Part shown: one piece after another, positions 1-64,000 of the stretch
Numbering within the stretch: position 1 is the stretch's first letter
Layout of the letters: each line of letters opens with the position of its first letter
Assembly (NCBI GenBank): GCA_014871385.1
Contig: CM026426.1
Location: 22,705,474 to 22,769,473, forward strand
DNA from: Ceratodon purpureus
Lineage: Eukaryota; Streptophyta; Bryopsida; Pseudoditrichales; Ditrichaceae
Length of the DNA stretch: 64,000 bases
Direction: 5' to 3'
Made by a program: the position numbers and the translations under genes
The notes under the pieces: model-generated
Told to the model about the DNA's origin: nothing
Databases searched by the model: none
The model's input: the letters and a program-made list of their open reading frames with translations, nothing else

Positions 1-2197
1 CACTCCCTCATCATTCACAGAAATGGATCACAACGTCCACCTCGAAACCCTTGCTCACCTTCCAACGGACCAAAGCTTGGCGCCACACTCAGGAATCAGG
101 AACTCCCGCCATCTCGTGATTCCCCTGCCCCGCGCCAATATGAGGACACCCTGGCACCCGCTGGCCCTCCACAACACCGGGTCACTGCTCACTACGCCGT
201 ATTTCTGGGACCGTAGCCTATTTGGAGTACAAACGGGTCCTCCGAACAGCTCAATGCTCCAAATTGTAAGGTGTCCATTTCATTCGAAAGCTGCTGCCAC
301 AAATACCATTTCCAATTCTCACCTCGTAGCCAAAAGAAGCCTGTAAGTCCCCCGAATACGCCAAAAACTCTATGTATCTGCCACAAAGGCTTTCTCTGAC
401 CTTTAGGGGTTAATTTACTTTTGATTTTTGTCATTAGACCCAAATGCAAATCAATGAAAATACCTCCTTTCTAGCATTTTTTGCCATTTGTTTTTCACCT
501 GTAATTGAATTAAAATATATATAGAGTATATAAATATATAGAATGTACGAATGTAGTATTCCAACAATTCTTACCTATAAATAGATGATACAATAAATAT
601 GACTACATATAAAAGATTTAAAAATGTTCAAGCAATATATGAACAATCCTATTATATGGTTGAAAAGTTGTATGTTCTAGAAAGCCACACTCATTAGGTT
701 CTATATGGAGTTTCAATTGGAATTGGCTTTAGACAAATGAATGGATGCACTTAATTATTAATGTAGATTTAGAAGAAAGTACATATGCAATGCGGCACAT
801 TCAGTAAAATGCTTATTGTAGAACCATAGTACAGGATTGTTGTCCTTTGCATCAGTACTTCCTTTATGAAATCAATTGAATTAATCTATTGTTAAAAGAT
901 TTTACATCTATTTATTTTGAAAAAATTCTAAAGAATTTGGTTTGATTTTGAATCCTTATAGATCTTACAATTTCACATCAAGACAATTCAAAATTATGAC
1001 CTCAAAGTCTCCAAGGTAAGTCTCTAAGGAGGAGCAGAAATTGAGGTGAATTATTGGCTACAGTTTAGATTTTTAAAAGAACATTTTTGTAGCACATCGT
1101 GGAATTAGTATTCTTCCAGAAAACGCTTACTTTGTACTAAATATTCCCCAAAGCAAACCACTCCGCGTTCATTCCTACAAAGATCTATAGTTTTCTGCCT
1201 TTTGTTAATAAATCATAATTCATACTCCGGTTCCTTCCGTCTCCAACCTCCTGACCGGTAAGCCAGGGTTGGGCGTCTACTTCCTCCACTAACTTCCGGA
1301 TTTTTAGACAAGTGGCTAGTTCCCACTAATCCGTCTATGTTTTAGAGTGGATGGATTCTTTACCGTCCTATAACTTAAAGTGGCTGCACAACTCACTATT
1401 TCTAAACTACCGTCAAGTGAGGATGAGTGTTCAGTCTATATGTCTACTCATCCGGTCCGAATGACTACTCAATACCAGTTAAAGGGACGGAATTCCTAGT
1501 ACAACAACATTACATTCCGGGTACTTAGTACCCTAACTATGATGTCACCCTTTCGTAATGGTTAGCAATTAGTAAAACAACTTTTGTCTTATTGTCAGGG
1601 AGCGACAGGTCCTATCCAAAATTTTGGTGTACACACGGCGATCCGTGTCCTTTAGACTACCAGCGCCCTTGCTGCAGTACGTCTTTCTACCCCTCCAAGT
1701 TCCTTCCGAACGTTGGAAATTGTCAACACTCCTCGCTTGACACCTTTCCACTTACTCCGGGCGCTCTCCAGAAATCACTCAATTGTTCAACACTCTTCTG
1801 GAAATCTACTGGAAACAACAATACTTGCAATCGGTTATTGCAATGGACCTCTTAGACAACCATCCTGCACAATAATTCCAAAATTATATTCTCAATTGCA
1901 TAAGTCAAACAAAGTACAAAACAAGGTCCTTTCCTTGCGAATCTTGGATTCCATTAATTCTGGACCGGTGGCTGCCACCTATTTTAAGATACTGCCGCTA
2001 ACTTTCCGGATTAGCAGTCGGGTGCAACTGAGCCCTATTGTTAATCGCTACCATTTTATCGGCTGTCTAGTATACTCCTAGAATTACTCAAACTGTGGAC
2101 TCTTCCGATGGAAAGTGTCCTTCTTTTGTTCTCCCTTCTTCAACCGCTTTAGTGAAGGTCCGGCCCCAGAAGATTCCGGCATTGGTGCCGGATGTTA
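1..2197. other. Spacer without a supportable gene
   Basis: The first 450 bases have mixed composition and contain only short overlapping reading frames with no recognisable protein. From about 450 to 1230 the sequence is AT-rich with short A and T runs. From about 1240 to 2197 it is more balanced and contains several CCGG- and ACCGG-containing stretches like those flanking the pseudogene that follows, so it may be the remains of the same inserted element. I see no intact ORF, terminal repeat or RNA gene here. Confidence 0.5.
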
Positions 2198-4157
2198 TTA
2201 TGCCTTTCGAATGCGTACGGTGCGACTGGTATGGGATGATGATCGTGTAGAAACTAGATCCGGGTTGAAAATGACCCTAGACAAGGGTGACGATGTTCCC
2301 TGTACTATGACGAAATCTGGCTGCCGCGTTCTCGGAGGTGATTTAAGTGACACACTCTCCTCCAAGTTGATTACATCTAGATTAAAAGCTTCTAGCCCTT
2401 TTGGAATCATAATACCTTGGAGGGTTTTCAAGGTTTCTAGCAGAGGATCGATTGCTTCAGGGCACCTTTGTTCTGGTCGTGTAGAAGACATATTTGCCGA
2501 CTGGATCAGAGACCAGACTGGTGGTGCTTTTGCCAGAGGGATCTCCGGTGTTGGCTTGTCCGGAATTACGTGCCCGTCTTGATTAGCCGGAGGGACGTCA
2601 AGACTCGCCACTAACTCCCTCATGTTCACCCAGATTTTCTCCATCGCAATTGCCCAGTCATACATGAAGTTGACAATGACTTTCCAGATGGGATTTGGAT
2701 GGCTACCCAAAAATTGTTGATAGACGGCATACTCATTAGCAACGTCAACCCACAAGGCTAGGGTATCCTTTACCTCTACCATCCTCCAGACGGCTAAAGC
2801 AGCCCGGTCTCGAGCGTCCTGAAAATCCGTCCGGGCATCACAGAGATCTTGTTGGAGCTTTGTCACTCGGCCCCTCATGATCATTAGTTGCTCCTCAAAT
2901 TTTGCACTCCGATCTTCTACATCCCGGAAACTCCTGAGCTTAGTGATACATTCATCGACCCTATTGGACTTCCATCACCTCATGTACCAACCGGCTTTGG
3001 TTCTTTGTGTACTCATGGATGTACTCCGCGTTCTTGGTCATCTGACCAACCAGTCGGTCCATTTCCACTCAAGCATCTCCGATATGCTCTAGAGGCCCGA
3101 TTGGCTTGAGGGTGTTTGTGACCAACATCCATCTCGTAGGAGTTTCGGACGCCTGTCCAACTTCCAGCTCATTAGGTCTGATCTTCTTGGCCGATGATGG
3201 TGATGGAATCTCCTGGACGTCATCTGAAGCTAAGGAAGAGTCTGAGTCGTCCTCCGCAAACTTCTAGAGATCCTTCAATCGGTCGTAGTTTTTTGTCTCC
3301 TCCGCCGTCAGTGGATTATTAGTCTCGTAGAGGTGGATCAGAATGTTTGGTAGGCAGGGGCTAGACTTCTTCACCTTCTTGAGCTTCTGAACCTCCTGGT
3401 CAATCATAGTCTTAACCATTACTCCCTAAGCGACCTTAATCCTTCCAACCATGGCTCCGACAAAGGTGGAGGCCCACTTAACCGTCATCCTCTTAGGCTT
3501 CTCTAGATGGAAAACCAGATTTAGAAATCCAATCACCAACCAGGCGACCTCATGCGCGATGTCGTCCACTGTCCATCCTTCCTTGGAATCTCTCTTCTTG
3601 TTAAAGATTCCGGTCATGAACTCCTCCCGGTTCTCCGCAGTTGACATTTCGCCCGACTCAAGACCTTACATAACTCTCCAGGTTTGCACGGTCCAACGAT
3701 CCAGATCCCTCCAGATAGTGTTGAACCACCGGTTGTCCTTGACCAAGATCTCCTGGGCCGTCTACCCCCAAGTTTTTTCAAAGAACAATGGGCATTTCAT
3801 GATGGTCGGATATTCTTGGAGCCTCGTCCGATTTGCTTCGTTCGAAGGTAACAGAGGCATAACCTTCTCCACCTTCAACAGTGGAGCTTCTGATTCCCTT
3901 CCCCTCCTGTAATTATCTGCCATATTGCTAATCGACCTCACGTTCACTCCGGTAGCTCCTGCACGCACAGTCCTCACATAGCCCCTCCCTACCGGAAACA
4001 CTTTCGGCTCCCCGTCTCTCACTATCATCCTAAGTATGGAATTCACCCCGCAAAGCAGAGCAAAAGGCCTTGGAACGCACAAAACGACAAAGGAGAAATT
4101 GAAAGGATTCACTTGGCTCCTCTTCCTCCTTATACACCCTTTCCCAACCCCGGCCAT
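2198..4157 (-). pseudogene. Decayed coiled-coil protein, probably from a transposable element
   Basis: Reading the minus strand from 4157 downward gives one long coherent frame broken by TAG (3762-3764), TAA (3666-3668), TAG (3426-3428), TAG (3264-3266) and TGA (3069-3071). A one-base frameshift near 2965 then leads into a clean 228-codon stretch ending at 2198. The conceptual protein has an N-terminal globular part containing WTVDDIAHEVAWLVIGFLNL, an acidic Ser/Asp linker (DDSDSSLASDD), a heptad-rich coiled coil (KFEEQLMIMRGRVTKLQQDL and following) and a Pro-rich C-terminal part. I recognise no transposase, reverse transcriptase or gag knuckle. The conserved frame across the stops shows that this was a real gene. 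Its general plan (globular head, coiled coil) resembles the RING-containing ORFs at 42-45 and 47-49 kb, but I see no RING here. A TATA-like TATAAGG lies inside the first codons, so the true start is probably further downstream. Confidence 0.6.
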
Positions 4158-6159
4158 TTGTAGCCCTTTATCATGACCGGTCGTAGCTGCTCATTATAGA
4201 CGGTTGCTGCAGGTGGCGCTTAATTTCCGCCACACCCATACGAGTAATGATTCTGATCTTTGCTCTGTGATCCACCCGGTTCACGGTCAAGTCCATCAAA
4301 ACTTGTAGATAAATGTTACAACCGGGTCCGACCGGAAGATCCTACAAGTCCTTTCGGTTAACTACTTCTAAGAAACAGCCGTCTTATCCGATAGTTATCC
4401 CATTTCAAGCTTCCTACCTAACTATTTTGTTATCCAAACCCTTAATTTTTTAATTTTTGGACCGGAACTACTCTTCTAGCCGGTTAACGCTGGAATTCAC
4501 TTTCCACAATTTTGCCAATGGAATCGTGTGTCTTGCTGATTCACTGTTTACATCCTTGGCAAAAGTAAAAGTTAAAAAAATTTGTTAACCGGCTACTTAT
4601 TACAAGAACAAATTGCATGTTTGGCAACTTCAACAAAGTATTTCTCAAAAATTTGGTGAGTTGAACATCATAGCATACACTGAAGAAGAACCAAATTCTC
4701 ATGCAAACAAAACAAAGTCATGAAATTCACAGAAGTGCTAGCGAAGTTGAACCTCGGCTTTACAGCCTTGCCCAATGCAACTAGCATTTCCACCCATCCC
4801 ACCACATGTTAGTAAGTCTGTTTGAAAAACCATGAGTTGCAAAAGCTTGCCGTCATGTTGGAAACTGAGGCTTACACATTAGTTACACATTAGCTTCCCT
4901 TCTTGCCTACCCATACCGCCAGTGAGAAATTGCAAACTGATAGGAGAAGGACTCTTGAGTGAAGAACTCTAGGGCATAGACCTTTACGCATGTGTTGAGA
5001 TGGCTCCGTAGCCTATAACTAAGTTTTCATTTCATAAAGGAGTGAGGATTGGAAGTCCTCCTGTCCATATGAAGATTGTGAATATTCTCTATTCATATAG
5101 AATGTAAAAATTTTATGGTTAGACATGTATGCAACTCATTACAATTCATTAATAGATTTGAAGGTAGAGGTTTACAACTTGTTGATTATATAATTATTGA
5201 TTATAATTTTTTTTAATTATTATAATAAAAAATTATGTGAGTTTAATAATTGATAAGTACACCATCTAGCATAATTTAGTTTTTTAGAATGAAAACGTTG
5301 TACATCCTAGTAGAAATATTATTTTTGAATGCATAGGCATTACACTTTTATATTCCAACAATGAAATATTTTTATTCTTAATATTAGTAATATATTATTA
5401 TCCTAGTAAGTAAATTCTATGAAAAGTTATATGATCGAAGACAAAGAGGTGCAAAATACATTATCGGTTTTGAAGCGGCACAAGTGTAAAATGGTTTTTA
5501 TTTTAATGTATTAAAAGCCAATTTTATTTTTCTTTGTTTTTTTATGTTGGATACAAAAATCTTTTGAAGTTTCTTCTGAAAATTTCCTTTCAAAATATCC
5601 TTGAATAGCCAAAGCTTTAACTCTATTCTACAAAATCTTTCACACGCATAATCTTTGTGTTTTATATATTTGAAAATATAATTTTACAAATAAATATATG
5701 ATATGATGAAAAATATTGAGACTAAATTTCAAGATTCTTGAGGGTTTTTCATTGTTCATCAAATTCTAGTAGAATACTTAAGGTTAAAATTCAATTATCA
5801 TATAACTATACAGAACATAAGATTAATATGTTATATTCATATTAGTGGCTTGCAAATATTTTTTCTGAATAGTTTAGTTTTTTAAATGACCTAATTCTTA
5901 TCTTGTTGAATGTTCAGAAGGAAATGATGTTTTATGATAAATAGCATAGGTACTTGCCTTTATATTCATGGTTATAAAAAATATCTTTCAAATACAACCT
6001 AGTATTGATATATTATGTGGATAAAGAAAGCAAAATGATAGATCTTTTCTAATGTATGACATCTTCACCTTGCAGGTGCTCCATTTGTACTTTGTCAATG
6101 GAAGATTTGAGAGTTTGAAAGTATAAGATTTTAAATAATAATCATAAGAATGACAACAT
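4158..6159. other. AT-rich spacer
   Basis: About 2 kb without a gene. The part from 4160 to 4600 keeps the CCGG-rich character of the pseudogene flank (several ACCGG and GACCGG words), so it may belong to the same old insertion. From about 5000 onward it is strongly AT-rich, with no ORF, no clear direct or inverted terminal repeats and no recognisable RNA gene. Confidence 0.45.
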
Positions 6160-6545
6160 AAAATTTGATTGGATTGATGGATAGATGGATGGCTTGATTA
6201 ATAAATCAATGGATAAATTGATCAACAAATAAAGTGATCGATAGTGAAGCAATTGATTAATTGATAAATTGATAAAAAAACGATAAAAAAAAATCAATAA
6301 AACGATAAATATATTGATGAATCGATAGATCAATAGATAAATATGTAGATATACTAATATACATATAGATAAATAGATTGACAAACATACAGACAATTAG
6401 ACGAACATATAAATTTACAGATAAGCAACATATAAATTTACAAATAAGCAAACAAATAGGTCCACAGGTTTATCAACAAATAAATCAATAGATAAACAAA
6501 CATATAAAAATCGACAAACAGACAAAGTGATAGATAGATAATACA
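6160..6545. repeat. Degenerate GATA/GATAAATA-type microsatellite
   Basis: This segment is built from imperfect GATA, GATG and GATAAATA words (for example GATGGATAGATGGATGG near the start, and runs of AGATAAATAGATTGACAAACATACAGAC later). Read on the other strand it translates into Ser/Ile/Tyr/Leu-rich nonsense, which is why reading frames appear there. It is a decayed tetranucleotide repeat about 300 bp upstream of the acyltransferase gene. Confidence 0.75.
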
Positions 6546-6853
6546 ACCATAAAAAACAAGTAATTGAACTAATTTAGAGATATGTTATGGAAGGTAATTT
6601 GTTAGTGAGCTTGAGAGAATTGAACTAAAGCCTCCTTTGAAGTTACTTCAACATTTACAAATATGTTGCATTGTTCAAGATCCAAATCTTAGGATTTCAA
6701 AAAGAATGAATATAAATTACAAACATCAATATGAAAAAAGCTGGCAAACAGCTACGTAAGAAATTTAAAACATACATTACATTAATTATAATATTTACTT
6801 ATAAAATAATATTAATATATTTGAATAAATAGAAGCTTTTGTTTATACTGATT

Positions 6854-8778
6854 ATGATGCATGTTCTAATAGATGCTAAAAATGCAGGTCTAAAGCTTCA
6901 AATTCCTGGAATTTCTATAAAACTAGAACCATATGATACTATCAATAATTGTAATTATGAAAGTAGGTCAAAACAAACAGTAGTCTCCGATCTTGATGGG
7001 ACACTACTTCGTGGACGAAGTTCATTTCCGTATTTTATGTTAATTGCATTTGAAGGAGGTGGTATTATTAGGGCATTCCTTGTTCTCTTATTTTCTCCTA
7101 TGTGTTGGTTTTTTTATCATTGCATTTCAGAATCTTGTGGCATTCGGCTCTTAATTTTTATTACATTTGCGGGGCTTAAAGTTAGTGATATTGAAGCTAT
7201 AGCACGCGGAACTTTACCCAAGTTTTACAGTGAAGATGTTCATTCACAAACATGGAAAGTAATATCTTCTTTTGGCAAGCGTTATATATTAACAGCAACA
7301 CCACGATTGATGATTGAACCATTTGCCAAAACCTATCTTGGAGTAGACAAAGTATTGGGGTCTGAACTACACATTACATCCAATGGAATTGCTACAGGTT
7401 TATTAGTAGGTCCAGGTGTTTTGGTAGGGCGAGCTAAAGAAAAAGTTTTGAAGCAAGAATTTGATGATGCAAACTATCCTGATGTTGGACTTGGAGATCG
7501 TCCTTCAGATTATTTTTTCATGTCTTTATGCAAGGTATTAACTCAAATATTTTTTAATAATTACTGTCGTAATTTTATAACTGTATATACTATAATTGCA
7601 TATAACAATGTAGAATTGAAAAAAACAAGAAACATGAGACTAAAAAAGGAATATAATTAAAATAACCATATTAATGATAATATATATGCAGGAAGCATAT
7701 ATTGTTCTTCCAAATGATACAATTCCCGCAGCTTCGAAAGATAGCTTAATGAATTCAATTGTTTTCCATGATGGTCGTTTGGTGCAAAGACCAACAGCAA
7801 GCATTGCTCTTCTAACAATACTTTGGTACCCAATTGGTGCAATCTTAGCAATTCTTCGTATTATAGTAGGCATCATATTACCTATAAATGTATTAACATT
7901 TGTTTACAAGTTTTTAGGGGTTTGTGTTGTTGTTCGTGGAAATCCTCCTATGAAAACTGAACATGACAACGGAAAGGGTTATCTTTATGTTTGCACCCAT
8001 CGAACATTGTTAGACCCTGTTATGGTAGGTGTAGCTTTAAGAAGACGTGTTACAGCTGTTACGTATAGCATAAGTAGATTATCAGAATTATTATCTCCAA
8101 TTAAAACTGTACCTCTTAAACGAAATAGAGAAAAAGATGCTGCAAATATAAAAACATTACTACAAGAAGGAGATTTGGCGATATGTCCTGAAGGTACTAC
8201 ATGTCGTGAACCATATTTATTACGATTTAGTGCCCTTTTTGCTGAACTTTCAAATCATATAGTTCCAGTGGCAATGAATACAAAAATGAGTATGTTTCAT
8301 GGAACTACTGCACGAGGTTGGAAGAGTCTGGATCCTTTTTATTTCTTCATGAATCCAATGCCTACATATGAGGTAATTTTAAATCCATCTATCAAATTTT
8401 CAAAAATGTTAAAAAGAAAACCATAATTCTTTCAAATCTAAGAAATGAAAATGAAGAAATTAACTTTGATTTTCTAATTATAAAAAAATACAACCAATGC
8501 TAAGTGAATTTTAAATATGATGTTATTCTTTGTAATTCTTTTGATATAATGTATATATATTTTTAAATTAACAGGTGACGTTTCTTGATGAGCTGCCACT
8601 TGAGCTTACATGTGCTGGTGGAAAATCTTCATTTGAAGTTGCTAATTACATTCAACGGCTCTTGTCACAAAGCTTAGGATTTGAGTGTACAAATTATACA
8701 CGGAAAGACAAATATACAACTCTTTGTGGAAGTGATGGTTCAATTCCACCAAAGCCTCAAGATACACTTGGCTCTTAG
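6854..8778 (+). CDS. Glycerol-3-phosphate acyltransferase, sn-2 GPAT type with N-terminal phosphatase domain
   Basis: Three exons, 6854-7534, 7692-8372 and 8575-8778, encode about 521 residues, the usual length for plant GPAT4/6/8-type enzymes. All joins are phase 0 with GT-AG borders. The N-terminal half is a HAD-like phosphatase domain with [10 protein letters not shown] (DLDGT at residues 46-50) and GLGDRPSD (212-219), so the DxDGT and GDxxxD elements are kept. A hydrophobic segment follows (about 266-300). The acyltransferase domain has the HX4D block CTHRTLLDP (His330, Asp335) and the PEGTT block (about 392-397). In this family the enzyme moves an acyl group from acyl-CoA to the sn-2 position of glycerol-3-phosphate at the ER. 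Members with an active phosphatase release 2-monoacylglycerol for cutin. That this one is bifunctional is inferred from intact motifs. The start is uncertain: ATG 6854 is the first in frame, but an acceptor-like TGCAG at 6885-6889 could mean a further upstream exon. The codons are AT-rich like the surroundings. Confidence 0.9.
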
Positions 8779-9142
8779 TGCACAATGTTGAAAAATATTT
8801 CAATGATATTAATAGAGGATTGAAGTGTACTAGGATTTCAAACCACAATATGAATTGTCTTTGTCACAAGTGTTCTTTTGTATTTATAATCAATTGAGGT
8901 ATTACTAGAATTTCATTAATTACTGTTATTATGTTTTCAGTGCTATGTTTTATTTCAAAAAAAAAAATTCAAAAAATTGCTAATTCAAGTGTTGTAAAAC
9001 ATGAATTCTGACATTTAAGTTTTAAATGGTAAATTTTATTTATTTATGATAGAGGCAATACTCAATCATTTATCAATAAATGATTATTAAGAAATGGTAA
9101 TGAGGAAATTACACTTATATTAATGTACATCGAAATATACTA
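8779..9142. other. 3' flank of the GPAT gene
   Basis: AT-rich sequence with an A-run near 8960. It probably holds the 3' untranslated region of the acyltransferase and then spacer. No other feature is visible before the MITE. Confidence 0.4.
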
Positions 9143-9341
9143 CTCCCTCCGTCTCACTAAATAAACATGGTTCCGTAAAATAATGAGTCTCAAAAAAAGA
9201 GAGTGGTTTCTAAATTTTGGCCACATTATTTCTAAATTTGGCAACTTGTTTCTAAATTTGTCCAACTTGTTTCTAAATTTAGAAATGTCCTTAAATATGC
9301 TACTATTAGTAAACCATGCTCTTTTAGTGAGACGGAGGGAG
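9143..9341. mobile_element. Stowaway-type MITE (Tc1/mariner-derived)
   Basis: A 199-bp element with a perfect 19-bp terminal inverted repeat: CTCCCTCCGTCTCACTAAA at the left end and its reverse complement at the right end. It is flanked by TA on both sides (9141-9142 and 9342-9343), the TA target duplication expected for Tc1/mariner elements. The CTCCCTCCGT terminus is the Stowaway signature known from flowering plants. The interior carries four copies of a TTTCTAAATTT-like word and no ORF. The perfect ends suggest a fairly recent insertion, about 360 bp after the acyltransferase stop codon. Confidence 0.9.
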
Positions 9342-9348
9342 TATGATA

Positions 9349-9660
9349 CACTAGTAGAAATTCGCGAAAAGATGACGGAAATAATGACCTGTTATGAAGT
9401 CATTGAAGACTGATGAAACAAGAAATGACTAGTCAGGTTGGTCTTGTCATTCTTTGCTCAGGGTCATTTGAGACCGAATGCATCCACTTTGGAACTAGAT
9501 GGCCGGGGCGACTGTCAGTTTGCGAATGCATCTCAGGCCAACATTTTGCAATCTACGAAACGAACTTCAAATCCCGCTTCCACTGGCCATGTCCAATTCC
9601 GTTCAGTATCTTCGTCCAAGATAGTCTTCGCAATGACTTTCCCCGGAAGAGTAATCTTCG
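9349..9660. mobile_element. Possible CACTA-type transposon end
   Basis: Just right of the MITE the sequence CACTAGTAGAAA appears, which fits the usual CACTA-superfamily terminus. It is followed by several close copies of AATGAC/GTCATT in both orientations, like the subterminal repeats of such elements. I did not find the matching inverted terminus TTTCTACTAGTG nearby, nor a transposase, so this may be a solo end or a chance match. Confidence 0.25.
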
Positions 9661-10424
9661 AAAATTGTAAATTATTCGGAAACGGGCTGAATCATCGAAG
9701 CCTATGTTTGCGGATACGACTGGGACACTGGGCGAGCATTCTGTCTGTTTAAAGTGCATGTTCCGATGTATTCGGTAGCTTTGTCATGGGATCCAGAACG
9801 GACGCGTGGGAGTCAGCAATTACACAGCCATGGATAAGCTTTGCTCATTATGGACGGTTCAGATGACACTCACACTAGCTTCTGTGATCATCCACATGTC
9901 CATTTATAAGCTGTGAATATTAACAATATTGGAATCACTGTCCTCAGTGGAGGACCCGTTTCCATTTATTCTTAAAAGCAATGACTTAGAGTCAAAGCTT
10001 CCAAACGTGTAAAAAAACAAAATGTGATGAAGAGAGACTCCAAAGCTGTTCGTCATCTGAATTTATACTACTGAATTGCCACATAACTTATGGGCGGACC
10101 AGCAGCAGACGACGAAGCAAAGATAAGGTACCTAGAGCTATGGAACAAACCTCTTCTAACAGTACTCTTCACTCCTAGGAGTATCATATCATAAATATCT
10201 TTTTGGTTTTGAATATCAATAACACAATCTACATTATATTGACAATACTGAACCGGAATAGTACTGGGATGGCTGACCTCCCGGGAAGTCCCGGTGCTAC
10301 ATCCATAAAAGGAAGACCGGATAGTGAGACCTACATGGGAGGGGGGGAGGACCAAGGAGAGGAGCTTGTGAGCTCCGCCTTTTCTGATTAGATGGCCATA
10401 GAGACTTAGAAAATTTTCGCTTCC
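9661..10424. other. Unassigned spacer, possibly old element sequence
   Basis: Mixed composition. Short frames exist on both strands, including a 125-codon minus-strand frame ending at 10068, but none looks like a known domain. A retroelement long terminal repeat is possible. I see no paired copy. Confidence 0.3.
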
Positions 10425-11370
10425 ATGGCGCCTTCGCCCATCCACCGCCTTTCACCTGTTGCCCCGTCTACTCTTTCCTGCGCTCCTCCATCCTCACTTG
10501 CTAGCTTCACTTCTCCTCGGCGCTTCGCTCAGTGGACTTTCTGCCTCTTCGCCATCCTGCTTGCGACCACCGTCTGGTCCTTCTCTCGACACGATGCGCC
10601 TTTGGGAGCACCCGCCCTTCATCGCCTTGCTGCTTACCCCCTCTGGCTCTGCCTCTACAACAGACCCTCGGTCACCCCCAACACGCTCCCAGGGCTCCCG
10701 CTTTCGTCCCGCAGCCCCCTTTCTCATGGCGTCCTCATCTTCCACTTGATGTGATGGAGGTGGCACTCGCTTCTCTACCGGGTTCTAACCCGTGTGGCCC
10801 CGCTGGTTTTCCCTCCGCGTGCTCCAGCAATACGCCATCCCCCTTCTTCCCCCTTTCTTCATACTTACTTTTTGTTATTACACACTCCCCAACGGCATCA
10901 CACCGTCTATACCACATCTCCCCCACCTCGCTCCCCCCCCCCCCTCCCCGCACGCCCTCCTCCCTCATCCATCTGCCCCCACTCTCCATCCCCTCCCACC
11001 CTCTGTCCATCCCCTACAACCTCACACCCCCTGGTCCCACCACGCTGCACCTCCTTCCTCCCCTTCCTCCCCTTCCTCCCCTTCCTCCCGCCCCGCTCAG
11101 CACCCCACGCACCGTTTACCCACCCCTGTTCCCACACCTTCACACCACCTTCCTCCCAAGCTTCCTTCCCCTCCCTTCCACTATCCCTACCAAACCTCTT
11201 CCTTGACTCACCCACCGCTTTCTACTCCACTACCCCGCCACCTCACTCTCCCGCATCACCCCTCTAGATTCCCCCCCGCACTCTTCAGTTCCCACCCCTT
11301 CCCCCTCCCTCTGCCCCAACCCCTAGTTTCCACATCCTTCCCCACACCCCCACTCTACGCTCCCCAGCCC
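10425..11370. repeat. Pyrimidine-rich low-complexity tract
   Basis: The plus strand is dominated by C and T, with runs such as CTTCCTCCCCTTCCTCCCC and CCACCCTCC. Every frame is therefore open and gives Pro/Ser/Leu-rich nonsense on one strand and Arg/Gly/Glu-rich nonsense on the other. I regard the many overlapping frames as composition artefacts. Confidence 0.7.
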
Positions 11371-11384
11371 CCCTCTTTCACCGC

Positions 11385-11828
11385 TTACCTCCTAATTACC
11401 TCCGCTTCACCCTCCGCAAACTCCACTGCCATATTCAAATACAATATAATATGAGGTCGGGAGTTCTCGATTTGTGCTGCTCGAAATATCTCGTTATATC
11501 TAATAGTGAAATGATTACTTTCACAATTGTCGACCGTGATCTCACCCCATGTTGCCTGTTTCTCCGCAGCCTCGATACGTAGACGTACTGGGATCAACTT
11601 CATGAGGTGCTTCATCTTCACATATTTCTTGCAAGTAACCATCTTCCATTGTGATGGTTCCTCCTCCCATCCAAACTCTACTACGCAATCAAGATCATTC
11701 GTAGCGTATGGATCGAAGGTGTTCTTCTTTTTTGGAGTCGAGGATCCTCCCGGATCATTACGAGGCATGGCGAAAGTCGGGTAAGCGAGTACCTGTAAAT
11801 ACCGTGTATCGAACCAACCTTGTAACAA
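11385..11828 (-). CDS. Orphan protein sharing a 'YVKM' domain with the RING gene at 42 kb
   Basis: The frame has 147 codons. After a low-complexity start it contains GWEEEPSQWKMVTCKKYVKM, then KHLMKLIPVRLRI and a segment ending NMAVEFAEGEAEVIRR. By eye this aligns with the beginning of the ORF at 42.09-42.55 kb (GWES, then a Trp, then CKTYVKMYHIDKLWP, then a His-rich middle and an aliphatic helix), so the two come from one family. There is no RING or coiled coil here, so this is either a short member or a truncated copy. A CATAAAAGG TATA-like element and a CpG-rich block lie about 280 bp upstream on this strand and could act as its promoter. Function unknown. I see no stop or frameshift inside. 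Confidence 0.45.
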   Translation of the reverse strand: MLQGWFDTRYLQVLAYPTFAMPRNDPGGSSTPKKKNTFDPYATNDLDCVVEFGWEEEPSQWKMVTCKKYVKMKHLMKLIPVRLRIEAAEKQATWGEITVDNCESNHFTIRYNEIFRAAQIENSRPHIILYLNMAVEFAEGEAEVIRR

Positions 11829-11943
11829 TGGCTATAACTTCTCCCCACTGTATAAAAGTTGATTTAATCTCGTATATATCTAGTGCATAAGGACCAAAAC
11901 AAAACCCCGAACTCCTACCTAGAAACCATAGGTATGAAGCACT

Positions 11944-11974
11944 CGTTTGTTGGTTTCATAATAACCAACAAACG
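11944..11974. other. Perfect 12-bp stem hairpin
   Basis: CGTTTGTTGGTT at 11944-11955 is followed after a 7-base loop by its exact reverse complement at 11963-11974. It lies between the orphan ORF and its CpG-rich upstream block, in the position of a 5' untranslated leader if the TATA element at 12111 is used. It may be an RNA structure or the trace of a small foldback. Confidence 0.5.
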
Positions 11975-12103
11975 GTGCTGATTACCCTGAACACAATCCC
12001 ACGATAACCCGTGGGGAAGTAGAAAAAGCTAGGAGGAACGCAACTGAGCTGAAGTAAATCCAGCACATGTAGCACGAGCACCCAAGTGAAAAAAAAGGAT
12101 GCA

Positions 12104-12126
12104 GGGCCAGCCTTTTATGCTGGCCC
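12104..12126 (-). promoter_or_regulatory. TATA-like element inside a small palindrome
   Basis: On the minus strand the sequence GCATAAAAGG (12111-12120) sits in the loop and inner stem of the palindrome GGGCCAGC...GCTGGCCC (8-bp arms, 12104-12111 and 12119-12126). The CpG-rich block begins directly upstream on that strand and the orphan ORF starts about 280 bp downstream. The same ten bases occur in the same order next to the GC block of the kinase gene at 63.26 kb, which supports a promoter role. Confidence 0.45.
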
Positions 12127-12129
12127 GAA

Positions 12130-12700
12130 CCCCTAGACGGCCGCTTAGGTCAAACGGCGACCCCTCTACGGGTGTTGGATCTCGGCCCATGGAGAATCCA
12201 ACGGCCATAAGTGGTCCATCCCAGGACCGGTCGTGGCCGTTCAGGAACACGGTCGTGACCGGTCGTGCAGCCGCGACCGCTCCCCGCGAGTGCGTCGGTG
12301 AACCGCCACCCCGCGGTCGGAACGGCCAACCACGCGGACGGACCCCCTGACCGCGGGTTGGGAGACGGCCGTCCCCGGGGACGGCCGTGGCCCACCCCGC
12401 GGTCGGGGGGCTGCAACCTCGTGGTCGGCCACGGCCATCCACGCGGACGGCCAGTGGGGACGGCCCTAGTCGATCCCGCGGTTACTGCCCTCGACCGCGG
12501 GGTCGGCCGCGGCAGTCCACGCGAACGGCCAAGGCATTCCCCGCGAACGGCCACGGCCGACCCCGCGATCGGACGCGGCCGACCCCGCGGTCGAGGGCGG
12601 TCTCCCGCAGCCGTAGGATCTTCTTGGTGGAGAAGATTCGACGGGGTGGGCGTGGCCCGCCGTCCGCGCGGACGGCCGTGGGGGGAGGAGGGTCCAAGGA
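12130..12700. repeat. CpG-rich block of degenerate ACGGCC repeats (copy 1)
   Basis: About 570 bp made of irregularly spaced ACGGCC, CGCGG and TCGGCC words, far richer in G+C and CpG than the surrounding DNA. Open frames here give Arg/Pro/Gly-rich nonsense in all six directions and are not genes. Similar blocks lie at 15.64-16.17, 50.0-50.6 and 53.4-54.0 kb. Confidence 0.75.
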
Positions 12701-12728
12701 ACTCCCCTCCCCTTGTGTTTTCTCTCCT

Positions 12729-12751
12729 CTCCCCCCCCCCCCCCCCCCCCC
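12729..12751. repeat. Run of 23 C
   Basis: An uninterrupted C tract at the inner edge of the CpG-rich block, within a wider C/T-rich stretch (12,700-12,790). A matching run of 23 G lies inside the related block at 50144-50166. Confidence 0.9.
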
Positions 12752-12799
12752 TCTCCTCCCCTACTCTCCCCCCTCCTTCCCTTCCCAAACAATCCCACT

Positions 12800-15639
12800 T
12801 GGAATTGTTTGGATACGGTATCTACCCCAAAATGGAAAATTCAGACATATCCTGGATATTGTGGGGAATGTCCTGAAGATCCTGTGATCAGGGAGGTGGG
12901 GTCGACGTTTCAAATTGGAATCCAATGAACTATGTGATATTTTGGTTCTTTGGGGGTTGATTGTCCCTTAGGATTTACAAATAATGGGAACACGTTTATG
13001 AAGAAGAATATATATTTTATTGACTGTAAAGAACCGAATACATTGTGGGTATACTAAAACATTTTGTACCGATTTTCTCATAAAGAAACCAAGTTGCTCA
13101 TGTTTTAGCATATGGTAATAAATTAACATTTTATAATAATTAATCGAAAGAGTAAATGTCAACAACGAGGTGATGAAAGGAACCTCGCGGTCAAAATGCA
13201 TTAAATGCAGTAATTCACAGAATGCAGTAATTCACAGAATAAATTCATGTACACACTTGTTCTTTTTTGCGGTGCAAACTATGTTTACATAGTTAAGAGA
13301 TTTGCATTTATATTTTACCGGTTTCATAAATCTCTTACAAAAATATTTCGAGTTTCTTCTCAATTAGTGGTACACAATTAAAAATTTTATATAGATTCTT
13401 GTACTCTAATTTTTTATGGAATGTTTTCTCGCACTTTTATTTCTTTAATTTTACATACTCCCGTACTTTAGTGTTTTGATAAAACCAAAAAAAAAACATA
13501 ATTAGTAGTTTAGATTATGAAATAAACTGGAGATAATAATAAATTTATAAAAAAAAAGAAGCAATCAATTGTCTTGGAATAATGGAAATTTGGGGAAGAA
13601 TAAAACTCAAATCATTGTTTTTATAACCAATTCTAATTTCTCACGCCCAGTTTAGAGTTATATGAAATATAAAAAACTCTTCTCACACTTTTATGTCTTT
13701 TATTTTTGAAACTCCCATACCCTAGTATTTTGATAATATTAAAAAAACAGAAATAAAAAAAAACATTCAATTGTCATTGAATAATGGAAATTTGTGAACG
13801 AATAAAATTGAAATCATTGTTTTTATAACCAATTCTAGTTTCTCACGCCCAGAATTGAGTTGTAACTTATATGAAATAAACTAAATAAATTAAAAAAAAC
13901 ATTTACAGTATATACTATTGGAATATATGTTTTTACATATACACTCAAACGTAAATAAAAATATAAAATTGGATTCCAACTTGTATATACGTATAAAAGT
14001 AATCACATACTAATGACACAATGAGAAAATTAAACAAACACGATAATTCATAGAGACATATAGTGTACCAAGGAAAAATTGAAGAGGTACGGCGTGAAAT
14101 ACTTGGAACTACAGGTATGGAAATAAAATTATTACACAAGAACGTTTACTGATGGAACATAATTTTAGAAATAAATATATTATTAGGATACTAGGAACAC
14201 TGATGAACACTGTTTGGTGGGGTGGTATTGTTTCAGTATAGTAAGTACATAAATTAATCAACAAGACAAAGAATAAGAAGGTTGAGGATGGATATGAATA
14301 TTAGAACTATAACGACGACGGAGTAATATTAAAAAATTATATTTCGCTACAATGGGGGAGACTATGAAATAGAAGTATATTCATAAGTAAACAAATGAGT
14401 GAACCATCGAAATATTATAAGAAAAAAGTAGAGGTAGAGAGGGAAACTAGCGAAATTATATATATGAAAGAGGGGTACACTAGTCAATAAAAACTAAAGC
14501 AGTAGGGTAATAGAGTTGTGCGATGGGAGGTATAAAATTTAAGAAATGGAGGAGTGCAACAAATTGTAAAGGAATGTTAAAATACCAAAATAAAGAGTGG
14601 TTGCTTGAGGGTTAGAATTTTATACGTAACTGTAGGAGTATATTGAAAGAGTGGCAGATGTCGAGATTTACAATGAAAGAAGGACCGGATTTAAATATTA
14701 TGATAATAAAATGTTTAAAAGGCCATGAACGTAACGAGGGGGATGAATATCACCTTTAAAAAATTAAAATCAAGATAAAAGAGTAGTGGAATGGGTAACA
14801 GAAGGAAAGAGAAACAAGAAAAAACAAGCTCGAATGATGGAGCATGTGAAAGAACCAAATATAAATACATATTCAAGATCTAAGGAATTTAAGTACATGG
14901 AGAACGGATATGGTGGAAGAGTGCTAGAATTAGTAAAATATAATTTAACATGGGTTATGGAGGAAATAAATTGAAACACGAACGTTCGAAATGATATAAG
15001 AGAAAGAAATTCAACATTAACATTTCAGGAACTTCAAGGGTTACAGTGGTAGAGTAGACGAATTACACGTATAAAAAAAGGGCATAACATAGAGTGGAAA
15101 AAACATAGAGGAAAATAAAGAATAAGTAAATGAAAAACAGTTTCGAGAGTCGAAATTGTAGAGAGGGAGGAACGTTAAAAATACGTAAAGAGATGGTATC
15201 CCAAAGTAAATTGAGAATATGAAGTGGTTTAGTGAAAGAGAACTTAAAGTATTTCTATTTTTCTTTTTTAAAAACAATCAAAGCGGAGAATATGAAGATG
15301 GAGGACTATTAAGATTAAAAATTCTAAAACGAGTTTAATTGAGTTGGATTATAGCAGAGAACTTCGGGAATGGGATGGTAGACTGTATGAAATATATGGA
15401 AAAAAATAACGAAACGAATGATTCCAATAAATGACACATACATTAAGCTGGTCGGAGTGTACGGAATAATGACTCATTGAAGAATTTCGACAGTTTGCAT
15501 ACCATGAAGTCTTTAAATTCATGTTAACATTAACTGCTATTCTGATTTGAATTGGTGAAAGAAATTAACAGTTTTAGTTTAATATGTGGTCGGAAGTTGT
15601 AGCATTACATGTTTTTCAAAAAAGAAAATTTAAAAAAGG
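12800..15639. other. AT-rich interior with a diverged local duplication
   Basis: Between the two CpG-rich blocks lies about 2.8 kb of AT-rich DNA without a supportable gene. The first part (12838-12905) matches by eye the segment at 50708-50775 of the foldback element (TTCAGACATATCC, then a GAAATGTCCT-like word, then AAGATC). A diverged direct duplication occupies about 13424-13676 and 13679-13890, with shared words including ATAACCAATTCTA and TTTCTCACGCCCAG. The arrangement GC block, AT interior, GC block resembles the element at 49.87-54.17 kb, but I could not find matching termini or a target duplication here. Confidence 0.4.
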
Positions 15640-16175
15640 GAGCGGGAAAGTTTCCCGCGGCCGTGACGGCCTCGTTCCCGCGGCCGCGACGGCCTCGTTC
15701 CCGCGGCCGTGGGCCGTCTCCGCGAGGAGTCGTCCGCCGGGACGGCCCCTCGACCACGGCCGTGATCGAACGGCCGTTGCAGCGGAGACGGCCCCGATCG
15801 GACGGCCACGCGCCGTCGCTGACGGGGCCGTCTCCGCGGCCGTCCCCGCGCGGTCGGCCGCCATCGGACGACGACGGCCGTGAAGACGGCCACGATCGGA
15901 CGGCCGCCAGCCGCCCCTTGGGGGGCCGTCTCCGCGCCCGTCCCCTTGGCGACAGCCGCCATTGGACGGCTGTCGCCGAGGAGACGGCCCAATGGGACGG
16001 CGGCGGAGGGACGGACTTTCGCAGCCGTCACCATGGCCCCCGACCCGACGGCCACCAACGGTCGTCGTCCGGTTTGAGACGACGGCCATTGGCCGCGGCC
16101 GTAGGGTCAAGGGCCGACGGCCCTAGGCTCGGAGGGACGGCCGTAGGGTTGAGGACCGGCGCCATATATGGCGAT
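15640..16175. repeat. CpG-rich block of degenerate GACGGCC repeats (copy 2)
   Basis: About 530 bp of GACGGCC, GGCCGTC and CCGCGG words on both strands. It ends in a 12-bp palindrome GCCATATATGGC (16161-16172) that contains a TATA-like core. As in the other copies, the long open frames are a by-product of composition. Confidence 0.75.
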
Positions 16176-16296
16176 GGCCGTCTCCCTCTTCTTCACTTCA
16201 CTCTCCTCAATAGTCCCCCTCGTATTGCTACAGTTTCCCAATTCACTTGGGAGCTTGTTGGTCCTAGGGGGTGAGGAGATGGGGGGAGGGAAGCTT

Positions 16297-16372
16297 GTAC
16301 GTGAGCGGAGAGCGCAGAGCGGAGAGCGGTGAGCGCAGATTTGGAGAGCGGAGAGCACAGAATGGGGGACAG
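16297..16372. repeat. GAGCGGAGAGCG minisatellite, copy A
   Basis: Imperfect repeats of GAGCGGAGAGCGCA, next to AAGCTTGTACGTGAGCGG. The reverse complement of this stretch closely matches 41859-41920, including the boundary words ATTCTGTGCTCTCC and CTCCGCTCACGTAC, so the two are inverted copies of one dispersed repeat. Confidence 0.75.
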
Positions 16373-16379
16373 AACCTTA

Positions 16380-17004
16380 AAATAGCAATTTTTTTACTAA
16401 AAATAAATTATAAAATTAGAAGATTCGAATATTCTTAGTGTATTTTTGGATATTTACTAATTTCAGTAATTTAATTGACCTTATAACCGTGGACTAATTA
16501 CAGTATTTTCATTGAATTTGTAGTTCATATTCTCTTTTCTTGGTGATTAATATTTTAACGTGCACCAATTACTATGCTCCAGCTCCTTCTAACTAGTTCA
16601 GGCATACAGTAATTCCCCTTATCTCCTTAAATTTATATGCAAATTACTACTTAAAATGTATTGGTATTGAACCTCTGAATAGGGATCAAGTAACATTTAA
16701 TTTCGTAACATTTTCTTAACATTGCTAGAATTCATCCACCATAGTCTACACGCCTTTCTCCTTTTTTTATTTTTTTTTTATTCTTTTTGAAATTTGTCTT
16801 GTTTTTTTATAAAATTTTCTTTATTCTATCTATCTTGTTAGAGGGGTCAAAAGCCTCCTTTCATTTAATTCTCTCCTTCATTTTATTTTCACAATCATTT
16901 TATTTTCACATTCAATTTGTTAATCTCCTTCATATTATTTTCAACCTTCATATTAAATATTGCTATTCTTTACTTTAATCTTTTTAATTTCAATTTATAT
17001 AAAT

Positions 17005-17042
<38 letters not shown>

Positions 17043-17270
17043 CATTCTTTAATTTTAAAAGAAAAATTTAAATGCTAAATGACCTCTGCTAAACCTTCAT
17101 CTTTTTCCATTCGGTTTAGGAGGATGACAACTTTTAAATGAATGAATAGCCGATTTTCAAGGGCGCCAAACATCTTCTTCAGGGATATTTAAGATAAGAG
17201 TAGGGAATGTCTCTGCCTCTTTTGTGTTGGTGTTATGTGAAGCTCTTTTCCGTAGTGCGGGACAGCAGCT
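16380..17270. other. AT-rich spacer with a 37-base T run
   Basis: No gene is visible. An uninterrupted T run covers 17006-17042. The AT-rich DNA before it has several T-rich stretches. The last 200 bp before the ORF at 17271 become more balanced and may contain its leader. Confidence 0.6.
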
Positions 17271-17723
17271 ATGGAAGACGTCAGAGATATTGTTGTTTCA
17301 CTTGCTGACGATGTTTGTCCATTTCAACCATATGTTGAGGTGGAGGACGAAGAAGAGGTGATGGCCAACAGCCAAGGGCGTCCTTCGACAACGGATGTTG
17401 ACGTACAATCGGATGTAAGAGCTGACCCTCCACGTTCAGAAAATTCGGATGATATCAGAGTGCTGGAGGAGGACGCAGATGTGCCTTTGCAACCTCATGC
17501 ATACTCCAAGGTTGGAAAGATCCCAAGGGGAACCTATTCCAGGGAATCAGTTAATCGGAGGCGGGGAGGTGGGGCATTGCTGAAACGTTCATACCAAGGA
17601 CACGCTCCAAGTGTGGGAACGAAAGTGAATGAGAATGTAGTTTGTCCTGTAGTACAGTCAGCGGCTGGCAGTCCTGCTGATAGTGTAGTGGGCAACCCTA
17701 AACGTGTTAGGTTCGAAGAGTGA
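17271..17723 (+). CDS. Hypothetical acidic/basic 150-residue protein beside the MULE
   Basis: A single open frame from ATG 17271 to TGA. The first half is acidic (VEVEDEEEVMANS, DIRVLEEDADV). The second half is basic and Gly/Arg-rich around NRRRGGGALLKR, and it ends KRVRFEE. No domain is recognised. It lies tail-to-tail with the MULE transposase, with about 250 bp between the two stop codons, the layout of a two-gene Mutator-like element with convergent genes. That it belongs to the same element is inference. Coding-like features are the mixed, non-repetitive composition and the clean start and stop. Confidence 0.45.
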   Translation: MEDVRDIVVSLADDVCPFQPYVEVEDEEEVMANSQGRPSTTDVDVQSDVRADPPRSENSDDIRVLEEDADVPLQPHAYSKVGKIPRGTYSRESVNRRRGGGALLKRSYQGHAPSVGTKVNENVVCPVVQSAAGSPADSVVGNPKRVRFEE

Positions 17724-17974
17724 GACATCTAATAACAAGTATATGTTTGCTGTAAGAAAGGGTACATGTCAGGGGATACGAGGTACATAGTGCACTTGTT
17801 CAAGATAGAATGTATTGAAATAGAATGCAATCAATGAGAACGACAAAGCCTTTATAATGAAAAAGTCAATATAGCTTTCGTGTTGCGGACTTAGTACATG
17901 GGATATTACTAAAATCATTCACTCCTTGACAAATGGCCATTGTGGAAATGGCAGTTCTAAAGTAGGAGGGCTAC

Positions 17975-20900
17975 CTACTTCTTCGCCAAGGAGTGACGCA
18001 AGATTCCACTCTCTAAGAGTAGCTTGACCTCGTTGAAGCTGAAGGTAGGCGCATGGATGAAAAGCTCATCTTCGGGATCACGGTTGCAGACCTTCAAGAA
18101 TATGTAGTAAAGGTGCTTACAATATGTGAACTGAGTCTTGCGACGAAACGTAGTCATCGTCTTCTTGAATGCTGGGCAAGTGCAACCAGGGTAAGAACTG
18201 ATGGTAATCTGGTACCGTGTGATGTGTGGAGCGACACCCGAATCCAGCCCAATGATGCAACCGTGGCCCGGCTCAGGTATCATGGTGATGGAACGGAGGC
18301 GCGCTTTAAGAGACTCGGAGGAGCCCATGGAGAGTCGCTGCGCTTGATTGGGACGAGTGGCGGTGCGCTTCACCATCTTGCCGTCTCTCTTGCCTGGGTA
18401 GCGGTCAGCGTCTGCATGGACTCGCACTGAGCTGAGATTTGCCGGGGGCGGGGAAGAGGAGAAGAGGCGTCTTGGGGAGACCGGTTTCTTCGGCGGAAGT
18501 TGAAAGCCCGCTGCTTCGAGGGCAAGAATCTCAGTGAGTTTTAGGTTAGTACCAAGTTTCACTGGCCACACCTCTGGAATGGAGGGGAATTCCTGGTCCT
18601 TTGAGTAGTGTGCTACCCACTTCCGCTTAGAGCCTTTCACGCAGCGCTCAATATCATCAGAGCAGAAGAAGAACTCAGCCTTCTCGACTAGGTTCCTGCG
18701 ATAGTTAGTCCAGAGCCCAGTGTAGGTCGGGGCAGCTGTGCAATGGGGCCCCCTGACAATTCTCTCAGTGCACTTCTTCTTCGTTTCAGCTCTTTGGGCC
18801 CAGCAGCACTTCGCAGAAAGTTTGTGAAGTCTCGAAATGTGCCACTCCTTCACGTCCACCTTAGTTTCTTCAACCGCGTTGATATGGCGAATGCCGCCCT
18901 TGTTCACTGGTGAAGGTAAAGAGGAATCAACTTCCTGGGCAGGAGATTGGGTACCTTGTACCTCGGTGTCGTGTTCGGAGTCGTCTTCCACAATGACAGG
19001 CATCTGCATAGGGCGAGCCCTGACGGCACGTCTTGGGCCTCTTGGGCGTGAGAAGTTTGTCTTATCCGGGCGATGAGACTCCTCGTCAGCTCCGATAAGG
19101 ACGTCGGCTTTTCGCTTCTGTGAACCGAAGACTTCCGCTCCAGGCATGATAGGCTGACGGGTGCAGAACTCATCCGCGCCTGGCATATCGAGCATGGGCT
19201 TGTCGAGCAGTGTAGGATTTCCCCATTTCTTCGCGTTGCGTTCAGCCATCCGGAGCCTGAGTTCCTTCTTGGACGGTCCTGTTCCGCCGACGTCACCTTT
19301 GAGGAACTGGTAGTAGTTGACAACCTGTAGAAATGCCCGAACGAAATCGTCCACGGTAGCAACGTAGAGGTCGTTCCCGTTGTTTCCTGAAGCTTGGAGC
19401 CACTTGTTGTGAACTGTTTCGGCGAGGTTACAGGTGGGCATCTCTGTGAGTTCTTCTTTCGTGAATTTCTGCAGATTTCATAGTAGATGCCGTTAGATTC
19501 ACGGATTAGAGTTTTGTAGGTTAGGGCTAGGAAAGCAGTATCAAGAACATGAAAACAGAGTGCAGAGATAATACCTCGGTCATGAATCCCCCCCACTGGC
19601 GGAAGCGGCGGTGCCAGAATGACAGCCACTGATCGAGTTTGATGAGCCCGCTCTCGCCAACGACCCCGGTGGATGCCCACCATGCTCGCAACGCGTGGTA
19701 CAGAGTTTCCGCCTCTGCCATGCTGGTCGCATTCTTGTACTGAGTGCACATCTTCTTGTGCTGTTCCCAGAGTTCTTCGGGGAAGTGCTTCTGCGTATAC
19801 GCCACCATGTTCTGAGTCCAGTGGAATAAGCACGACCTCTCCCGTTCCTCCATTGGGTCCTCTTTGTTGCCATTGCCGTAAAGGATTCGCACTGCATTCC
19901 AATTCGCCTGTGCGTTATCCGCCATGAACCCCTTGAAGTTCGGCGCTGCAACGCCATTGATCTCCATGACCAGGTTCAGGTTTTTCCAGAAGACGAGCTG
20001 GGCGTCCGTGTCCTCGGACTGCATGTCGCAAGTGGCGATTGTCATCACGCGGCAGTAGGTGGCGTCGTACACATGGCACGCCATGGTCGACCAGTCTTTG
20101 ACGCGTTTTACATGGTCGAACATGATCCATGCGTTTTCCAAGTCGCCACCAGCTTGCAGTCGGCTGACCAAGTCGACACCACTTCCCGGCCCGACCTCCG
20201 ACATCTTGAAGAGGAAGACTTTGTCACGCATAGATCCCTGACCAGGAAACCTATTCTCCTGGACATACGCCCAGAGAGTGTTACCACGGAGCTTGGTGAT
20301 ACCGTCCATGATTCCGTTCCTTTTGAATTTTTTGAAGGTGGCGACTTTGTTGCGGATGTTTGGTGACGCCATGTCTTTGCAACGATCCAGAACAGGAACC
20401 AGCTCCTCCATCGTCAGCTTCCTTGGTGGTGCATCTTCGGGCTGTAGAAGGTAGCTCCCGATGAGGAGTTTGCTCGCCTCCAGGACAACGGCGCTCTTTG
20501 TTGCTTTGTTGTTCATCTCTACCTGCTCTTCTATTAAGCTACTAATCTCTGCTTTAGAGTCTCTGTAGTCTCCAACTTTCACTGGATGATCATGTGTTCC
20601 TATGTGATAACAAGCTCTAGTCTGATTCGGTTTGCCCACAACGTAATAAATCTTAGCCTCGCATGTAGCTACACATGATGGAGGTTCTTTACATACCTTG
20701 CACACTAGCGTCGAGTCAGATGGAGGAGGCTGATCCATGACAAAAGCTTGCAGGGTACAGCCTTCGAACTCAGTCTCGTTTACCTCGAAGATCTTGGGAA
20801 CACGCTTCAGGAAGTCACACTCCTCGTTCGTGCAACGCAGCCATCCAACACAGGTGGAACTTCGAAAAGACAGTCCGAAGTCGTTTTTGATGTTTGTTGT

Positions 20901-21101
20901 GATGGTATTGGTCCACAAGTGTCCGTCGTATCGTTTGTCCATTCCCTGCATTGACTTGGCGGCGAGCTTAGAGGATCCTGTAGCAGCTGGTGGCAACTCA
21001 AAAAGAACCGGACCATCAAACTTCGCAGGCAAGTACTCTACTCTCTCGTGTCTAATAGTGGAATAGTCTATCTTTTTCAAAATGTTTTTTGACCCACGCA
21101 T
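17975..21101 (-). CDS. MULE transposase with GCM/WRKY-like zinc finger and SWIM finger
   Basis: Two exons, 21101-19575 and 19468-17975, with a GT-AG intron and a phase-0 join, encode about 1006 residues without any stop. Near the N-terminus is a Cys/His cluster (Cys90, Cys95 in WLRCTNEEC and His170, His172 in YHIGTHDHP), matching the WRKY/GCM1-type DNA-binding fingers known in plant MULEs. The catalytic core shows the first Asp in VYDATYC (about 346), the second in FMADNAQ (about 395) and the MULE-typical CxxHW as CLFHW (424-428). A long, disordered, charged insert follows. The protein ends with a SWIM finger: CTC at about 938-940 and CKH at about 959-961. These elements move by cut-and-paste in the nucleus. 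The third catalytic acidic residue could not be assigned. An intact frame this long suggests a young or active copy, unlike the decayed MULE at 56-59 kb. Confidence 0.85.
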
Positions 21102-21143
21102 CTTTGCAAGCTGTTGAAGGAGGGGGACAATGCTAATTGTGAC

Positions 21144-21734
21144 CTAGGACAATGGAGGAGACACATTGGAAGGAGGAGCATCTGCGTGGACCTTGGGCAC
21201 CAACTTGACGGGACTGACTTTGTCATCAGAGGAGAGAGTAATGACTGTCGGAGGCGGAGGTTTCTCTACGTCTGAAGTTTCAGTACCAGGCTCGGCCTTG
21301 ACCTTGACATCACGAGGTAAGGAAGTCTGAATTGTGCAAGTAGAAGAGCGACGGGGGGTGAAGATCTCAGTGGATGCAGCCATCAGAGAATCAGTAAGAC
21401 CATAGACTCTATAGGATCCAGGGAAGAGTCTCCACTGCAACATATTATTCTCATCTCTCATTGAAGGTTGCCCGAGGGTGTGGGTAACCTCCGCAGTAAC
21501 GTCATCGAAGATCTCCTCCTCTATACTGATGGAATCCTCACAAAAATGAAATCTGAGACTTAGGCGAAGAGAGGAAACTGTAGCTAGACCATCGTTATCT
21601 ACGCGAAACCTAAGGGGGATACCCATGCCTTGGGCGTACAGACAGACCATCCCCATATTCGCAGGCAATTCAGAGATATTACAGGAAGAAAGGAGAAGAG
21701 GGAGTGTACTAGCGAAGCAGTATCGCGAGAGCAA
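21144..21734 (-). CDS. Hypothetical 196-residue protein upstream of the MULE transposase
   Basis: Same strand as the transposase, ending 42 bp before its ATG. It could be an independent second ORF of the element or an upstream exon region. The N-terminal 110 residues look globular (CNISELPANMGMVCLYAQG, LRLSLRFHFCED). The C-terminal part is Pro/Ser-rich and holds VKVKAEPGTE and VITLSSDDK. The first resembles a sumoylation consensus (psi-K-x-E) and the second a SUMO-interacting motif (hydrophobic core plus acidic tail). No known fold is recognised. Confidence 0.45.
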   Translation of the reverse strand: MLSRYCFASTLPLLLSSCNISELPANMGMVCLYAQGMGIPLRFRVDNDGLATVSSLRLSLRFHFCEDSISIEEEIFDDVTAEVTHTLGQPSMRDENNMLQWRLFPGSYRVYGLTDSLMAASTEIFTPRRSSTCTIQTSLPRDVKVKAEPGTETSDVEKPPPPTVITLSSDDKVSPVKLVPKVHADAPPSNVSPPLS

Positions 21735-22240
21735 AGTGAGAGGAATGATGCATCGCTGTTGATCATTTTATTCTAGTTGGAATGTCCATGTGGACGACTA
21801 GGTAATGATTCATTCTGTTACGAAACGAATGTATGATTAAAGAGAGACGGCGCTAACTAATTAGAATGTTGCTTTCTGTAGGCATGAGGGTAGGGATTTT
21901 TAGAAGTACGCATTGAATATATGAATCGTGGAACCGATTCTATTTGATGTGGAGGATGGTTAGATTAGACTGAGCCGTCAGTTGTGTCCATATTTAATAC
22001 AAGTTTTCCAGTGCTTAATTTAAAACTTTTATTATTTTGTGGGCTTCGTTTATTCTCTTCCAATATAGATTGATCTCATCAGCTTTAATTCAAAATGCAA
22101 TTATTTATAGTTTTCACTAATTTAAGTAGGTTAAATATTAAGGGCTGAATCAGAGGACTTGAAGGTTTGGAATATATAAGAGGAAGGGAAGTTAGAAGGA
22201 GAGCTATATTGTGAGGAGAGTTCTCTCGTTAGTTAGACAC
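21735..22240. other. Intergenic DNA between divergent genes
   Basis: About 500 bp of AT-rich DNA between the minus-strand MULE unit and the plus-strand gene at 22241. It would hold the promoters of both. AATATATAAGAGG at about 22170 is a good TATA candidate for the plus-strand gene. I looked for a MULE terminal inverted repeat here and saw none that I could support. Confidence 0.45.
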
Positions 22241-22874
22241 ATGAAGGAGAGTGGAGGGTCAGCTCCCTCCACTTATGTCACTTCTAAACCTAGAAGAAAA
22301 CCAGGTGGTACAGATTTTACGAATAGGAGAGCGAGGAGAAGGAGAGAATCACGTAGAAAAGAGAAGTCGAAAGGCAACCTCTTGAGTGCACCTTTGAAGG
22401 TTAGAGGAGTAGGGCTGCCTCTGGCAATTAATTTTTGTAGCATTCGGAAACTCATTCTCGAGTCTATAGTGGAAATAAAAGATGAGGTTTTAGATGTTCC
22501 AGTTGGGGACCATGGTGTAGTAAACATGGACGATAAAAGCAATGAGATGACGGAACATTTAGGATTTAGTGGTTTAGAAACACCACAGTCTCCGCAGCCT
22601 TCGTTTGGCTTAAACGAGTCACTTCTAGAAGAGATAGCTTTAGGATCCACAGAGGATCTACTTTCTACAGAAGTAAGTTACTGACCTTCCATTTAAATCT
22701 TGAATGTGTATTGTTCAATTCGGAATCAGACTGCTTCGTTTCTGATGTTATTGTCTTGACTAGCATAATTCTAGTTGTAACCGACGTACTTTACTGTGCT
22801 TTATGTTTTGCGAAATCTTAGACTTATTTTAAATGCAGATTTCAGAAAGTAAAATTCTGAGTTCTCCTTTGTAG
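22241..22874 (+). CDS. Hypothetical basic/acidic protein, two exons
   Basis: Exon 1 runs from ATG 22241 to 22672 and ends at a textbook donor, GTAAGT. The acceptor AAATGCAG at 22838 opens exon 2, 22839-22874, in phase 0, with a TAG stop, giving 155 residues. Without splicing the frame ends only three codons later. The protein has a strongly basic patch (RRARRRRESRRKEKSKG, likely nuclear localisation), a middle with VEIKDEVLDVPVGD, and an acidic Ser/Leu-rich tail. No domain is recognised. A TATA-like ATATATAAGAGG lies about 65 bp upstream. It is separated from the next ORF by only about 150 bp. Confidence 0.45.
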
Positions 22875-23025
22875 TTAAGCTGACTTTGTTCTTTTGAGGA
22901 AGTGGATCGAGGGTGGAGGTTCTAGATTTGCTAAACAGAGTCGAGGAGTGAGGGGGGGCAATTCAGAAGCTCCAGAAGGAACTGGTGAGTGGGTGGGAGG
23001 TGCTGCGAGAGCAAGGAGAGCAATA

Positions 23026-23568
23026 ATGGAGGAAGGAGAGGCAGTGGATCGTCAGCACGCGGCCCGTGGAGGTCTTAAAAAAGGTGGGCGAAAAGGGGCG
23101 CTGCGGGGAGGGCGAGCAGGTGGGAGTGGGGGAGGCCGTGGTAGAGGTGCAGAGGGGAAGGGTTCGAAGATGCAGGTCGGGAGGGGGCGTCGCGGAGGTG
23201 AGAGGCGGGGAGAGCAGCGCGGAGGGCGAGGAGCAGGGCGTGGTCGCATCAACGTAGAGGAGGGCTCCGAAATGGCTGCCCAGGCTGGGGGAGACGAAGA
23301 TATCCGGAATGAGGATCAAGGACCGGAAGAGCACATAGAGGATCAGGAGGTTGAACAACAGGGCGAGGACCAAGAGAAAAACGACGACGACGAGGATGGT
23401 GAGGAAGACGACCACGACCGAGATGGAGAAGAGGAAGAGGAGAACGAGCAGGATGGAGAAGAGGACGAGGAGGACGAGCAAGAAGAGGTTGGAGTAGAGG
23501 AGCAGGGACAGCAGCAGCGCCGCCGTTACACCGACGTCGATGTATTGAATTACCGAGGGATTGAGTGA
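23026..23568 (+). CDS. RGG-box protein with a very acidic tail
   Basis: The frame is open from 22894. The first good ATG is 23026, giving 180 residues. Residues about 15-75 are a Gly/Arg-rich region (RGGRAGGSGGGRGRG and RRGGERRGEQRGGRG), the type that binds RNA or is arginine-methylated. The next 80 residues are almost only Glu/Asp/Gln (for example DDDEDGEEDDHDRDGEEEEE), ending RRRYTDVDVLNYRGIE. It stops about 100 bp before the satellite array. A donor-like GTATTG at 23542 is in the right phase to splice to the acceptor at 35570 beyond the array, which would make this the 5' exon of the ParB/methyltransferase gene. That is speculative. Low complexity lowers confidence, but the clean switch from RGG to acidic is typical of real nuclear proteins. 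Confidence 0.45.
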   Translation: MEEGEAVDRQHAARGGLKKGGRKGALRGGRAGGSGGGRGRGAEGKGSKMQVGRGRRGGERRGEQRGGRGAGRGRINVEEGSEMAAQAGGDEDIRNEDQGPEEHIEDQEVEQQGEDQEKNDDDEDGEEDDHDRDGEEEEENEQDGEEDEEDEQEEVGVEEQGQQQRRRYTDVDVLNYRGIE

Positions 23569-23672
23569 GGATGGTGGGTTCAAGTGTATGCTTGAGGTTT
23601 GTGGGGATTTGTCAAAATTTGGTTTTGGGGTTTTCGGGTTTAAGGTTTGGTTATATTTGTTGGGGTTTGTCG

Positions 23673-26600
23673 GAATGGCTTTGGTGCTTGAAGCTTTCGG
23701 CCCCGAATGTATGTGGGGGGCCTTGAGTACTGAGCTGCTTGCGGAGGCTCGGCCCCTCTGGCTGGGCCGATGATGCAGCCATGGCTCTCTTTTTTTTTCT
23801 CAATGCCATTGGTGCTTGAAGCTTTCGGCCCCGAATGTATGTGGGGGGCCTTGAGCACTGAGCTGCTTGCGGAGGCTCGGCCCTTGTGGCAGGGCCGATG
23901 ATGCAGCCACGGCTCTTTTTATTTTCTCAATGCCATTGGTGCTTGAAGCTTTCGGCCCCAAATGTATGTGGGGGGCCTTGAGCAGTGAGCTGCTTGCGGA
24001 GGCTCGGCCCGTGTGGCTGGGCCGATGATGCAGCCATGGCTCTCTTTTTTTTTCTCAATGCCATTGGTGCTTGAAGCTTTTGGCCCCGAATGTATGTGGG
24101 GGGCCTTGAGCACTGAGCTGCTTGGGGAGGCTCAGCCCCTATGGCTCGGCCGATGATGCAGCCACGGCTCTTTTTTTTTTTCTCAATGCCATTGGTGCTT
24201 GAAGCTTTCGGCCCCAAATGTATGTGGGGGGCCTTGAGCAGTGAGCTGCTTGCGAAGGCTCGGCCCGTGTGGCTGGGCTGATGATGCAGCCATGGCTCTC
24301 TTTTTTCTTCTCAATGGCTTTGGTGCTTGAAGCTTTCGGCCCCAAATGTATGTGGGGGGCCTAGAGCAGTGAGCTGCTTGCGGAGGCTCCGCCCTTGTGG
24401 CTGGGCCGATGATGCAGCCATGGCTCTCTTTTTGTTTCTCAATGCCATTGGTGCTTGAAGCTTTCGGGCCCGAATGTATGTGGGGGGCCTTCAGTAGTGA
24501 GCTGCTTGCGGAGGCTCGGCCCGTGTGGCTGGGCCGATGATGCAGCCATGGCTCTTTTTTTTTTTCTCAATGCCATTGGTGCTTGAAGCTTTCGGCCCCG
24601 AATGTATGTGGGGGGCCTTGAGCACTGAGCTGCTTGCGGAGGCTCGGCCCTTGTGGCTGGGCCGATGATGCAGCCATGGCTCTTTTTTTTTTTTCTCAAT
24701 GCTATGGGTGCTTGAAGCTTTCGGCCCCAAATGTATGTGGGGGGCCTTGAGCACTGAGCTGCTTGCGGAGACTCGGCCCCTCTGGCTGGGCCGATGATGC
24801 AGCCACGGCTTTTTTTTTTTTTCTCAATGCCATTGGTGCTTGAAGCTTTCGGCCCCGAATGTATGTGGGGGGCCTTGAGCAGTGAGCTGCTTGCGGAGGC
24901 TCGGCCCGTGTGGCAGGGCCGATGATGCAGCCATGGCTCTCTTTTTTTTTCTCAATGCCATTGGTGCTTGAAGCTTTTGGCCCCGAATGTATGTGGGGGG
25001 CCTTGATCACTGAGCTGCTTGCGGAGACACGGCCCTTGTGGCTGGGCCGATGATGCAGCCATGGCTCTTTTTTTTTTTTCTCAATGCTATGGGTGCTTGA
25101 AGCTTTCGGCCCCAAATGTATGTGGGGGGCCATCAGCACTGAGCTGCTTGCGGAGGCTCGGCCCTTGTGGCTGGGCCGATGATGCAGCCATGGCTCTTTT
25201 TTTTTTTCTCAATGGCTTTGGTGCTTGAAGCTTTCGGCCCCGAATGTATGTGGGGGGCCTTGAGCACTGAGCTGCGTGCAAAGGCTTGGCCCCTGTGGCT
25301 GGGCCAATGATGCAGCCACGGCTTTTTTTTTTTTCTCAATGCCATTGGTGCTTGAAGCTTTCGGCCCCGAATGTATGTGGGGGGCCTTGAGCAGTGAGCT
25401 GCTTGCGGAGGCTCGGCCCGTGTGGCTGGGCCGATGATGCAGCCATGGCTCTCTTTTTTTTTCTCAATGCCATTGGTGCTTGAAGCTTTTGGCCCCGAAT
25501 GTATGTGGGGGGCCTTGAGCACTGAGCTGCTTGGGGAGGCTCAGCCCCTGTGGCTCGGCCGATGATGCTGCCACGGCTCTTTTTTTTTTTCTCAATGCCA
25601 TTGGTGCTTGAAGCTTTTGGCCCCGAATGTATGTGGGGGGCCTTCAGCACAGAGCTGCTTGCGGAGGCTCGGCCCGTGTGGCTGGGCCGATGATGCAGCC
25701 ATGGCTCTCTTTTTTCTTCTCAATGGCTTTGGTGCTTGAAGCTTTCGGCCCCAAATGTATGTGGGGGGCCTTGAGCAGTGAGCTGCTTGCGGAGACTCGG
25801 CCCGTGTAGCTGGGCTGATGATGCAGCCATGGCTCTCTTTTTTCTTCTCAATGGCTTTGGTGCTTGAAGCTTTCGGCCCCAAATGTATGTGGGGGGCCTA
25901 GAGTAGTGAGCTGCTTGCGGAGGCTCCGCCCTTGTGGCTGGGCCGATGATGCAGCCATGGCTCTCTTTTTTTTTCTCAATGACATTGGTGCTTGAAGCTT
26001 TCGGGCCCGAATGTATGTGGGGGGCCTTCAGTAGTGAGCTGCTTGCGGAGGCTCGGCCCGTGTGGCTGGGCCGATGATGCAGCCATGGCTCTCTTTTTTT
26101 TTCTCAATGCCATTGGTGCTTGAAGCTTTCGGCCCCGAATGTATGTGGGGGGCCTTGAGCAGTGAGCTGCTTGCGGAGGCTCGGCCCTTGTGGCTGGGCC
26201 GATGATGCAGCCATGGCTCTTTTTTTTTTTTCTCAATGCTATGAGTGCTTGAAGCTTTCGGCCCCAAATGTATGTGGGGGGCCTTGAGCACTGAGCTGCT
26301 TGCGGAGACTCGGCCCCTGTGGCTGGGCCGATGATGCAGCCACGGCTTTTTTTTTTTTTCTCAATGCCATTGGTGCTTGAAGCTTTCGGCCCCGAATGTA
26401 TGTGGGGGGCCTTGAGCAGTGAGCTGCTTGCGGAGGCTCGGCCCGTGTGGCTGGGCCGATGATGCAGCCATGGCTCTCTTTTTTTTTCTCAATGCCATTG
26501 GTGCTTGAAGCTTTCGGCCCCGAATGTATGTGGGGGGCCTTGATCACTGAGCTGCTTGCGGAGACACGGCCCTTGTGGCTGGGCCGATGATGCAGCCATG

Positions 26601-29600
26601 GCTCTTTTTTTTTTTTCTCAATGCTATGGATGCTTGAAGCTTTCGGCCCCAAATGTATGTGGGGGGCCTTGAGCACTGAGCTGCTTGCGCAGACTCGGCC
26701 CCTGTGGCTGGGCCGATGATGTTGCCACGGCTCTTTTTTTTTTTCTCAATGCCATTGGTGCTTGAAGCTTTCGGCCCCGAATGTATGTGGGGGGCCATCA
26801 GCACTGAGCTGCTTGCGGAGGCTCGGCCCTTGCGGCTGGGCCGATGATGCAGCCATGGCTCTTTTTTTTTTTCTCAATGGCTTTGGTGCTTGAAGCTTTC
26901 GGCCCCGAATGTATGTGGGGGGCCTTGAGCACTGAGCTGCTTGCAGAGGCTTGGCCCCTGTGGCTGGGCCAATGATGCAGCCACGGCTTTTTTTTTTTTC
27001 TCAATGCCATTGGTGCTTGAAGCTTTCGGCCCCGAATGTATGTGGGGGGCCTTGAGCAGTGAGCTGCTTGCGGAGGCTCGGCCCGTGTGGCTGGGCCGAT
27101 GATGCAGCCATGGCTCTCTTTTTTTTTCTCAATGCCATTGGTGCTTGAAGCTTTTGGCCCCGAATGTATGTGGGGGGCCTTGAGCACTGAGCTGCTTGGG
27201 GAGGCTCAGCCCCTGTGGCTCGGCCGATGATGCAGCCACGGCTCTTTTTTTTTTTCTCAATGCCATTGGTGCTTGAAGCTTTCGGCCCCGAATGTATGTG
27301 GGGGGCCTTCAGCACAGAGCTGCTTGCGGAGGCTCGGCCCGTGTGGCTGGGCCGATGATGCAGCCATGGCTCTCTTTTTTTTTCTCAATGCCATTGGTGC
27401 TTGAAGCTTTTGGCCCCGAATGTATGTGGGGGGCCTTGAGCACTGAGCTGCTTGGGGAGGCTCAGCCCCTGTGGCTCGGCCGATGATGCTGCCACGGCTC
27501 TTTTTTTTTTTCTCAATGCCATTGGTGCTTGAAGCTTTTGGCCCCGAATGTATGTGGGGGGCCTTCAGCACAGAGCTGCTTGCGGAGGCTCGGCCCGTGT
27601 GGCTGGGCCGATGATGCAGCCATGGCTCTCTTTTTTCTTCTCAATGGCTTTGGTGCTTGAAGCTTTCGGCCCCAAATGTATGTGGGGGGCCTTGAGCAGT
27701 GAGCTGCTTGCGGAGACTCGGCCCGTGTAGCTGGGCTGATGATGCAGCCATGGCTCTCTTTTTTCTTCTCAATGGCTTTGGTGCTTGAAGCTTTCGGCCC
27801 CAAATGTATGTGGGGGGCCTAGAGTAGTGAGCTGCTTGCGGAGGCTCCGCCCTTGTGGCTGGGCCGATGATGCAGCCATGGCTCTCTTTTTTTTTCTCAA
27901 TGACATTGGTGCTTGAAGCTTTCGGGCCCGAATGTATGTGGGGGGCCTTCAGTAGTGAGCTGCTTGCGGAGGCTCGGCCCGTGTGGCTGGGCCGATGATG
28001 CAGCCATGGCTCTCTTTTTTTTTCTCAATGCCATTGGTGCTTGAAGCTTTCGGCCCCGAATGTATGTGGGGGGCCTTGAGCAGTGAGCTGCTTGCGGAGG
28101 CTCGGCCCTTGTGGCTGGGCCGATGATGCAGCCATGGCTCTTTTTTTTTTTTTCTCAATGCTATGAGTGCTTGAAGCTTTCGGCCCCAAATGTATGTGGG
28201 GGGCCTTGAGCACTGAGCTGCTTGCGGAGACTCGGCCCCTGTGGCTGGGCCGATGATGCAGCCACGGCTTTTTTTTTTTTTCTCAATGCCATTGGTGCTT
28301 GAAGCTTTCGGCCCCGAATGTATGTGGGGGGCCTTGAGCAGTGAGCTGCTTGCGGAGGCTCGGCCCGTGTGGCTGGGCCGATGATGCAGCCATGGCTCTC
28401 TTTTTTTTTCTCAATGCCATTGGTGCTTGAAGCTTTCGGCCCCGAATGTATGTGGGGGGCCTTGATCACTGAGCTGCTTGCGGAGACACGGCCCTTGTGG
28501 CTGGGCCGATGATGCAGCCATGGCTCTTTTTTTTTTTTCTCAATGCTATGGGTGCTTGAAGCTTTCGGCCCCAAATGTATGTGGGGGGCCTTGAGCACTG
28601 AGCTGCTTGCGCAGACTCGGCCCCTGTGGCTGGGCCGATGATGTTGCCACGGCTCTTTTTTTTTTTCTCAATGCCATTGGTGCTTGAAGCTTTCGGCCCC
28701 GAATGTATGTGGGGGGCCATCAGCACTGAGCTGCTTGCGGAGGCTCGGCCCTTGCGGCTGGGCCGATGATGCAGCCATGGCTCTTTTTTTTTTTCTCAAT
28801 GGCTTTGGTGCTTGAAGCTTTCGGCCCCGAATGTATGTGGGGGGCCTTCAGCACAGAGCTGCTTGCGGAGGCTCGGCCCGTGTGGCTGGGCCGATGATGC
28901 AGCCATGGCTCTCTTTTTTCTTCTCAATGGCTTTGGTGCTTGAAGCTTTCGGCCCCAAATGTATGTGGGGGGCCTTGAGCAGTGAGCTGCTTGCGGAGAC
29001 TCGGCCCGTGTAGCTGGGCTGATGATGCAGCCATGGCTCTCTTTTTTCTTCTCAATGGCTTTGGTGCTTAAAGCTTTCGGCCCCAAATGTATGTGGGGGG
29101 CCTAGAGCAGTGAGCTGCTTGCGGAGGCTCCGCCCTTGTGGCTGGGCCGATGATGCAGCCATGGCTCTTTTTTTTTTTCTCAATGCCATTGGTGCTTGAA
29201 GCTTTCGGGCCCGAATGTATGTGGGGGGCCTTCAGTAGTGAGCTGCTTGCGGAGGCTCGGCCCGTGTGGCTGGGCCGATGATGCAGCCATGGCTCTCTTT
29301 TTTTTTCTCAATGCCATTGGTGCTTGAAGCTTTCGGCCCCGAATGTATGTGGGGGGCCTTGAGCACTGAGCTGCTTGCGGAGGCTCGGCCCTTGTGGCTG
29401 GGCCGATGATGCAGCCATGGCTCTTTTTTTTTTTTCTCAATGCTATGGGTGCTTGAAGCTTTCGGCCCCAAATGTATGTGGGGGGCCTTGAGCACTGAGC
29501 TGCTTGCGGAGACTCGGCCCCTCTGGCTGGGCCGATGATGCAGCCACGGCTTTTTTTTTTTTTCTCAATGCCATTGGTGCTTGAAGCTTTCGGCCCCGAA

Positions 29601-32600
29601 TGTATGTGGGGGGCCTTGAGCAGTGAGCTGCTTGCGGAGGCTCGGCCCGTGTGGCTGGGCCGATGATGCAGCCATGGCTCTCTTTTTTTTTCTCAATGCC
29701 ATTGGTGCTTGAAGCTTTCGGCCCCGAATGTATGTGGGGGGCCTTGATCACTGAGCTGCTTGCGGAGACACGGCCCTTGTGGCTGGGCCGATGATGCAGC
29801 CATGGCTCTTTTTTTTTTTTCTCAATGCTATGGGTGCTTGAAGCTTTCGGCCCCAAATGTATGTGGGGGGCCATCAGCACTGAGCTGCTTGCGGAGGCTC
29901 GGCCCTTGTGGCTGTGCCGATGATGCAGCCATGGCTCTTTTTTTTTTTCTCAATGGCTTTGGTGCTTGAAGCTTTCGGCCCCGAATGTATGTGGGGGGCC
30001 TTGAGCACTGAGCTGCGTGCAAAGGCTTGGCCCCTGTGGCTGGGCCAATGATGCAGCCACGGCTTTTTTTTTTTTCTCAATGCCATTGGTGCTTGAAGCT
30101 TTCGGCCCCGAATGTATGTGGGGGGCCTTGAGCAGTGAGCTGCTTGCGGAGGCTCGGCCCGTGTGGCTGGGCCGATGATGCAGCCATGGCTCTTTTTTTT
30201 TTTCTCAATGCCATTGGTGCTTGAAGCTTTTGGCCCCGAATGTATGTGGGGGGCCTTGAGCACTGAGCTGCTTGGGGAGGCTCAGCCCCTGTGGCTCGGC
30301 CGATGATGCTGCCACGGCTCTTTTTTTTTTTCTCAATGCCATTGGTGCTTGAAGCTTTTGGCCCCGAATGTATGTGGGGGGCCTTCAGCACAGAGCTGCT
30401 TGCGGAGGCTCGGCCCGTGTGGCTGGGCCGATGATGCAGCCATGGCTCTCTTTTTTCTTCTCAATGGCTTTGGTGCTTGAAGCTTTCGGCCCCAAATGTA
30501 TGTGGGGGGCCTTGAGCAGTGAGCTGCTTGCGGAGACTCGGCCCGTGTAGCTGGGCTGATGATGCAGCCATGGCTCTCTTTTTTCTTCTCAATGGCTTTG
30601 GTGCTTGAAGCTTTCGGCCCCAAATGTATGTGGGGGGCCTAGAGTAGTGAGCTGCTTGCGGAGGCTCCGCCCTTGTGGCTGGGCCGATGATGCAGCCATG
30701 GCTCTCTTTTTTTTTCTCAATGACATTGGTGCTTGAAGCTTTCGGGCCCGAATGTATGTGGGGGGCCTTCAGTAGTGAGCTGCTTGCGGAGGCTCGGCCC
30801 GTGTGGCTGGGCCGATGATGCAGCCATGGCTCTCTTTTTTTTTCTCAATGCCATTGGTGCTTGAAGCTTTCGGCCCCGAATGTATGTGGGGGGCCTTGAG
30901 CAGTGAGCTGCTTGCGGAGGCTCGGCCCTTGTGGCTGGGCCGATGATGCAGCCATGGCTCTTTTTTTTTTTTCTCAATGCTATGAGTGCTTGAAGCTTTC
31001 GGCCCCAAATGTATGTGGGGGGCCTTGAGCACTGAGCTGCTTGCGGAGACTCGGCCCCTGTGGCTGGGCCGATGATGCAGCCACGGCTTTTTTTTTTTTT
31101 CTCAATGCCATTGGTGCTTGAAGCTTTCGGCCCCGAATGTATGTGGGGGGCCTTGAGCAGTGAGCTGCTTGCGGAGGCTCGGCCCGTGTGGCTGGGCCGA
31201 TGATGCAGCCATGGCTCTCTTTTTTTTTCTCAATGCCATTGGTGCTTGAAGCTTTCGGCCCCGAATGTATGTGGGGGGCCTTGATCACTGAGCTGCTTGC
31301 GGAGACACGGCCCTTGTGGCTGGGCCGATGATGCAGCCATGGCTCTTTTTTTTTTTTCTCAATGCTATGGGTGCTTGAAGCTTTCGGCCCCAAATGTATG
31401 TGGGGGGCCTTGAGCACTGAGCTGCTTGCGCAGACTCGGCCCCTGTGGCTGGGCCGATGATGTTGCCACGGCTCTTTTTTTTTTTCTCAATGCCATTGGT
31501 GCTTGAAGCTTTCGGCCCCGAATGTATGTGGGGGGCCATCAGCACTGAGCTGCTTGCGGAGGCTCGGCCCTTGCGGCTGGGCCGATGATGCAGCCATGGC
31601 TCTTTTTTTTTTTCTCAATGGCTTTGGTGCTTGAAGCTTTCGGCCCCGAATGTATGTGGGGGGCCTTGAGCACTGAGCTGCTTGCAGAGGCTTGGCCCCT
31701 GTGGCTGGGCCAATGATGCAGCCACGGCTTTTTTTTTTTTTCTCAATGCCATTGGTGCTTGAAGCTTTCGGCCCCGAATGTATGTGGGGGGCCTTGAGCA
31801 GTGAGCTGCTTGCGGAGGCTCGGCCCGTGTGGCTGGGCCGATGATGCAGCCATGGCTCTCTTTTTTTTTCTCAATGCCATTGGTGCTTGAAGCTTTTGGC
31901 CCCGAATGTATGTGGGGGGCCTTGAGCACTGAGCTGCTTGGGGAGGCTCAGCCCCTGTGGCTCGGCCGATGATGCAGCCACGGCTCTTTTTTTTTTTCTC
32001 AATGCCATTGGTGCTTGAAGCTTTCGGCCCCGAATGTATGTGGGGGGCCTTCAGCACAGAGCTGCTTGCGGAGGCTCGGCCCGTGTAGCTGGGCTGATGA
32101 TGCAGCCATGGCTCTCTTTTTTCTTCTCAATGGCTTTGGTGCTTGAAGCTTTCGGCCCCAAATGTATGTGGGGGGCCTAGAGCAGTGAGCTGCTTGCGGA
32201 GGCTCCGCCCTTGTGGCTGGGCCGATGATGCAGCCATGGCTCTTTTTTTTTTTCTCAATGCCATTGGTGCTTGAAGCTTTCGGGCCCGAATGTATGTGGG
32301 GGGCCTTCAGTAGTGAGCTGCTTGCGGAGGCTCGGCCCGTGTGGCTGGGCCGATGATGCAGCCATGGCTCTCTTTTTTTTTCTCAATGCCATTGGTGCTT
32401 GAAGCTTTCGGCCCCGAATGTATGTGGGGGGCCTTGAGCACTGAGCTGCTTGCGGAGGCTCGGCCCTTGAAGCTCGGCCGATGATGCAGCTATGGCTCTT
32501 TTTTTTTTTTCTCAATGCTATGAGTGCTTGAAGCTTTCGGCCCCAAATGTATGTGGGGGGCCTTGAGCACTGAGCTGCTTGCGGAGACTCGGCCCCTGTG

Positions 32601-35418
32601 GCTGGGCCGATGATGCAGCCACGGCTTTTTTTTTTTTTCTCAATGCCATTGGTGCTTGAAGCTTTCGGCCCCGAATGTATGTGGGGGGCCTTGAGCAGTG
32701 AGCTGCTTGCGGAGGCTCGGCCCGTGTGGCTGGGCCGATGATGCAGCCATGGCTCTCTTTTTTTTTCTCAATGCCATTGGTGCTTGAAGCTTTCGGCCCC
32801 GAATGTATGTGGGGGGCCTTGATCACTGAGCTGCTTGCGGAGACACGGCCCTTGTGGCTGGGCCGATGATGCAGCCATGGCTCTTTTTTTTTTTTCTCAA
32901 TGCTATGGGTGCTTGAAGCTTTCGGCCCCAAATGTATGTGGGGGGCCTTGAGCACTGAGCTGCTTGCGCAGACTCGGCCCCTGTGGCTGGGCCGATGATG
33001 TTGCCACGGCTCTTTTTTTTTTTCTCAATGCCATTGGTGCTTGAAGCTTTCGGCCCCGAATGTATGTGGGGGGCCATCAGCACTGAGCTGCTTGCGGAGG
33101 CTCGGCCCTTGTGGCTGGACCGATGATGCAGCCATGGCTCTTTTTTTTTTTCTCAATGGCTTTGGTGCTTGAAGCTTTCGGCCCCGAATGTATGTGGGGG
33201 GCCTTGAGCACTGAGCTGCTTGCAGAGGCTTGGCCCCTGTGGCTGGGCCAATGATGCAGCCACGGCTTTTTTTTTTTTTCTCAATGCCATTGGTGCTTGA
33301 AGCTTTCGGCCCCGAATGTATGTGGGGGGCCTTGAGTAGTGAGCTGCTTGCGGAGGCTCGGCCCTTGTGGCTGGGCCGATGATGCAGCCATGGCTCTCTT
33401 TTTTTTTCTCAATGCCATTGGTGCTTGAAGCTTTCGGCCCCGAATGTATGTGGGGGGCCTTGAGCACTGAGCTGCTTGCGGAGGCTCGGCCCTTGTGGCT
33501 CGGCCGATGATGCAGCTATGGCTCTTTTTTTTTTTTCTCAATGCTATGAGTGCTTGAAGCTTTCGGCCCCAAATGTATGTGGGGGGCCTTGAGCACTGAG
33601 CTGCTTGCGGAGACTCGGCCCCTGTGGCTGGGCCGATGATGCAGCCACGGCTTTTTTTTTTTTTCTCAATGCCATTGGTGCTTGAAGCTTTCGGCCCCGA
33701 ATGTATGTGGGGGGCCTTGATCACTGAGTTGCTTGCGGAGGCTCGGCCCTTGTGGCTGGGCCGATGATGCAGCCATGGCTCTCTTTTTTTTTCTCAATGC
33801 CATTGGTGCTTGAAGCTTTGGGCCCCGAATGTATGTGGGGGGCCTTGAGCAGTGAGCTGCTTGCGGAGGCTCCGCCCTTGTGGCTGGGCCGATGATGCAG
33901 CCATGGCTCTTTTTTTTCTTCTTAATGGCTTTGGTGCTTGAAGCTTTCGGCCCCGAATGTATGTGGAGGGCCTTGAGTAGTGAGGTGCTTGCGGAGGCTC
34001 GGCCCTTGTGGCTGGGCCGATGATGCAGCCATGGCTCTCTTTTTTCTTGTCAATGGCTTTGGTGCTTGAAGCTTTCGGCCCCAAATGTATGTGGGGGGCC
34101 TTGAGCACTGAGCTGCTTGCGGAGGCTCGGCCCGTGTGGCTGGGCCGATGATGCAGCCATGGTTTATTTTTTTTTTCTCAATGGCTTTGGTGCTTGAAGC
34201 TTTCGGCCCCGAATGTATGTGGGGGGCCTTGAGCAGTGAGCTGCTTGCGGAGGCTCGGCCCTTGTGGCTGGGCCGATGATGCAGCCATGGCTCTTTTTTT
34301 TTTTTTCTCAATGCTATTGGTGCTTGAAGCTTTCGGCCCCAAATGTATGTGGGGGGCTTTGAGCACTGAGCTGCTTGCGGAGACTCGGCCCTTGTGGCTG
34401 GGCCGATGATGCAGCCACGGCTCTTTTTTTTTTTCTCAATGCCATTGGTGCTTGAAGCTTTCGGCCCCGAATGTATGTGGGGGGCCTTCAGCACTGAGCT
34501 GCTTGCGGAGGCTCGGCCCTTGTGGCTGGGCCGATGATGCAGCCATGGCTCTTTTTTTTTTTCTCAATGGCTTTGGTGCTTGAAGCTTTCGGCCCCGAAT
34601 GTATGTGGGGGGCCTTGAGCACTGAGCTGCTTGCAGAGGCTTGGCCCCTGTGGCTGGGCCGATGATGCAGCCACGGCTTTTTTTTTTTTTCTCAATGCCA
34701 TTGGTGCTTGAAGCTTTCGGCCCCGAATGTATGTGGGGGGCCTTGAGCAGTGAGCTGCTTGCGGAGGCTCCGCCCTTGTGGCTGGGCCGATGATGCAGCC
34801 ATGGCTCTCTTTTTTTTTCTCAATGCCATTGGTGCTTGAAGCTTTCGGCCCCGAATGTATGTGGGGGGCCTTGAGTAGTGAGCTGCTTGCGGAGGCTCGG
34901 CCCTTGTGGCTGGGCCGATGATGCAGCCATGGCTCTCTTTTTTTTTCTCAATGCCATTGGTGCTTGAAGCTTTGGGCCCCGAATGTATGTGGAGGGCCTT
35001 GAGCACTGAGCTGCTTGCGGAGGCTCGGCCCTTGTGGCTGGGCCGATGATGCAGCCACGGCTGTCTTTTTTCTTCTCAATGGCTTTGGTGCTTGAAGCTT
35101 TCGGCCCCGAATGTATGTGGGGGGCCTTGAGCACTGGGCTGCTTGCGGAGGCTCGGCCCTTGTGGCTGGGCCGATGATGCAGCCATGGTTTTTTTTTTTT
35201 TTCTCAATGGCTTTGGTGCTTGAAGCTTTCGGCCCCGAATGTATGTGGGGGGCCTTGAGCAGTGAGCTGCGTGCGGAGGCTTGGCCCTTGTGGCTGGGCC
35301 GTTGATGCAGCCATGGTTCTCTTTTTTTTTCTCAATGCCATTGGTGCTTGAAGCTTTCGGCCCCGAATGTATGTGGGGGGCCTTGACACTGAGCTGCTTG
35401 TGGCTGGGCTGATGAGGC
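23673..35418. repeat. Satellite array, about 92 copies of a 128-bp unit
   Basis: Head-to-tail copies of a 128-bp unit that starts around CTCAATGCCATTGGTGCTTG, runs through AAGCTTTCGGCCCCGAATG, TATGTGGGGGGCC, TGAGCTGCTTGCGGAGGCTC and GATGATGCAGCCATGGCTC, and ends in a T run of 8-14. Almost every unit has a HindIII site and most an NcoI site. Units differ by 5-10 marker positions (CCATTGG/CTTTGG/CTATGG, CCATGG/CCACGG, CTCGGCCC/CTCCGCCC, T-run length). The markers recur with a higher-order period: near-identical four-unit minus-strand frames start at 25139, 26676, 28598, 29880, 31417 and 32955, spaced 1537, 1922, 1282, 1537 and 1538 bp, that is 12, 15, 10, 12 and 12 units. Because 128 is not a multiple of 3, reading frames rotate. 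The many short ORFs in it are artefacts. Confidence 0.97.
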
Positions 35419-35588
35419 ATTTGCTTGCACTTATTTCCTTACATTGCTGCGCCGGTCATGGTTTTTGGTTGTTGCTTGGGATGGGCGGGGGCCTTATTTG
35501 GCTCTCTTGGTCGGGGCACTTACATTGCAGGCTGATGATCCTAATGCTCATTTTATGGTCTGTAATTTAGGAGTCATCTGAGGATAAC

Positions 35589-38500
35589 ATGGGGAGCCAA
35601 GTACAAGTAGTGACTCCAGCGGAGACTGAGGTACTTTAATTTGTACCCTATTCCTTAGATGATTTAGCATTTCCGAAATTATTTATGTTTTTTATTGTTT
35701 AACTCTTTTTGACATTGGAATTTAATCTTTTTTTTTTCATAATCTAGGTATATTCCGATGCTCCAGAGCTTTCTGCCAATTCCCCCATATCAGTAATAAA
35801 TGTTTCCGACCTTTCGGATTCATTTGATCAGCATAACTGTACTTGTGATGTAGCAAACCCTGTAGGTTTTGGTAGTGTACCTTTAGCGGTCCATTCTCCA
35901 CAGTACATGCCTACATCTCCAGTGTACTTGCCTACGTCCCCTGTCTATGAGCCTACTTCCCCTCGCTACATGCCCACCTCTCCTACACAGGATTCACCAT
36001 CGATGTCTCCACCCTCTCCATCATCGCCTATCAGACTTAGGCGGCCAGCTCATGTTGTGTTTGCCCTTCCGGCAATTCTGCCATGCCCTGTCCAACAAAC
36101 GAGGCGTTTCTGGAGGAGGCGCCGTCATTGGAACTGTAGACAGTCTAAGGAGTATTATAGGCGATCATCACGTCGATAGAGTCTTCAGGCTTAACTGATA
36201 TTGTACTTGTTGTATTCGAATTATCATTATGAAGTGATTTCATATTTCTCTATTTTGCAAGACTTTCTAAGTTTTGATTCCAACATTAATCTGCACATCG
36301 TTTTGCAGGTTACTCAAACACAAGAAGTGTTGGTAAAACAATCTTGTCCTGAAGACTTGAAGACTGCTTTTGAGGGCGAATTGGAGCACCGTAAACAATA
36401 CAAGCTGGACTCCATTGGCGTCATCAACAAACTCAGGATTCAACCTGAAAGGAAGTCCCGCTTGATGGTGCCCCTGTGCAGGATGATATCAATGGCCAAG
36501 GTTAGACCAGTGGGCGAAATGGGGGTACAGCACTTGGAGCGGGAGTTTGTTAAGGGGTATAGAGATGGGGACCGCGTCATGTACATCTCCATATACAACA
36601 GTGAAGAGCAGACGAAGGATGTTATGGCGGAGACCATAGGTGGTTGGAGCCCTTTATGGAGGGCCGCGAATGATCGTTTTGATGATGACATCCGTGGAGA
36701 CGAGGAGTGGATGCAATTCACCAACAAGATGTTCTTTGTCTGGGAAGGTAACCACCGCCTCGCTGCCTGGCTCCGACATATAAACAAGCACCATGCGGAC
36801 GACCCAGCATGGCACATCTCAGTACATTGCATTATACTAGACCCCCGCGGCCATGTGGGCAAGTTGCTTCACGCCATGCACGACATTAACTGGTAAGTAT
36901 CTCCGTTGTTATCCTTCTTTGTGTACACTCAAACCTTTGAGCTACTGCATTTTATTCCTCTAATATTCAACTTTGTTTTTCAGGTCAACTGAGAATGACC
37001 ACGTCAAGAGTAATCTTCCAGCAAAGTTGTTTCGAATCCGCTCATTCGGGATGATGAAACTGGAGGATTTTAAAGACCTCCTCAGCCCTCAAGAATATGA
37101 TGCATGTCTGAAACACAAGCCACCTAATCCGTCGTGGTTTCCCTTGACAACCAAGATTTTTATAGCATTTCTATACCGTGTAAGTTTTGCCGCCATCCAT
37201 TCTTCGCTTCTGCAACTTGGATAAATTTCAATATCCTGATAAATACTTTTGTTTCAACAGCGGGAAATCGCACAAGCCTCCGACGACGCAGCGAGGGCCT
37301 ACTATGAGAAGACACCAGAGGAGGATCAAACAGCAAATGGAGTTTGGGAAGTCATGAATGAGGCATCTGAGAAAATGGTCGAATCCATCAAGAAGAAGGA
37401 CTTTACCAAGTACTTGGCCATTGCGAATCCCAAGAACGGTGACGACTTCCTTAATGAGGTGACACACTCACTAATGCCATTTACAATACTTCGTATGTCA
37501 ACGTGATTTTCTTAATTCGTAGCGTCTAAAACAATCACTCTTCATGCAGATCAATCGACATTACAGTGACTTCTCGAAACCGGAGATGACCCTTGAGAAG
37601 CTACAGAAAATTGTCCCAGCAGCAGTTGAGCCCAAATACAAGGCTCGCTGGTTGAGGTGGTGGAACTCATCCCCAAATTCCAGACTATCTTACAGATTCC
37701 TTCCGCTCGAATTCAAGGAAACCGACCTCGACCCTTGGTTGAACAAGGCTTCATTTTGGGCTGGGATATATTCTCTACATTTAGTATTCAAACTACATTA
37801 TAGTTTTAATTTTTCTTAACTTCTACCTCGTCGCTAATATATTTTCGTCTATATTATAGTTGGAGGAAGCTGTCATCAATGAAGTCGAGGACATATGCAA
37901 AGCGGAGAACCTCATCATCAATTGGAAGGATTTTCCTGATGTCCAAGAACCGGGGGCTTATGTAGAGAGTTCACGTATTCTTTTATGGGACAAGGCCTTC
38001 CCGACGTTCCTTGGAAAGCAGGCTAAGAAGGTTTATGACAAGAAGTCTAACTTCGCTAAATTCCCTGGAACCGCTGAGGTTGTCAAGCGGGTTACTTATC
38101 GGTACGTATGTTATCTTCATGTCATTCGTTTTCCGCAATAATGGGCTGTTTTTATTTTAGTGATGCTAACCTTCTTTAAAATTGTTTGTTTAGGTACTTT
38201 AAGAGAGAGCTTGTTCCAAAAGGCGTCCTCACCGTCCAGCAGCTCCCCAGCTACTTCCTTGCTTGGACGTCGAGAACCTCGGACCAGTGTATCTATTCTC
38301 CACAACAGTTGAAAAGGTACAAAGCTCCCCACTTGCTTGAGGGATGCTGGTACCTTGATTGTTTTCGCGGTTTCACTATTGACTCTGAGGTGGACATCAA
38401 GACTTTACATGATGCCGGTGAGGTAGTGGCCGAAGAAGCGGTGGAAGCTACTGAAGATGGCGGAGGCCCTGAAGACCAATCATCGGCTCCTCCACCGAAG

Positions 38501-40269
38501 AAAGGGAGAGTTTGGCGACTGAAATCTTTGCGATCACATTCACAAGCTTCACAGCAAACTGGTGCGGCGTCTTCTGCTCCAGAGCAAACGGCACCAGAGC
38601 CCTCTCCAGGTAATGTGGTTACGAAGCCCTCTTCAACCTCTTCACCGGGTCCTTCCTCGATCAGTGCTTCGGAGATCACCAGAGGTCTCCTTCAGCAGAG
38701 GAAGGCCAAACTATATCCTCAAACAACTTCTTCCGCTGGAGCTTCATGCTCAACACAAGTTTCCGTCTTCAACTCATCTGTGGAAACCTTGTTACGGCGA
38801 AATAAGAGACAGGAGAGAAAAGATGGCGACCCGGATTGGATCAAGACTCAAGACTTCATTCGCAAGGTATGTTCCAATATTTTGACATTTAATGGATTCT
38901 GCCACCTCTACTCGCTATGTAGTTACTAACTCTCGTTTCTTGTTTCCTCAAGTTTGGAGCAGGCCGCAAAAACGAAGTTCCGGACCAGTGCAAACAAGAG
39001 GACCATCTAGGAGTCGACTTGATCATTGCCGACATCCCTGAGAATCTTCCCGTCCCTTCCGTTTCCGTTCCCCCCACGAGTATTCCGCCTTGGAACTCTC
39101 GCGGGAAGGAATATTTGTACGACATCTTCCATTTTGCAGATAAATACCTGCAGAAAAATGGTGCCATCTGCCTCATCTACAACACTGATCAGAAGCTGGC
39201 TAAGGATATCGAGGAAGAAGCTGCTGGTGGTCACTACGTGCTTTTCAAGGACTGGTGGGGTGTCAATGTACTCGGCCTGACTTCTCCAACGAACCCCGAG
39301 AATTTGGTAATTTCCCTAAACATACCCTTATCTTTACTTATTGATAACCCTTCCGCTTAATTTTACTCACTAGTTTTCCTTGACTGCAGACTATGCGGTT
39401 CTGGATTCGCGTCTACGTTCGTAGTGGCAGTACTTTCTCCTTCCAGACGAAGAAGGAAGATCTGATACATGGGCTCCTCAACATTACCGAGAGTGATGCC
39501 ATTTTCAACTTCACCGATGTGGATTCGCAGCTCATGAATGGGGAGGTGCCGTGGAGAGGCGCAAGGGAGAAATCCATTGACATGATGCAGGGCATACTTG
39601 AGGAGCTGTCAAAGCCCGGCGACATAGTTGTTGATTGGAATGCTGGGACAGGTAACTATTCATGCATATCTTTGGTGAATTATTCCTCTCGTTTTTACCA
39701 CAGTTTCTCATTTGTTTGTATCTCTCCGAGTTTCAGGAGCCTCCATCAAGGCTGCCCAGGCTACTGGTCGCCACATTCTCGCTTTTTAGGAGGACAAAGC
39801 CATATTCAACGCCCTTCTCAAAACATCCGCCATGGGCCCTCCTAAACATCCTAGGCCGGCAGTAGCAGACGAAGCCCCTCCAAAGAGACCGAGACCTGAT
39901 AAGTGGTGTAAGCCTTCTATTCTTTGTTCAAATTCTCCAAGCATTACTTCTCTTTGCAGCTCTACGTACTCGATCTAACCACAATCGGTTCTCTATTGCA
40001 GAGTAATTTCAGCAACACCGCCACGTGGGCCAACATCAGTGTCCACTCCATCGTGGCGTCTTCATTCCAGCCCGATTCAGCCTTTCATCCTTCCGGACTA
40101 CGCAGAGGACTTAGCACAGGCGTTTCAATCTGGAGCCCTTACATATGTTCCTAGTCGGCCAACTACTTTTGATCCCAGGGCCCTTCTAATCGTCGATGAC
40201 GAGGCGGTAGAAGGAGATTCGGAGTCATCTAGTTCTGAGAGTGAAAGTAGCGACTGTAGCATGTTGTGA
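35589..40269 (+). CDS. ParB-like domain plus beta-class DNA methyltransferase-like protein, one in-frame TAG
   Basis: Ten exons join in consistent phase: 36309-36892, 36984-37179, 37261-37458, 37550-37783, 37860-38101, 38194-38866, 38953-39306, 39390-39651, 39737-39907 and 40013-40269 (1057 codons with the stop). Upstream exons 35589-35630 and 35748 onward probably supply the N-terminus with CTD-like heptads, but their link to exon 36309 needs a weak donor (about 36054-36057) or a frameshift. The ParB-like part has [16 protein letters not shown] and the signature EGNHRLAAW (near 36745). After a Pro/Ser/Glu linker comes a methyltransferase-like domain in beta-class order: DLIIADIPE where DPPY is expected (39013-39039), then [14 protein letters not shown] with [12 protein letters not shown] as the SAM-binding motif I (39616-39786). 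TAG at 39787-39789 cuts the frame; coding continues in frame to a Ser/Glu-rich end. It could be a host gene, a domesticated gene or an element cargo gene. The altered catalytic motif questions activity. Confidence 0.7.
35904..35987 (+). repeat. Four RNA polymerase II CTD-like heptads
   Basis: Within the upstream exon that begins at 35748, four consecutive 21-bp units encode [21 protein letters not shown] and YMPTSPT. The pattern Y-x-P-T-S-P-x equals the RNA polymerase II largest-subunit tail consensus (YSPTSPS) at five of seven positions in each repeat. A Ser/Pro-rich stretch follows. The nucleotide copies differ at third positions, so this is not a recent slippage product only. Confidence 0.8.
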
Positions 40270-40783
40270 GTTTGAAGTAGGCTTCGGTCTATTGTTCATT
40301 TCATTTGATTTGATTTGATTTAATTGGAGTTCATTGGGTAATCCTTCGTCTACTCTACTATCCTAAACCTAAACTTGTTATGAATCTCATTTCCAATTTG
40401 TCTCCGTGATTGTAAAGGATGAAATGTCACAACTGTAATGCTCAAAATATAATATGAAGAATGAAATGTTACAAAAGAAATGCTCAAAAATAATATTGTG
40501 CTGTTATTTATATTTTACTCATTCAAAATCCCACATTTGCATAGCCATGTTACCTATTCTTGACTTGGTGTACATCTTGGTTTCTGCTACTCCATTATTG
40601 TACACGAACTCTGAAATATTCCACGAACTTTTAAGACCATTTGTTTTAGTTGGTTTCGAGTTCTCTTATTTCTAGAATCATCTATATTATCTAAAACCAT
40701 CATGCTAGAATACTCGTATCTAGATCCAATAAAAGACCAAATCTTAAGGATTGTATTCGAACACCCCGCTAGACTTCACAGTA
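40270..40783. other. 3' flank, AT-rich
   Basis: Downstream of the ParB/methyltransferase gene. It contains a short run of TTGATTTGATTTGATT (about 40300) and AT-rich sequence, probably a 3' untranslated region and spacer. No gene is seen. Confidence 0.4.
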
Positions 40784-41155
40784 CTAATCCTTTGGAGGAT
40801 ATACAGTCCAACTCTTGTCCATATCAAACCAGCAAGTTTCGCCATCCGATATGATCACTTCGGGCAGCTGAACAACTGGATTCTCATCGACGTTCGAAAG
40901 CAAGGGATACGAGATTAGGAACAACTCCATAATACGGAGAAGCTCATTGGTACAAAGCACTGTCCAACGCCATTCACCTTCACCAACATGGAGGCTTCCG
41001 ATGTGCCTAAACGGTGGCAGGTCCATGCCTCGTTCCCTAGCGCGCTCCACCTCCAGCAGCCACGGCCGCAGCTCCTCATAACTCGCCGGTGCCTTTGGGG
41101 GCAAACCTACAGCCGCTCTCGTCCTCCTGGATCTCGCATTACACACCTTCGGCAT
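40784..41155 (-). CDS. Hypothetical 123-residue protein
   Basis: The minus-strand frame is open from 41383, but the most natural start is the ATG at 41155, giving MPKVCNARSRRTRAAVGLPP at the N-terminus. It continues with a helical PASYEELRPWLLEVERARER and a hydrophobic helix, NELLRIMELFLISYPLLS, and ends in KSWTVYPPKD. The composition is protein-like with no repeats. It is convergent with the ParB/methyltransferase gene (stop codons about 510 bp apart). I do not recognise the family. It could be a small element gene or a fragment. Confidence 0.35.
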   Translation of the reverse strand: MPKVCNARSRRTRAAVGLPPKAPASYEELRPWLLEVERARERGMDLPPFRHIGSLHVGEGEWRWTVLCTNELLRIMELFLISYPLLSNVDENPVVQLPEVIISDGETCWFDMDKSWTVYPPKD

Positions 41156-41858
41156 CGCGCAACACACTAAATTGTTGTAGTCTTCAAACGTTACACTCAA
41201 GCTTGCAGATTGACATCCCCGAACTCCTACGCTACCTTCGCATACAGCACAGCATGCCAAGGACTGTGTCACTATCCAAATACGCCACCTAGAGACAAGC
41301 TCAAGAAACCAAGAGTGACCTCCTTCTCTGGAACCCAGCTTACCAAGTGTTGTTTCATGATGAAAATCTCCTACTTCTATCACTCAAATGAAGATGCTTT
41401 GCTGCCTAGGAAGAGAGAGTAATCTTCGATGAAGACAAGGACTCTATCAAGGTATATCTTGGTTTCAGCAGTTAAGATATTATACACGGATTTTGAAATA
41501 TTCCAGGAAGTTTTCAAACCTTGCCTCCTTTACGTTCTTTCAAATTTGTTTTTTCCCTTGTGCATTTACATAATCCTATGAAAGAATTATTTGTTTGATC
41601 TAAAACTCAACTCCTGATCATTGTATCTTGCCTAAACCCATGCAAATCTAAAGGAATGTATGCATGACGTCATCATGACATCAGCCCTAATTTGTATCTT
41701 TGAGAACAAACGTAATAAATTCTTACCAGAGATAATCCTAAATTCCACGGTAATATACTCTTTTTCTAAAAAAAGTGTCATAATTAAGCCTTAATTTAGT
41801 AATTTTCCACGGTTATAGGGTCTACTTTGCTTTTGAAAATTTTCCTAATTGTCAATTC
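41156..41858. other. Spacer
   Basis: AT-rich sequence without a supportable gene. The possible upstream extension of the minus-strand frame (to 41383) looks less protein-like than the part after the ATG at 41155. Confidence 0.4.
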
Positions 41859-41920
41859 TGTGCTCTCCATTCTGCGCTCACCGCTCTCCGCTCTACGCTC
41901 TCCGCTCACGTACGAACTTT
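41859..41920. repeat. GAGCGGAGAGCG minisatellite, copy B (inverted to copy A)
   Basis: CTGTGCTCTCC, then TGCGCTCACCGCTCTCCGCTC and CTCTCCGCTCACGTACGAAC. It is the reverse complement of the array at 16297-16372 with a few changes. The RING gene starts about 170 bp downstream, so this repeat may be the promoter-proximal end of that element. Confidence 0.75.
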
Positions 41921-42085
41921 CCCCGAGATGGGGGTCCATTTTTATTGTGGAGGGGGCGAGTTTTTGAATTTTCTGTATTCGTTATTTTGTAAACCGCCAT
42001 TTATCAACTCCTTGTTTTCTTTAAAACAAAACCATAACGTTTTTGTTTAAAACAAGGTTACTTTGGTGGATCCGCAAATTGATGA

Positions 42086-43795
42086 GATTGGAGAACCCGG
42101 AAGAAGAATAGGCCGAAGGGAGCATGCCACAACTTTCCGTGGGATATCCTAGACAACAAAAACATCTTAGCGGAAGAAGGCTGGGAATCTATGGGGGACA
42201 TTTACTGGACACAGAAGGAGTGCAAGACATATGTGAAGATGTACCACATTGATAAGTTATGGCCCCGAGAACAACACGATTTGAACACACGGAGTTTTAG
42301 CTGCAAGCCCTGGTCATGCATGGATGACCATTTCTTGCATCGAGCATATCAGGTCTGGACTACTATGTTTGGGCAACATAAGCCTAGCAATGGCCATTTC
42401 AATTATACAATTTTGAGTATGGTATATGCCGAGCTAATATTGAAGCGGTCGATTAGTTGGTGTATGTACCCCACTACAAAAGACAAGCCGCTGCAAATTG
42501 GATGGATGGTAAGAGACATTCCGGATTTATATCTGATCGATCCTTTGTAAGCGAAGAAGGTCGTAGCAGACTTCCGAAAGGGGCATTGGCCACCTCTGAA
42601 GAGTTTCTCGAAGAATGAAGTAAAGAATTTACAGAATGAAACTCCACACCGTCCAGAGGAAAGGAAGCCCGTTGCCATTGCCAATGTGATCGCAACGATG
42701 TTCCCTACTGCCACAGAAACCAATGTCCCTGTTATTCCTAGAGCAGACTTGGGAATCACGGTCAAATCTTCCAATGATACAAAGGGCAAGGCAGCCGTGG
42801 ATGAGGTGGAAGTTGAGGTGGACAATGACTGTTCAACACATCTTACGGCTGCGGAAGCTGGATGCTCCAACCCTTGTCTAGTGGACGATGGTCTGAGTTC
42901 CTTGGCAATAGTACAAGTGCCTACCAAAGAGGATAGCACAAAGGATGCAATTCATTCCATTTCCGACATTATGGAGATGGTGAAGTCGATGCCGAACAAT
43001 AAAGCATTGAAGGAGTTACTAGATTTTAGCATCAAATGGACGGAGGTGTGCTCTGATGAACGGCGTGGGGGCTTAGAGAATACCATAGAGGGAGGCGATG
43101 TAGGAAAAACCACGGAGGAAGTGCAACAAATTCATAATGTGTTGAAGATTGCACACACCCTGAAAGAAGGGGCTTCCGTATTAGGCGCTATGGCACCAAA
43201 ACTCATAAACATGGCTCATGCATTTGGAAGTATCACTCCGGGCATGATACATGGTGCCCTTGGCTTTCAGACTTTGGTATCTTCCATTGAGCCTCTTTTG
43301 GAAGACCGTGTGCAATTAGACGAAGAGAACGTGGCGCTGAGTAAGGAATTAATGGAGACAACGCAGATAATCGAGAAACTGACAGAAAGGTTGGACAATG
43401 TGAAGAAGAGTTGGAGTGTACAATTGGATGAGTGCGAGAAGTACCACCCGAAAGAGAAGGAGAAAAGAAAAATAGAAGAAGTGAGGCCTAGGCTGAAGAA
43501 GGAAGCGGTGAAGGTGGAAGAAAAGGATTGTGTCATTGAAGTACTGAGCGATGATGAGGATTCCGATGACCTCGGCCTCTCTAAATTCTCAAATAAAAGT
43601 GGAGATGGGGTCATACAAGGGATGGCGGCCTCTCTAAATTCTCAAATAAAAGTGGAGATGGGGTCATACAAGGGATGGCGTCTCAGAAGTCTAAAAGGAC
43701 ATCTGGTCGAGTTCCATTGGACATTGGCTCTAGCTAAGCAACACCAAGACACGAGGATAGATGAAAGGGGCCAATGGATGTTTTACAAGAAGTAG
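42086..43795 (+). pseudogene. Broken N-terminal half of a coiled-coil/RING protein
   Basis: The frame is open from 42086, without a clear ATG before 42191. Its start shares the YVKM domain with the orphan at 11.4-11.8 kb (GWESMGDIYW, CKTYVKMYHIDKLWP). A TAA at 42548-42550 interrupts it, but the same frame continues without further stops through a linker and a helical region (VLKIAHTLKEGASVLGAMAP, RVQLDEENVALSKELMETTQ) to a basic segment and the acidic motif DCVIEVLSDDED, a good SUMO-interacting-motif candidate. A 53-bp tandem duplication at 43574-43679 then shifts the frame, so this ORF ends at 43795, overlapping the RING ORF by 22 bases. Removing one copy in thought brings this frame into that of the RING ORF, with TAA (43735) and TGA (43762) between. 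I infer one ancestral protein of about 1000 residues, now split. Confidence 0.6.
43574..43679. repeat. Perfect 53-bp tandem duplication
   Basis: Two identical 53-bp copies (43574-43626 and 43627-43679), starting GGCCTCTCTAAATTCTC and ending CATACAAGGGATGGC. As 53 is not a multiple of three, the second copy changes the reading frame of the ORF it lies in. No base difference between the copies shows a recent event. Confidence 0.97.
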
Positions 43796-45183
43796 ACATT
43801 CTTTTACGAGATTTGGAGGCGGCTAGAAGGGAAAGAGACGAGGCCCGTACAGAACTGGAGAAGCTGAAGACCACTATACAGATGGTAGACGATACACCAT
43901 GTTCCACAACGGCATTATCGTGGCTTGGTTGGGTCTACAAACTGCGAGATAAGGAGACAATAGTCTCTAAAGTACAACAGGATATGAAGAAATGTACAAT
44001 TACTTCCATGGATGTCGAAGAAGCTATCCAATCATCTTTACAGAAGTATAACGAGGCAGCAGCCAAAGGCGGCGAGGATGCGACAAAAATCACGATATGG
44101 CGCGATGTAGGAGAAATGATGGAGCGCACATTACATAGTTCAAAAAATAAAGAAGGGGTCATTGACTGGGCGCTAGAGGTCGAGGAGGGGTGGATGCCGT
44201 ACGATGTACTATCATCTCATTTGGATGAATCGAAACGAGTGGTTATCCATACTCGCAAACCGTCGGAGGAGTATTCAAAGGAGACGTGTCTCATTTGTCA
44301 ACAATATTTTGGGCCGGAAGGGGCCTTTGAGATGGGAAATTGTAATCACAAGTTCCACATAACCTGCATCGCGAAGGCTGCTTTAATCAACAAACAGTGT
44401 GTTATGTGCCGCTCCCCAATTAGTTCACGTTTTTACGAGATGCTGGGACTACAACACATAATGCCGCCTGGGCATGAGTTTGATCGGTGGAATTTACCAC
44501 TAGACCAACTACCTAAGAAAGAGGTGAATTATTATTATTGGGGCAAATCACTTGCTTGGAACCCGGAGACAATGACTCACCAACTATCTACGGCGGGCAA
44601 TGCCGAATTGGACGATCTTTCATGGATGACACACGACTATGAGGTGGAGATGAGGGCACGTGAAATTCCGGATGCCAAGGAGCGAGAATTGTTTTGTAGG
44701 AACTTCGGTGGACATTGGAGTGTACATGGCAATCGCTTCTTCCGGTTTCCAAAACCGGAAGTTGTGGTAGATGCCGACGGTAAAAGAAGAGAAGTAGAAC
44801 GAGACTATGGGCTACTTGATGAGTACAAGATGTACGACAGGACCTCGGTCGGGAGGGCACTTGTATTGAGCAAACTAGAAGAAGCCATTCGCCATCGTCG
44901 CACTTTTACAAAGGAATCCTTCAAATATTCGGACCTAGACTACTGGGTGATCATTAAGAAGTCTGACGATGCTCTTCAGAAATTAGTTTGCGACTGGAGA
45001 AGGGCACTTTGTACGGAGGGTAATTCCTCTCGTTGGTCACGCGCTAGTATTGAGAAGACTGTGCAAGAAACAGTAGCCAAGATTGAGAAGGCAAAGGAGT
45101 TGTGGGACGGGAAGAATTCCAAGAAGCGCAATCGGGACGGCCCTTATGAAGATGACCCTGAATGGGGAGAAGATAATCGTTGA
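43774..45183 (+). CDS. Coiled-coil RING-H2 protein (possible E3 ubiquitin ligase)
   Basis: An uninterrupted 469-codon frame from ATG 43774 to TGA. Residues 1-35 are a strong coiled coil (LLRDLEAARRERDEARTELE). A RING-H2 finger follows: Cys172, Cys175, Cys190, His192, His195, Cys198, Cys209, Cys212, the full C3H2C3 set with usual spacing. The C-terminal 250 residues are globular, with Trp/Tyr-rich pieces (NYYYWGKSLAWNPETM, LDYWVIIKKSDDALQKL), and end in a basic/acidic tail (KKRNRDGPYEDDPEWGED). RING-H2 domains normally recruit E2 enzymes for ubiquitin transfer. The substrate here is unknown. It is probably the C-terminal part of a longer protein whose front half is the adjacent broken ORF. Its own frame is intact and could still be expressed. 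A decayed relative lies at 47.3-49.1 kb on the other strand. Confidence 0.7.
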   Translation: MDVLQEVDILLRDLEAARRERDEARTELEKLKTTIQMVDDTPCSTTALSWLGWVYKLRDKETIVSKVQQDMKKCTITSMDVEEAIQSSLQKYNEAAAKGGEDATKITIWRDVGEMMERTLHSSKNKEGVIDWALEVEEGWMPYDVLSSHLDESKRVVIHTRKPSEEYSKETCLICQQYFGPEGAFEMGNCNHKFHITCIAKAALINKQCVMCRSPISSRFYEMLGLQHIMPPGHEFDRWNLPLDQLPKKEVNYYYWGKSLAWNPETMTHQLSTAGNAELDDLSWMTHDYEVEMRAREIPDAKERELFCRNFGGHWSVHGNRFFRFPKPEVVVDADGKRREVERDYGLLDEYKMYDRTSVGRALVLSKLEEAIRHRRTFTKESFKYSDLDYWVIIKKSDDALQKLVCDWRRALCTEGNSSRWSRASIEKTVQETVAKIEKAKELWDGKNSKKRNRDGPYEDDPEWGEDNR

Positions 45184-45739
45184 GAAGTGGTAGCAGTGCA
45201 GGAAGAATATCGATCGGGGGGTACAATAACACGACCAAACCAGCGACGCGTTACTCGGAGGTCAAATGCAAACAGTGAACGTTGAGTAGGGTATATACGT
45301 TAGACATCGTACCCGCATTACTGCTGTTAATGTGATAATACATTGGGTGATAGTCGTATTTGGAGCAGTATATATATTGGTTGCGTAGCCAGATGTATGG
45401 ACTTTACTCTACCTCTATATGTACTTGCAAAAATTCCTCTGGTTTTAATACAATTTCATTTATGTTTACTTGGAGTTGCATGTGTGTTGAAAGAATTGTT
45501 AGTACTTAGATGCATCGAACTTCATATGTAGTTTTTGTACATTCATTACGAGAAAACAATTGCGTGAAGTACAATCAAAGTAAAAATAAGTACACAACGT
45601 GGAGGACAATATTGAAGAGGCAAGCACCACCGCTTAAATGTATATAATATGATCATGGTTTCTAGAAATGGACATTCATAAAAGAGTGGCATTCTAGGGT
45701 GGTGCACTGGAAATGCTGCCTTCTAACTATCGTGCGCAA
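45184..45739. other. Spacer between convergent ORFs
   Basis: About 550 bp between the stop codons of the RING ORF (plus) and the hAT ORF (minus). It is AT-rich, with no repeat or ORF that I can support. Confidence 0.4.
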
Positions 45740-47158
45740 TCATGCCACATAATCGCTGTCGTCCTTCACTTCGGCCCCACTAGGACCGGAAGAATCGTCA
45801 TGGTCATCGCCATCGCTCTCGCGTACCTTCTTCACCCTCCCCTTAGTCTTCTTCTTTGACTCAAATGGGTTCATGAATTTCTTTGGGCCATTCGGGTCAT
45901 CCAAAGGAGTTTTTGGCTTCCCAGGATTGAAAGGCAACACCTTCTGAGTCTTATCTTCAGCCTTCCGCTTGGACATGGCTCTAGCAGGGGGCTTTTCAGG
46001 AAATATGTCCGGTTTTCCCAAAGCCAACTTCGGCCCAAAGAGCTGCCCAATTGGAAGTGCGTCATCAGTAGAGAGAATGTCCAGGTCCACTTGTCGGGTT
46101 CGGGCCAATCTCTTCCTACATTTCTCCGCTACTTCAGGAGCCTTAGCATCTGCCTTCATTTTTTTAGACAACTCAACCAACCTCGTGGACGATTCGAACC
46201 CACCAACTTGGACCCTAGTCTTTGCGGTTCCAAATAATGTCCGAGACGCACCGGGTACGGGTACGAGCACCTCCTCCTTTGTAGAGGGTGGAACCATGTC
46301 CTCCTTTAGGCGGTTGAAGTCTGGAGAAAGAACCTTCAAAGTATCAAGGGTGGGGTCTTCTTCTTTCTTTGGTATGACCAAACCCACGGTAGTATGAGAT
46401 GATCCTTCCCGCAGAATCTTATCACTGTTTAGTAAACCGTCTCCATTCGGAAGAGAAGCAAGAGGAATCGTATCTTCCTCGTTGGTACCTTCTTCTTTGA
46501 CATCATCATACTCGAAAGCACGCTCCATCGGCGCGGGAGAACAACGGGATTTCTTTTTCGGTGAAACCTTGAGGTCATCAAGTGGATTGTAAATAGGGGG
46601 GTCAATTGATAGAACGTCAAAGGGTACATCAACATCAGACTCACTAGAGTAGTCAACGTCATTGGTCTCCACGGCCTTTGGATCCTCCTTCCCCTCCAAC
46701 TCCCCATAGAACCTCCCTAAGCCACTCAACTTGGACTCGGAAATCATCTTGGAATTTGTATACACAAACACGAGTTCATTAGCCCTTTCTAGAAGTAAAC
46801 GGTTTCGCTTCCTGTCGTGGACAAAGGAGTAGCTACTCCAATTCCGCTCGCATGAAGAAGAAGACAGGGGCTGAGCTAAAATCCTTTTTGCAATTGGGGA
46901 AATGAATTTACCAGCGGATCCGTATATATCCCACCAACCAGAAGGCGGCAATTGTTTCTTAGAGGAGTCACGTACATCACGAAACGGAGGATAAGCTTCA
47001 CGAAATGCGAAGAACTCTTCAATGACCACTTCCTTCAATGTAGGAGGAGCCATCGACAACAATACCTCCTTCGCCGATGCCATCGCATGAGTATCATTGT
47101 GAAGGTCCTCATCAGAGTACTCTAGAGTAGCACGTACTTTACATGTTGTGCCAAACAC
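45740..47158 (-). CDS. hAT-family transposase, C-terminal part with a long charged tail
   Basis: The frame is open for 472 codons from 47158. The first ATG is 47083. Residues about 65-140 match the hAT C-terminal dimerisation region: PSGWWDIYGSAG, AKRILAQPLSSSSCERNWSS and RNRLLLERANELVFVYTN, the usual WW, CERNWS and RNRL landmarks. After this the protein continues for about 300 residues of Lys/Glu/Pro/Ser-rich, probably disordered sequence ending SGAEVKDDSDYVA, which is not usual for hAT transposases. The N-terminal zinc finger and the catalytic DDE region are missing. Upstream on the minus strand there is at most a small exon-like piece (about 47245-47330) before the RING pseudogene. So this is a 5'-truncated transposase or the last exon of a gene with unrecognised front exons. 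No stop interrupts it. Confidence 0.65.
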   Translation of the reverse strand: MFGTTCKVRATLEYSDEDLHNDTHAMASAKEVLLSMAPPTLKEVVIEEFFAFREAYPPFRDVRDSSKKQLPPSGWWDIYGSAGKFISPIAKRILAQPLSSSSCERNWSSYSFVHDRKRNRLLLERANELVFVYTNSKMISESKLSGLGRFYGELEGKEDPKAVETNDVDYSSESDVDVPFDVLSIDPPIYNPLDDLKVSPKKKSRCSPAPMERAFEYDDVKEEGTNEEDTIPLASLPNGDGLLNSDKILREGSSHTTVGLVIPKKEEDPTLDTLKVLSPDFNRLKEDMVPPSTKEEVLVPVPGASRTLFGTAKTRVQVGGFESSTRLVELSKKMKADAKAPEVAEKCRKRLARTRQVDLDILSTDDALPIGQLFGPKLALGKPDIFPEKPPARAMSKRKAEDKTQKVLPFNPGKPKTPLDDPNGPKKFMNPFESKKKTKGRVKKVRESDGDDHDDSSGPSGAEVKDDSDYVA

Positions 47159-47345
47159 CGTTTACAAACTAATCAATCTACAAAAATGTATAGTTAGCAC
47201 ACCCTTAAACTTCAAAATGAAGACCTAACGTACTTACGGTATATTCTGATTCATTCATAAGAGGCTGAACCATACTTCTAGGTACTAACGAATTATCAGG
47301 AACATATAGATTCCAGACTTGAAAACTTACCCGCATTTGGACAAG

Positions 47346-49139
47346 TTGCTTTTGCTTCCTCCATCCTCAGTTGCAAGGTTTTCCTTTGCTCCTCGGTACA
47401 TCCAAGCATCTCGGCCCTCTAAAGCATCTCAGCACTAGGCTCTCGCCACCCAAAACTCTTATGCCAATCCGGATGTGATAAATATCGCACCCCTTAGCAG
47501 TACATGTACCTCCATGCACAAAAACAACCGATGCACAATAGGGATGATACAAGTGCCTACAAGATGATACAATAATGTCACTGTTAGGAAACGGAAACTG
47601 ACACAGAGAACAAGAAGAAATCTCCAGAAATCCCGATCGATCTGAACTCTGTGCACCCTTCCTTTCTAAGTAAGCCATGGGCCGTGGCCAAAATGACCCC
47701 AAGATCTTTCCCTTCTGCAGCTCGAACAACTCCGCCTTCAACGCCTTATACCGTAAATGATGCGCCTTGATTCCATGTGCCATGTTGGCCACAGCTGACT
47801 TTGCCGATTCCAAATCTGCCCTTAAAACAAGAAGCCGAGTCTGCTCATCCGATAATTGCTCCATTATGAGCTACATCTTGATTTTCTCCCGATCAACATC
47901 ACGTCCTTCACTGAGCATGGCATTGATCTTCAACCCCTTCTCCACCTTTGGGTGCTGGTAGCTCTCCAAGACACATTCCGACTCCTCCACCTTTACCTTA
48001 CTCCTATCCCTCCTCTAAAGTGCCTCCTTCTCTCGCACTTTGTCCGCCTCCATCTCCACAGTCAATACTGTTGCCAACTCCTCTACCTCCCTGCCCCTCT
48101 CCTTCACCCATTCTGCGCATAAATTCAAGTGCATACAATGCAACAAAACAACTTAAGTTAAAAAATTGGTAGATCAACAACAATTCAACAATGTCGACAG
48201 ATCCATTTATCACACAATTATTTGAGCAGAATATTAGAAGCAGGAAAAGACATATCGGCTCAAACGTAGAAGATAAGGATTCAGCTTACCTTGAGTCGAA
48301 CATCCTCCTCTCCGTGCATACTCTGTACCACCTTAGACATCGACCCCAAACCCCATGCCATATTCGTAAAGACCTCCGCTTTCATCCAGCCTCGACTTCG
48401 TCCTCCCCTCCTCTCCAGTCCTAACCCCTGAACTCCATGGTGGACTTTCCCCACGAATCCCTGGTTCCACCTTTATTTTCGCCCACTCTCTACCATGAAC
48501 CTCTAGAGGTTTATCTCCCTCAATGGTCTTCCTCAACGCCATCAACTTCTAGACAGATTGCTCATACCGGTTCACCTGCCTCTTGTTAGTGTCAGCCCCA
48601 AAGGCACACCAATCCACCTTCCCTTTCCCCTCATCAAACTCAATCGCAACGCCCTCAGCGAAATGGATCTTCAGGTATGGAGGGATCTCACTTGGTGGAT
48701 GTTGGTAGAGAATCGGGTGAAGATATTGAATCCTCTTCACCACCCCCGCCTCTTTGCACCCTGCCCACGCGTAGCCTTGGTGTCCACCATCGCCATATGG
48801 GTCTCCAAACAACTCCTTCAGTAGAGCAGGAGACACCCTCCCTTTTCGAAAACGATGTGGGTTGTCTCCATCGCTTGCAAGGGTCGGGTACTCCCTCTTG
48901 AAATCGTCCAGTGTCAATGCTTGCGGTGGCAACCGCAACCTCCCAATCTCTAAGTCCACCTAGTCGATCCGCTCTATCTTCGGCTTTCTGATCTTCTTCA
49001 CCGTGGAACGTCTTCAATTCACGCCCGGGTCCTTTGAGATCTCATTCTCCTCATCAAGCCCCGCTTGTGCACTCTGTTGCAACTTCCTCTCACTGTGAGT
49101 GCTACCTGAACGCCGTCCAGCAGACCCCTCCATCGTCAT
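47346..49139 (-). pseudogene. Decayed coiled-coil/RING gene, relative of the 42-45 kb gene
   Basis: From ATG 49139 the frame runs with TGA (49014), TAG (48960-48962) and TAG (48549-48551). A frameshift near 48400 leads to an exon end at a GTAAGC donor (about 48285). After an intron a coiled-coil exon (near 48115 downward) carries TAG at 48015 and 47871. It then gives HHLRYKALKAELFELQKG and a RING-like finger: CSLC, then CRHLYHPYC, then CTAKGC (a C-x4-C last pair is irregular). Another frameshift near 47485 and TAG at 47419 lead to EEQRKTLQLRMEEAKATCPN. Domain order matches the plus-strand RING gene, but the sequence is clearly diverged, so they are different lineages of one family rather than a recent duplicate. 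Five of the six stops are TAG. Confidence 0.55.
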
Positions 49140-49779
49140 CAATCAATTGTCGCACTCTGCCCTCAATCTCTCCCTCCTCTGAAGCCACCAATGTATCGCA
49201 CTTGGACTAATCCACCCTTCTCTCCACCAACCAGTACCGGAGAACACGCTCCTCTCTTACAATCCGTCCTCATTGCTACCACCCATTTGCCTCAAGACTA
49301 AAACCCTTACTATCTCTAGAATTTCCCCAAGCATCAACTCACCCAAGTTGTAGCTCATGCTCGTTTCCACGCCGTCACGCTAAGACTCCTCACCCAGTAC
49401 ACCCTCACCGCAGCAATGACTCTCTGTCAACTGGGTGTGATACCCTACACTCCCGAACAATGAGGAAGAAGACGACCACCGGTGATCACCTGTTGGTGAT
49501 GGTGAGGAAATGGTGATCACCGATCATCACCAAATAGACCCGATGAGCAACCGGTTACCACCGGTTATGGGTACTGCCACCGGCAGTCACCAGTGCCTCA
49601 CAGTCGCGAACCTTCGGTCACCGGTTACCACACGGTGCTTTCTAAAACCTTATCCTTTGATTACCGGTCCAGTGAGTGGCAAATACGTAATTACATAAAC
49701 CCCAAACTGTCAATATTTCCGTCATGTTCCGAAACCTTTAAACTGTCTTGTACCCAAGCTAACTAAGTTATTATAAATG
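49140..49779. other. Spacer
   Basis: About 600 bp upstream of the RING pseudogene. It has a stretch of CACCGGTTACC, GGTGATCACC and similar words (about 49480-49630) that form an irregular GGTGATCACC/ACCGGT repeat. No gene is seen. Confidence 0.4.
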
Positions 49780-49864
49780 GTGAATGGTGTTTTAAAGTAT
49801 GAATGATGAATGATGAATGGTGAATGGTATTATAAATGGTGAATGGTGAATGGTGAATAATAAT
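49780..49864. repeat. TGAATGG/TGAATGA minisatellite
   Basis: About a dozen TGAATGG, TGAATGA and TAAATGG words just left of the foldback element. The same words (GTGTGAATGGTG) resume on the right side of the element at 54174, so the element inserted into this repeat. Confidence 0.8.
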
Positions 49865-50029
49865 ATAAAGTGCAGGGTTGTCACGGACGTCCAGGACGGT
49901 CAGGACGTCGGGACATCCGCGGACGTCTGCCAGCGCCCCAGGACGTCCTGTGACATAGGGAAAAAAATCACCTGCACAAGTTTCACCCCGGGGTAAAACC
50001 ACACATTGAACGCAGGCGAGGGATTGCCG

Positions 50030-50560
50030 GGAGAGAAAGCGGCCGTCGCCGTGGTGGAGGGGGCCGTCCTCGGCGACGGCCCCTCGCCGTCGCTGCGGTG
50101 GAGGAGGCCGTCCCCGGCCACGGCCCCTTGCCGTCGCCACCGTGGGGGGGGGGGGGGGGGGGGGGGCGGCGTCCGCGGCGACGGCCCCTTGCCGTCCCCG
50201 CGGTGGGGGAGGCCGTCCCCGGCGACGGCCGCGAAGACGGTCGCAGTATTTAAAAAAAAAAACCCCGAATCTTAAAATCTTCATAACTTCTTCAAAATTT
50301 ATCCAAATTGGGCTTATGAGGTGTTTTTTGGCATCTACGTTTCCTGTAGATGCCAAAAAACATCTCATAATTCCAATTTGGACAAGTTTTGAAGAAGTTA
50401 CGGGAATCTGAAGAATTCGGGGAGGTGAGGGGTCGGCCGTCGGCGGAGACGGGGGGGCCGACCCCGCGGACGGCCGTGGAGACGGCGGCGGAGACGGGGG
50501 CCGTCCCCGGAGACGGGGGCCGTCCCCGGGGACGGCCCCGGAGACGGCCCTCTGTCCGCG
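50030..50560. repeat. CpG-rich ACGGCC/GGCCGTC blocks of the left arm
   Basis: Two parts, 50030-50245 and about 50420-50560, separated by the hairpin. Words are GGCCGTC, CGACGGCC and CGGAGACGG. A run of 23 G lies at 50144-50166. The same vocabulary is found in the blocks at 12.1-12.7 and 15.6-16.2 kb. Confidence 0.75.
50284..50400. repeat. 117-bp hairpin in the left arm
   Basis: TAACTTCTTCAAAA at one end and its complement TTTTGAAGAAGTTA at the other frame a long near-palindrome whose centre is GGCATCTACG, five bases, then TGTAGATGCC. The right arm of the element has the equivalent hairpin at about 53563-53680. Each inverted arm is therefore itself foldable. Confidence 0.85.
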
Positions 50561-51520
50561 TAGAGGCACGGTCTCACAAGGCCTTCCTTCTTCTCTTGGA
50601 TTTTCTCTAGAGACGGCCTCCCTTCCCCACCTCCCCCCGTCCGACCTTGACAAAAATAATTCCATTTTTAGATATTCTAAAAACAAAATCATTACCGAAT
50701 CAGAAATTTCAGACATATCCCTGAAATCATGGAAAATGTCCTAAAGATCTTGTAATCGGGATTGTGGAATCCGCCTTGATGTTGCGGTATACTTTAGATG
50801 GAGATATTAATGTCCTTCAATTGTTGGTGCTCTACTATGGTTTGCAAACATAATCTCAATGTCTAGAAGGAAGAATACATTTGTTTTGGAAATGAAATTA
50901 TGGCCCATGGGCCTATAGAAGAGGGAGGTATAGAATGGGGGTACAACTTAAAAGGTAATGAGAAGCTAATAAAAAATAATGTTTTTTTATTTGAAGACAT
51001 TATTTCGTTAGGTAATAAAATTAAAGGAGAATTTGACATGGATTTCTCTTACATTAATATGACAAGTTTGTATGTTTTTGGCTTTAATTTTACATGGCAA
51101 GACAAACCCTTTTTTTTCATGAATATGCTATTTTCCTAATTACTTGCTTTCTTGGGTATTTAAAATTACGTCCACTGTAGTTTGTATATCTCAGGGTAAT
51201 TTTTTGATGTTTTCAAATACCATTATATTCTATATAATTTCAATTAACTATTTTCCAATTATTGTCTCGTGCTCTATCTAATCCTTTAATCTTTTAAAAC
51301 AAAAACTCCTTTCTAAGATGGATATTTTTATTTAGTTACCTCTTTTGCCATAATGTTATTACCATGACATGGTTTTCTCTATTCACTTCATACTCCTCAT
51401 TTCTTCTTATATGTCATTTCCACTCTTGCAAATATTATTAATATTTTTTATTTGATCTTTTATTCTAATTATCTTCTTGCTTTATTATTACCTCTCATGT
51501 ACTTTTTTTATTTTATATCT

Positions 51521-51590
51521 TTTCCCTTGATATCTATCTTCTCTATACACATCTATTTCCCTTGATATCTATCTTCTCTATACACATCTA
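51521..51590. repeat. Perfect 35-bp tandem duplication in the element centre
   Basis: Two identical copies of a 35-base unit beginning TTTCCCTTGATATC and ending TACACATCTA. It lies in the AT-rich centre of the foldback element, whose remaining sequence (51126-52892) has no gene. Further loose repeats of GAAGATAGAATGGAA-like words occur at 51880-52010. Confidence 0.9.
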
Positions 51591-53449
51591 TTTCCTTCAA
51601 ACCTTTTGCCATTGTAGTTTGTTTATCTCGCCGTTATTTGTTATGTTTCATTTATCGTCATATTGTATTTTATTTCAATTTTTTTTTTTTTTAATATTGT
51701 CTTGTACATAATATAATCCCCTAATCTTTTATTTATTTTTCCTTTCTACCGATAGTTAAAAATAAAAAGATAGAATGGGAGACAGAGAAGAGGAGTTTTA
51801 AATAAATAAATAAATGATAGGAGAGGAATGGAAGGATAGGAAAATGAGAAGATAAAATGGAAGAATAATGTCAAGATAAAAAACTAAATAGAATGGAAAA
51901 ATAGTGTAATAATAAAAAATTAAGAAGATAGAATGGAAAATAGTGTAATAATAAAAAAATAAGAAGATAGAATGGAAGGCAAATAGAAAAAGTATAAAAA
52001 TAAAATATAGAATCGGAGACTAATGGAAGAATACAAAATAATTAAATACTTAAATAAATAGATAAACATATATAAATGATCCATTACTTCTTTGTATTTT
52101 TTATAGAAGCATTCTGTAGTAATACTCTATTCTTTACATAAGCTGGGATCCAGAACAATAGAATACTAAGAATGGAATATTAATATGAATGCCAATGATT
52201 TTTAAGAAATGAGTTGCTTAATCATAATAGATATTATTTTTGGCTATGAAGTATGTATTTGTATTTCCACATTTAGATGAATCCACATGTTATGTCCTTC
52301 ATCCATAAAAATAATGATTTTGAATCACCTTTAAGATGGAAAAAAATTCATAAATCTCAGAATCATAAATTGACGAGATTTGTTAAACTCTAAGCCATAG
52401 AGACTCAATGTTTGTCTAAAAGGAATGGAAGGCAAACAATGTGGCATTCACTAGCCCAAGTACTCAAATGTAACACTAGCATATCCTTCATTCCAAAAGA
52501 AAGAAACAGTTCTCTTAATGTCAACTCCCAAACCTTCAAAATTCACTCACCCTTTAAAATTAAACATCATCCTTGTCAGATGGCTAGGTTTTTTAATATT
52601 TTAATCAATTTATTTATTATTAGAACTAAAATTTAATGTATTTAAATTTCTATCCTCTATCACTTATAATGAATTTTTTGTCCACCATCTTCGACTTCTT
52701 ATTCAAATTTACAATCCTCAATTCTAATTAATGTGTCCTCCAACCTCCTTCACACAATTTCAACCTCTATCTAATTTGAATTAAATTCTAATTTCTAAGT
52801 GTTACCTCCTCTACAACATACCTTCCGAATCCTCTCATTCCAATTCATTTCTAAATTTCAAGTTTATCCGTTATTTAATTCCAATCTTCCATTCACGAAA
52901 AAAAGGGTTTGTCTTGCCATATAAAATTAAAGCCAAAAACATACAAACTTGTCATATTAATGTAAGAGAAATCCATGTCAAATTCTCCTTTAATTTTATT
53001 ACCTAACGAAAGAATGTCTTCAAATAAAAGTACATTAATTTTTATTAACTTCTCATTACCTTTTAAGTTGTAGCCCCCATTCTATACCTCCCTCTTTTAT
53101 AGGCCCATGGGCCATAATTTCATTTCCAAAACAAATGTATTCTTCCTTCTAGACATTGAGATTATGTTTGCAAACCATAGTAGAGCACCAACAATTGAAG
53201 GACATTAATATCTCCATCTAAAGTATACCCCAACATCAAGGCGGATTCCACAATCCCGATTACAAGATCTTTAGGACATTTTCCATGATTTCAGGGATAT
53301 GTCTGAAATTTCTGATTCGGTAATGATTTTGTTTTTAGAATATCTAAAAATGGAATTATTTTTGTCAAGGTTGGACGGGGGGAGGTGGGGAAGGGAGGCC
53401 GTCTCTAGAGAAAACCCAAGAGAAGAAGGAAGGCCTTGGGAGACCCCGC

Positions 53450-53995
53450 CTTTACGCAGAAGGAGGGCCGTCTCGGCCGTCGTCTCCAGGGCCGTCCGCA
53501 GGGTCGGCCCCCCGTCTCCGCCGACGGCCGACCCCTCACCTCCCCGAATTCTTCAACTTCCGGTAACTTCTTCAAAACTTGTCCAAATTGGAATTATGAG
53601 ATGTTTTTCGGCATCTACAGGACACGTAGATGCCAAAAAACACCTCATAAGCCCAATTTGGATAAATTTTGAAGAAGTTATGAAGATTTTAAGATTCGGG
53701 GGTTTTTTTTTTAAATATTGCGACCGTCTCCGCGGAGGGGCCGATTGGTCGTGGCCGTTGGATCGGAGCGGCCACGGAGGGGCCGACCCCGTGGCCGTCC
53801 CCGCGGTCGGCCGCGGAGACGGCCGGGGATCGGACGGCGGACCACGGCCGCCCACATCCGACGGCCCGCGATGGCCGAAAACGGCTGTATCGTGGCCGTC
53901 AGAGCGAAGGTCGGCCGTCGCCGGCGACCCTGCGGCCGTCTCCGCGGCCGTCTCCGCGGCCGTCCTCGCGATGTGACGGCGGTGATGTGGCGGCT
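53450..53995. repeat. CpG-rich block of the right arm
   Basis: The inverted counterpart of the left-arm block, with CGGCCGTC and GCGGAGACGG words. It differs from the left copy more than the flanking arm sequence does, as expected for a fast-changing short-period repeat. Confidence 0.7.
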
Positions 53996-54176
53996 TTAGT
54001 GGATCGGCCGATCGGACGGTTGGAAATATTTTTACCCACCTGCGGTCGAATTTTTTTTAACGCAACGTAATTCTGGAGCGTTGGGGACGCCACGTCCAGG
54101 ACGGAGGTCGTCCGGGTCGAACGTCCGGACGTCCGGAGCCGGGTCGGACGTCTATTTGAACAACTCTGATAAAGTG

Positions 54177-55860
54177 TGAATGGTGTTTAAATTATTTGTA
54201 AGAATGCTATACAATTTTAAATTCCTTCTAGACTCATGTTGAATATATTTCTATTTTATTTCCATGTCATACGCAATAATATGATATAATAGCATTAAAA
54301 TTTCTAAGAAAAGATTAAAGATTACACAAAAAACATCCTCCCACTAAATTCGATACTATATTTGATTCACTATGACCCACTTAGAATACGTGTTAAATGA
54401 TTTTATTTATGTGTGGTATTAAAAAAAATACAGTCTATAAATACTAATACTTATGTTATAGAATAATGGTAATATTAAATATATACTTGCACCAAATATT
54501 TTAAGATTTTTTATTCATCATGACCTACTTAGAATATACCTCCTCATATTAGTTACATAGGTTTTTAAATAGAAACAGAACATAAGAGTATTCAAAAAAA
54601 TTAAAATAAGAGGATGGAGTGGAAGAGTGGTGGAAAATATTAGAATACAATGTTTTAACGGGAGAGTAAAACAAAAAAGGAATGAAGAGATTGAATGATG
54701 GAATAATGAAATAATAAAAATATATAAAGATAAATGAAGACAATTAATTTGATTAAATGAAATTATACTAATTAAAACTTGGAACCATTTAAAACATATC
54801 TATATTATATATTCACGCGTAATTTACAAATAATGAATTAGAAGTGTATGTGACTAGAGTCAATATATATTGTGGCCCACATTATTTATAGCAAACTTTA
54901 TGAATGATTTTTTTACCTTCTATGACTAGTAATGATCCTCAACACATGGTGATTTTAAATGAATCACTTTGGAAATTGTGGTAATAATATAGATACAACG
55001 GTGAACTATGCCGGATATTGATTTTATTACATTTTGGAGCCCACTAGAATATACTATTGTTTGAATTACATGCGTATTCACATAAAATTAAAATGAAGTA
55101 ATTTTATAAATACCCTTACGTTCTAAGTTTAATATCATATTCAATGGCATTTGGGTCGAACAGAATAAACAACTATCATTTGATTTACATGCATTACGAT
55201 TAAACAAATCAATTTGAATAGCATTAACACATTCAATGTATATACAAGTATTACTGAATACTCATTGGGTTAACAAATATTCCATACATTCCAAAAAAAT
55301 GTTTGACATGAATTCTCATCCATGCATTATCCACATTAATATTATGCATTTTTCCCAAACCATAGCATATTACCTTTTAAATATTTTAGATAGACAGATT
55401 TGGATGAGACTTAAAGCATTTCAAATAAAAGTTCATTGGATTACATTCAAGCTTTGGATACCAACTAGGAAAATAAATTGCATAAGATTCGATGCTTCCA
55501 TTCTTGGCCCTGTTCGAATACGTGTCAAGGCGTCAATGGCTGCTACGATCGCAAAGTTAGGTAGCCTCACCAAATGAGCGTGATACCATGCTTGTCTACC
55601 GTATCTGATTACCTTTTTTATTGTCAGACCATGGGATTCTCCAAAAGTCCAGTGTACTACTCCGAATATAGTTACATTTTTTCGCTGCCACATACCCCCT
55701 TCCCGATTGGAGGATTCAAATCCACCAATTTCCACCGTCGATCTCAAATGCATGGCCAAAATTGAAACCCTGTACCAATAGTGAGTACATGTGAGTACTT
55801 ATGTGTAGTTTTAGTACTCCCCTATTTTGCCACAAGTATATAGGGTCTAGCATACTTATA
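54177..55860. other. AT-rich spacer
   Basis: About 1.7 kb. The TGAATGG words end soon after the element. The rest is AT-rich, with a slightly GC-richer patch at 55430-55760 that has a 108-codon minus-strand frame. I cannot relate this frame to a protein family. No repeats or RNA genes were recognised. Confidence 0.4.
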
Positions 55861-58800
55861 CCCACTTATGCTGATCGCCGAGAAGAACATGGAGGAGGTG
55901 TCAATACTGATGTGGGCTCATGCCCTATCAAGGACGTCGTAGTCGACGTAGTAGTTGACATTCGAAATCAGACACCGGGGATAGCAGTCGAAGTCGCAAA
56001 TTGATATGCACACATAGTCAAAGATGGAAGGGTCGGTCAATCTTCTGATGCGTTTGTCCAGGTAGACCTAAATGTGCCACATTCAGGAGGTGATGCTGAT
56101 GGAGATAGTGATGCTATCGGGGCACTCGCGGCCCTCACAGAGACTGAATTATTGTCAGAGAAGGCAAAGAGAAAACCCTACAGGAAGAAGGAGAACAAGG
56201 TTGCTGCCACTGTCCAGAGACCACCAGAAGGGTCTTTTAGTAGAGTCGACCTACAGTAGGAAACGAAGACAAATGTGGGGAACAGTAAAAGAAGAGAAAC
56301 CCAGAAAGCCACAATCCCGTGGAATCGCCTAGAGACTTTTTGGAAGGCGAAATGTCCGGTCGACAGCACCCATGTACATTTGTAGAGGGCACCCGACAAT
56401 GTATGAAGAAGGAAGACAGGAAACAAGTGCGTGCAGAGTCTGCCAAACAACAAATTAGGTATTTCTCTTCCCCCTCGTCTACAATCTCCTATGTAATTTT
56501 TGCTAAAACCTCACATTCAGCAAATTCTCTCTGTCCAAGATTAGGGTTTGCTGACCTGGGTCTCTCTTCTACAGTTACTGGTGCCAGTACGGCCCAGAGG
56601 ATTTCACTCGGCAGTATAAAGTCGAGATTTAGAAGGCATTTTCCATGTCTTGATTCAGCGTAAAAATTCTACCAACCAGAAGAAGGCGGTCAAGAAGGCG
56701 TAGAAACTTGTCGAGCAGGCACCAAAGGAGGCAGAAAAGAAGTCCCGGCCTAAAAAGAAATCCAAGAAGCAAACTCTGATTGACCTTATGTGGAAGCAGT
56801 TGATGAAGACGAAGAAGAGTTAGCCCATATACAAGAGGCCCAGCAACAGCTGCTGAAGGCACAATCTTTGATCGAGGCAGCTACAAAACCAAGGAGGAAA
56901 ACCAGGGTGAATAAAGTCACAGCCGGGATGCCCATGAAGAGGAGGTGTCAATGTAATTTTGTGGCCAAACATCTCGAAGTCGATGACAGTCTTTGTACAA
57001 TTCATTTCAATTGTATGACTTACACTAATCGCGAAGGTAAGCAATGCCATGGTTCTGAGTTTGGAGGCCAGCGGGCTGGGCTGTCCGAGCATTTGTCTGC
57101 TGCTACAAAAAAGTGGATTGCCAATACCCTCAGGTCAGGTAAGTCACCTGCCCAGGTTATGGCAGACCATAAGGCGGAAGTAATGAGATGTGTCCAGAAT
57201 AATCTTCCGGCCACACGTGACACTTTCATCATGCCCTCCGATGTCTACAATATCGCCAACAAGTTAGCCAAAGAATTATGGGAGAAGCACCCTAACGACG
57301 CCATGAGCGTCAGCCTTGGACAGATGAGAACCAGGAATACGTCACATTGGAGCTAAACAAGCCACCACCACCGGAGGACGACCCTTTCTGTCTTGCAATA
57401 CAAACAGAGTGGCAATTGGAGATGATGATTAGGCACGGGCATGGGAGAGCACTATCCATGGACGCCACATTCTCAACCAACGCACCTAAGGAATACTTCT
57501 GTTCTGTCCTAAACTGTGTCCTGGATTGTCCGAATTCACGTTTTCCATTGCTTGCACAATTAACCGGTCTCTTGCTAAGAGCGGAGCATGGCTGTCCTGG
57601 TTTTCTTGTAGTACCCCCTCTACTCCGTCATGGTATTTGACGAGTGGGAGCAAGGAATCCCTGTTTCTTTCACTATTCAAGGAAGGACGAGAGCAGTGGA
57701 TATTGTGCCTTGGCTACGAAAGCTCAGAGATTGTTGTTTAGCAATTAAGCCGGATTGGAGACCAAATGCATTTCTAGTGGACAACGACAATGCGGAACTA
57801 AATGCTATAAGGTCAGTACCGCACTCCTAGCTTCAGGACATCTAAAATATTAAAACTGACTTCCAAATAGCTTTATTAGTCTGCGACTTTCTTCCCGTAC
57901 AGGGGTCTGTGGTGTTTAGTAGAACTTACTTGCTGTTTTCGCTGGGCTTTTACATTCACCTGGACAGAGCTCTGTGCTGTTTAGTAGACCTTACTTGTTG
58001 TTCTCGTTGTCTTTCACATTACGCAGGAAAGTCTGGCCCGAGGCTCAAGCTGTTCCTGGGAAGAAAAAGGACGACATGGCAATACTCTTGTGCCTTTGGC
58101 ACACGAGAAAGGCGTGGCTTGAAAACGCGACTCAAAAAATCAAGGCAAACTACCTCAGGGCCGAGGTTCTTGCAGCATGTGCGGATCTGATGTATGGAAA
58201 CAAAATCTTGCAAGGGGATTTGGCGGTGAAGGCGGCTAGAGAGGTTCCAGTTTATCAAGGCCAAGTACCCCAGGCCAAAAGTTTCTTTGCTTGTTTCGAA
58301 GAGCACTGGATGCCGAAAATAGAGATGTGGATCAAGGGGATTAGGAATATGCTTCATGCGAATTAGGATACGAACGTGGCAGTTGAGAGCTACCATGCAA
58401 ATTTGAAGGCCCTTCTAAGGATGTCCCGAGCAAAGTTTGACAGAAGAGTGGATTGGCTGATATTCCACTTAGTGAGAAATGTTCTTATATACTATTGGTA
58501 CGCTGTCCAGTGTAAACTATATGGATTTATCAAGAACGGGAAGGCTAAAGGCATTGTTGCAAGTGCCGTTATCAGGGCACAGGAGATTCCAGACGAGCAT
58601 GTGAGAATCTGCGAAGAGGAGGGTATTGCTTATGTTGCATCTCAGACTAATTTCCCGCAGATATGGGTAGTAACCAGCCCAAACTTGGACTGGGCACATT
58701 GTAGCTGCCCTTTGGGGATGCGGGGAAACTTTTGCAAGCATGTGATCAAGGTGTTCTGGATGCTTAATCCTGATGTGCAGCCAGGGAACATAATCAGGTA

Positions 58801-59194
58801 TGCGGGTACTCTTCGAGGTACTATCCAAGTTGGATTTCTACCTGCTGGAATTACAAGCATTGTCAAGGTTGGACTACCAAAAGTAACCCAGGACAAGGGA
58901 AAGGCAGTACTCGAAGAAGTTGATCCAGAGAAATCCATGTCCGACATTGATGTAGAATTGGCTGAATTGCGAAACTATGCCAAAGAAAACCCTGTTTTAA
59001 GAGAGAATTACTTGGCAATGCTAAGGAAAAACAAAGGCAAGTTTGCAGCCCTAAAGGTGAAATCAGATGCAGAGTTGCTGCATCCCCTCTCTCAGCCATT
59101 GTTCAAGGTTAATGCTGGACCAAAGAATCTTCGGAGGTTCAAGGCATGCTCCGAGACAGGTGCTAAGAAGCGTGGAGGGCAATCTAGAAAGTAG
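55861..59194 (+). pseudogene. Decayed MULE transposase with SWIM finger
   Basis: The coding order is recognisable over the whole stretch. An acidic N-terminal part (with TGA at 56002 and TAG at 56257) leads to a Cys-containing motif HPCTFVEGTRQC, an intron and YWCQYGPEDFTRQY (TAG at 56630). A 188-codon stretch with KLAKELWEKHP follows. After a frameshift near 57320 come NKPPPPEDDPFCLAIQTEWQ and the first catalytic Asp in SMDATFSTN. About 120 bp are inserted at 57490-57608 before VFDEWEQGIPVSF. The second Asp is in FLVDNDNAELNAIR, then an intron at 57812-58026, LLCLWHTRKAW, TAG at 58364-58366, NVAVESYHANLKALL, and a SWIM finger HCSCPLG...FCKHVIKVFW. This order is that of FAR1/MURA-type MULE transposases. 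It is much more decayed than the MULE at 18-21 kb and belongs to a different lineage (PPPPEDDPFCLAIQT is absent there). Confidence 0.8.
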
Positions 59195-59559
59195 AATTAG
59201 AAGAGCGTCAAAGTTCAGAACTGTAGTCTGTACAGATCTCTGTGACTTTAGTGATGATTTTTTATTGGTAAACCAATTCCAATGTGTATTATCTTTCCAC
59301 AGTGAATGTTAGTCTTGCCCTTTTCATTTTTGCAAGGCTCTGAACCCTCTGTCCACGTACAGTTCCACCCATCTGGCTTGAAAATCATCTGTCTTAATTA
59401 TTCCTTTTACCTTCTAATGTCCCATTGAGCTTCGTAGAATCTGGATCTGACTCTGTCTATACTAGTCTTACATTTGTAATCTGTGTTGTGTCTATATTTT
59501 CATGAGATCCTGTAGTTCTCCCCTGTCTTATGCGAATGGTGGTTTCCCATTGTCACAAG

Positions 59560-60140
59560 ACAGATTCTCGATAACCCCCCCTACCGTCACTCCCCTAATG
59601 TTCACAAATTTCAGTTTCTTATTTTTTTGGATGTTCGTTTTTCTTTTCCGCTTCCTATCATGGATCTCCATCTTCGCTTCTCCCAAGATGTCCATATCCC
59701 CTACATTCAATCCTCTTATCTTCACCCTTTTCCATTCTTTTCCCCCTTTTTTTTTAATTTTCCTTTTTTTTTCTTTTTTCGGTTCCTTTCATAGTTCCTA
59801 TTTTGATCCTCTCCCAAACTCTCCATTTCCCCTAGCTTCTCCTCTCTTACCTTCGCCCTTTTCCAATTTTTTTTTTTTTATTTTTTTATTTTTTTCCTCC
59901 GGTTCCTATCATGGTTCCTCTACTCTCCCAAACTCTCCATTTCCCCTAGCTTCTCCCCTCTTACCGTCACCCTTTTCCATTCTTTTTTGTTTTTTTCTTT
60001 TCTTAATTTTTTTTTTGTACTTTTTTTATTTTTATTTTTCATTTCGGTTTACTGTCATCGGTCCCCAATTTCTCCCCTTCCTATCTCTCCATTTCCCATG
60101 GATTCACCCCTCCTGTCTTCAGTTTTTCTCAATTTCATTT
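59560..60140. repeat. Pyrimidine-rich degenerate tandem repeat
   Basis: Four to five diverged copies, with a period of about 113-140 bp, of a unit with CTCTCCCAAACTCTCCATTTCC, CTAGCTTCTCC and TTACCNTCNCCCTTTTCC, separated by T-rich runs. The long plus-strand open frame of Phe/Ser/Leu is a consequence of this composition and is not called as a gene. Confidence 0.65.
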
Positions 60141-61029
60141 GAATATTTTAGACTATACTTTGTTTTTTTATCTTTTTCTCTTTCCAGTTCACATTCCCCT
60201 TTTTGTTTCTAAAGTTTTCAGTTTTTTTCTTCCTTTCTTTATAACGTTCCTCTTCCTTTTGCCTGTGCTTTCTTTTGTCTTCAACACAGGCTTCACATTC
60301 ATAGTTTGATTGTCTCGGGCAAATGACCTTCCGGATAAGAAAACCGAAACCAGGATAGGTAGACCGTAGTGAGATGAAGACGAAAGGAGAAACCATTCAA
60401 GACCGGGACAGTCATTTACCATTCCTGAAGAAGTCATCCGCTATGTGTCTAAATCAATCTGTCTAAAGAAGTCAACCAAGTTCCAACTGAGGAAGATAAA
60501 AAAAAATGTCGCTTATCACTACTTAAGTCCGGGACAATTCTGCCATGTATCAAAAATGGGTCTGAAAGAAGCAGTGGAACTAGTCTAAGAAAACAAGTTT
60601 CTAGCATGCTACCCAGTCCGGGGGAAGCTTGATAAGACAGTGTAGAAAAGTGGACGGAGGCAGAAGACAAAAAAACCAATCCAACTATATCGCTACAGGC
60701 ACTAAGCTTCTCCTCTACTGCTAAGACTACAGCGACGAGAGCACCACCACTGGACTGCAGGACTTCAAATCCACGTTATCTTCCTTCAGTGCCGCATCTT
60801 CAACCAGGTTCAAATCCGTGTGCAGTGTGTTATGAGGGGAGTTGAAATTAAGATCCCATGGATCATCTCCCTTCGATGACGGTTCATCCATGGTTGTCAT
60901 AATGGACCGACCGTCCGTTAGTCCGTTAGTCCGTCATGGTAACAAGACAGACCCCCGTGTCCGTCACATAAGGGCGTTGACCAGTTGACTCACGGTAAGG
61001 GTAAAACGAATTTACCTAGCGTTAAATTA
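60141..61029. other. Spacer with a short CCGTTAGT repeat
   Basis: No gene is visible. Near 60905-60945 the words CCGTCCGTTAGTCCGTTAGTCCGTCATGG form a short repeat. The DNA becomes GC-richer towards the block at 61.03 kb. Confidence 0.4.
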
Positions 61030-61335
61030 GTGCATGCGCGAGCGCGATTACGGGCGCGAGCGGGTGGGCGCGAGCAGGACGAAGGGCGCGAGCATCCGCG
61101 CGAACGCGATGTCACGGGCGCGCGCAGGAGTGCGGGAGAGCGAGGGCGAGTGCGTCGTTTCGGCCGCGCGCGTGCGCGTGCAAATGGACGCGAGCGTCGC
61201 TGCGGGCGCGATCCAGTTGACGGTCGCGAACACACTTATTGGGTGCGGTCATGTGGGCGCGAGCCTGGATCGGGCGCGTGCGTTCGGGCGAGAGCGCTGC
61301 ATCAGGGGCGGGCAGTCGGGCCCGAGCGCTACAAG
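61030..61335. repeat. GC-rich block of GGGCGCGAGCG repeats (left of the kinase gene)
   Basis: About 300 bp of GGGCGCGAGC, GCGCGAACGCG and similar words with a rough 8-12 bp rhythm. Frames give Arg/Ala/Glu-rich nonsense. It lies 190 bp beyond the 3' end of the kinase-like gene and is the inverted counterpart of the block at 63.27-63.53 kb. Confidence 0.75.
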
Positions 61336-61520
61336 TTAGTAGAGAAAGAGCGACATCGGGCAACATCACAAGAGAGGGCATGTTTTTCAGGAGAGGGCAA
61401 TTGGGAAGTGCAATGTTTATTGAAAAGAGTTGCAAAATTGTGGCAGTAAACCACTTACAAAAAATGTCCCCTCTTATGGAGAACTGAGAATATCACATTG
61501 TTGTCACTACTTGCCTACTT

Positions 61521-63089
61521 CTAAATATGTTTGCGATAACAACACTCTGGGATCTGGAAATTGTAGGGAGGGGCTGTTAGAGTAGCGTGGACCAAATGCA
61601 AGGTGGAGCGGTTCTTGGGATCCGGATTTGTGAGCTCCTTCAACGCCACCGCAAATCTAGCCTTCCCGGCTGCATCCTTGAAAAGGTCGAAGTCGTCCTC
61701 GTCCTTCCAAATCATATTTGCTACCACTCCAACGGAGTACGCATCGGCAGCCTGCGTATATAGATGCCTCCTCCTTAGAGTTTCATATGAGGTCTCCGAA
61801 TTTGGCTTACCATAAGTGTACCACAACTCCGGAGCCACAAAACTACCACGTTCCTTGAAGGCTGCCGTACGCGCCTCAGCAGTTGGGTAAACGTACCTTG
61901 AAGGAGTTGTCTCACACACCCGACTTGCAAGGCCCCAATCGCATACTCCGATGTAAACTTCGCTCACTTTATCCTCTGGGAAGTGAAGCAAGACATTTCC
62001 CGGGGAGATGTCATTATGCTGCAAATACCCCTTATGGACCCGGTCCATAATACAGATCAGTGCCCAAGCTAGCTTGGCCCTATAGGTGCGGAAGGCCTTA
62101 ACACGGTCACGTGTTTCCATGAGCATATCGGTCTGCTTGTGGATGTTACGGTTCTGAGTACCCTCACCGATATTTGAATTGAACTTGTTCAGAAAATTCT
62201 TCAGGCAATCCCCATTCCACCAAAGCGTGTAGGCTTCCATCGTCCAGTCATTGACCGCAAAAAACTTAATAACGCCGGGACGGTCAATCCTGCAAACCAT
62301 GGCTTCTATTGATGTCTCGTACCGCTGCTGGGTCTCGTCAGGAGCCTTGGACGTCTTCCCCGCAAAGACACAAGTCTCAGGTATGGTTTGCATGCCAACA
62401 ATACGTAATTTTCGGACTTTACCATAACCGCCTTCCTTTGTGCCTGACAGCGGAACCAACTTGACCCCTCTTGGAACTCCAACCACTGCTCCCCACAAGT
62501 ACTTCTCCATTGCGCTTTTCAATCTAGCTTCAAGCCATGGCCTCACCCTCGTCCTATTACTCGAGAATCTTGTGCACGAATCTTGGACATATTTGAGCTT
62601 CTCTATCTCCTCCTTCTGCGCCCGCGAGTAGCCCTCCTTCAGCTCCTTGTTGACACACTCAAAGACATGCACAATGTTCGTAGTGTTTGTTGTTATTTGT
62701 TGCTCCATCCACTTAGGGAAATGAAAGTAATGAATACAATCATTATATCTCTCGGAATTGTCCAGCTTCTTCCACAAATACTCTTCCAACTCGGTCTTCA
62801 AGTTCTTAATTCTAGTCTCCCCCTTGTCAACGTATGTACGGGTAATCATCTCCCGTTTCAGACATTCGTACTACTCCAATGTTAGCACTCGAACGAAGTC
62901 CTGGTACTGCTGAGGTGGGTAGTCCGGGTCCTTGTCATTTGCCCGTTTTTGGTTCTTCTTTCCCGATGAGCTTGATGACGGGTTTGAGCCTGTATGAGAT
63001 GGTGCTGTGGAGGTTGCCACCACCTCATCTACAGGAGCATCAAGATCTAAGTAGGCGGGATGTTTCACGGATCCACGAGAGACCGACAT
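61521..63089 (-). CDS. Protein-kinase-like gene, one in-frame TAG at codon 73
   Basis: The frame is continuous from ATG 63089 for 523 codons, broken only by TAG at 62871-62873 (codon 73). The short Ser-rich N-terminus (NPSSSSSGKKNQKRANDK) comes before it, and a helical region and the kinase domain come after it. Kinase landmarks are the glycine loop GGYGKV (codons about 220-225), Lys245 in VFAGKTSK, catalytic loop HNDISPGNVLL (His358, Asp360, Asn365; Asn replaces the usual Arg of HRD), metal site DWG in CDWGLA (about 384; DFG variant) and APE as FVAPELW (about 419). ATP and metal residues are all present, so activity is possible. The DISPGN loop resembles fungal FunK1-type and some element-borne kinases. 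There are no introns. With ATGs only at codon 84 or later, re-initiation after the TAG would still give the entire kinase domain. GC-rich inverted blocks flank the gene. Confidence 0.7.
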
Positions 63090-63262
63090 AGTTGGAATAA
63101 TGAACTGGCTACACAATAAAAAAAAACAAAAGTTCCCCCCCACCCAATGTGGTTGCTCCTACTTCCTGCAGTACCAAGCAAAGCACGTGGAGTCACGAGC
63201 TAGGACAAGGAGCCACCTGGAAGAGGAGACTTTGAAAAGTAGAAAATAAGGGTTAAAGGGCG

Positions 63263-63272
63263 CCTTTTATGC
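63263..63272 (-). promoter_or_regulatory. TATA-like GCATAAAAGG upstream of the kinase gene
   Basis: On the minus strand GCATAAAAGG lies at 63272-63263, about 175 bp before the kinase ATG and directly downstream of the GC-rich block. Exactly the same decamer and arrangement (GC block, TATA, minus-strand ORF) occurs at 12111-12120. This supports a core promoter with an upstream CpG-rich activating region. Confidence 0.5.
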
Positions 63273-63530
63273 TCCCCTCGGATGATCGCGCCCGTAAGCG
63301 CGTACACGCGCGCGTACAGGGCCTCCACACGCGCCCGTCCGAACGCGCCCGTCCACCGCGTTCGCACGGGGGACTGCCCGCGCCCGTGCCCGCGTGCTCG
63401 CGCCCGTAACCCTGCGCGCGCCGGTTATCTGCTTCACGCGCCCGCGCCCCGTGTACGCGCCCGACTCCATGCACTCCCCCTCCTTCCTGTACGCGCCCGT
63501 CCCCGTGCACGCGCCCGGATATGCAGCGTT
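63273..63530. repeat. GC-rich block of CGCGCCCGT repeats (upstream of the kinase gene)
   Basis: About 250 bp of ACGCGCCCGT, GCGCGTACACGCGCG and similar words. The reverse complement, ACGGGCGCG, is the word of the block at 61.03-61.34 kb, so the two blocks are inverted around the kinase gene. Confidence 0.75.
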
Positions 63531-63855
63531 ACATACACTGTACAGGTTCGGTTACGGTATACTCGTATATTGAACAGAATACAAAAAAAAATCACTGCGA
63601 AATCACTCAATGGAAATATAGCAACCGCATTTAGCGCTCAAAAAATACTACAGAGCACAACCATACAATTCCTTCGAGTGTTAGATAATGAACTAGGTTA
63701 ACTCTAAGTAACAGTATAAGTCTACGTAATAAGAAGGTGCTACCAAAAAAAAAAAAAAACATTAAGAATAACATAGTATTTTTTTTGGGTTTTTAGCCGG
63801 TAGATTTTATGGTTAGATTTACTGCTACTTCATGCGCTAAAAAAGTGACCACAGT
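63531..63855. other. Spacer
   Basis: AT-rich sequence with an A run near 63746-63760. No gene or repeat pair is recognised. Confidence 0.4.
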
Positions 63856-64000
63856 CTAGACTATCCTTGCTTTGCGAGGCTTCTTCTTGCGTGAAGATTG
63901 TCTTTTCCGAGCCAAAGTGGGCCCCAATTCGTGCCGGATTAGCACATCTTCGTCATCTGGCGCCTCATCGCAATCCGGGTCTTCCTCCTCTGAGTGCTCG
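63856..64000 (-). CDS. C-terminus of a nuclear-type protein (partial, runs off the window)
   Basis: The minus strand from the window edge encodes 48 codons ending in TAG at 63856-63858. They read as an acidic run (EHSEEEDPDCDEAPDDEDV), a short middle (LIRHELGPTLA) and a very basic tail (RKRQSSRKKKPRKARIV) that looks like a nuclear localisation signal. The acidic-to-basic change and clean end suggest a real protein end. The body of the gene lies beyond the window, so its family is unknown. Confidence 0.5.
   Translation of the reverse strand, partial: EHSEEEDPDCDEAPDDEDVLIRHELGPTLARKRQSSRKKKPRKARIV

Follow-up and report, generated by a model that had tools for sequence, protein, structure and literature searches.

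Accessory open reading frames are common in Mutator elements, VANC included (PMC6446971, PMC5735166), and methyltransferases encoded by transposons are already known from DIRS retrotransposons and viral Mariner elements. The Mutator accessory proteins described so far are few and poorly understood. The main text of a Mutator review contains none of the words methyltransferase, methylase, moss or ParB (PMC6446971), and in the openly available literature we found no account of a Mutator element with a ParB-like methyltransferase gene. Here we analyse a spliced gene of the moss Ceratodon purpureus, located in a 64,000-nucleotide stretch of contig CM026426.1 (the window), in which a methyltransferase-related protein is encoded within a high-copy transposon.

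The gene lies within a high-copy transposon

An earlier note on this DNA had suggested that the gene, lying next to a large satellite and transposons, could be the cargo of an unknown element, and had proposed that related genomes be searched for copies and terminal repeats. The gene does lie between terminal inverted repeats bordered by 9-bp target duplications, in an element with many copies (Table 1). The ends of the element, at 16285 and 41924, were set by comparing the window with its ten best other copies, and the terminal inverted repeats are around 62 bp long. The gene, a divergent transposase-like gene and a 128-bp satellite are parts of one transposon, which the note had not recognised.

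An exact 9-bp target duplication was present in 14 of the 16 copies checked at both ends, and the remaining two had 2 and 6 mismatches. By group, the duplication was exact in 7/9 near copies and in 7/7 copies that carry an approximately 80% identical version of the gene; since these seven were chosen for having transposase and gene matches close together, they represent intact elements in a biased way. Copies C3_18, c12_1 and c4_17, the left ends of which fall outside the sequence examined, were left out of this count. A search of the moss's own 362-Mb genome with exon 2 yielded at least 150 scored copies (1,899 first-look candidates); among the matches listed, 63 are on the window's own contig and 124, counted by hand, have no internal stop. 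The search with exon 8 likewise gave at least 150 scored matches. The 128-bp satellite is present in three other copies from the window's contig and was not found in the pieces examined of seven copies on other contigs. No RNA families or tRNAs were found within the window.

Table 1 Features of the transposon and its genes (positions within the window)
Feature	Position	Strand	Basis and remarks
Left 9-bp target-site duplication GAGATGGGG	16276..16284	.	Same letters at 41925-41933
Whole transposon, 25,640 bp	16285..41924	.	Similarity to other genomic copies ends here; inverted ends and 9-bp duplications
Left terminal inverted repeat	16285..16349	+	56/62 aligned columns same as right end
Transposase-like gene	17975..21734	-	ORFs 21144-21734, 19527-21101, 17975-19441
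128-bp satellite array, 91.5 copies	23674..35400	.	Within transposon
Exon 1, ParB-like/methyltransferase gene	35589..35630	+	Gene model
Alternative second exon	35748..36179	+	Gene model; joined to exon 1, gives 157-residue product
Exon 2, ParB-like region (VRP ... EGNHRLAAW ... VHCIIL)	36309..36892	+	Gene model
Exon 3	36984..37179	+	Gene model
Exon 4	37261..37458	+	Gene model; pN/pS 0.11
Exon 5	37550..37783	+	Gene model; 28% identity with sister family, E 4e-9
Exon 6	37860..38101	+	Gene model
Exon 7, low-complexity linker within	38194..38866	+	Gene model; frameshift gaps, 5/10 copies
Exon 8, methyltransferase motif IV (DIPE in window)	38953..39306	+	Gene model, copy and profile comparison
Exon 9, reaches start of methyltransferase motif I (DWNAGTG)	39390..39651	+	Gene model, copy comparison
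Exon 10, remainder of motif I region; TAG after HILAF in window copy	39737..39907	+	Gene model
Exon 11, acidic C-terminal tail; weak acceptor	40004..40269	+	Gene model
Right terminal inverted repeat	41862..41924	-	Pairs with left end
Right 9-bp target-site duplication GAGATGGGG	41925..41933	.	Same letters as left duplication

Structure of the gene

On the plus strand, 11 exons were modelled between 35589 and 40269, with every intron GT-AG; intron 1 spans 678 nt and introns 2-10 span 76-96 nt. The resulting reading frame comprises 1,074 codons including the final stop and holds a single internal TAG, directly after HILAF in exon 10 within the methyltransferase domain, with 945 residues preceding it. 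A ten-exon gene with an open protein of 1,056 residues had been proposed for this interval. The spliced plus-strand gene is there, with 11 exons instead of ten, and the proposed protein was nearly right but not open, because the 11-exon frame contains that TAG.

Peptide matches to exons 8, 9 and 10 were found in 30/31, 30/31 and 28/31 sequences, respectively (the window included; some of the matches partial). The TAG after HILAF occurs in the window copy only, that is, in 1 of the 28 sequences matched at that point. Readthrough and an altered genetic code were rejected as explanations of the stop because the other 27 sequences have a sense codon at its position. Exon 1 can also be joined to an alternative second exon (35748-36179), giving a product of 157 residues with four heptads of the YMPTSPV type, which we take to resemble the RNA polymerase II CTD. 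This alternative exon contains no stops or frameshifts in 10/10 other copies and has a pN/pS of 0.48.

The C-terminal part is homologous to DNA methyltransferases

The motifs DLIIADIPE and GRHILAF follow one another in the order of beta-class amino-methyltransferases (IV before I). The Pfam N6_N4_Mtase profile matched the window protein with an E value of 4.4e-4 (20.7 bits, below the curated cut-off of 26.7 bits), and the C-terminal part also matched a PHROG DNA methyltransferase family (E 9.9e-7). In hhalign, comparison with nine phage enzymes gave a probability of 94% (E 1.4e-7, 199 columns), and in the PDB a profile built from six copies matched DpnA at E 1.4e-4 and CcrM at E 0.0055. The best stretch in tblastn against phages was 38% identity over 76 residues in phage SfV (E 6e-7); Wolbachia phage WO methylases aligned full-length but weakly (E 0.08-0.9). 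Judged from these alignments, the C-terminal part is homologous to the beta-class (N6_N4_Mtase) DNA amino-methyltransferases, and the beta-class assignment made earlier was therefore right as a statement of homology.

Aligned with beta-class enzymes, the D-I-P-E of the gene falls opposite D-P-P-Y. Across the 30 sequences with exon 8, motif IV reads D[IV]PEN in 28 and EIPEN and NIPEN in one each, and in none of the 30 is the fourth place occupied by an aromatic residue. The element copies do not show the catalytic consensus (D/N/S)PP(Y/F/W), and for this reason we class the gene as a methyltransferase homologue, not as an enzyme. The AdoMet motif GTG and the AdoMet-site region are kept across copies.

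Further N6_N4_Mtase matches that pass the Pfam cut-off occur elsewhere in the genome, among them a sister family that scores 31.0 bits versus 26.7 bits. This family has about 56 matches at 57% identity or more (hand count), dispersed in the genome. One of its loci (C1:829-836 kb), followed upstream, has the same architecture as the transposon gene, with identities of 39% for the ParB-like exon (E 4e-60) and 28% for the exon-5 region. Of three matches above the cut-off that were examined in part, two, both sister-family members, showed motif IV, as DQPYN and DQPFD. Element ends were not found within 2.5 kb of the sister family, nor was there a match to the ends of the 25,640-bp transposon.

An alternative is that the protein is an active DNA amino-methyltransferase that marks its own element with 4mC or 6mA and works with D[IV]PE as an atypical motif IV. 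The retained AdoMet-site region, the acid-x-Pro-aromatic motif in two members of the sister family (DQPY, DQPF) and the occurrence of bacterial-type 4mC enzymes in rotifers, with a further report from Marchantia (PMC8885841), are consistent with such an activity, whereas the absence of an aromatic residue from the last place of motif IV in all 30 sequences argues against it. Rotifer N4CMT became inactive when the Ser and Tyr of its SPPY motif were replaced (PMC8885841). We consider an active enzyme unlikely and, because of the rotifer result, favour a non-catalytic role for the moss protein.

The N-terminal part has a single ParB-like box

The N-terminal part had been read as a ParB-like core, which the profile searches did not bear out. 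No ParB profile match was obtained for the members scanned against Pfam and NCBIfam, and a PDB sequence search likewise gave no support. Comparison of the N-terminal region with ParB by hhalign gave probabilities of 0.57% and 0.67%, with either the EGNHRLAAW box or the box and the next strand aligned; for a control, the ParB-like profile was compared with the aligned phage methyltransferases, and the probability was just as negligible (0.51%). Of the two domains for which profile searching had been proposed, N6_N4_Mtase homology was thus recovered (E 1.4e-7, 94%) and ParB was not (<1%). The structure prediction suggested alongside it was uninformative on a ParB fold, as the single-sequence AlphaFold2 model of exon 2 was of low confidence (pLDDT 43.2, pTM 0.30). 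We call this part ParB-like for no other reason than that EGNHRLAAW and the strand after it line up with the ParB box; the ParB identity of this part is unproven and turns on that one short box.

The transposase-like gene and the superfamily

The 1,190-residue joined transposase protein, scanned against Pfam up to E 10, had no match. The intron between 19527 and 19442 was placed by eye. Also by eye, the protein contains DATY ... DMQSED ... ADNA ... CLFHW, which resembles a Mutator DDE core, and CxC ... CKH, which resembles a SWIM finger. Because the transposase lacks a Pfam match, the assignment of the element to Mutator leans on the length of the target duplication, the inverted ends and these by-eye motifs. 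The 9-bp duplications lie inside the 8-11 bp range of Mutator (PMC6446971), which, together with the core-like and SWIM-like motifs recognised by eye, argues against a transposon of another or new inverted-repeat superfamily that also makes 9-bp duplications; such an origin would fit the silent Pfam scan, and we give it a small chance.

Among the matches listed, 17 of 82 transposase matches have an exon-2 match within 25 kb, and the two are divergent in 16 of these 17 pairs; random placement (200 draws) gave a mean of 1.6 pairs and a maximum of 7. The other 65 of the 82 listed transposase matches, which have no exon-2 match nearby among the matches listed, may be gene-less copies or may accompany gene versions scoring below those listed. 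In the window, an in-frame stop separates ORFs 21144-21734 and 19527-21101, and copy c1_14 is open there, with 745 codons. The window copy has decayed, whereas other members of its family are intact, since the stop after HILAF is confined to it and its transposase frame is split where that of c1_14 is open; stops are thus present in both of its genes.

Selection on the gene

Comparison of exon 2 between near copies and others gave a mean dS of 0.475 and dN of 0.088 (dN/dS 0.18), with dN equal to or above dS in 0/200 pairs, and that of exon 8 gave a dN/dS of 0.56, with dN equal to or above dS in 32/198 pairs; the pairs are not independent in either exon. Copy c6_50 is left out of the exon 2 values, and exon 3 does not enter the selection analysis. 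The ParB-like exon 2 is under purifying selection, and exon 8 is weakly constrained. For the transposase, pN/pS was 0.20-0.22 (8 and 6 copies). Purifying selection would be equally expected of an active enzyme, a counterpoint to the interpretation that we favour below.

Gene capture is frequent in Mutator elements (PMC6446971), and the gene might accordingly have been passive, Pack-MULE-like cargo of no use to the element. The low exon 2 dN/dS between gene versions, the unchanged position and orientation of the gene in near and distant copies, and a sister family that spans the whole protein make this very unlikely. A lone gene, taken up from a bacterium, a phage or a giant virus and unrelated to the adjoining repeats, would match the domain order of phage ParB_N + N6_N4_Mtase proteins. 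For the gene's present state this is ruled out by at least 150 scored copies and by its place within an element flanked by target duplications, and viral contigs searched with the N-terminal 577 residues contained no relative; we find it hardly credible as an account of the locus. The earlier idea of a captured prokaryotic module may still apply to the gene's ultimate origin: fused phage proteins have the nearest architecture found, but the gene itself is spliced, occurs in many copies and is of sufficient age for a sister family that is 39% identical over the N-terminal part.

Discussion

We lean, with moderate confidence, towards the view that this gene is the second one carried by a high-copy Mutator-like transposon and that it encodes an accessory protein, built on a methyltransferase scaffold, that aids the element. 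We infer that the protein would bind AdoMet, probably without methylating, and would also bind DNA of its own element, at the ends, the spacer or the satellite. By analogy with VANC, the anti-silencing protein of Arabidopsis VANDAL elements, it may assist transposition or keep the element active, for example by fending off host methylation or silencing.

A bolder reading, possible but doubtful, is that transposons of this genome co-opted a prokaryotic-type ParB-methyltransferase architecture as a means of self-recognition, in which the DQPY/DQPF sisters may write an amino-methyl mark and the D[IV]PE lineage would act as a methyl-donor-binding reader or shield. If true, the two lineages would form a transposon-encoded epigenetic system unlike VANC. 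Whether or not it extends that far, the accessory-protein reading places a selected, methyltransferase-derived protein in a high-copy element, so that the way in which a plant transposon deals with its own methylation could be tested directly, and the presence in one genome of both the D[IV]PE lineage and a near-canonical DQPY/DQPF sister lineage makes their comparison possible.

Several known systems share parts of this arrangement. Phage fusions of ParB_N and N6_N4_Mtase, such as those of Wolbachia phage WO, have the same domain order and a homologous methyltransferase part, but they keep DPPY (9/9 aligned), have no introns and carry a ParB domain that can be recognised, whereas the ParB part of the moss protein is unrecognisable by profile. 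Bdelloid rotifer N4CMT and the Marchantia 4mC methyltransferase are likewise eukaryotic enzymes of the N6_N4_Mtase type; unlike the moss gene, they are described as single-locus host genes, and the rotifer catalytic motif is SPPY (PMC8885841). DIRS retrotransposons and viral Mariners encode their own methyltransferase domains, the role of which is described as unknown, but belong to other transposon classes, and the Mariners also carry other methyltransferase families (PMC3266345, PMC3627910). Within Mutator, MuDR pairs a transposase (mudrA) with a second conserved protein (mudrB), although the account available, with which we compared by description only, contains nothing linking mudrB to methyltransferases (PMC6446971). 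VANDAL/Hiun, Mutator-like elements of Arabidopsis, have accessory genes beside the transposase and internal tandem repeats (PMC5735166). The description of VANC, on which our comparison is based, includes no methyltransferase domain; VANC would be the nearest working parallel to the moss protein in likeness of action, not of membership (PMC5735166).

Variation among copies of the transposon

The transposon in the window, probably Mutator-like, differs between its genomic copies in both its satellite array and a segment near its right-hand end. Among the fetched copies, the 128-bp satellite was present in four, all from the same 110-Mb contig, C6 (the window and the copies at 20.6, 50.6 and 97.3 Mb), with an array length that varied from copy to copy, and none was found in the fetched pieces of seven copies from other contigs. 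Near the right end, a 1.2-kb segment was absent from six of the ten near copies and retained in those at C6:20.6, C6:50.6 and C2:9.57 Mb; the C6:97.3 Mb copy carried additional sequence at this position. The alternative exon of the ParB-like/methyltransferase gene was intact in all ten other copies compared.

Features of the window and related loci
Feature	Position	Pfam E-value	Remark
Acyltransferase-domain gene	6839-8426	5.4e-11	
128-bp satellite array	23674-35400		within transposon
Alternative exon	35748-36179		four heptads
1.2-kb element segment	40321-41514		variable between copies (comparison with ten near copies)
Overlapping ORF pair	42686-45183	3.4e-7	coiled-coil and RING finger (E-value of the latter)
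hAT transposase C-terminal dimerisation domain	45740-47158	2.7e-9	part of longer ORF
Second transposon-like gene	56790-59194	2.8e-4	SWIM finger
ORF	61521-62849	4.6e-6	weak protein-kinase match, under cut-off
Sister family loci L109-L116	C1:829-838 kb, C3:19.99 Mb, C8:9.59 Mb, C12:14.53 Mb		

Related and neighbouring genes

The sister family, one member of which shares the architecture of the ParB-like/methyltransferase gene, comprises about 56 copies and has a near-canonical motif IV (DQPY and DQPF in two members). Within the coiled-coil/RING-finger region lies a perfect 53-bp tandem duplication (43573-43680). At the acyltransferase-domain gene, the upstream ORF resembles the phosphatase portion of glycerol-3-phosphate acyltransferases from plants, and we take the heptads of the alternative exon to resemble the C-terminal domain of RNA polymerase II.
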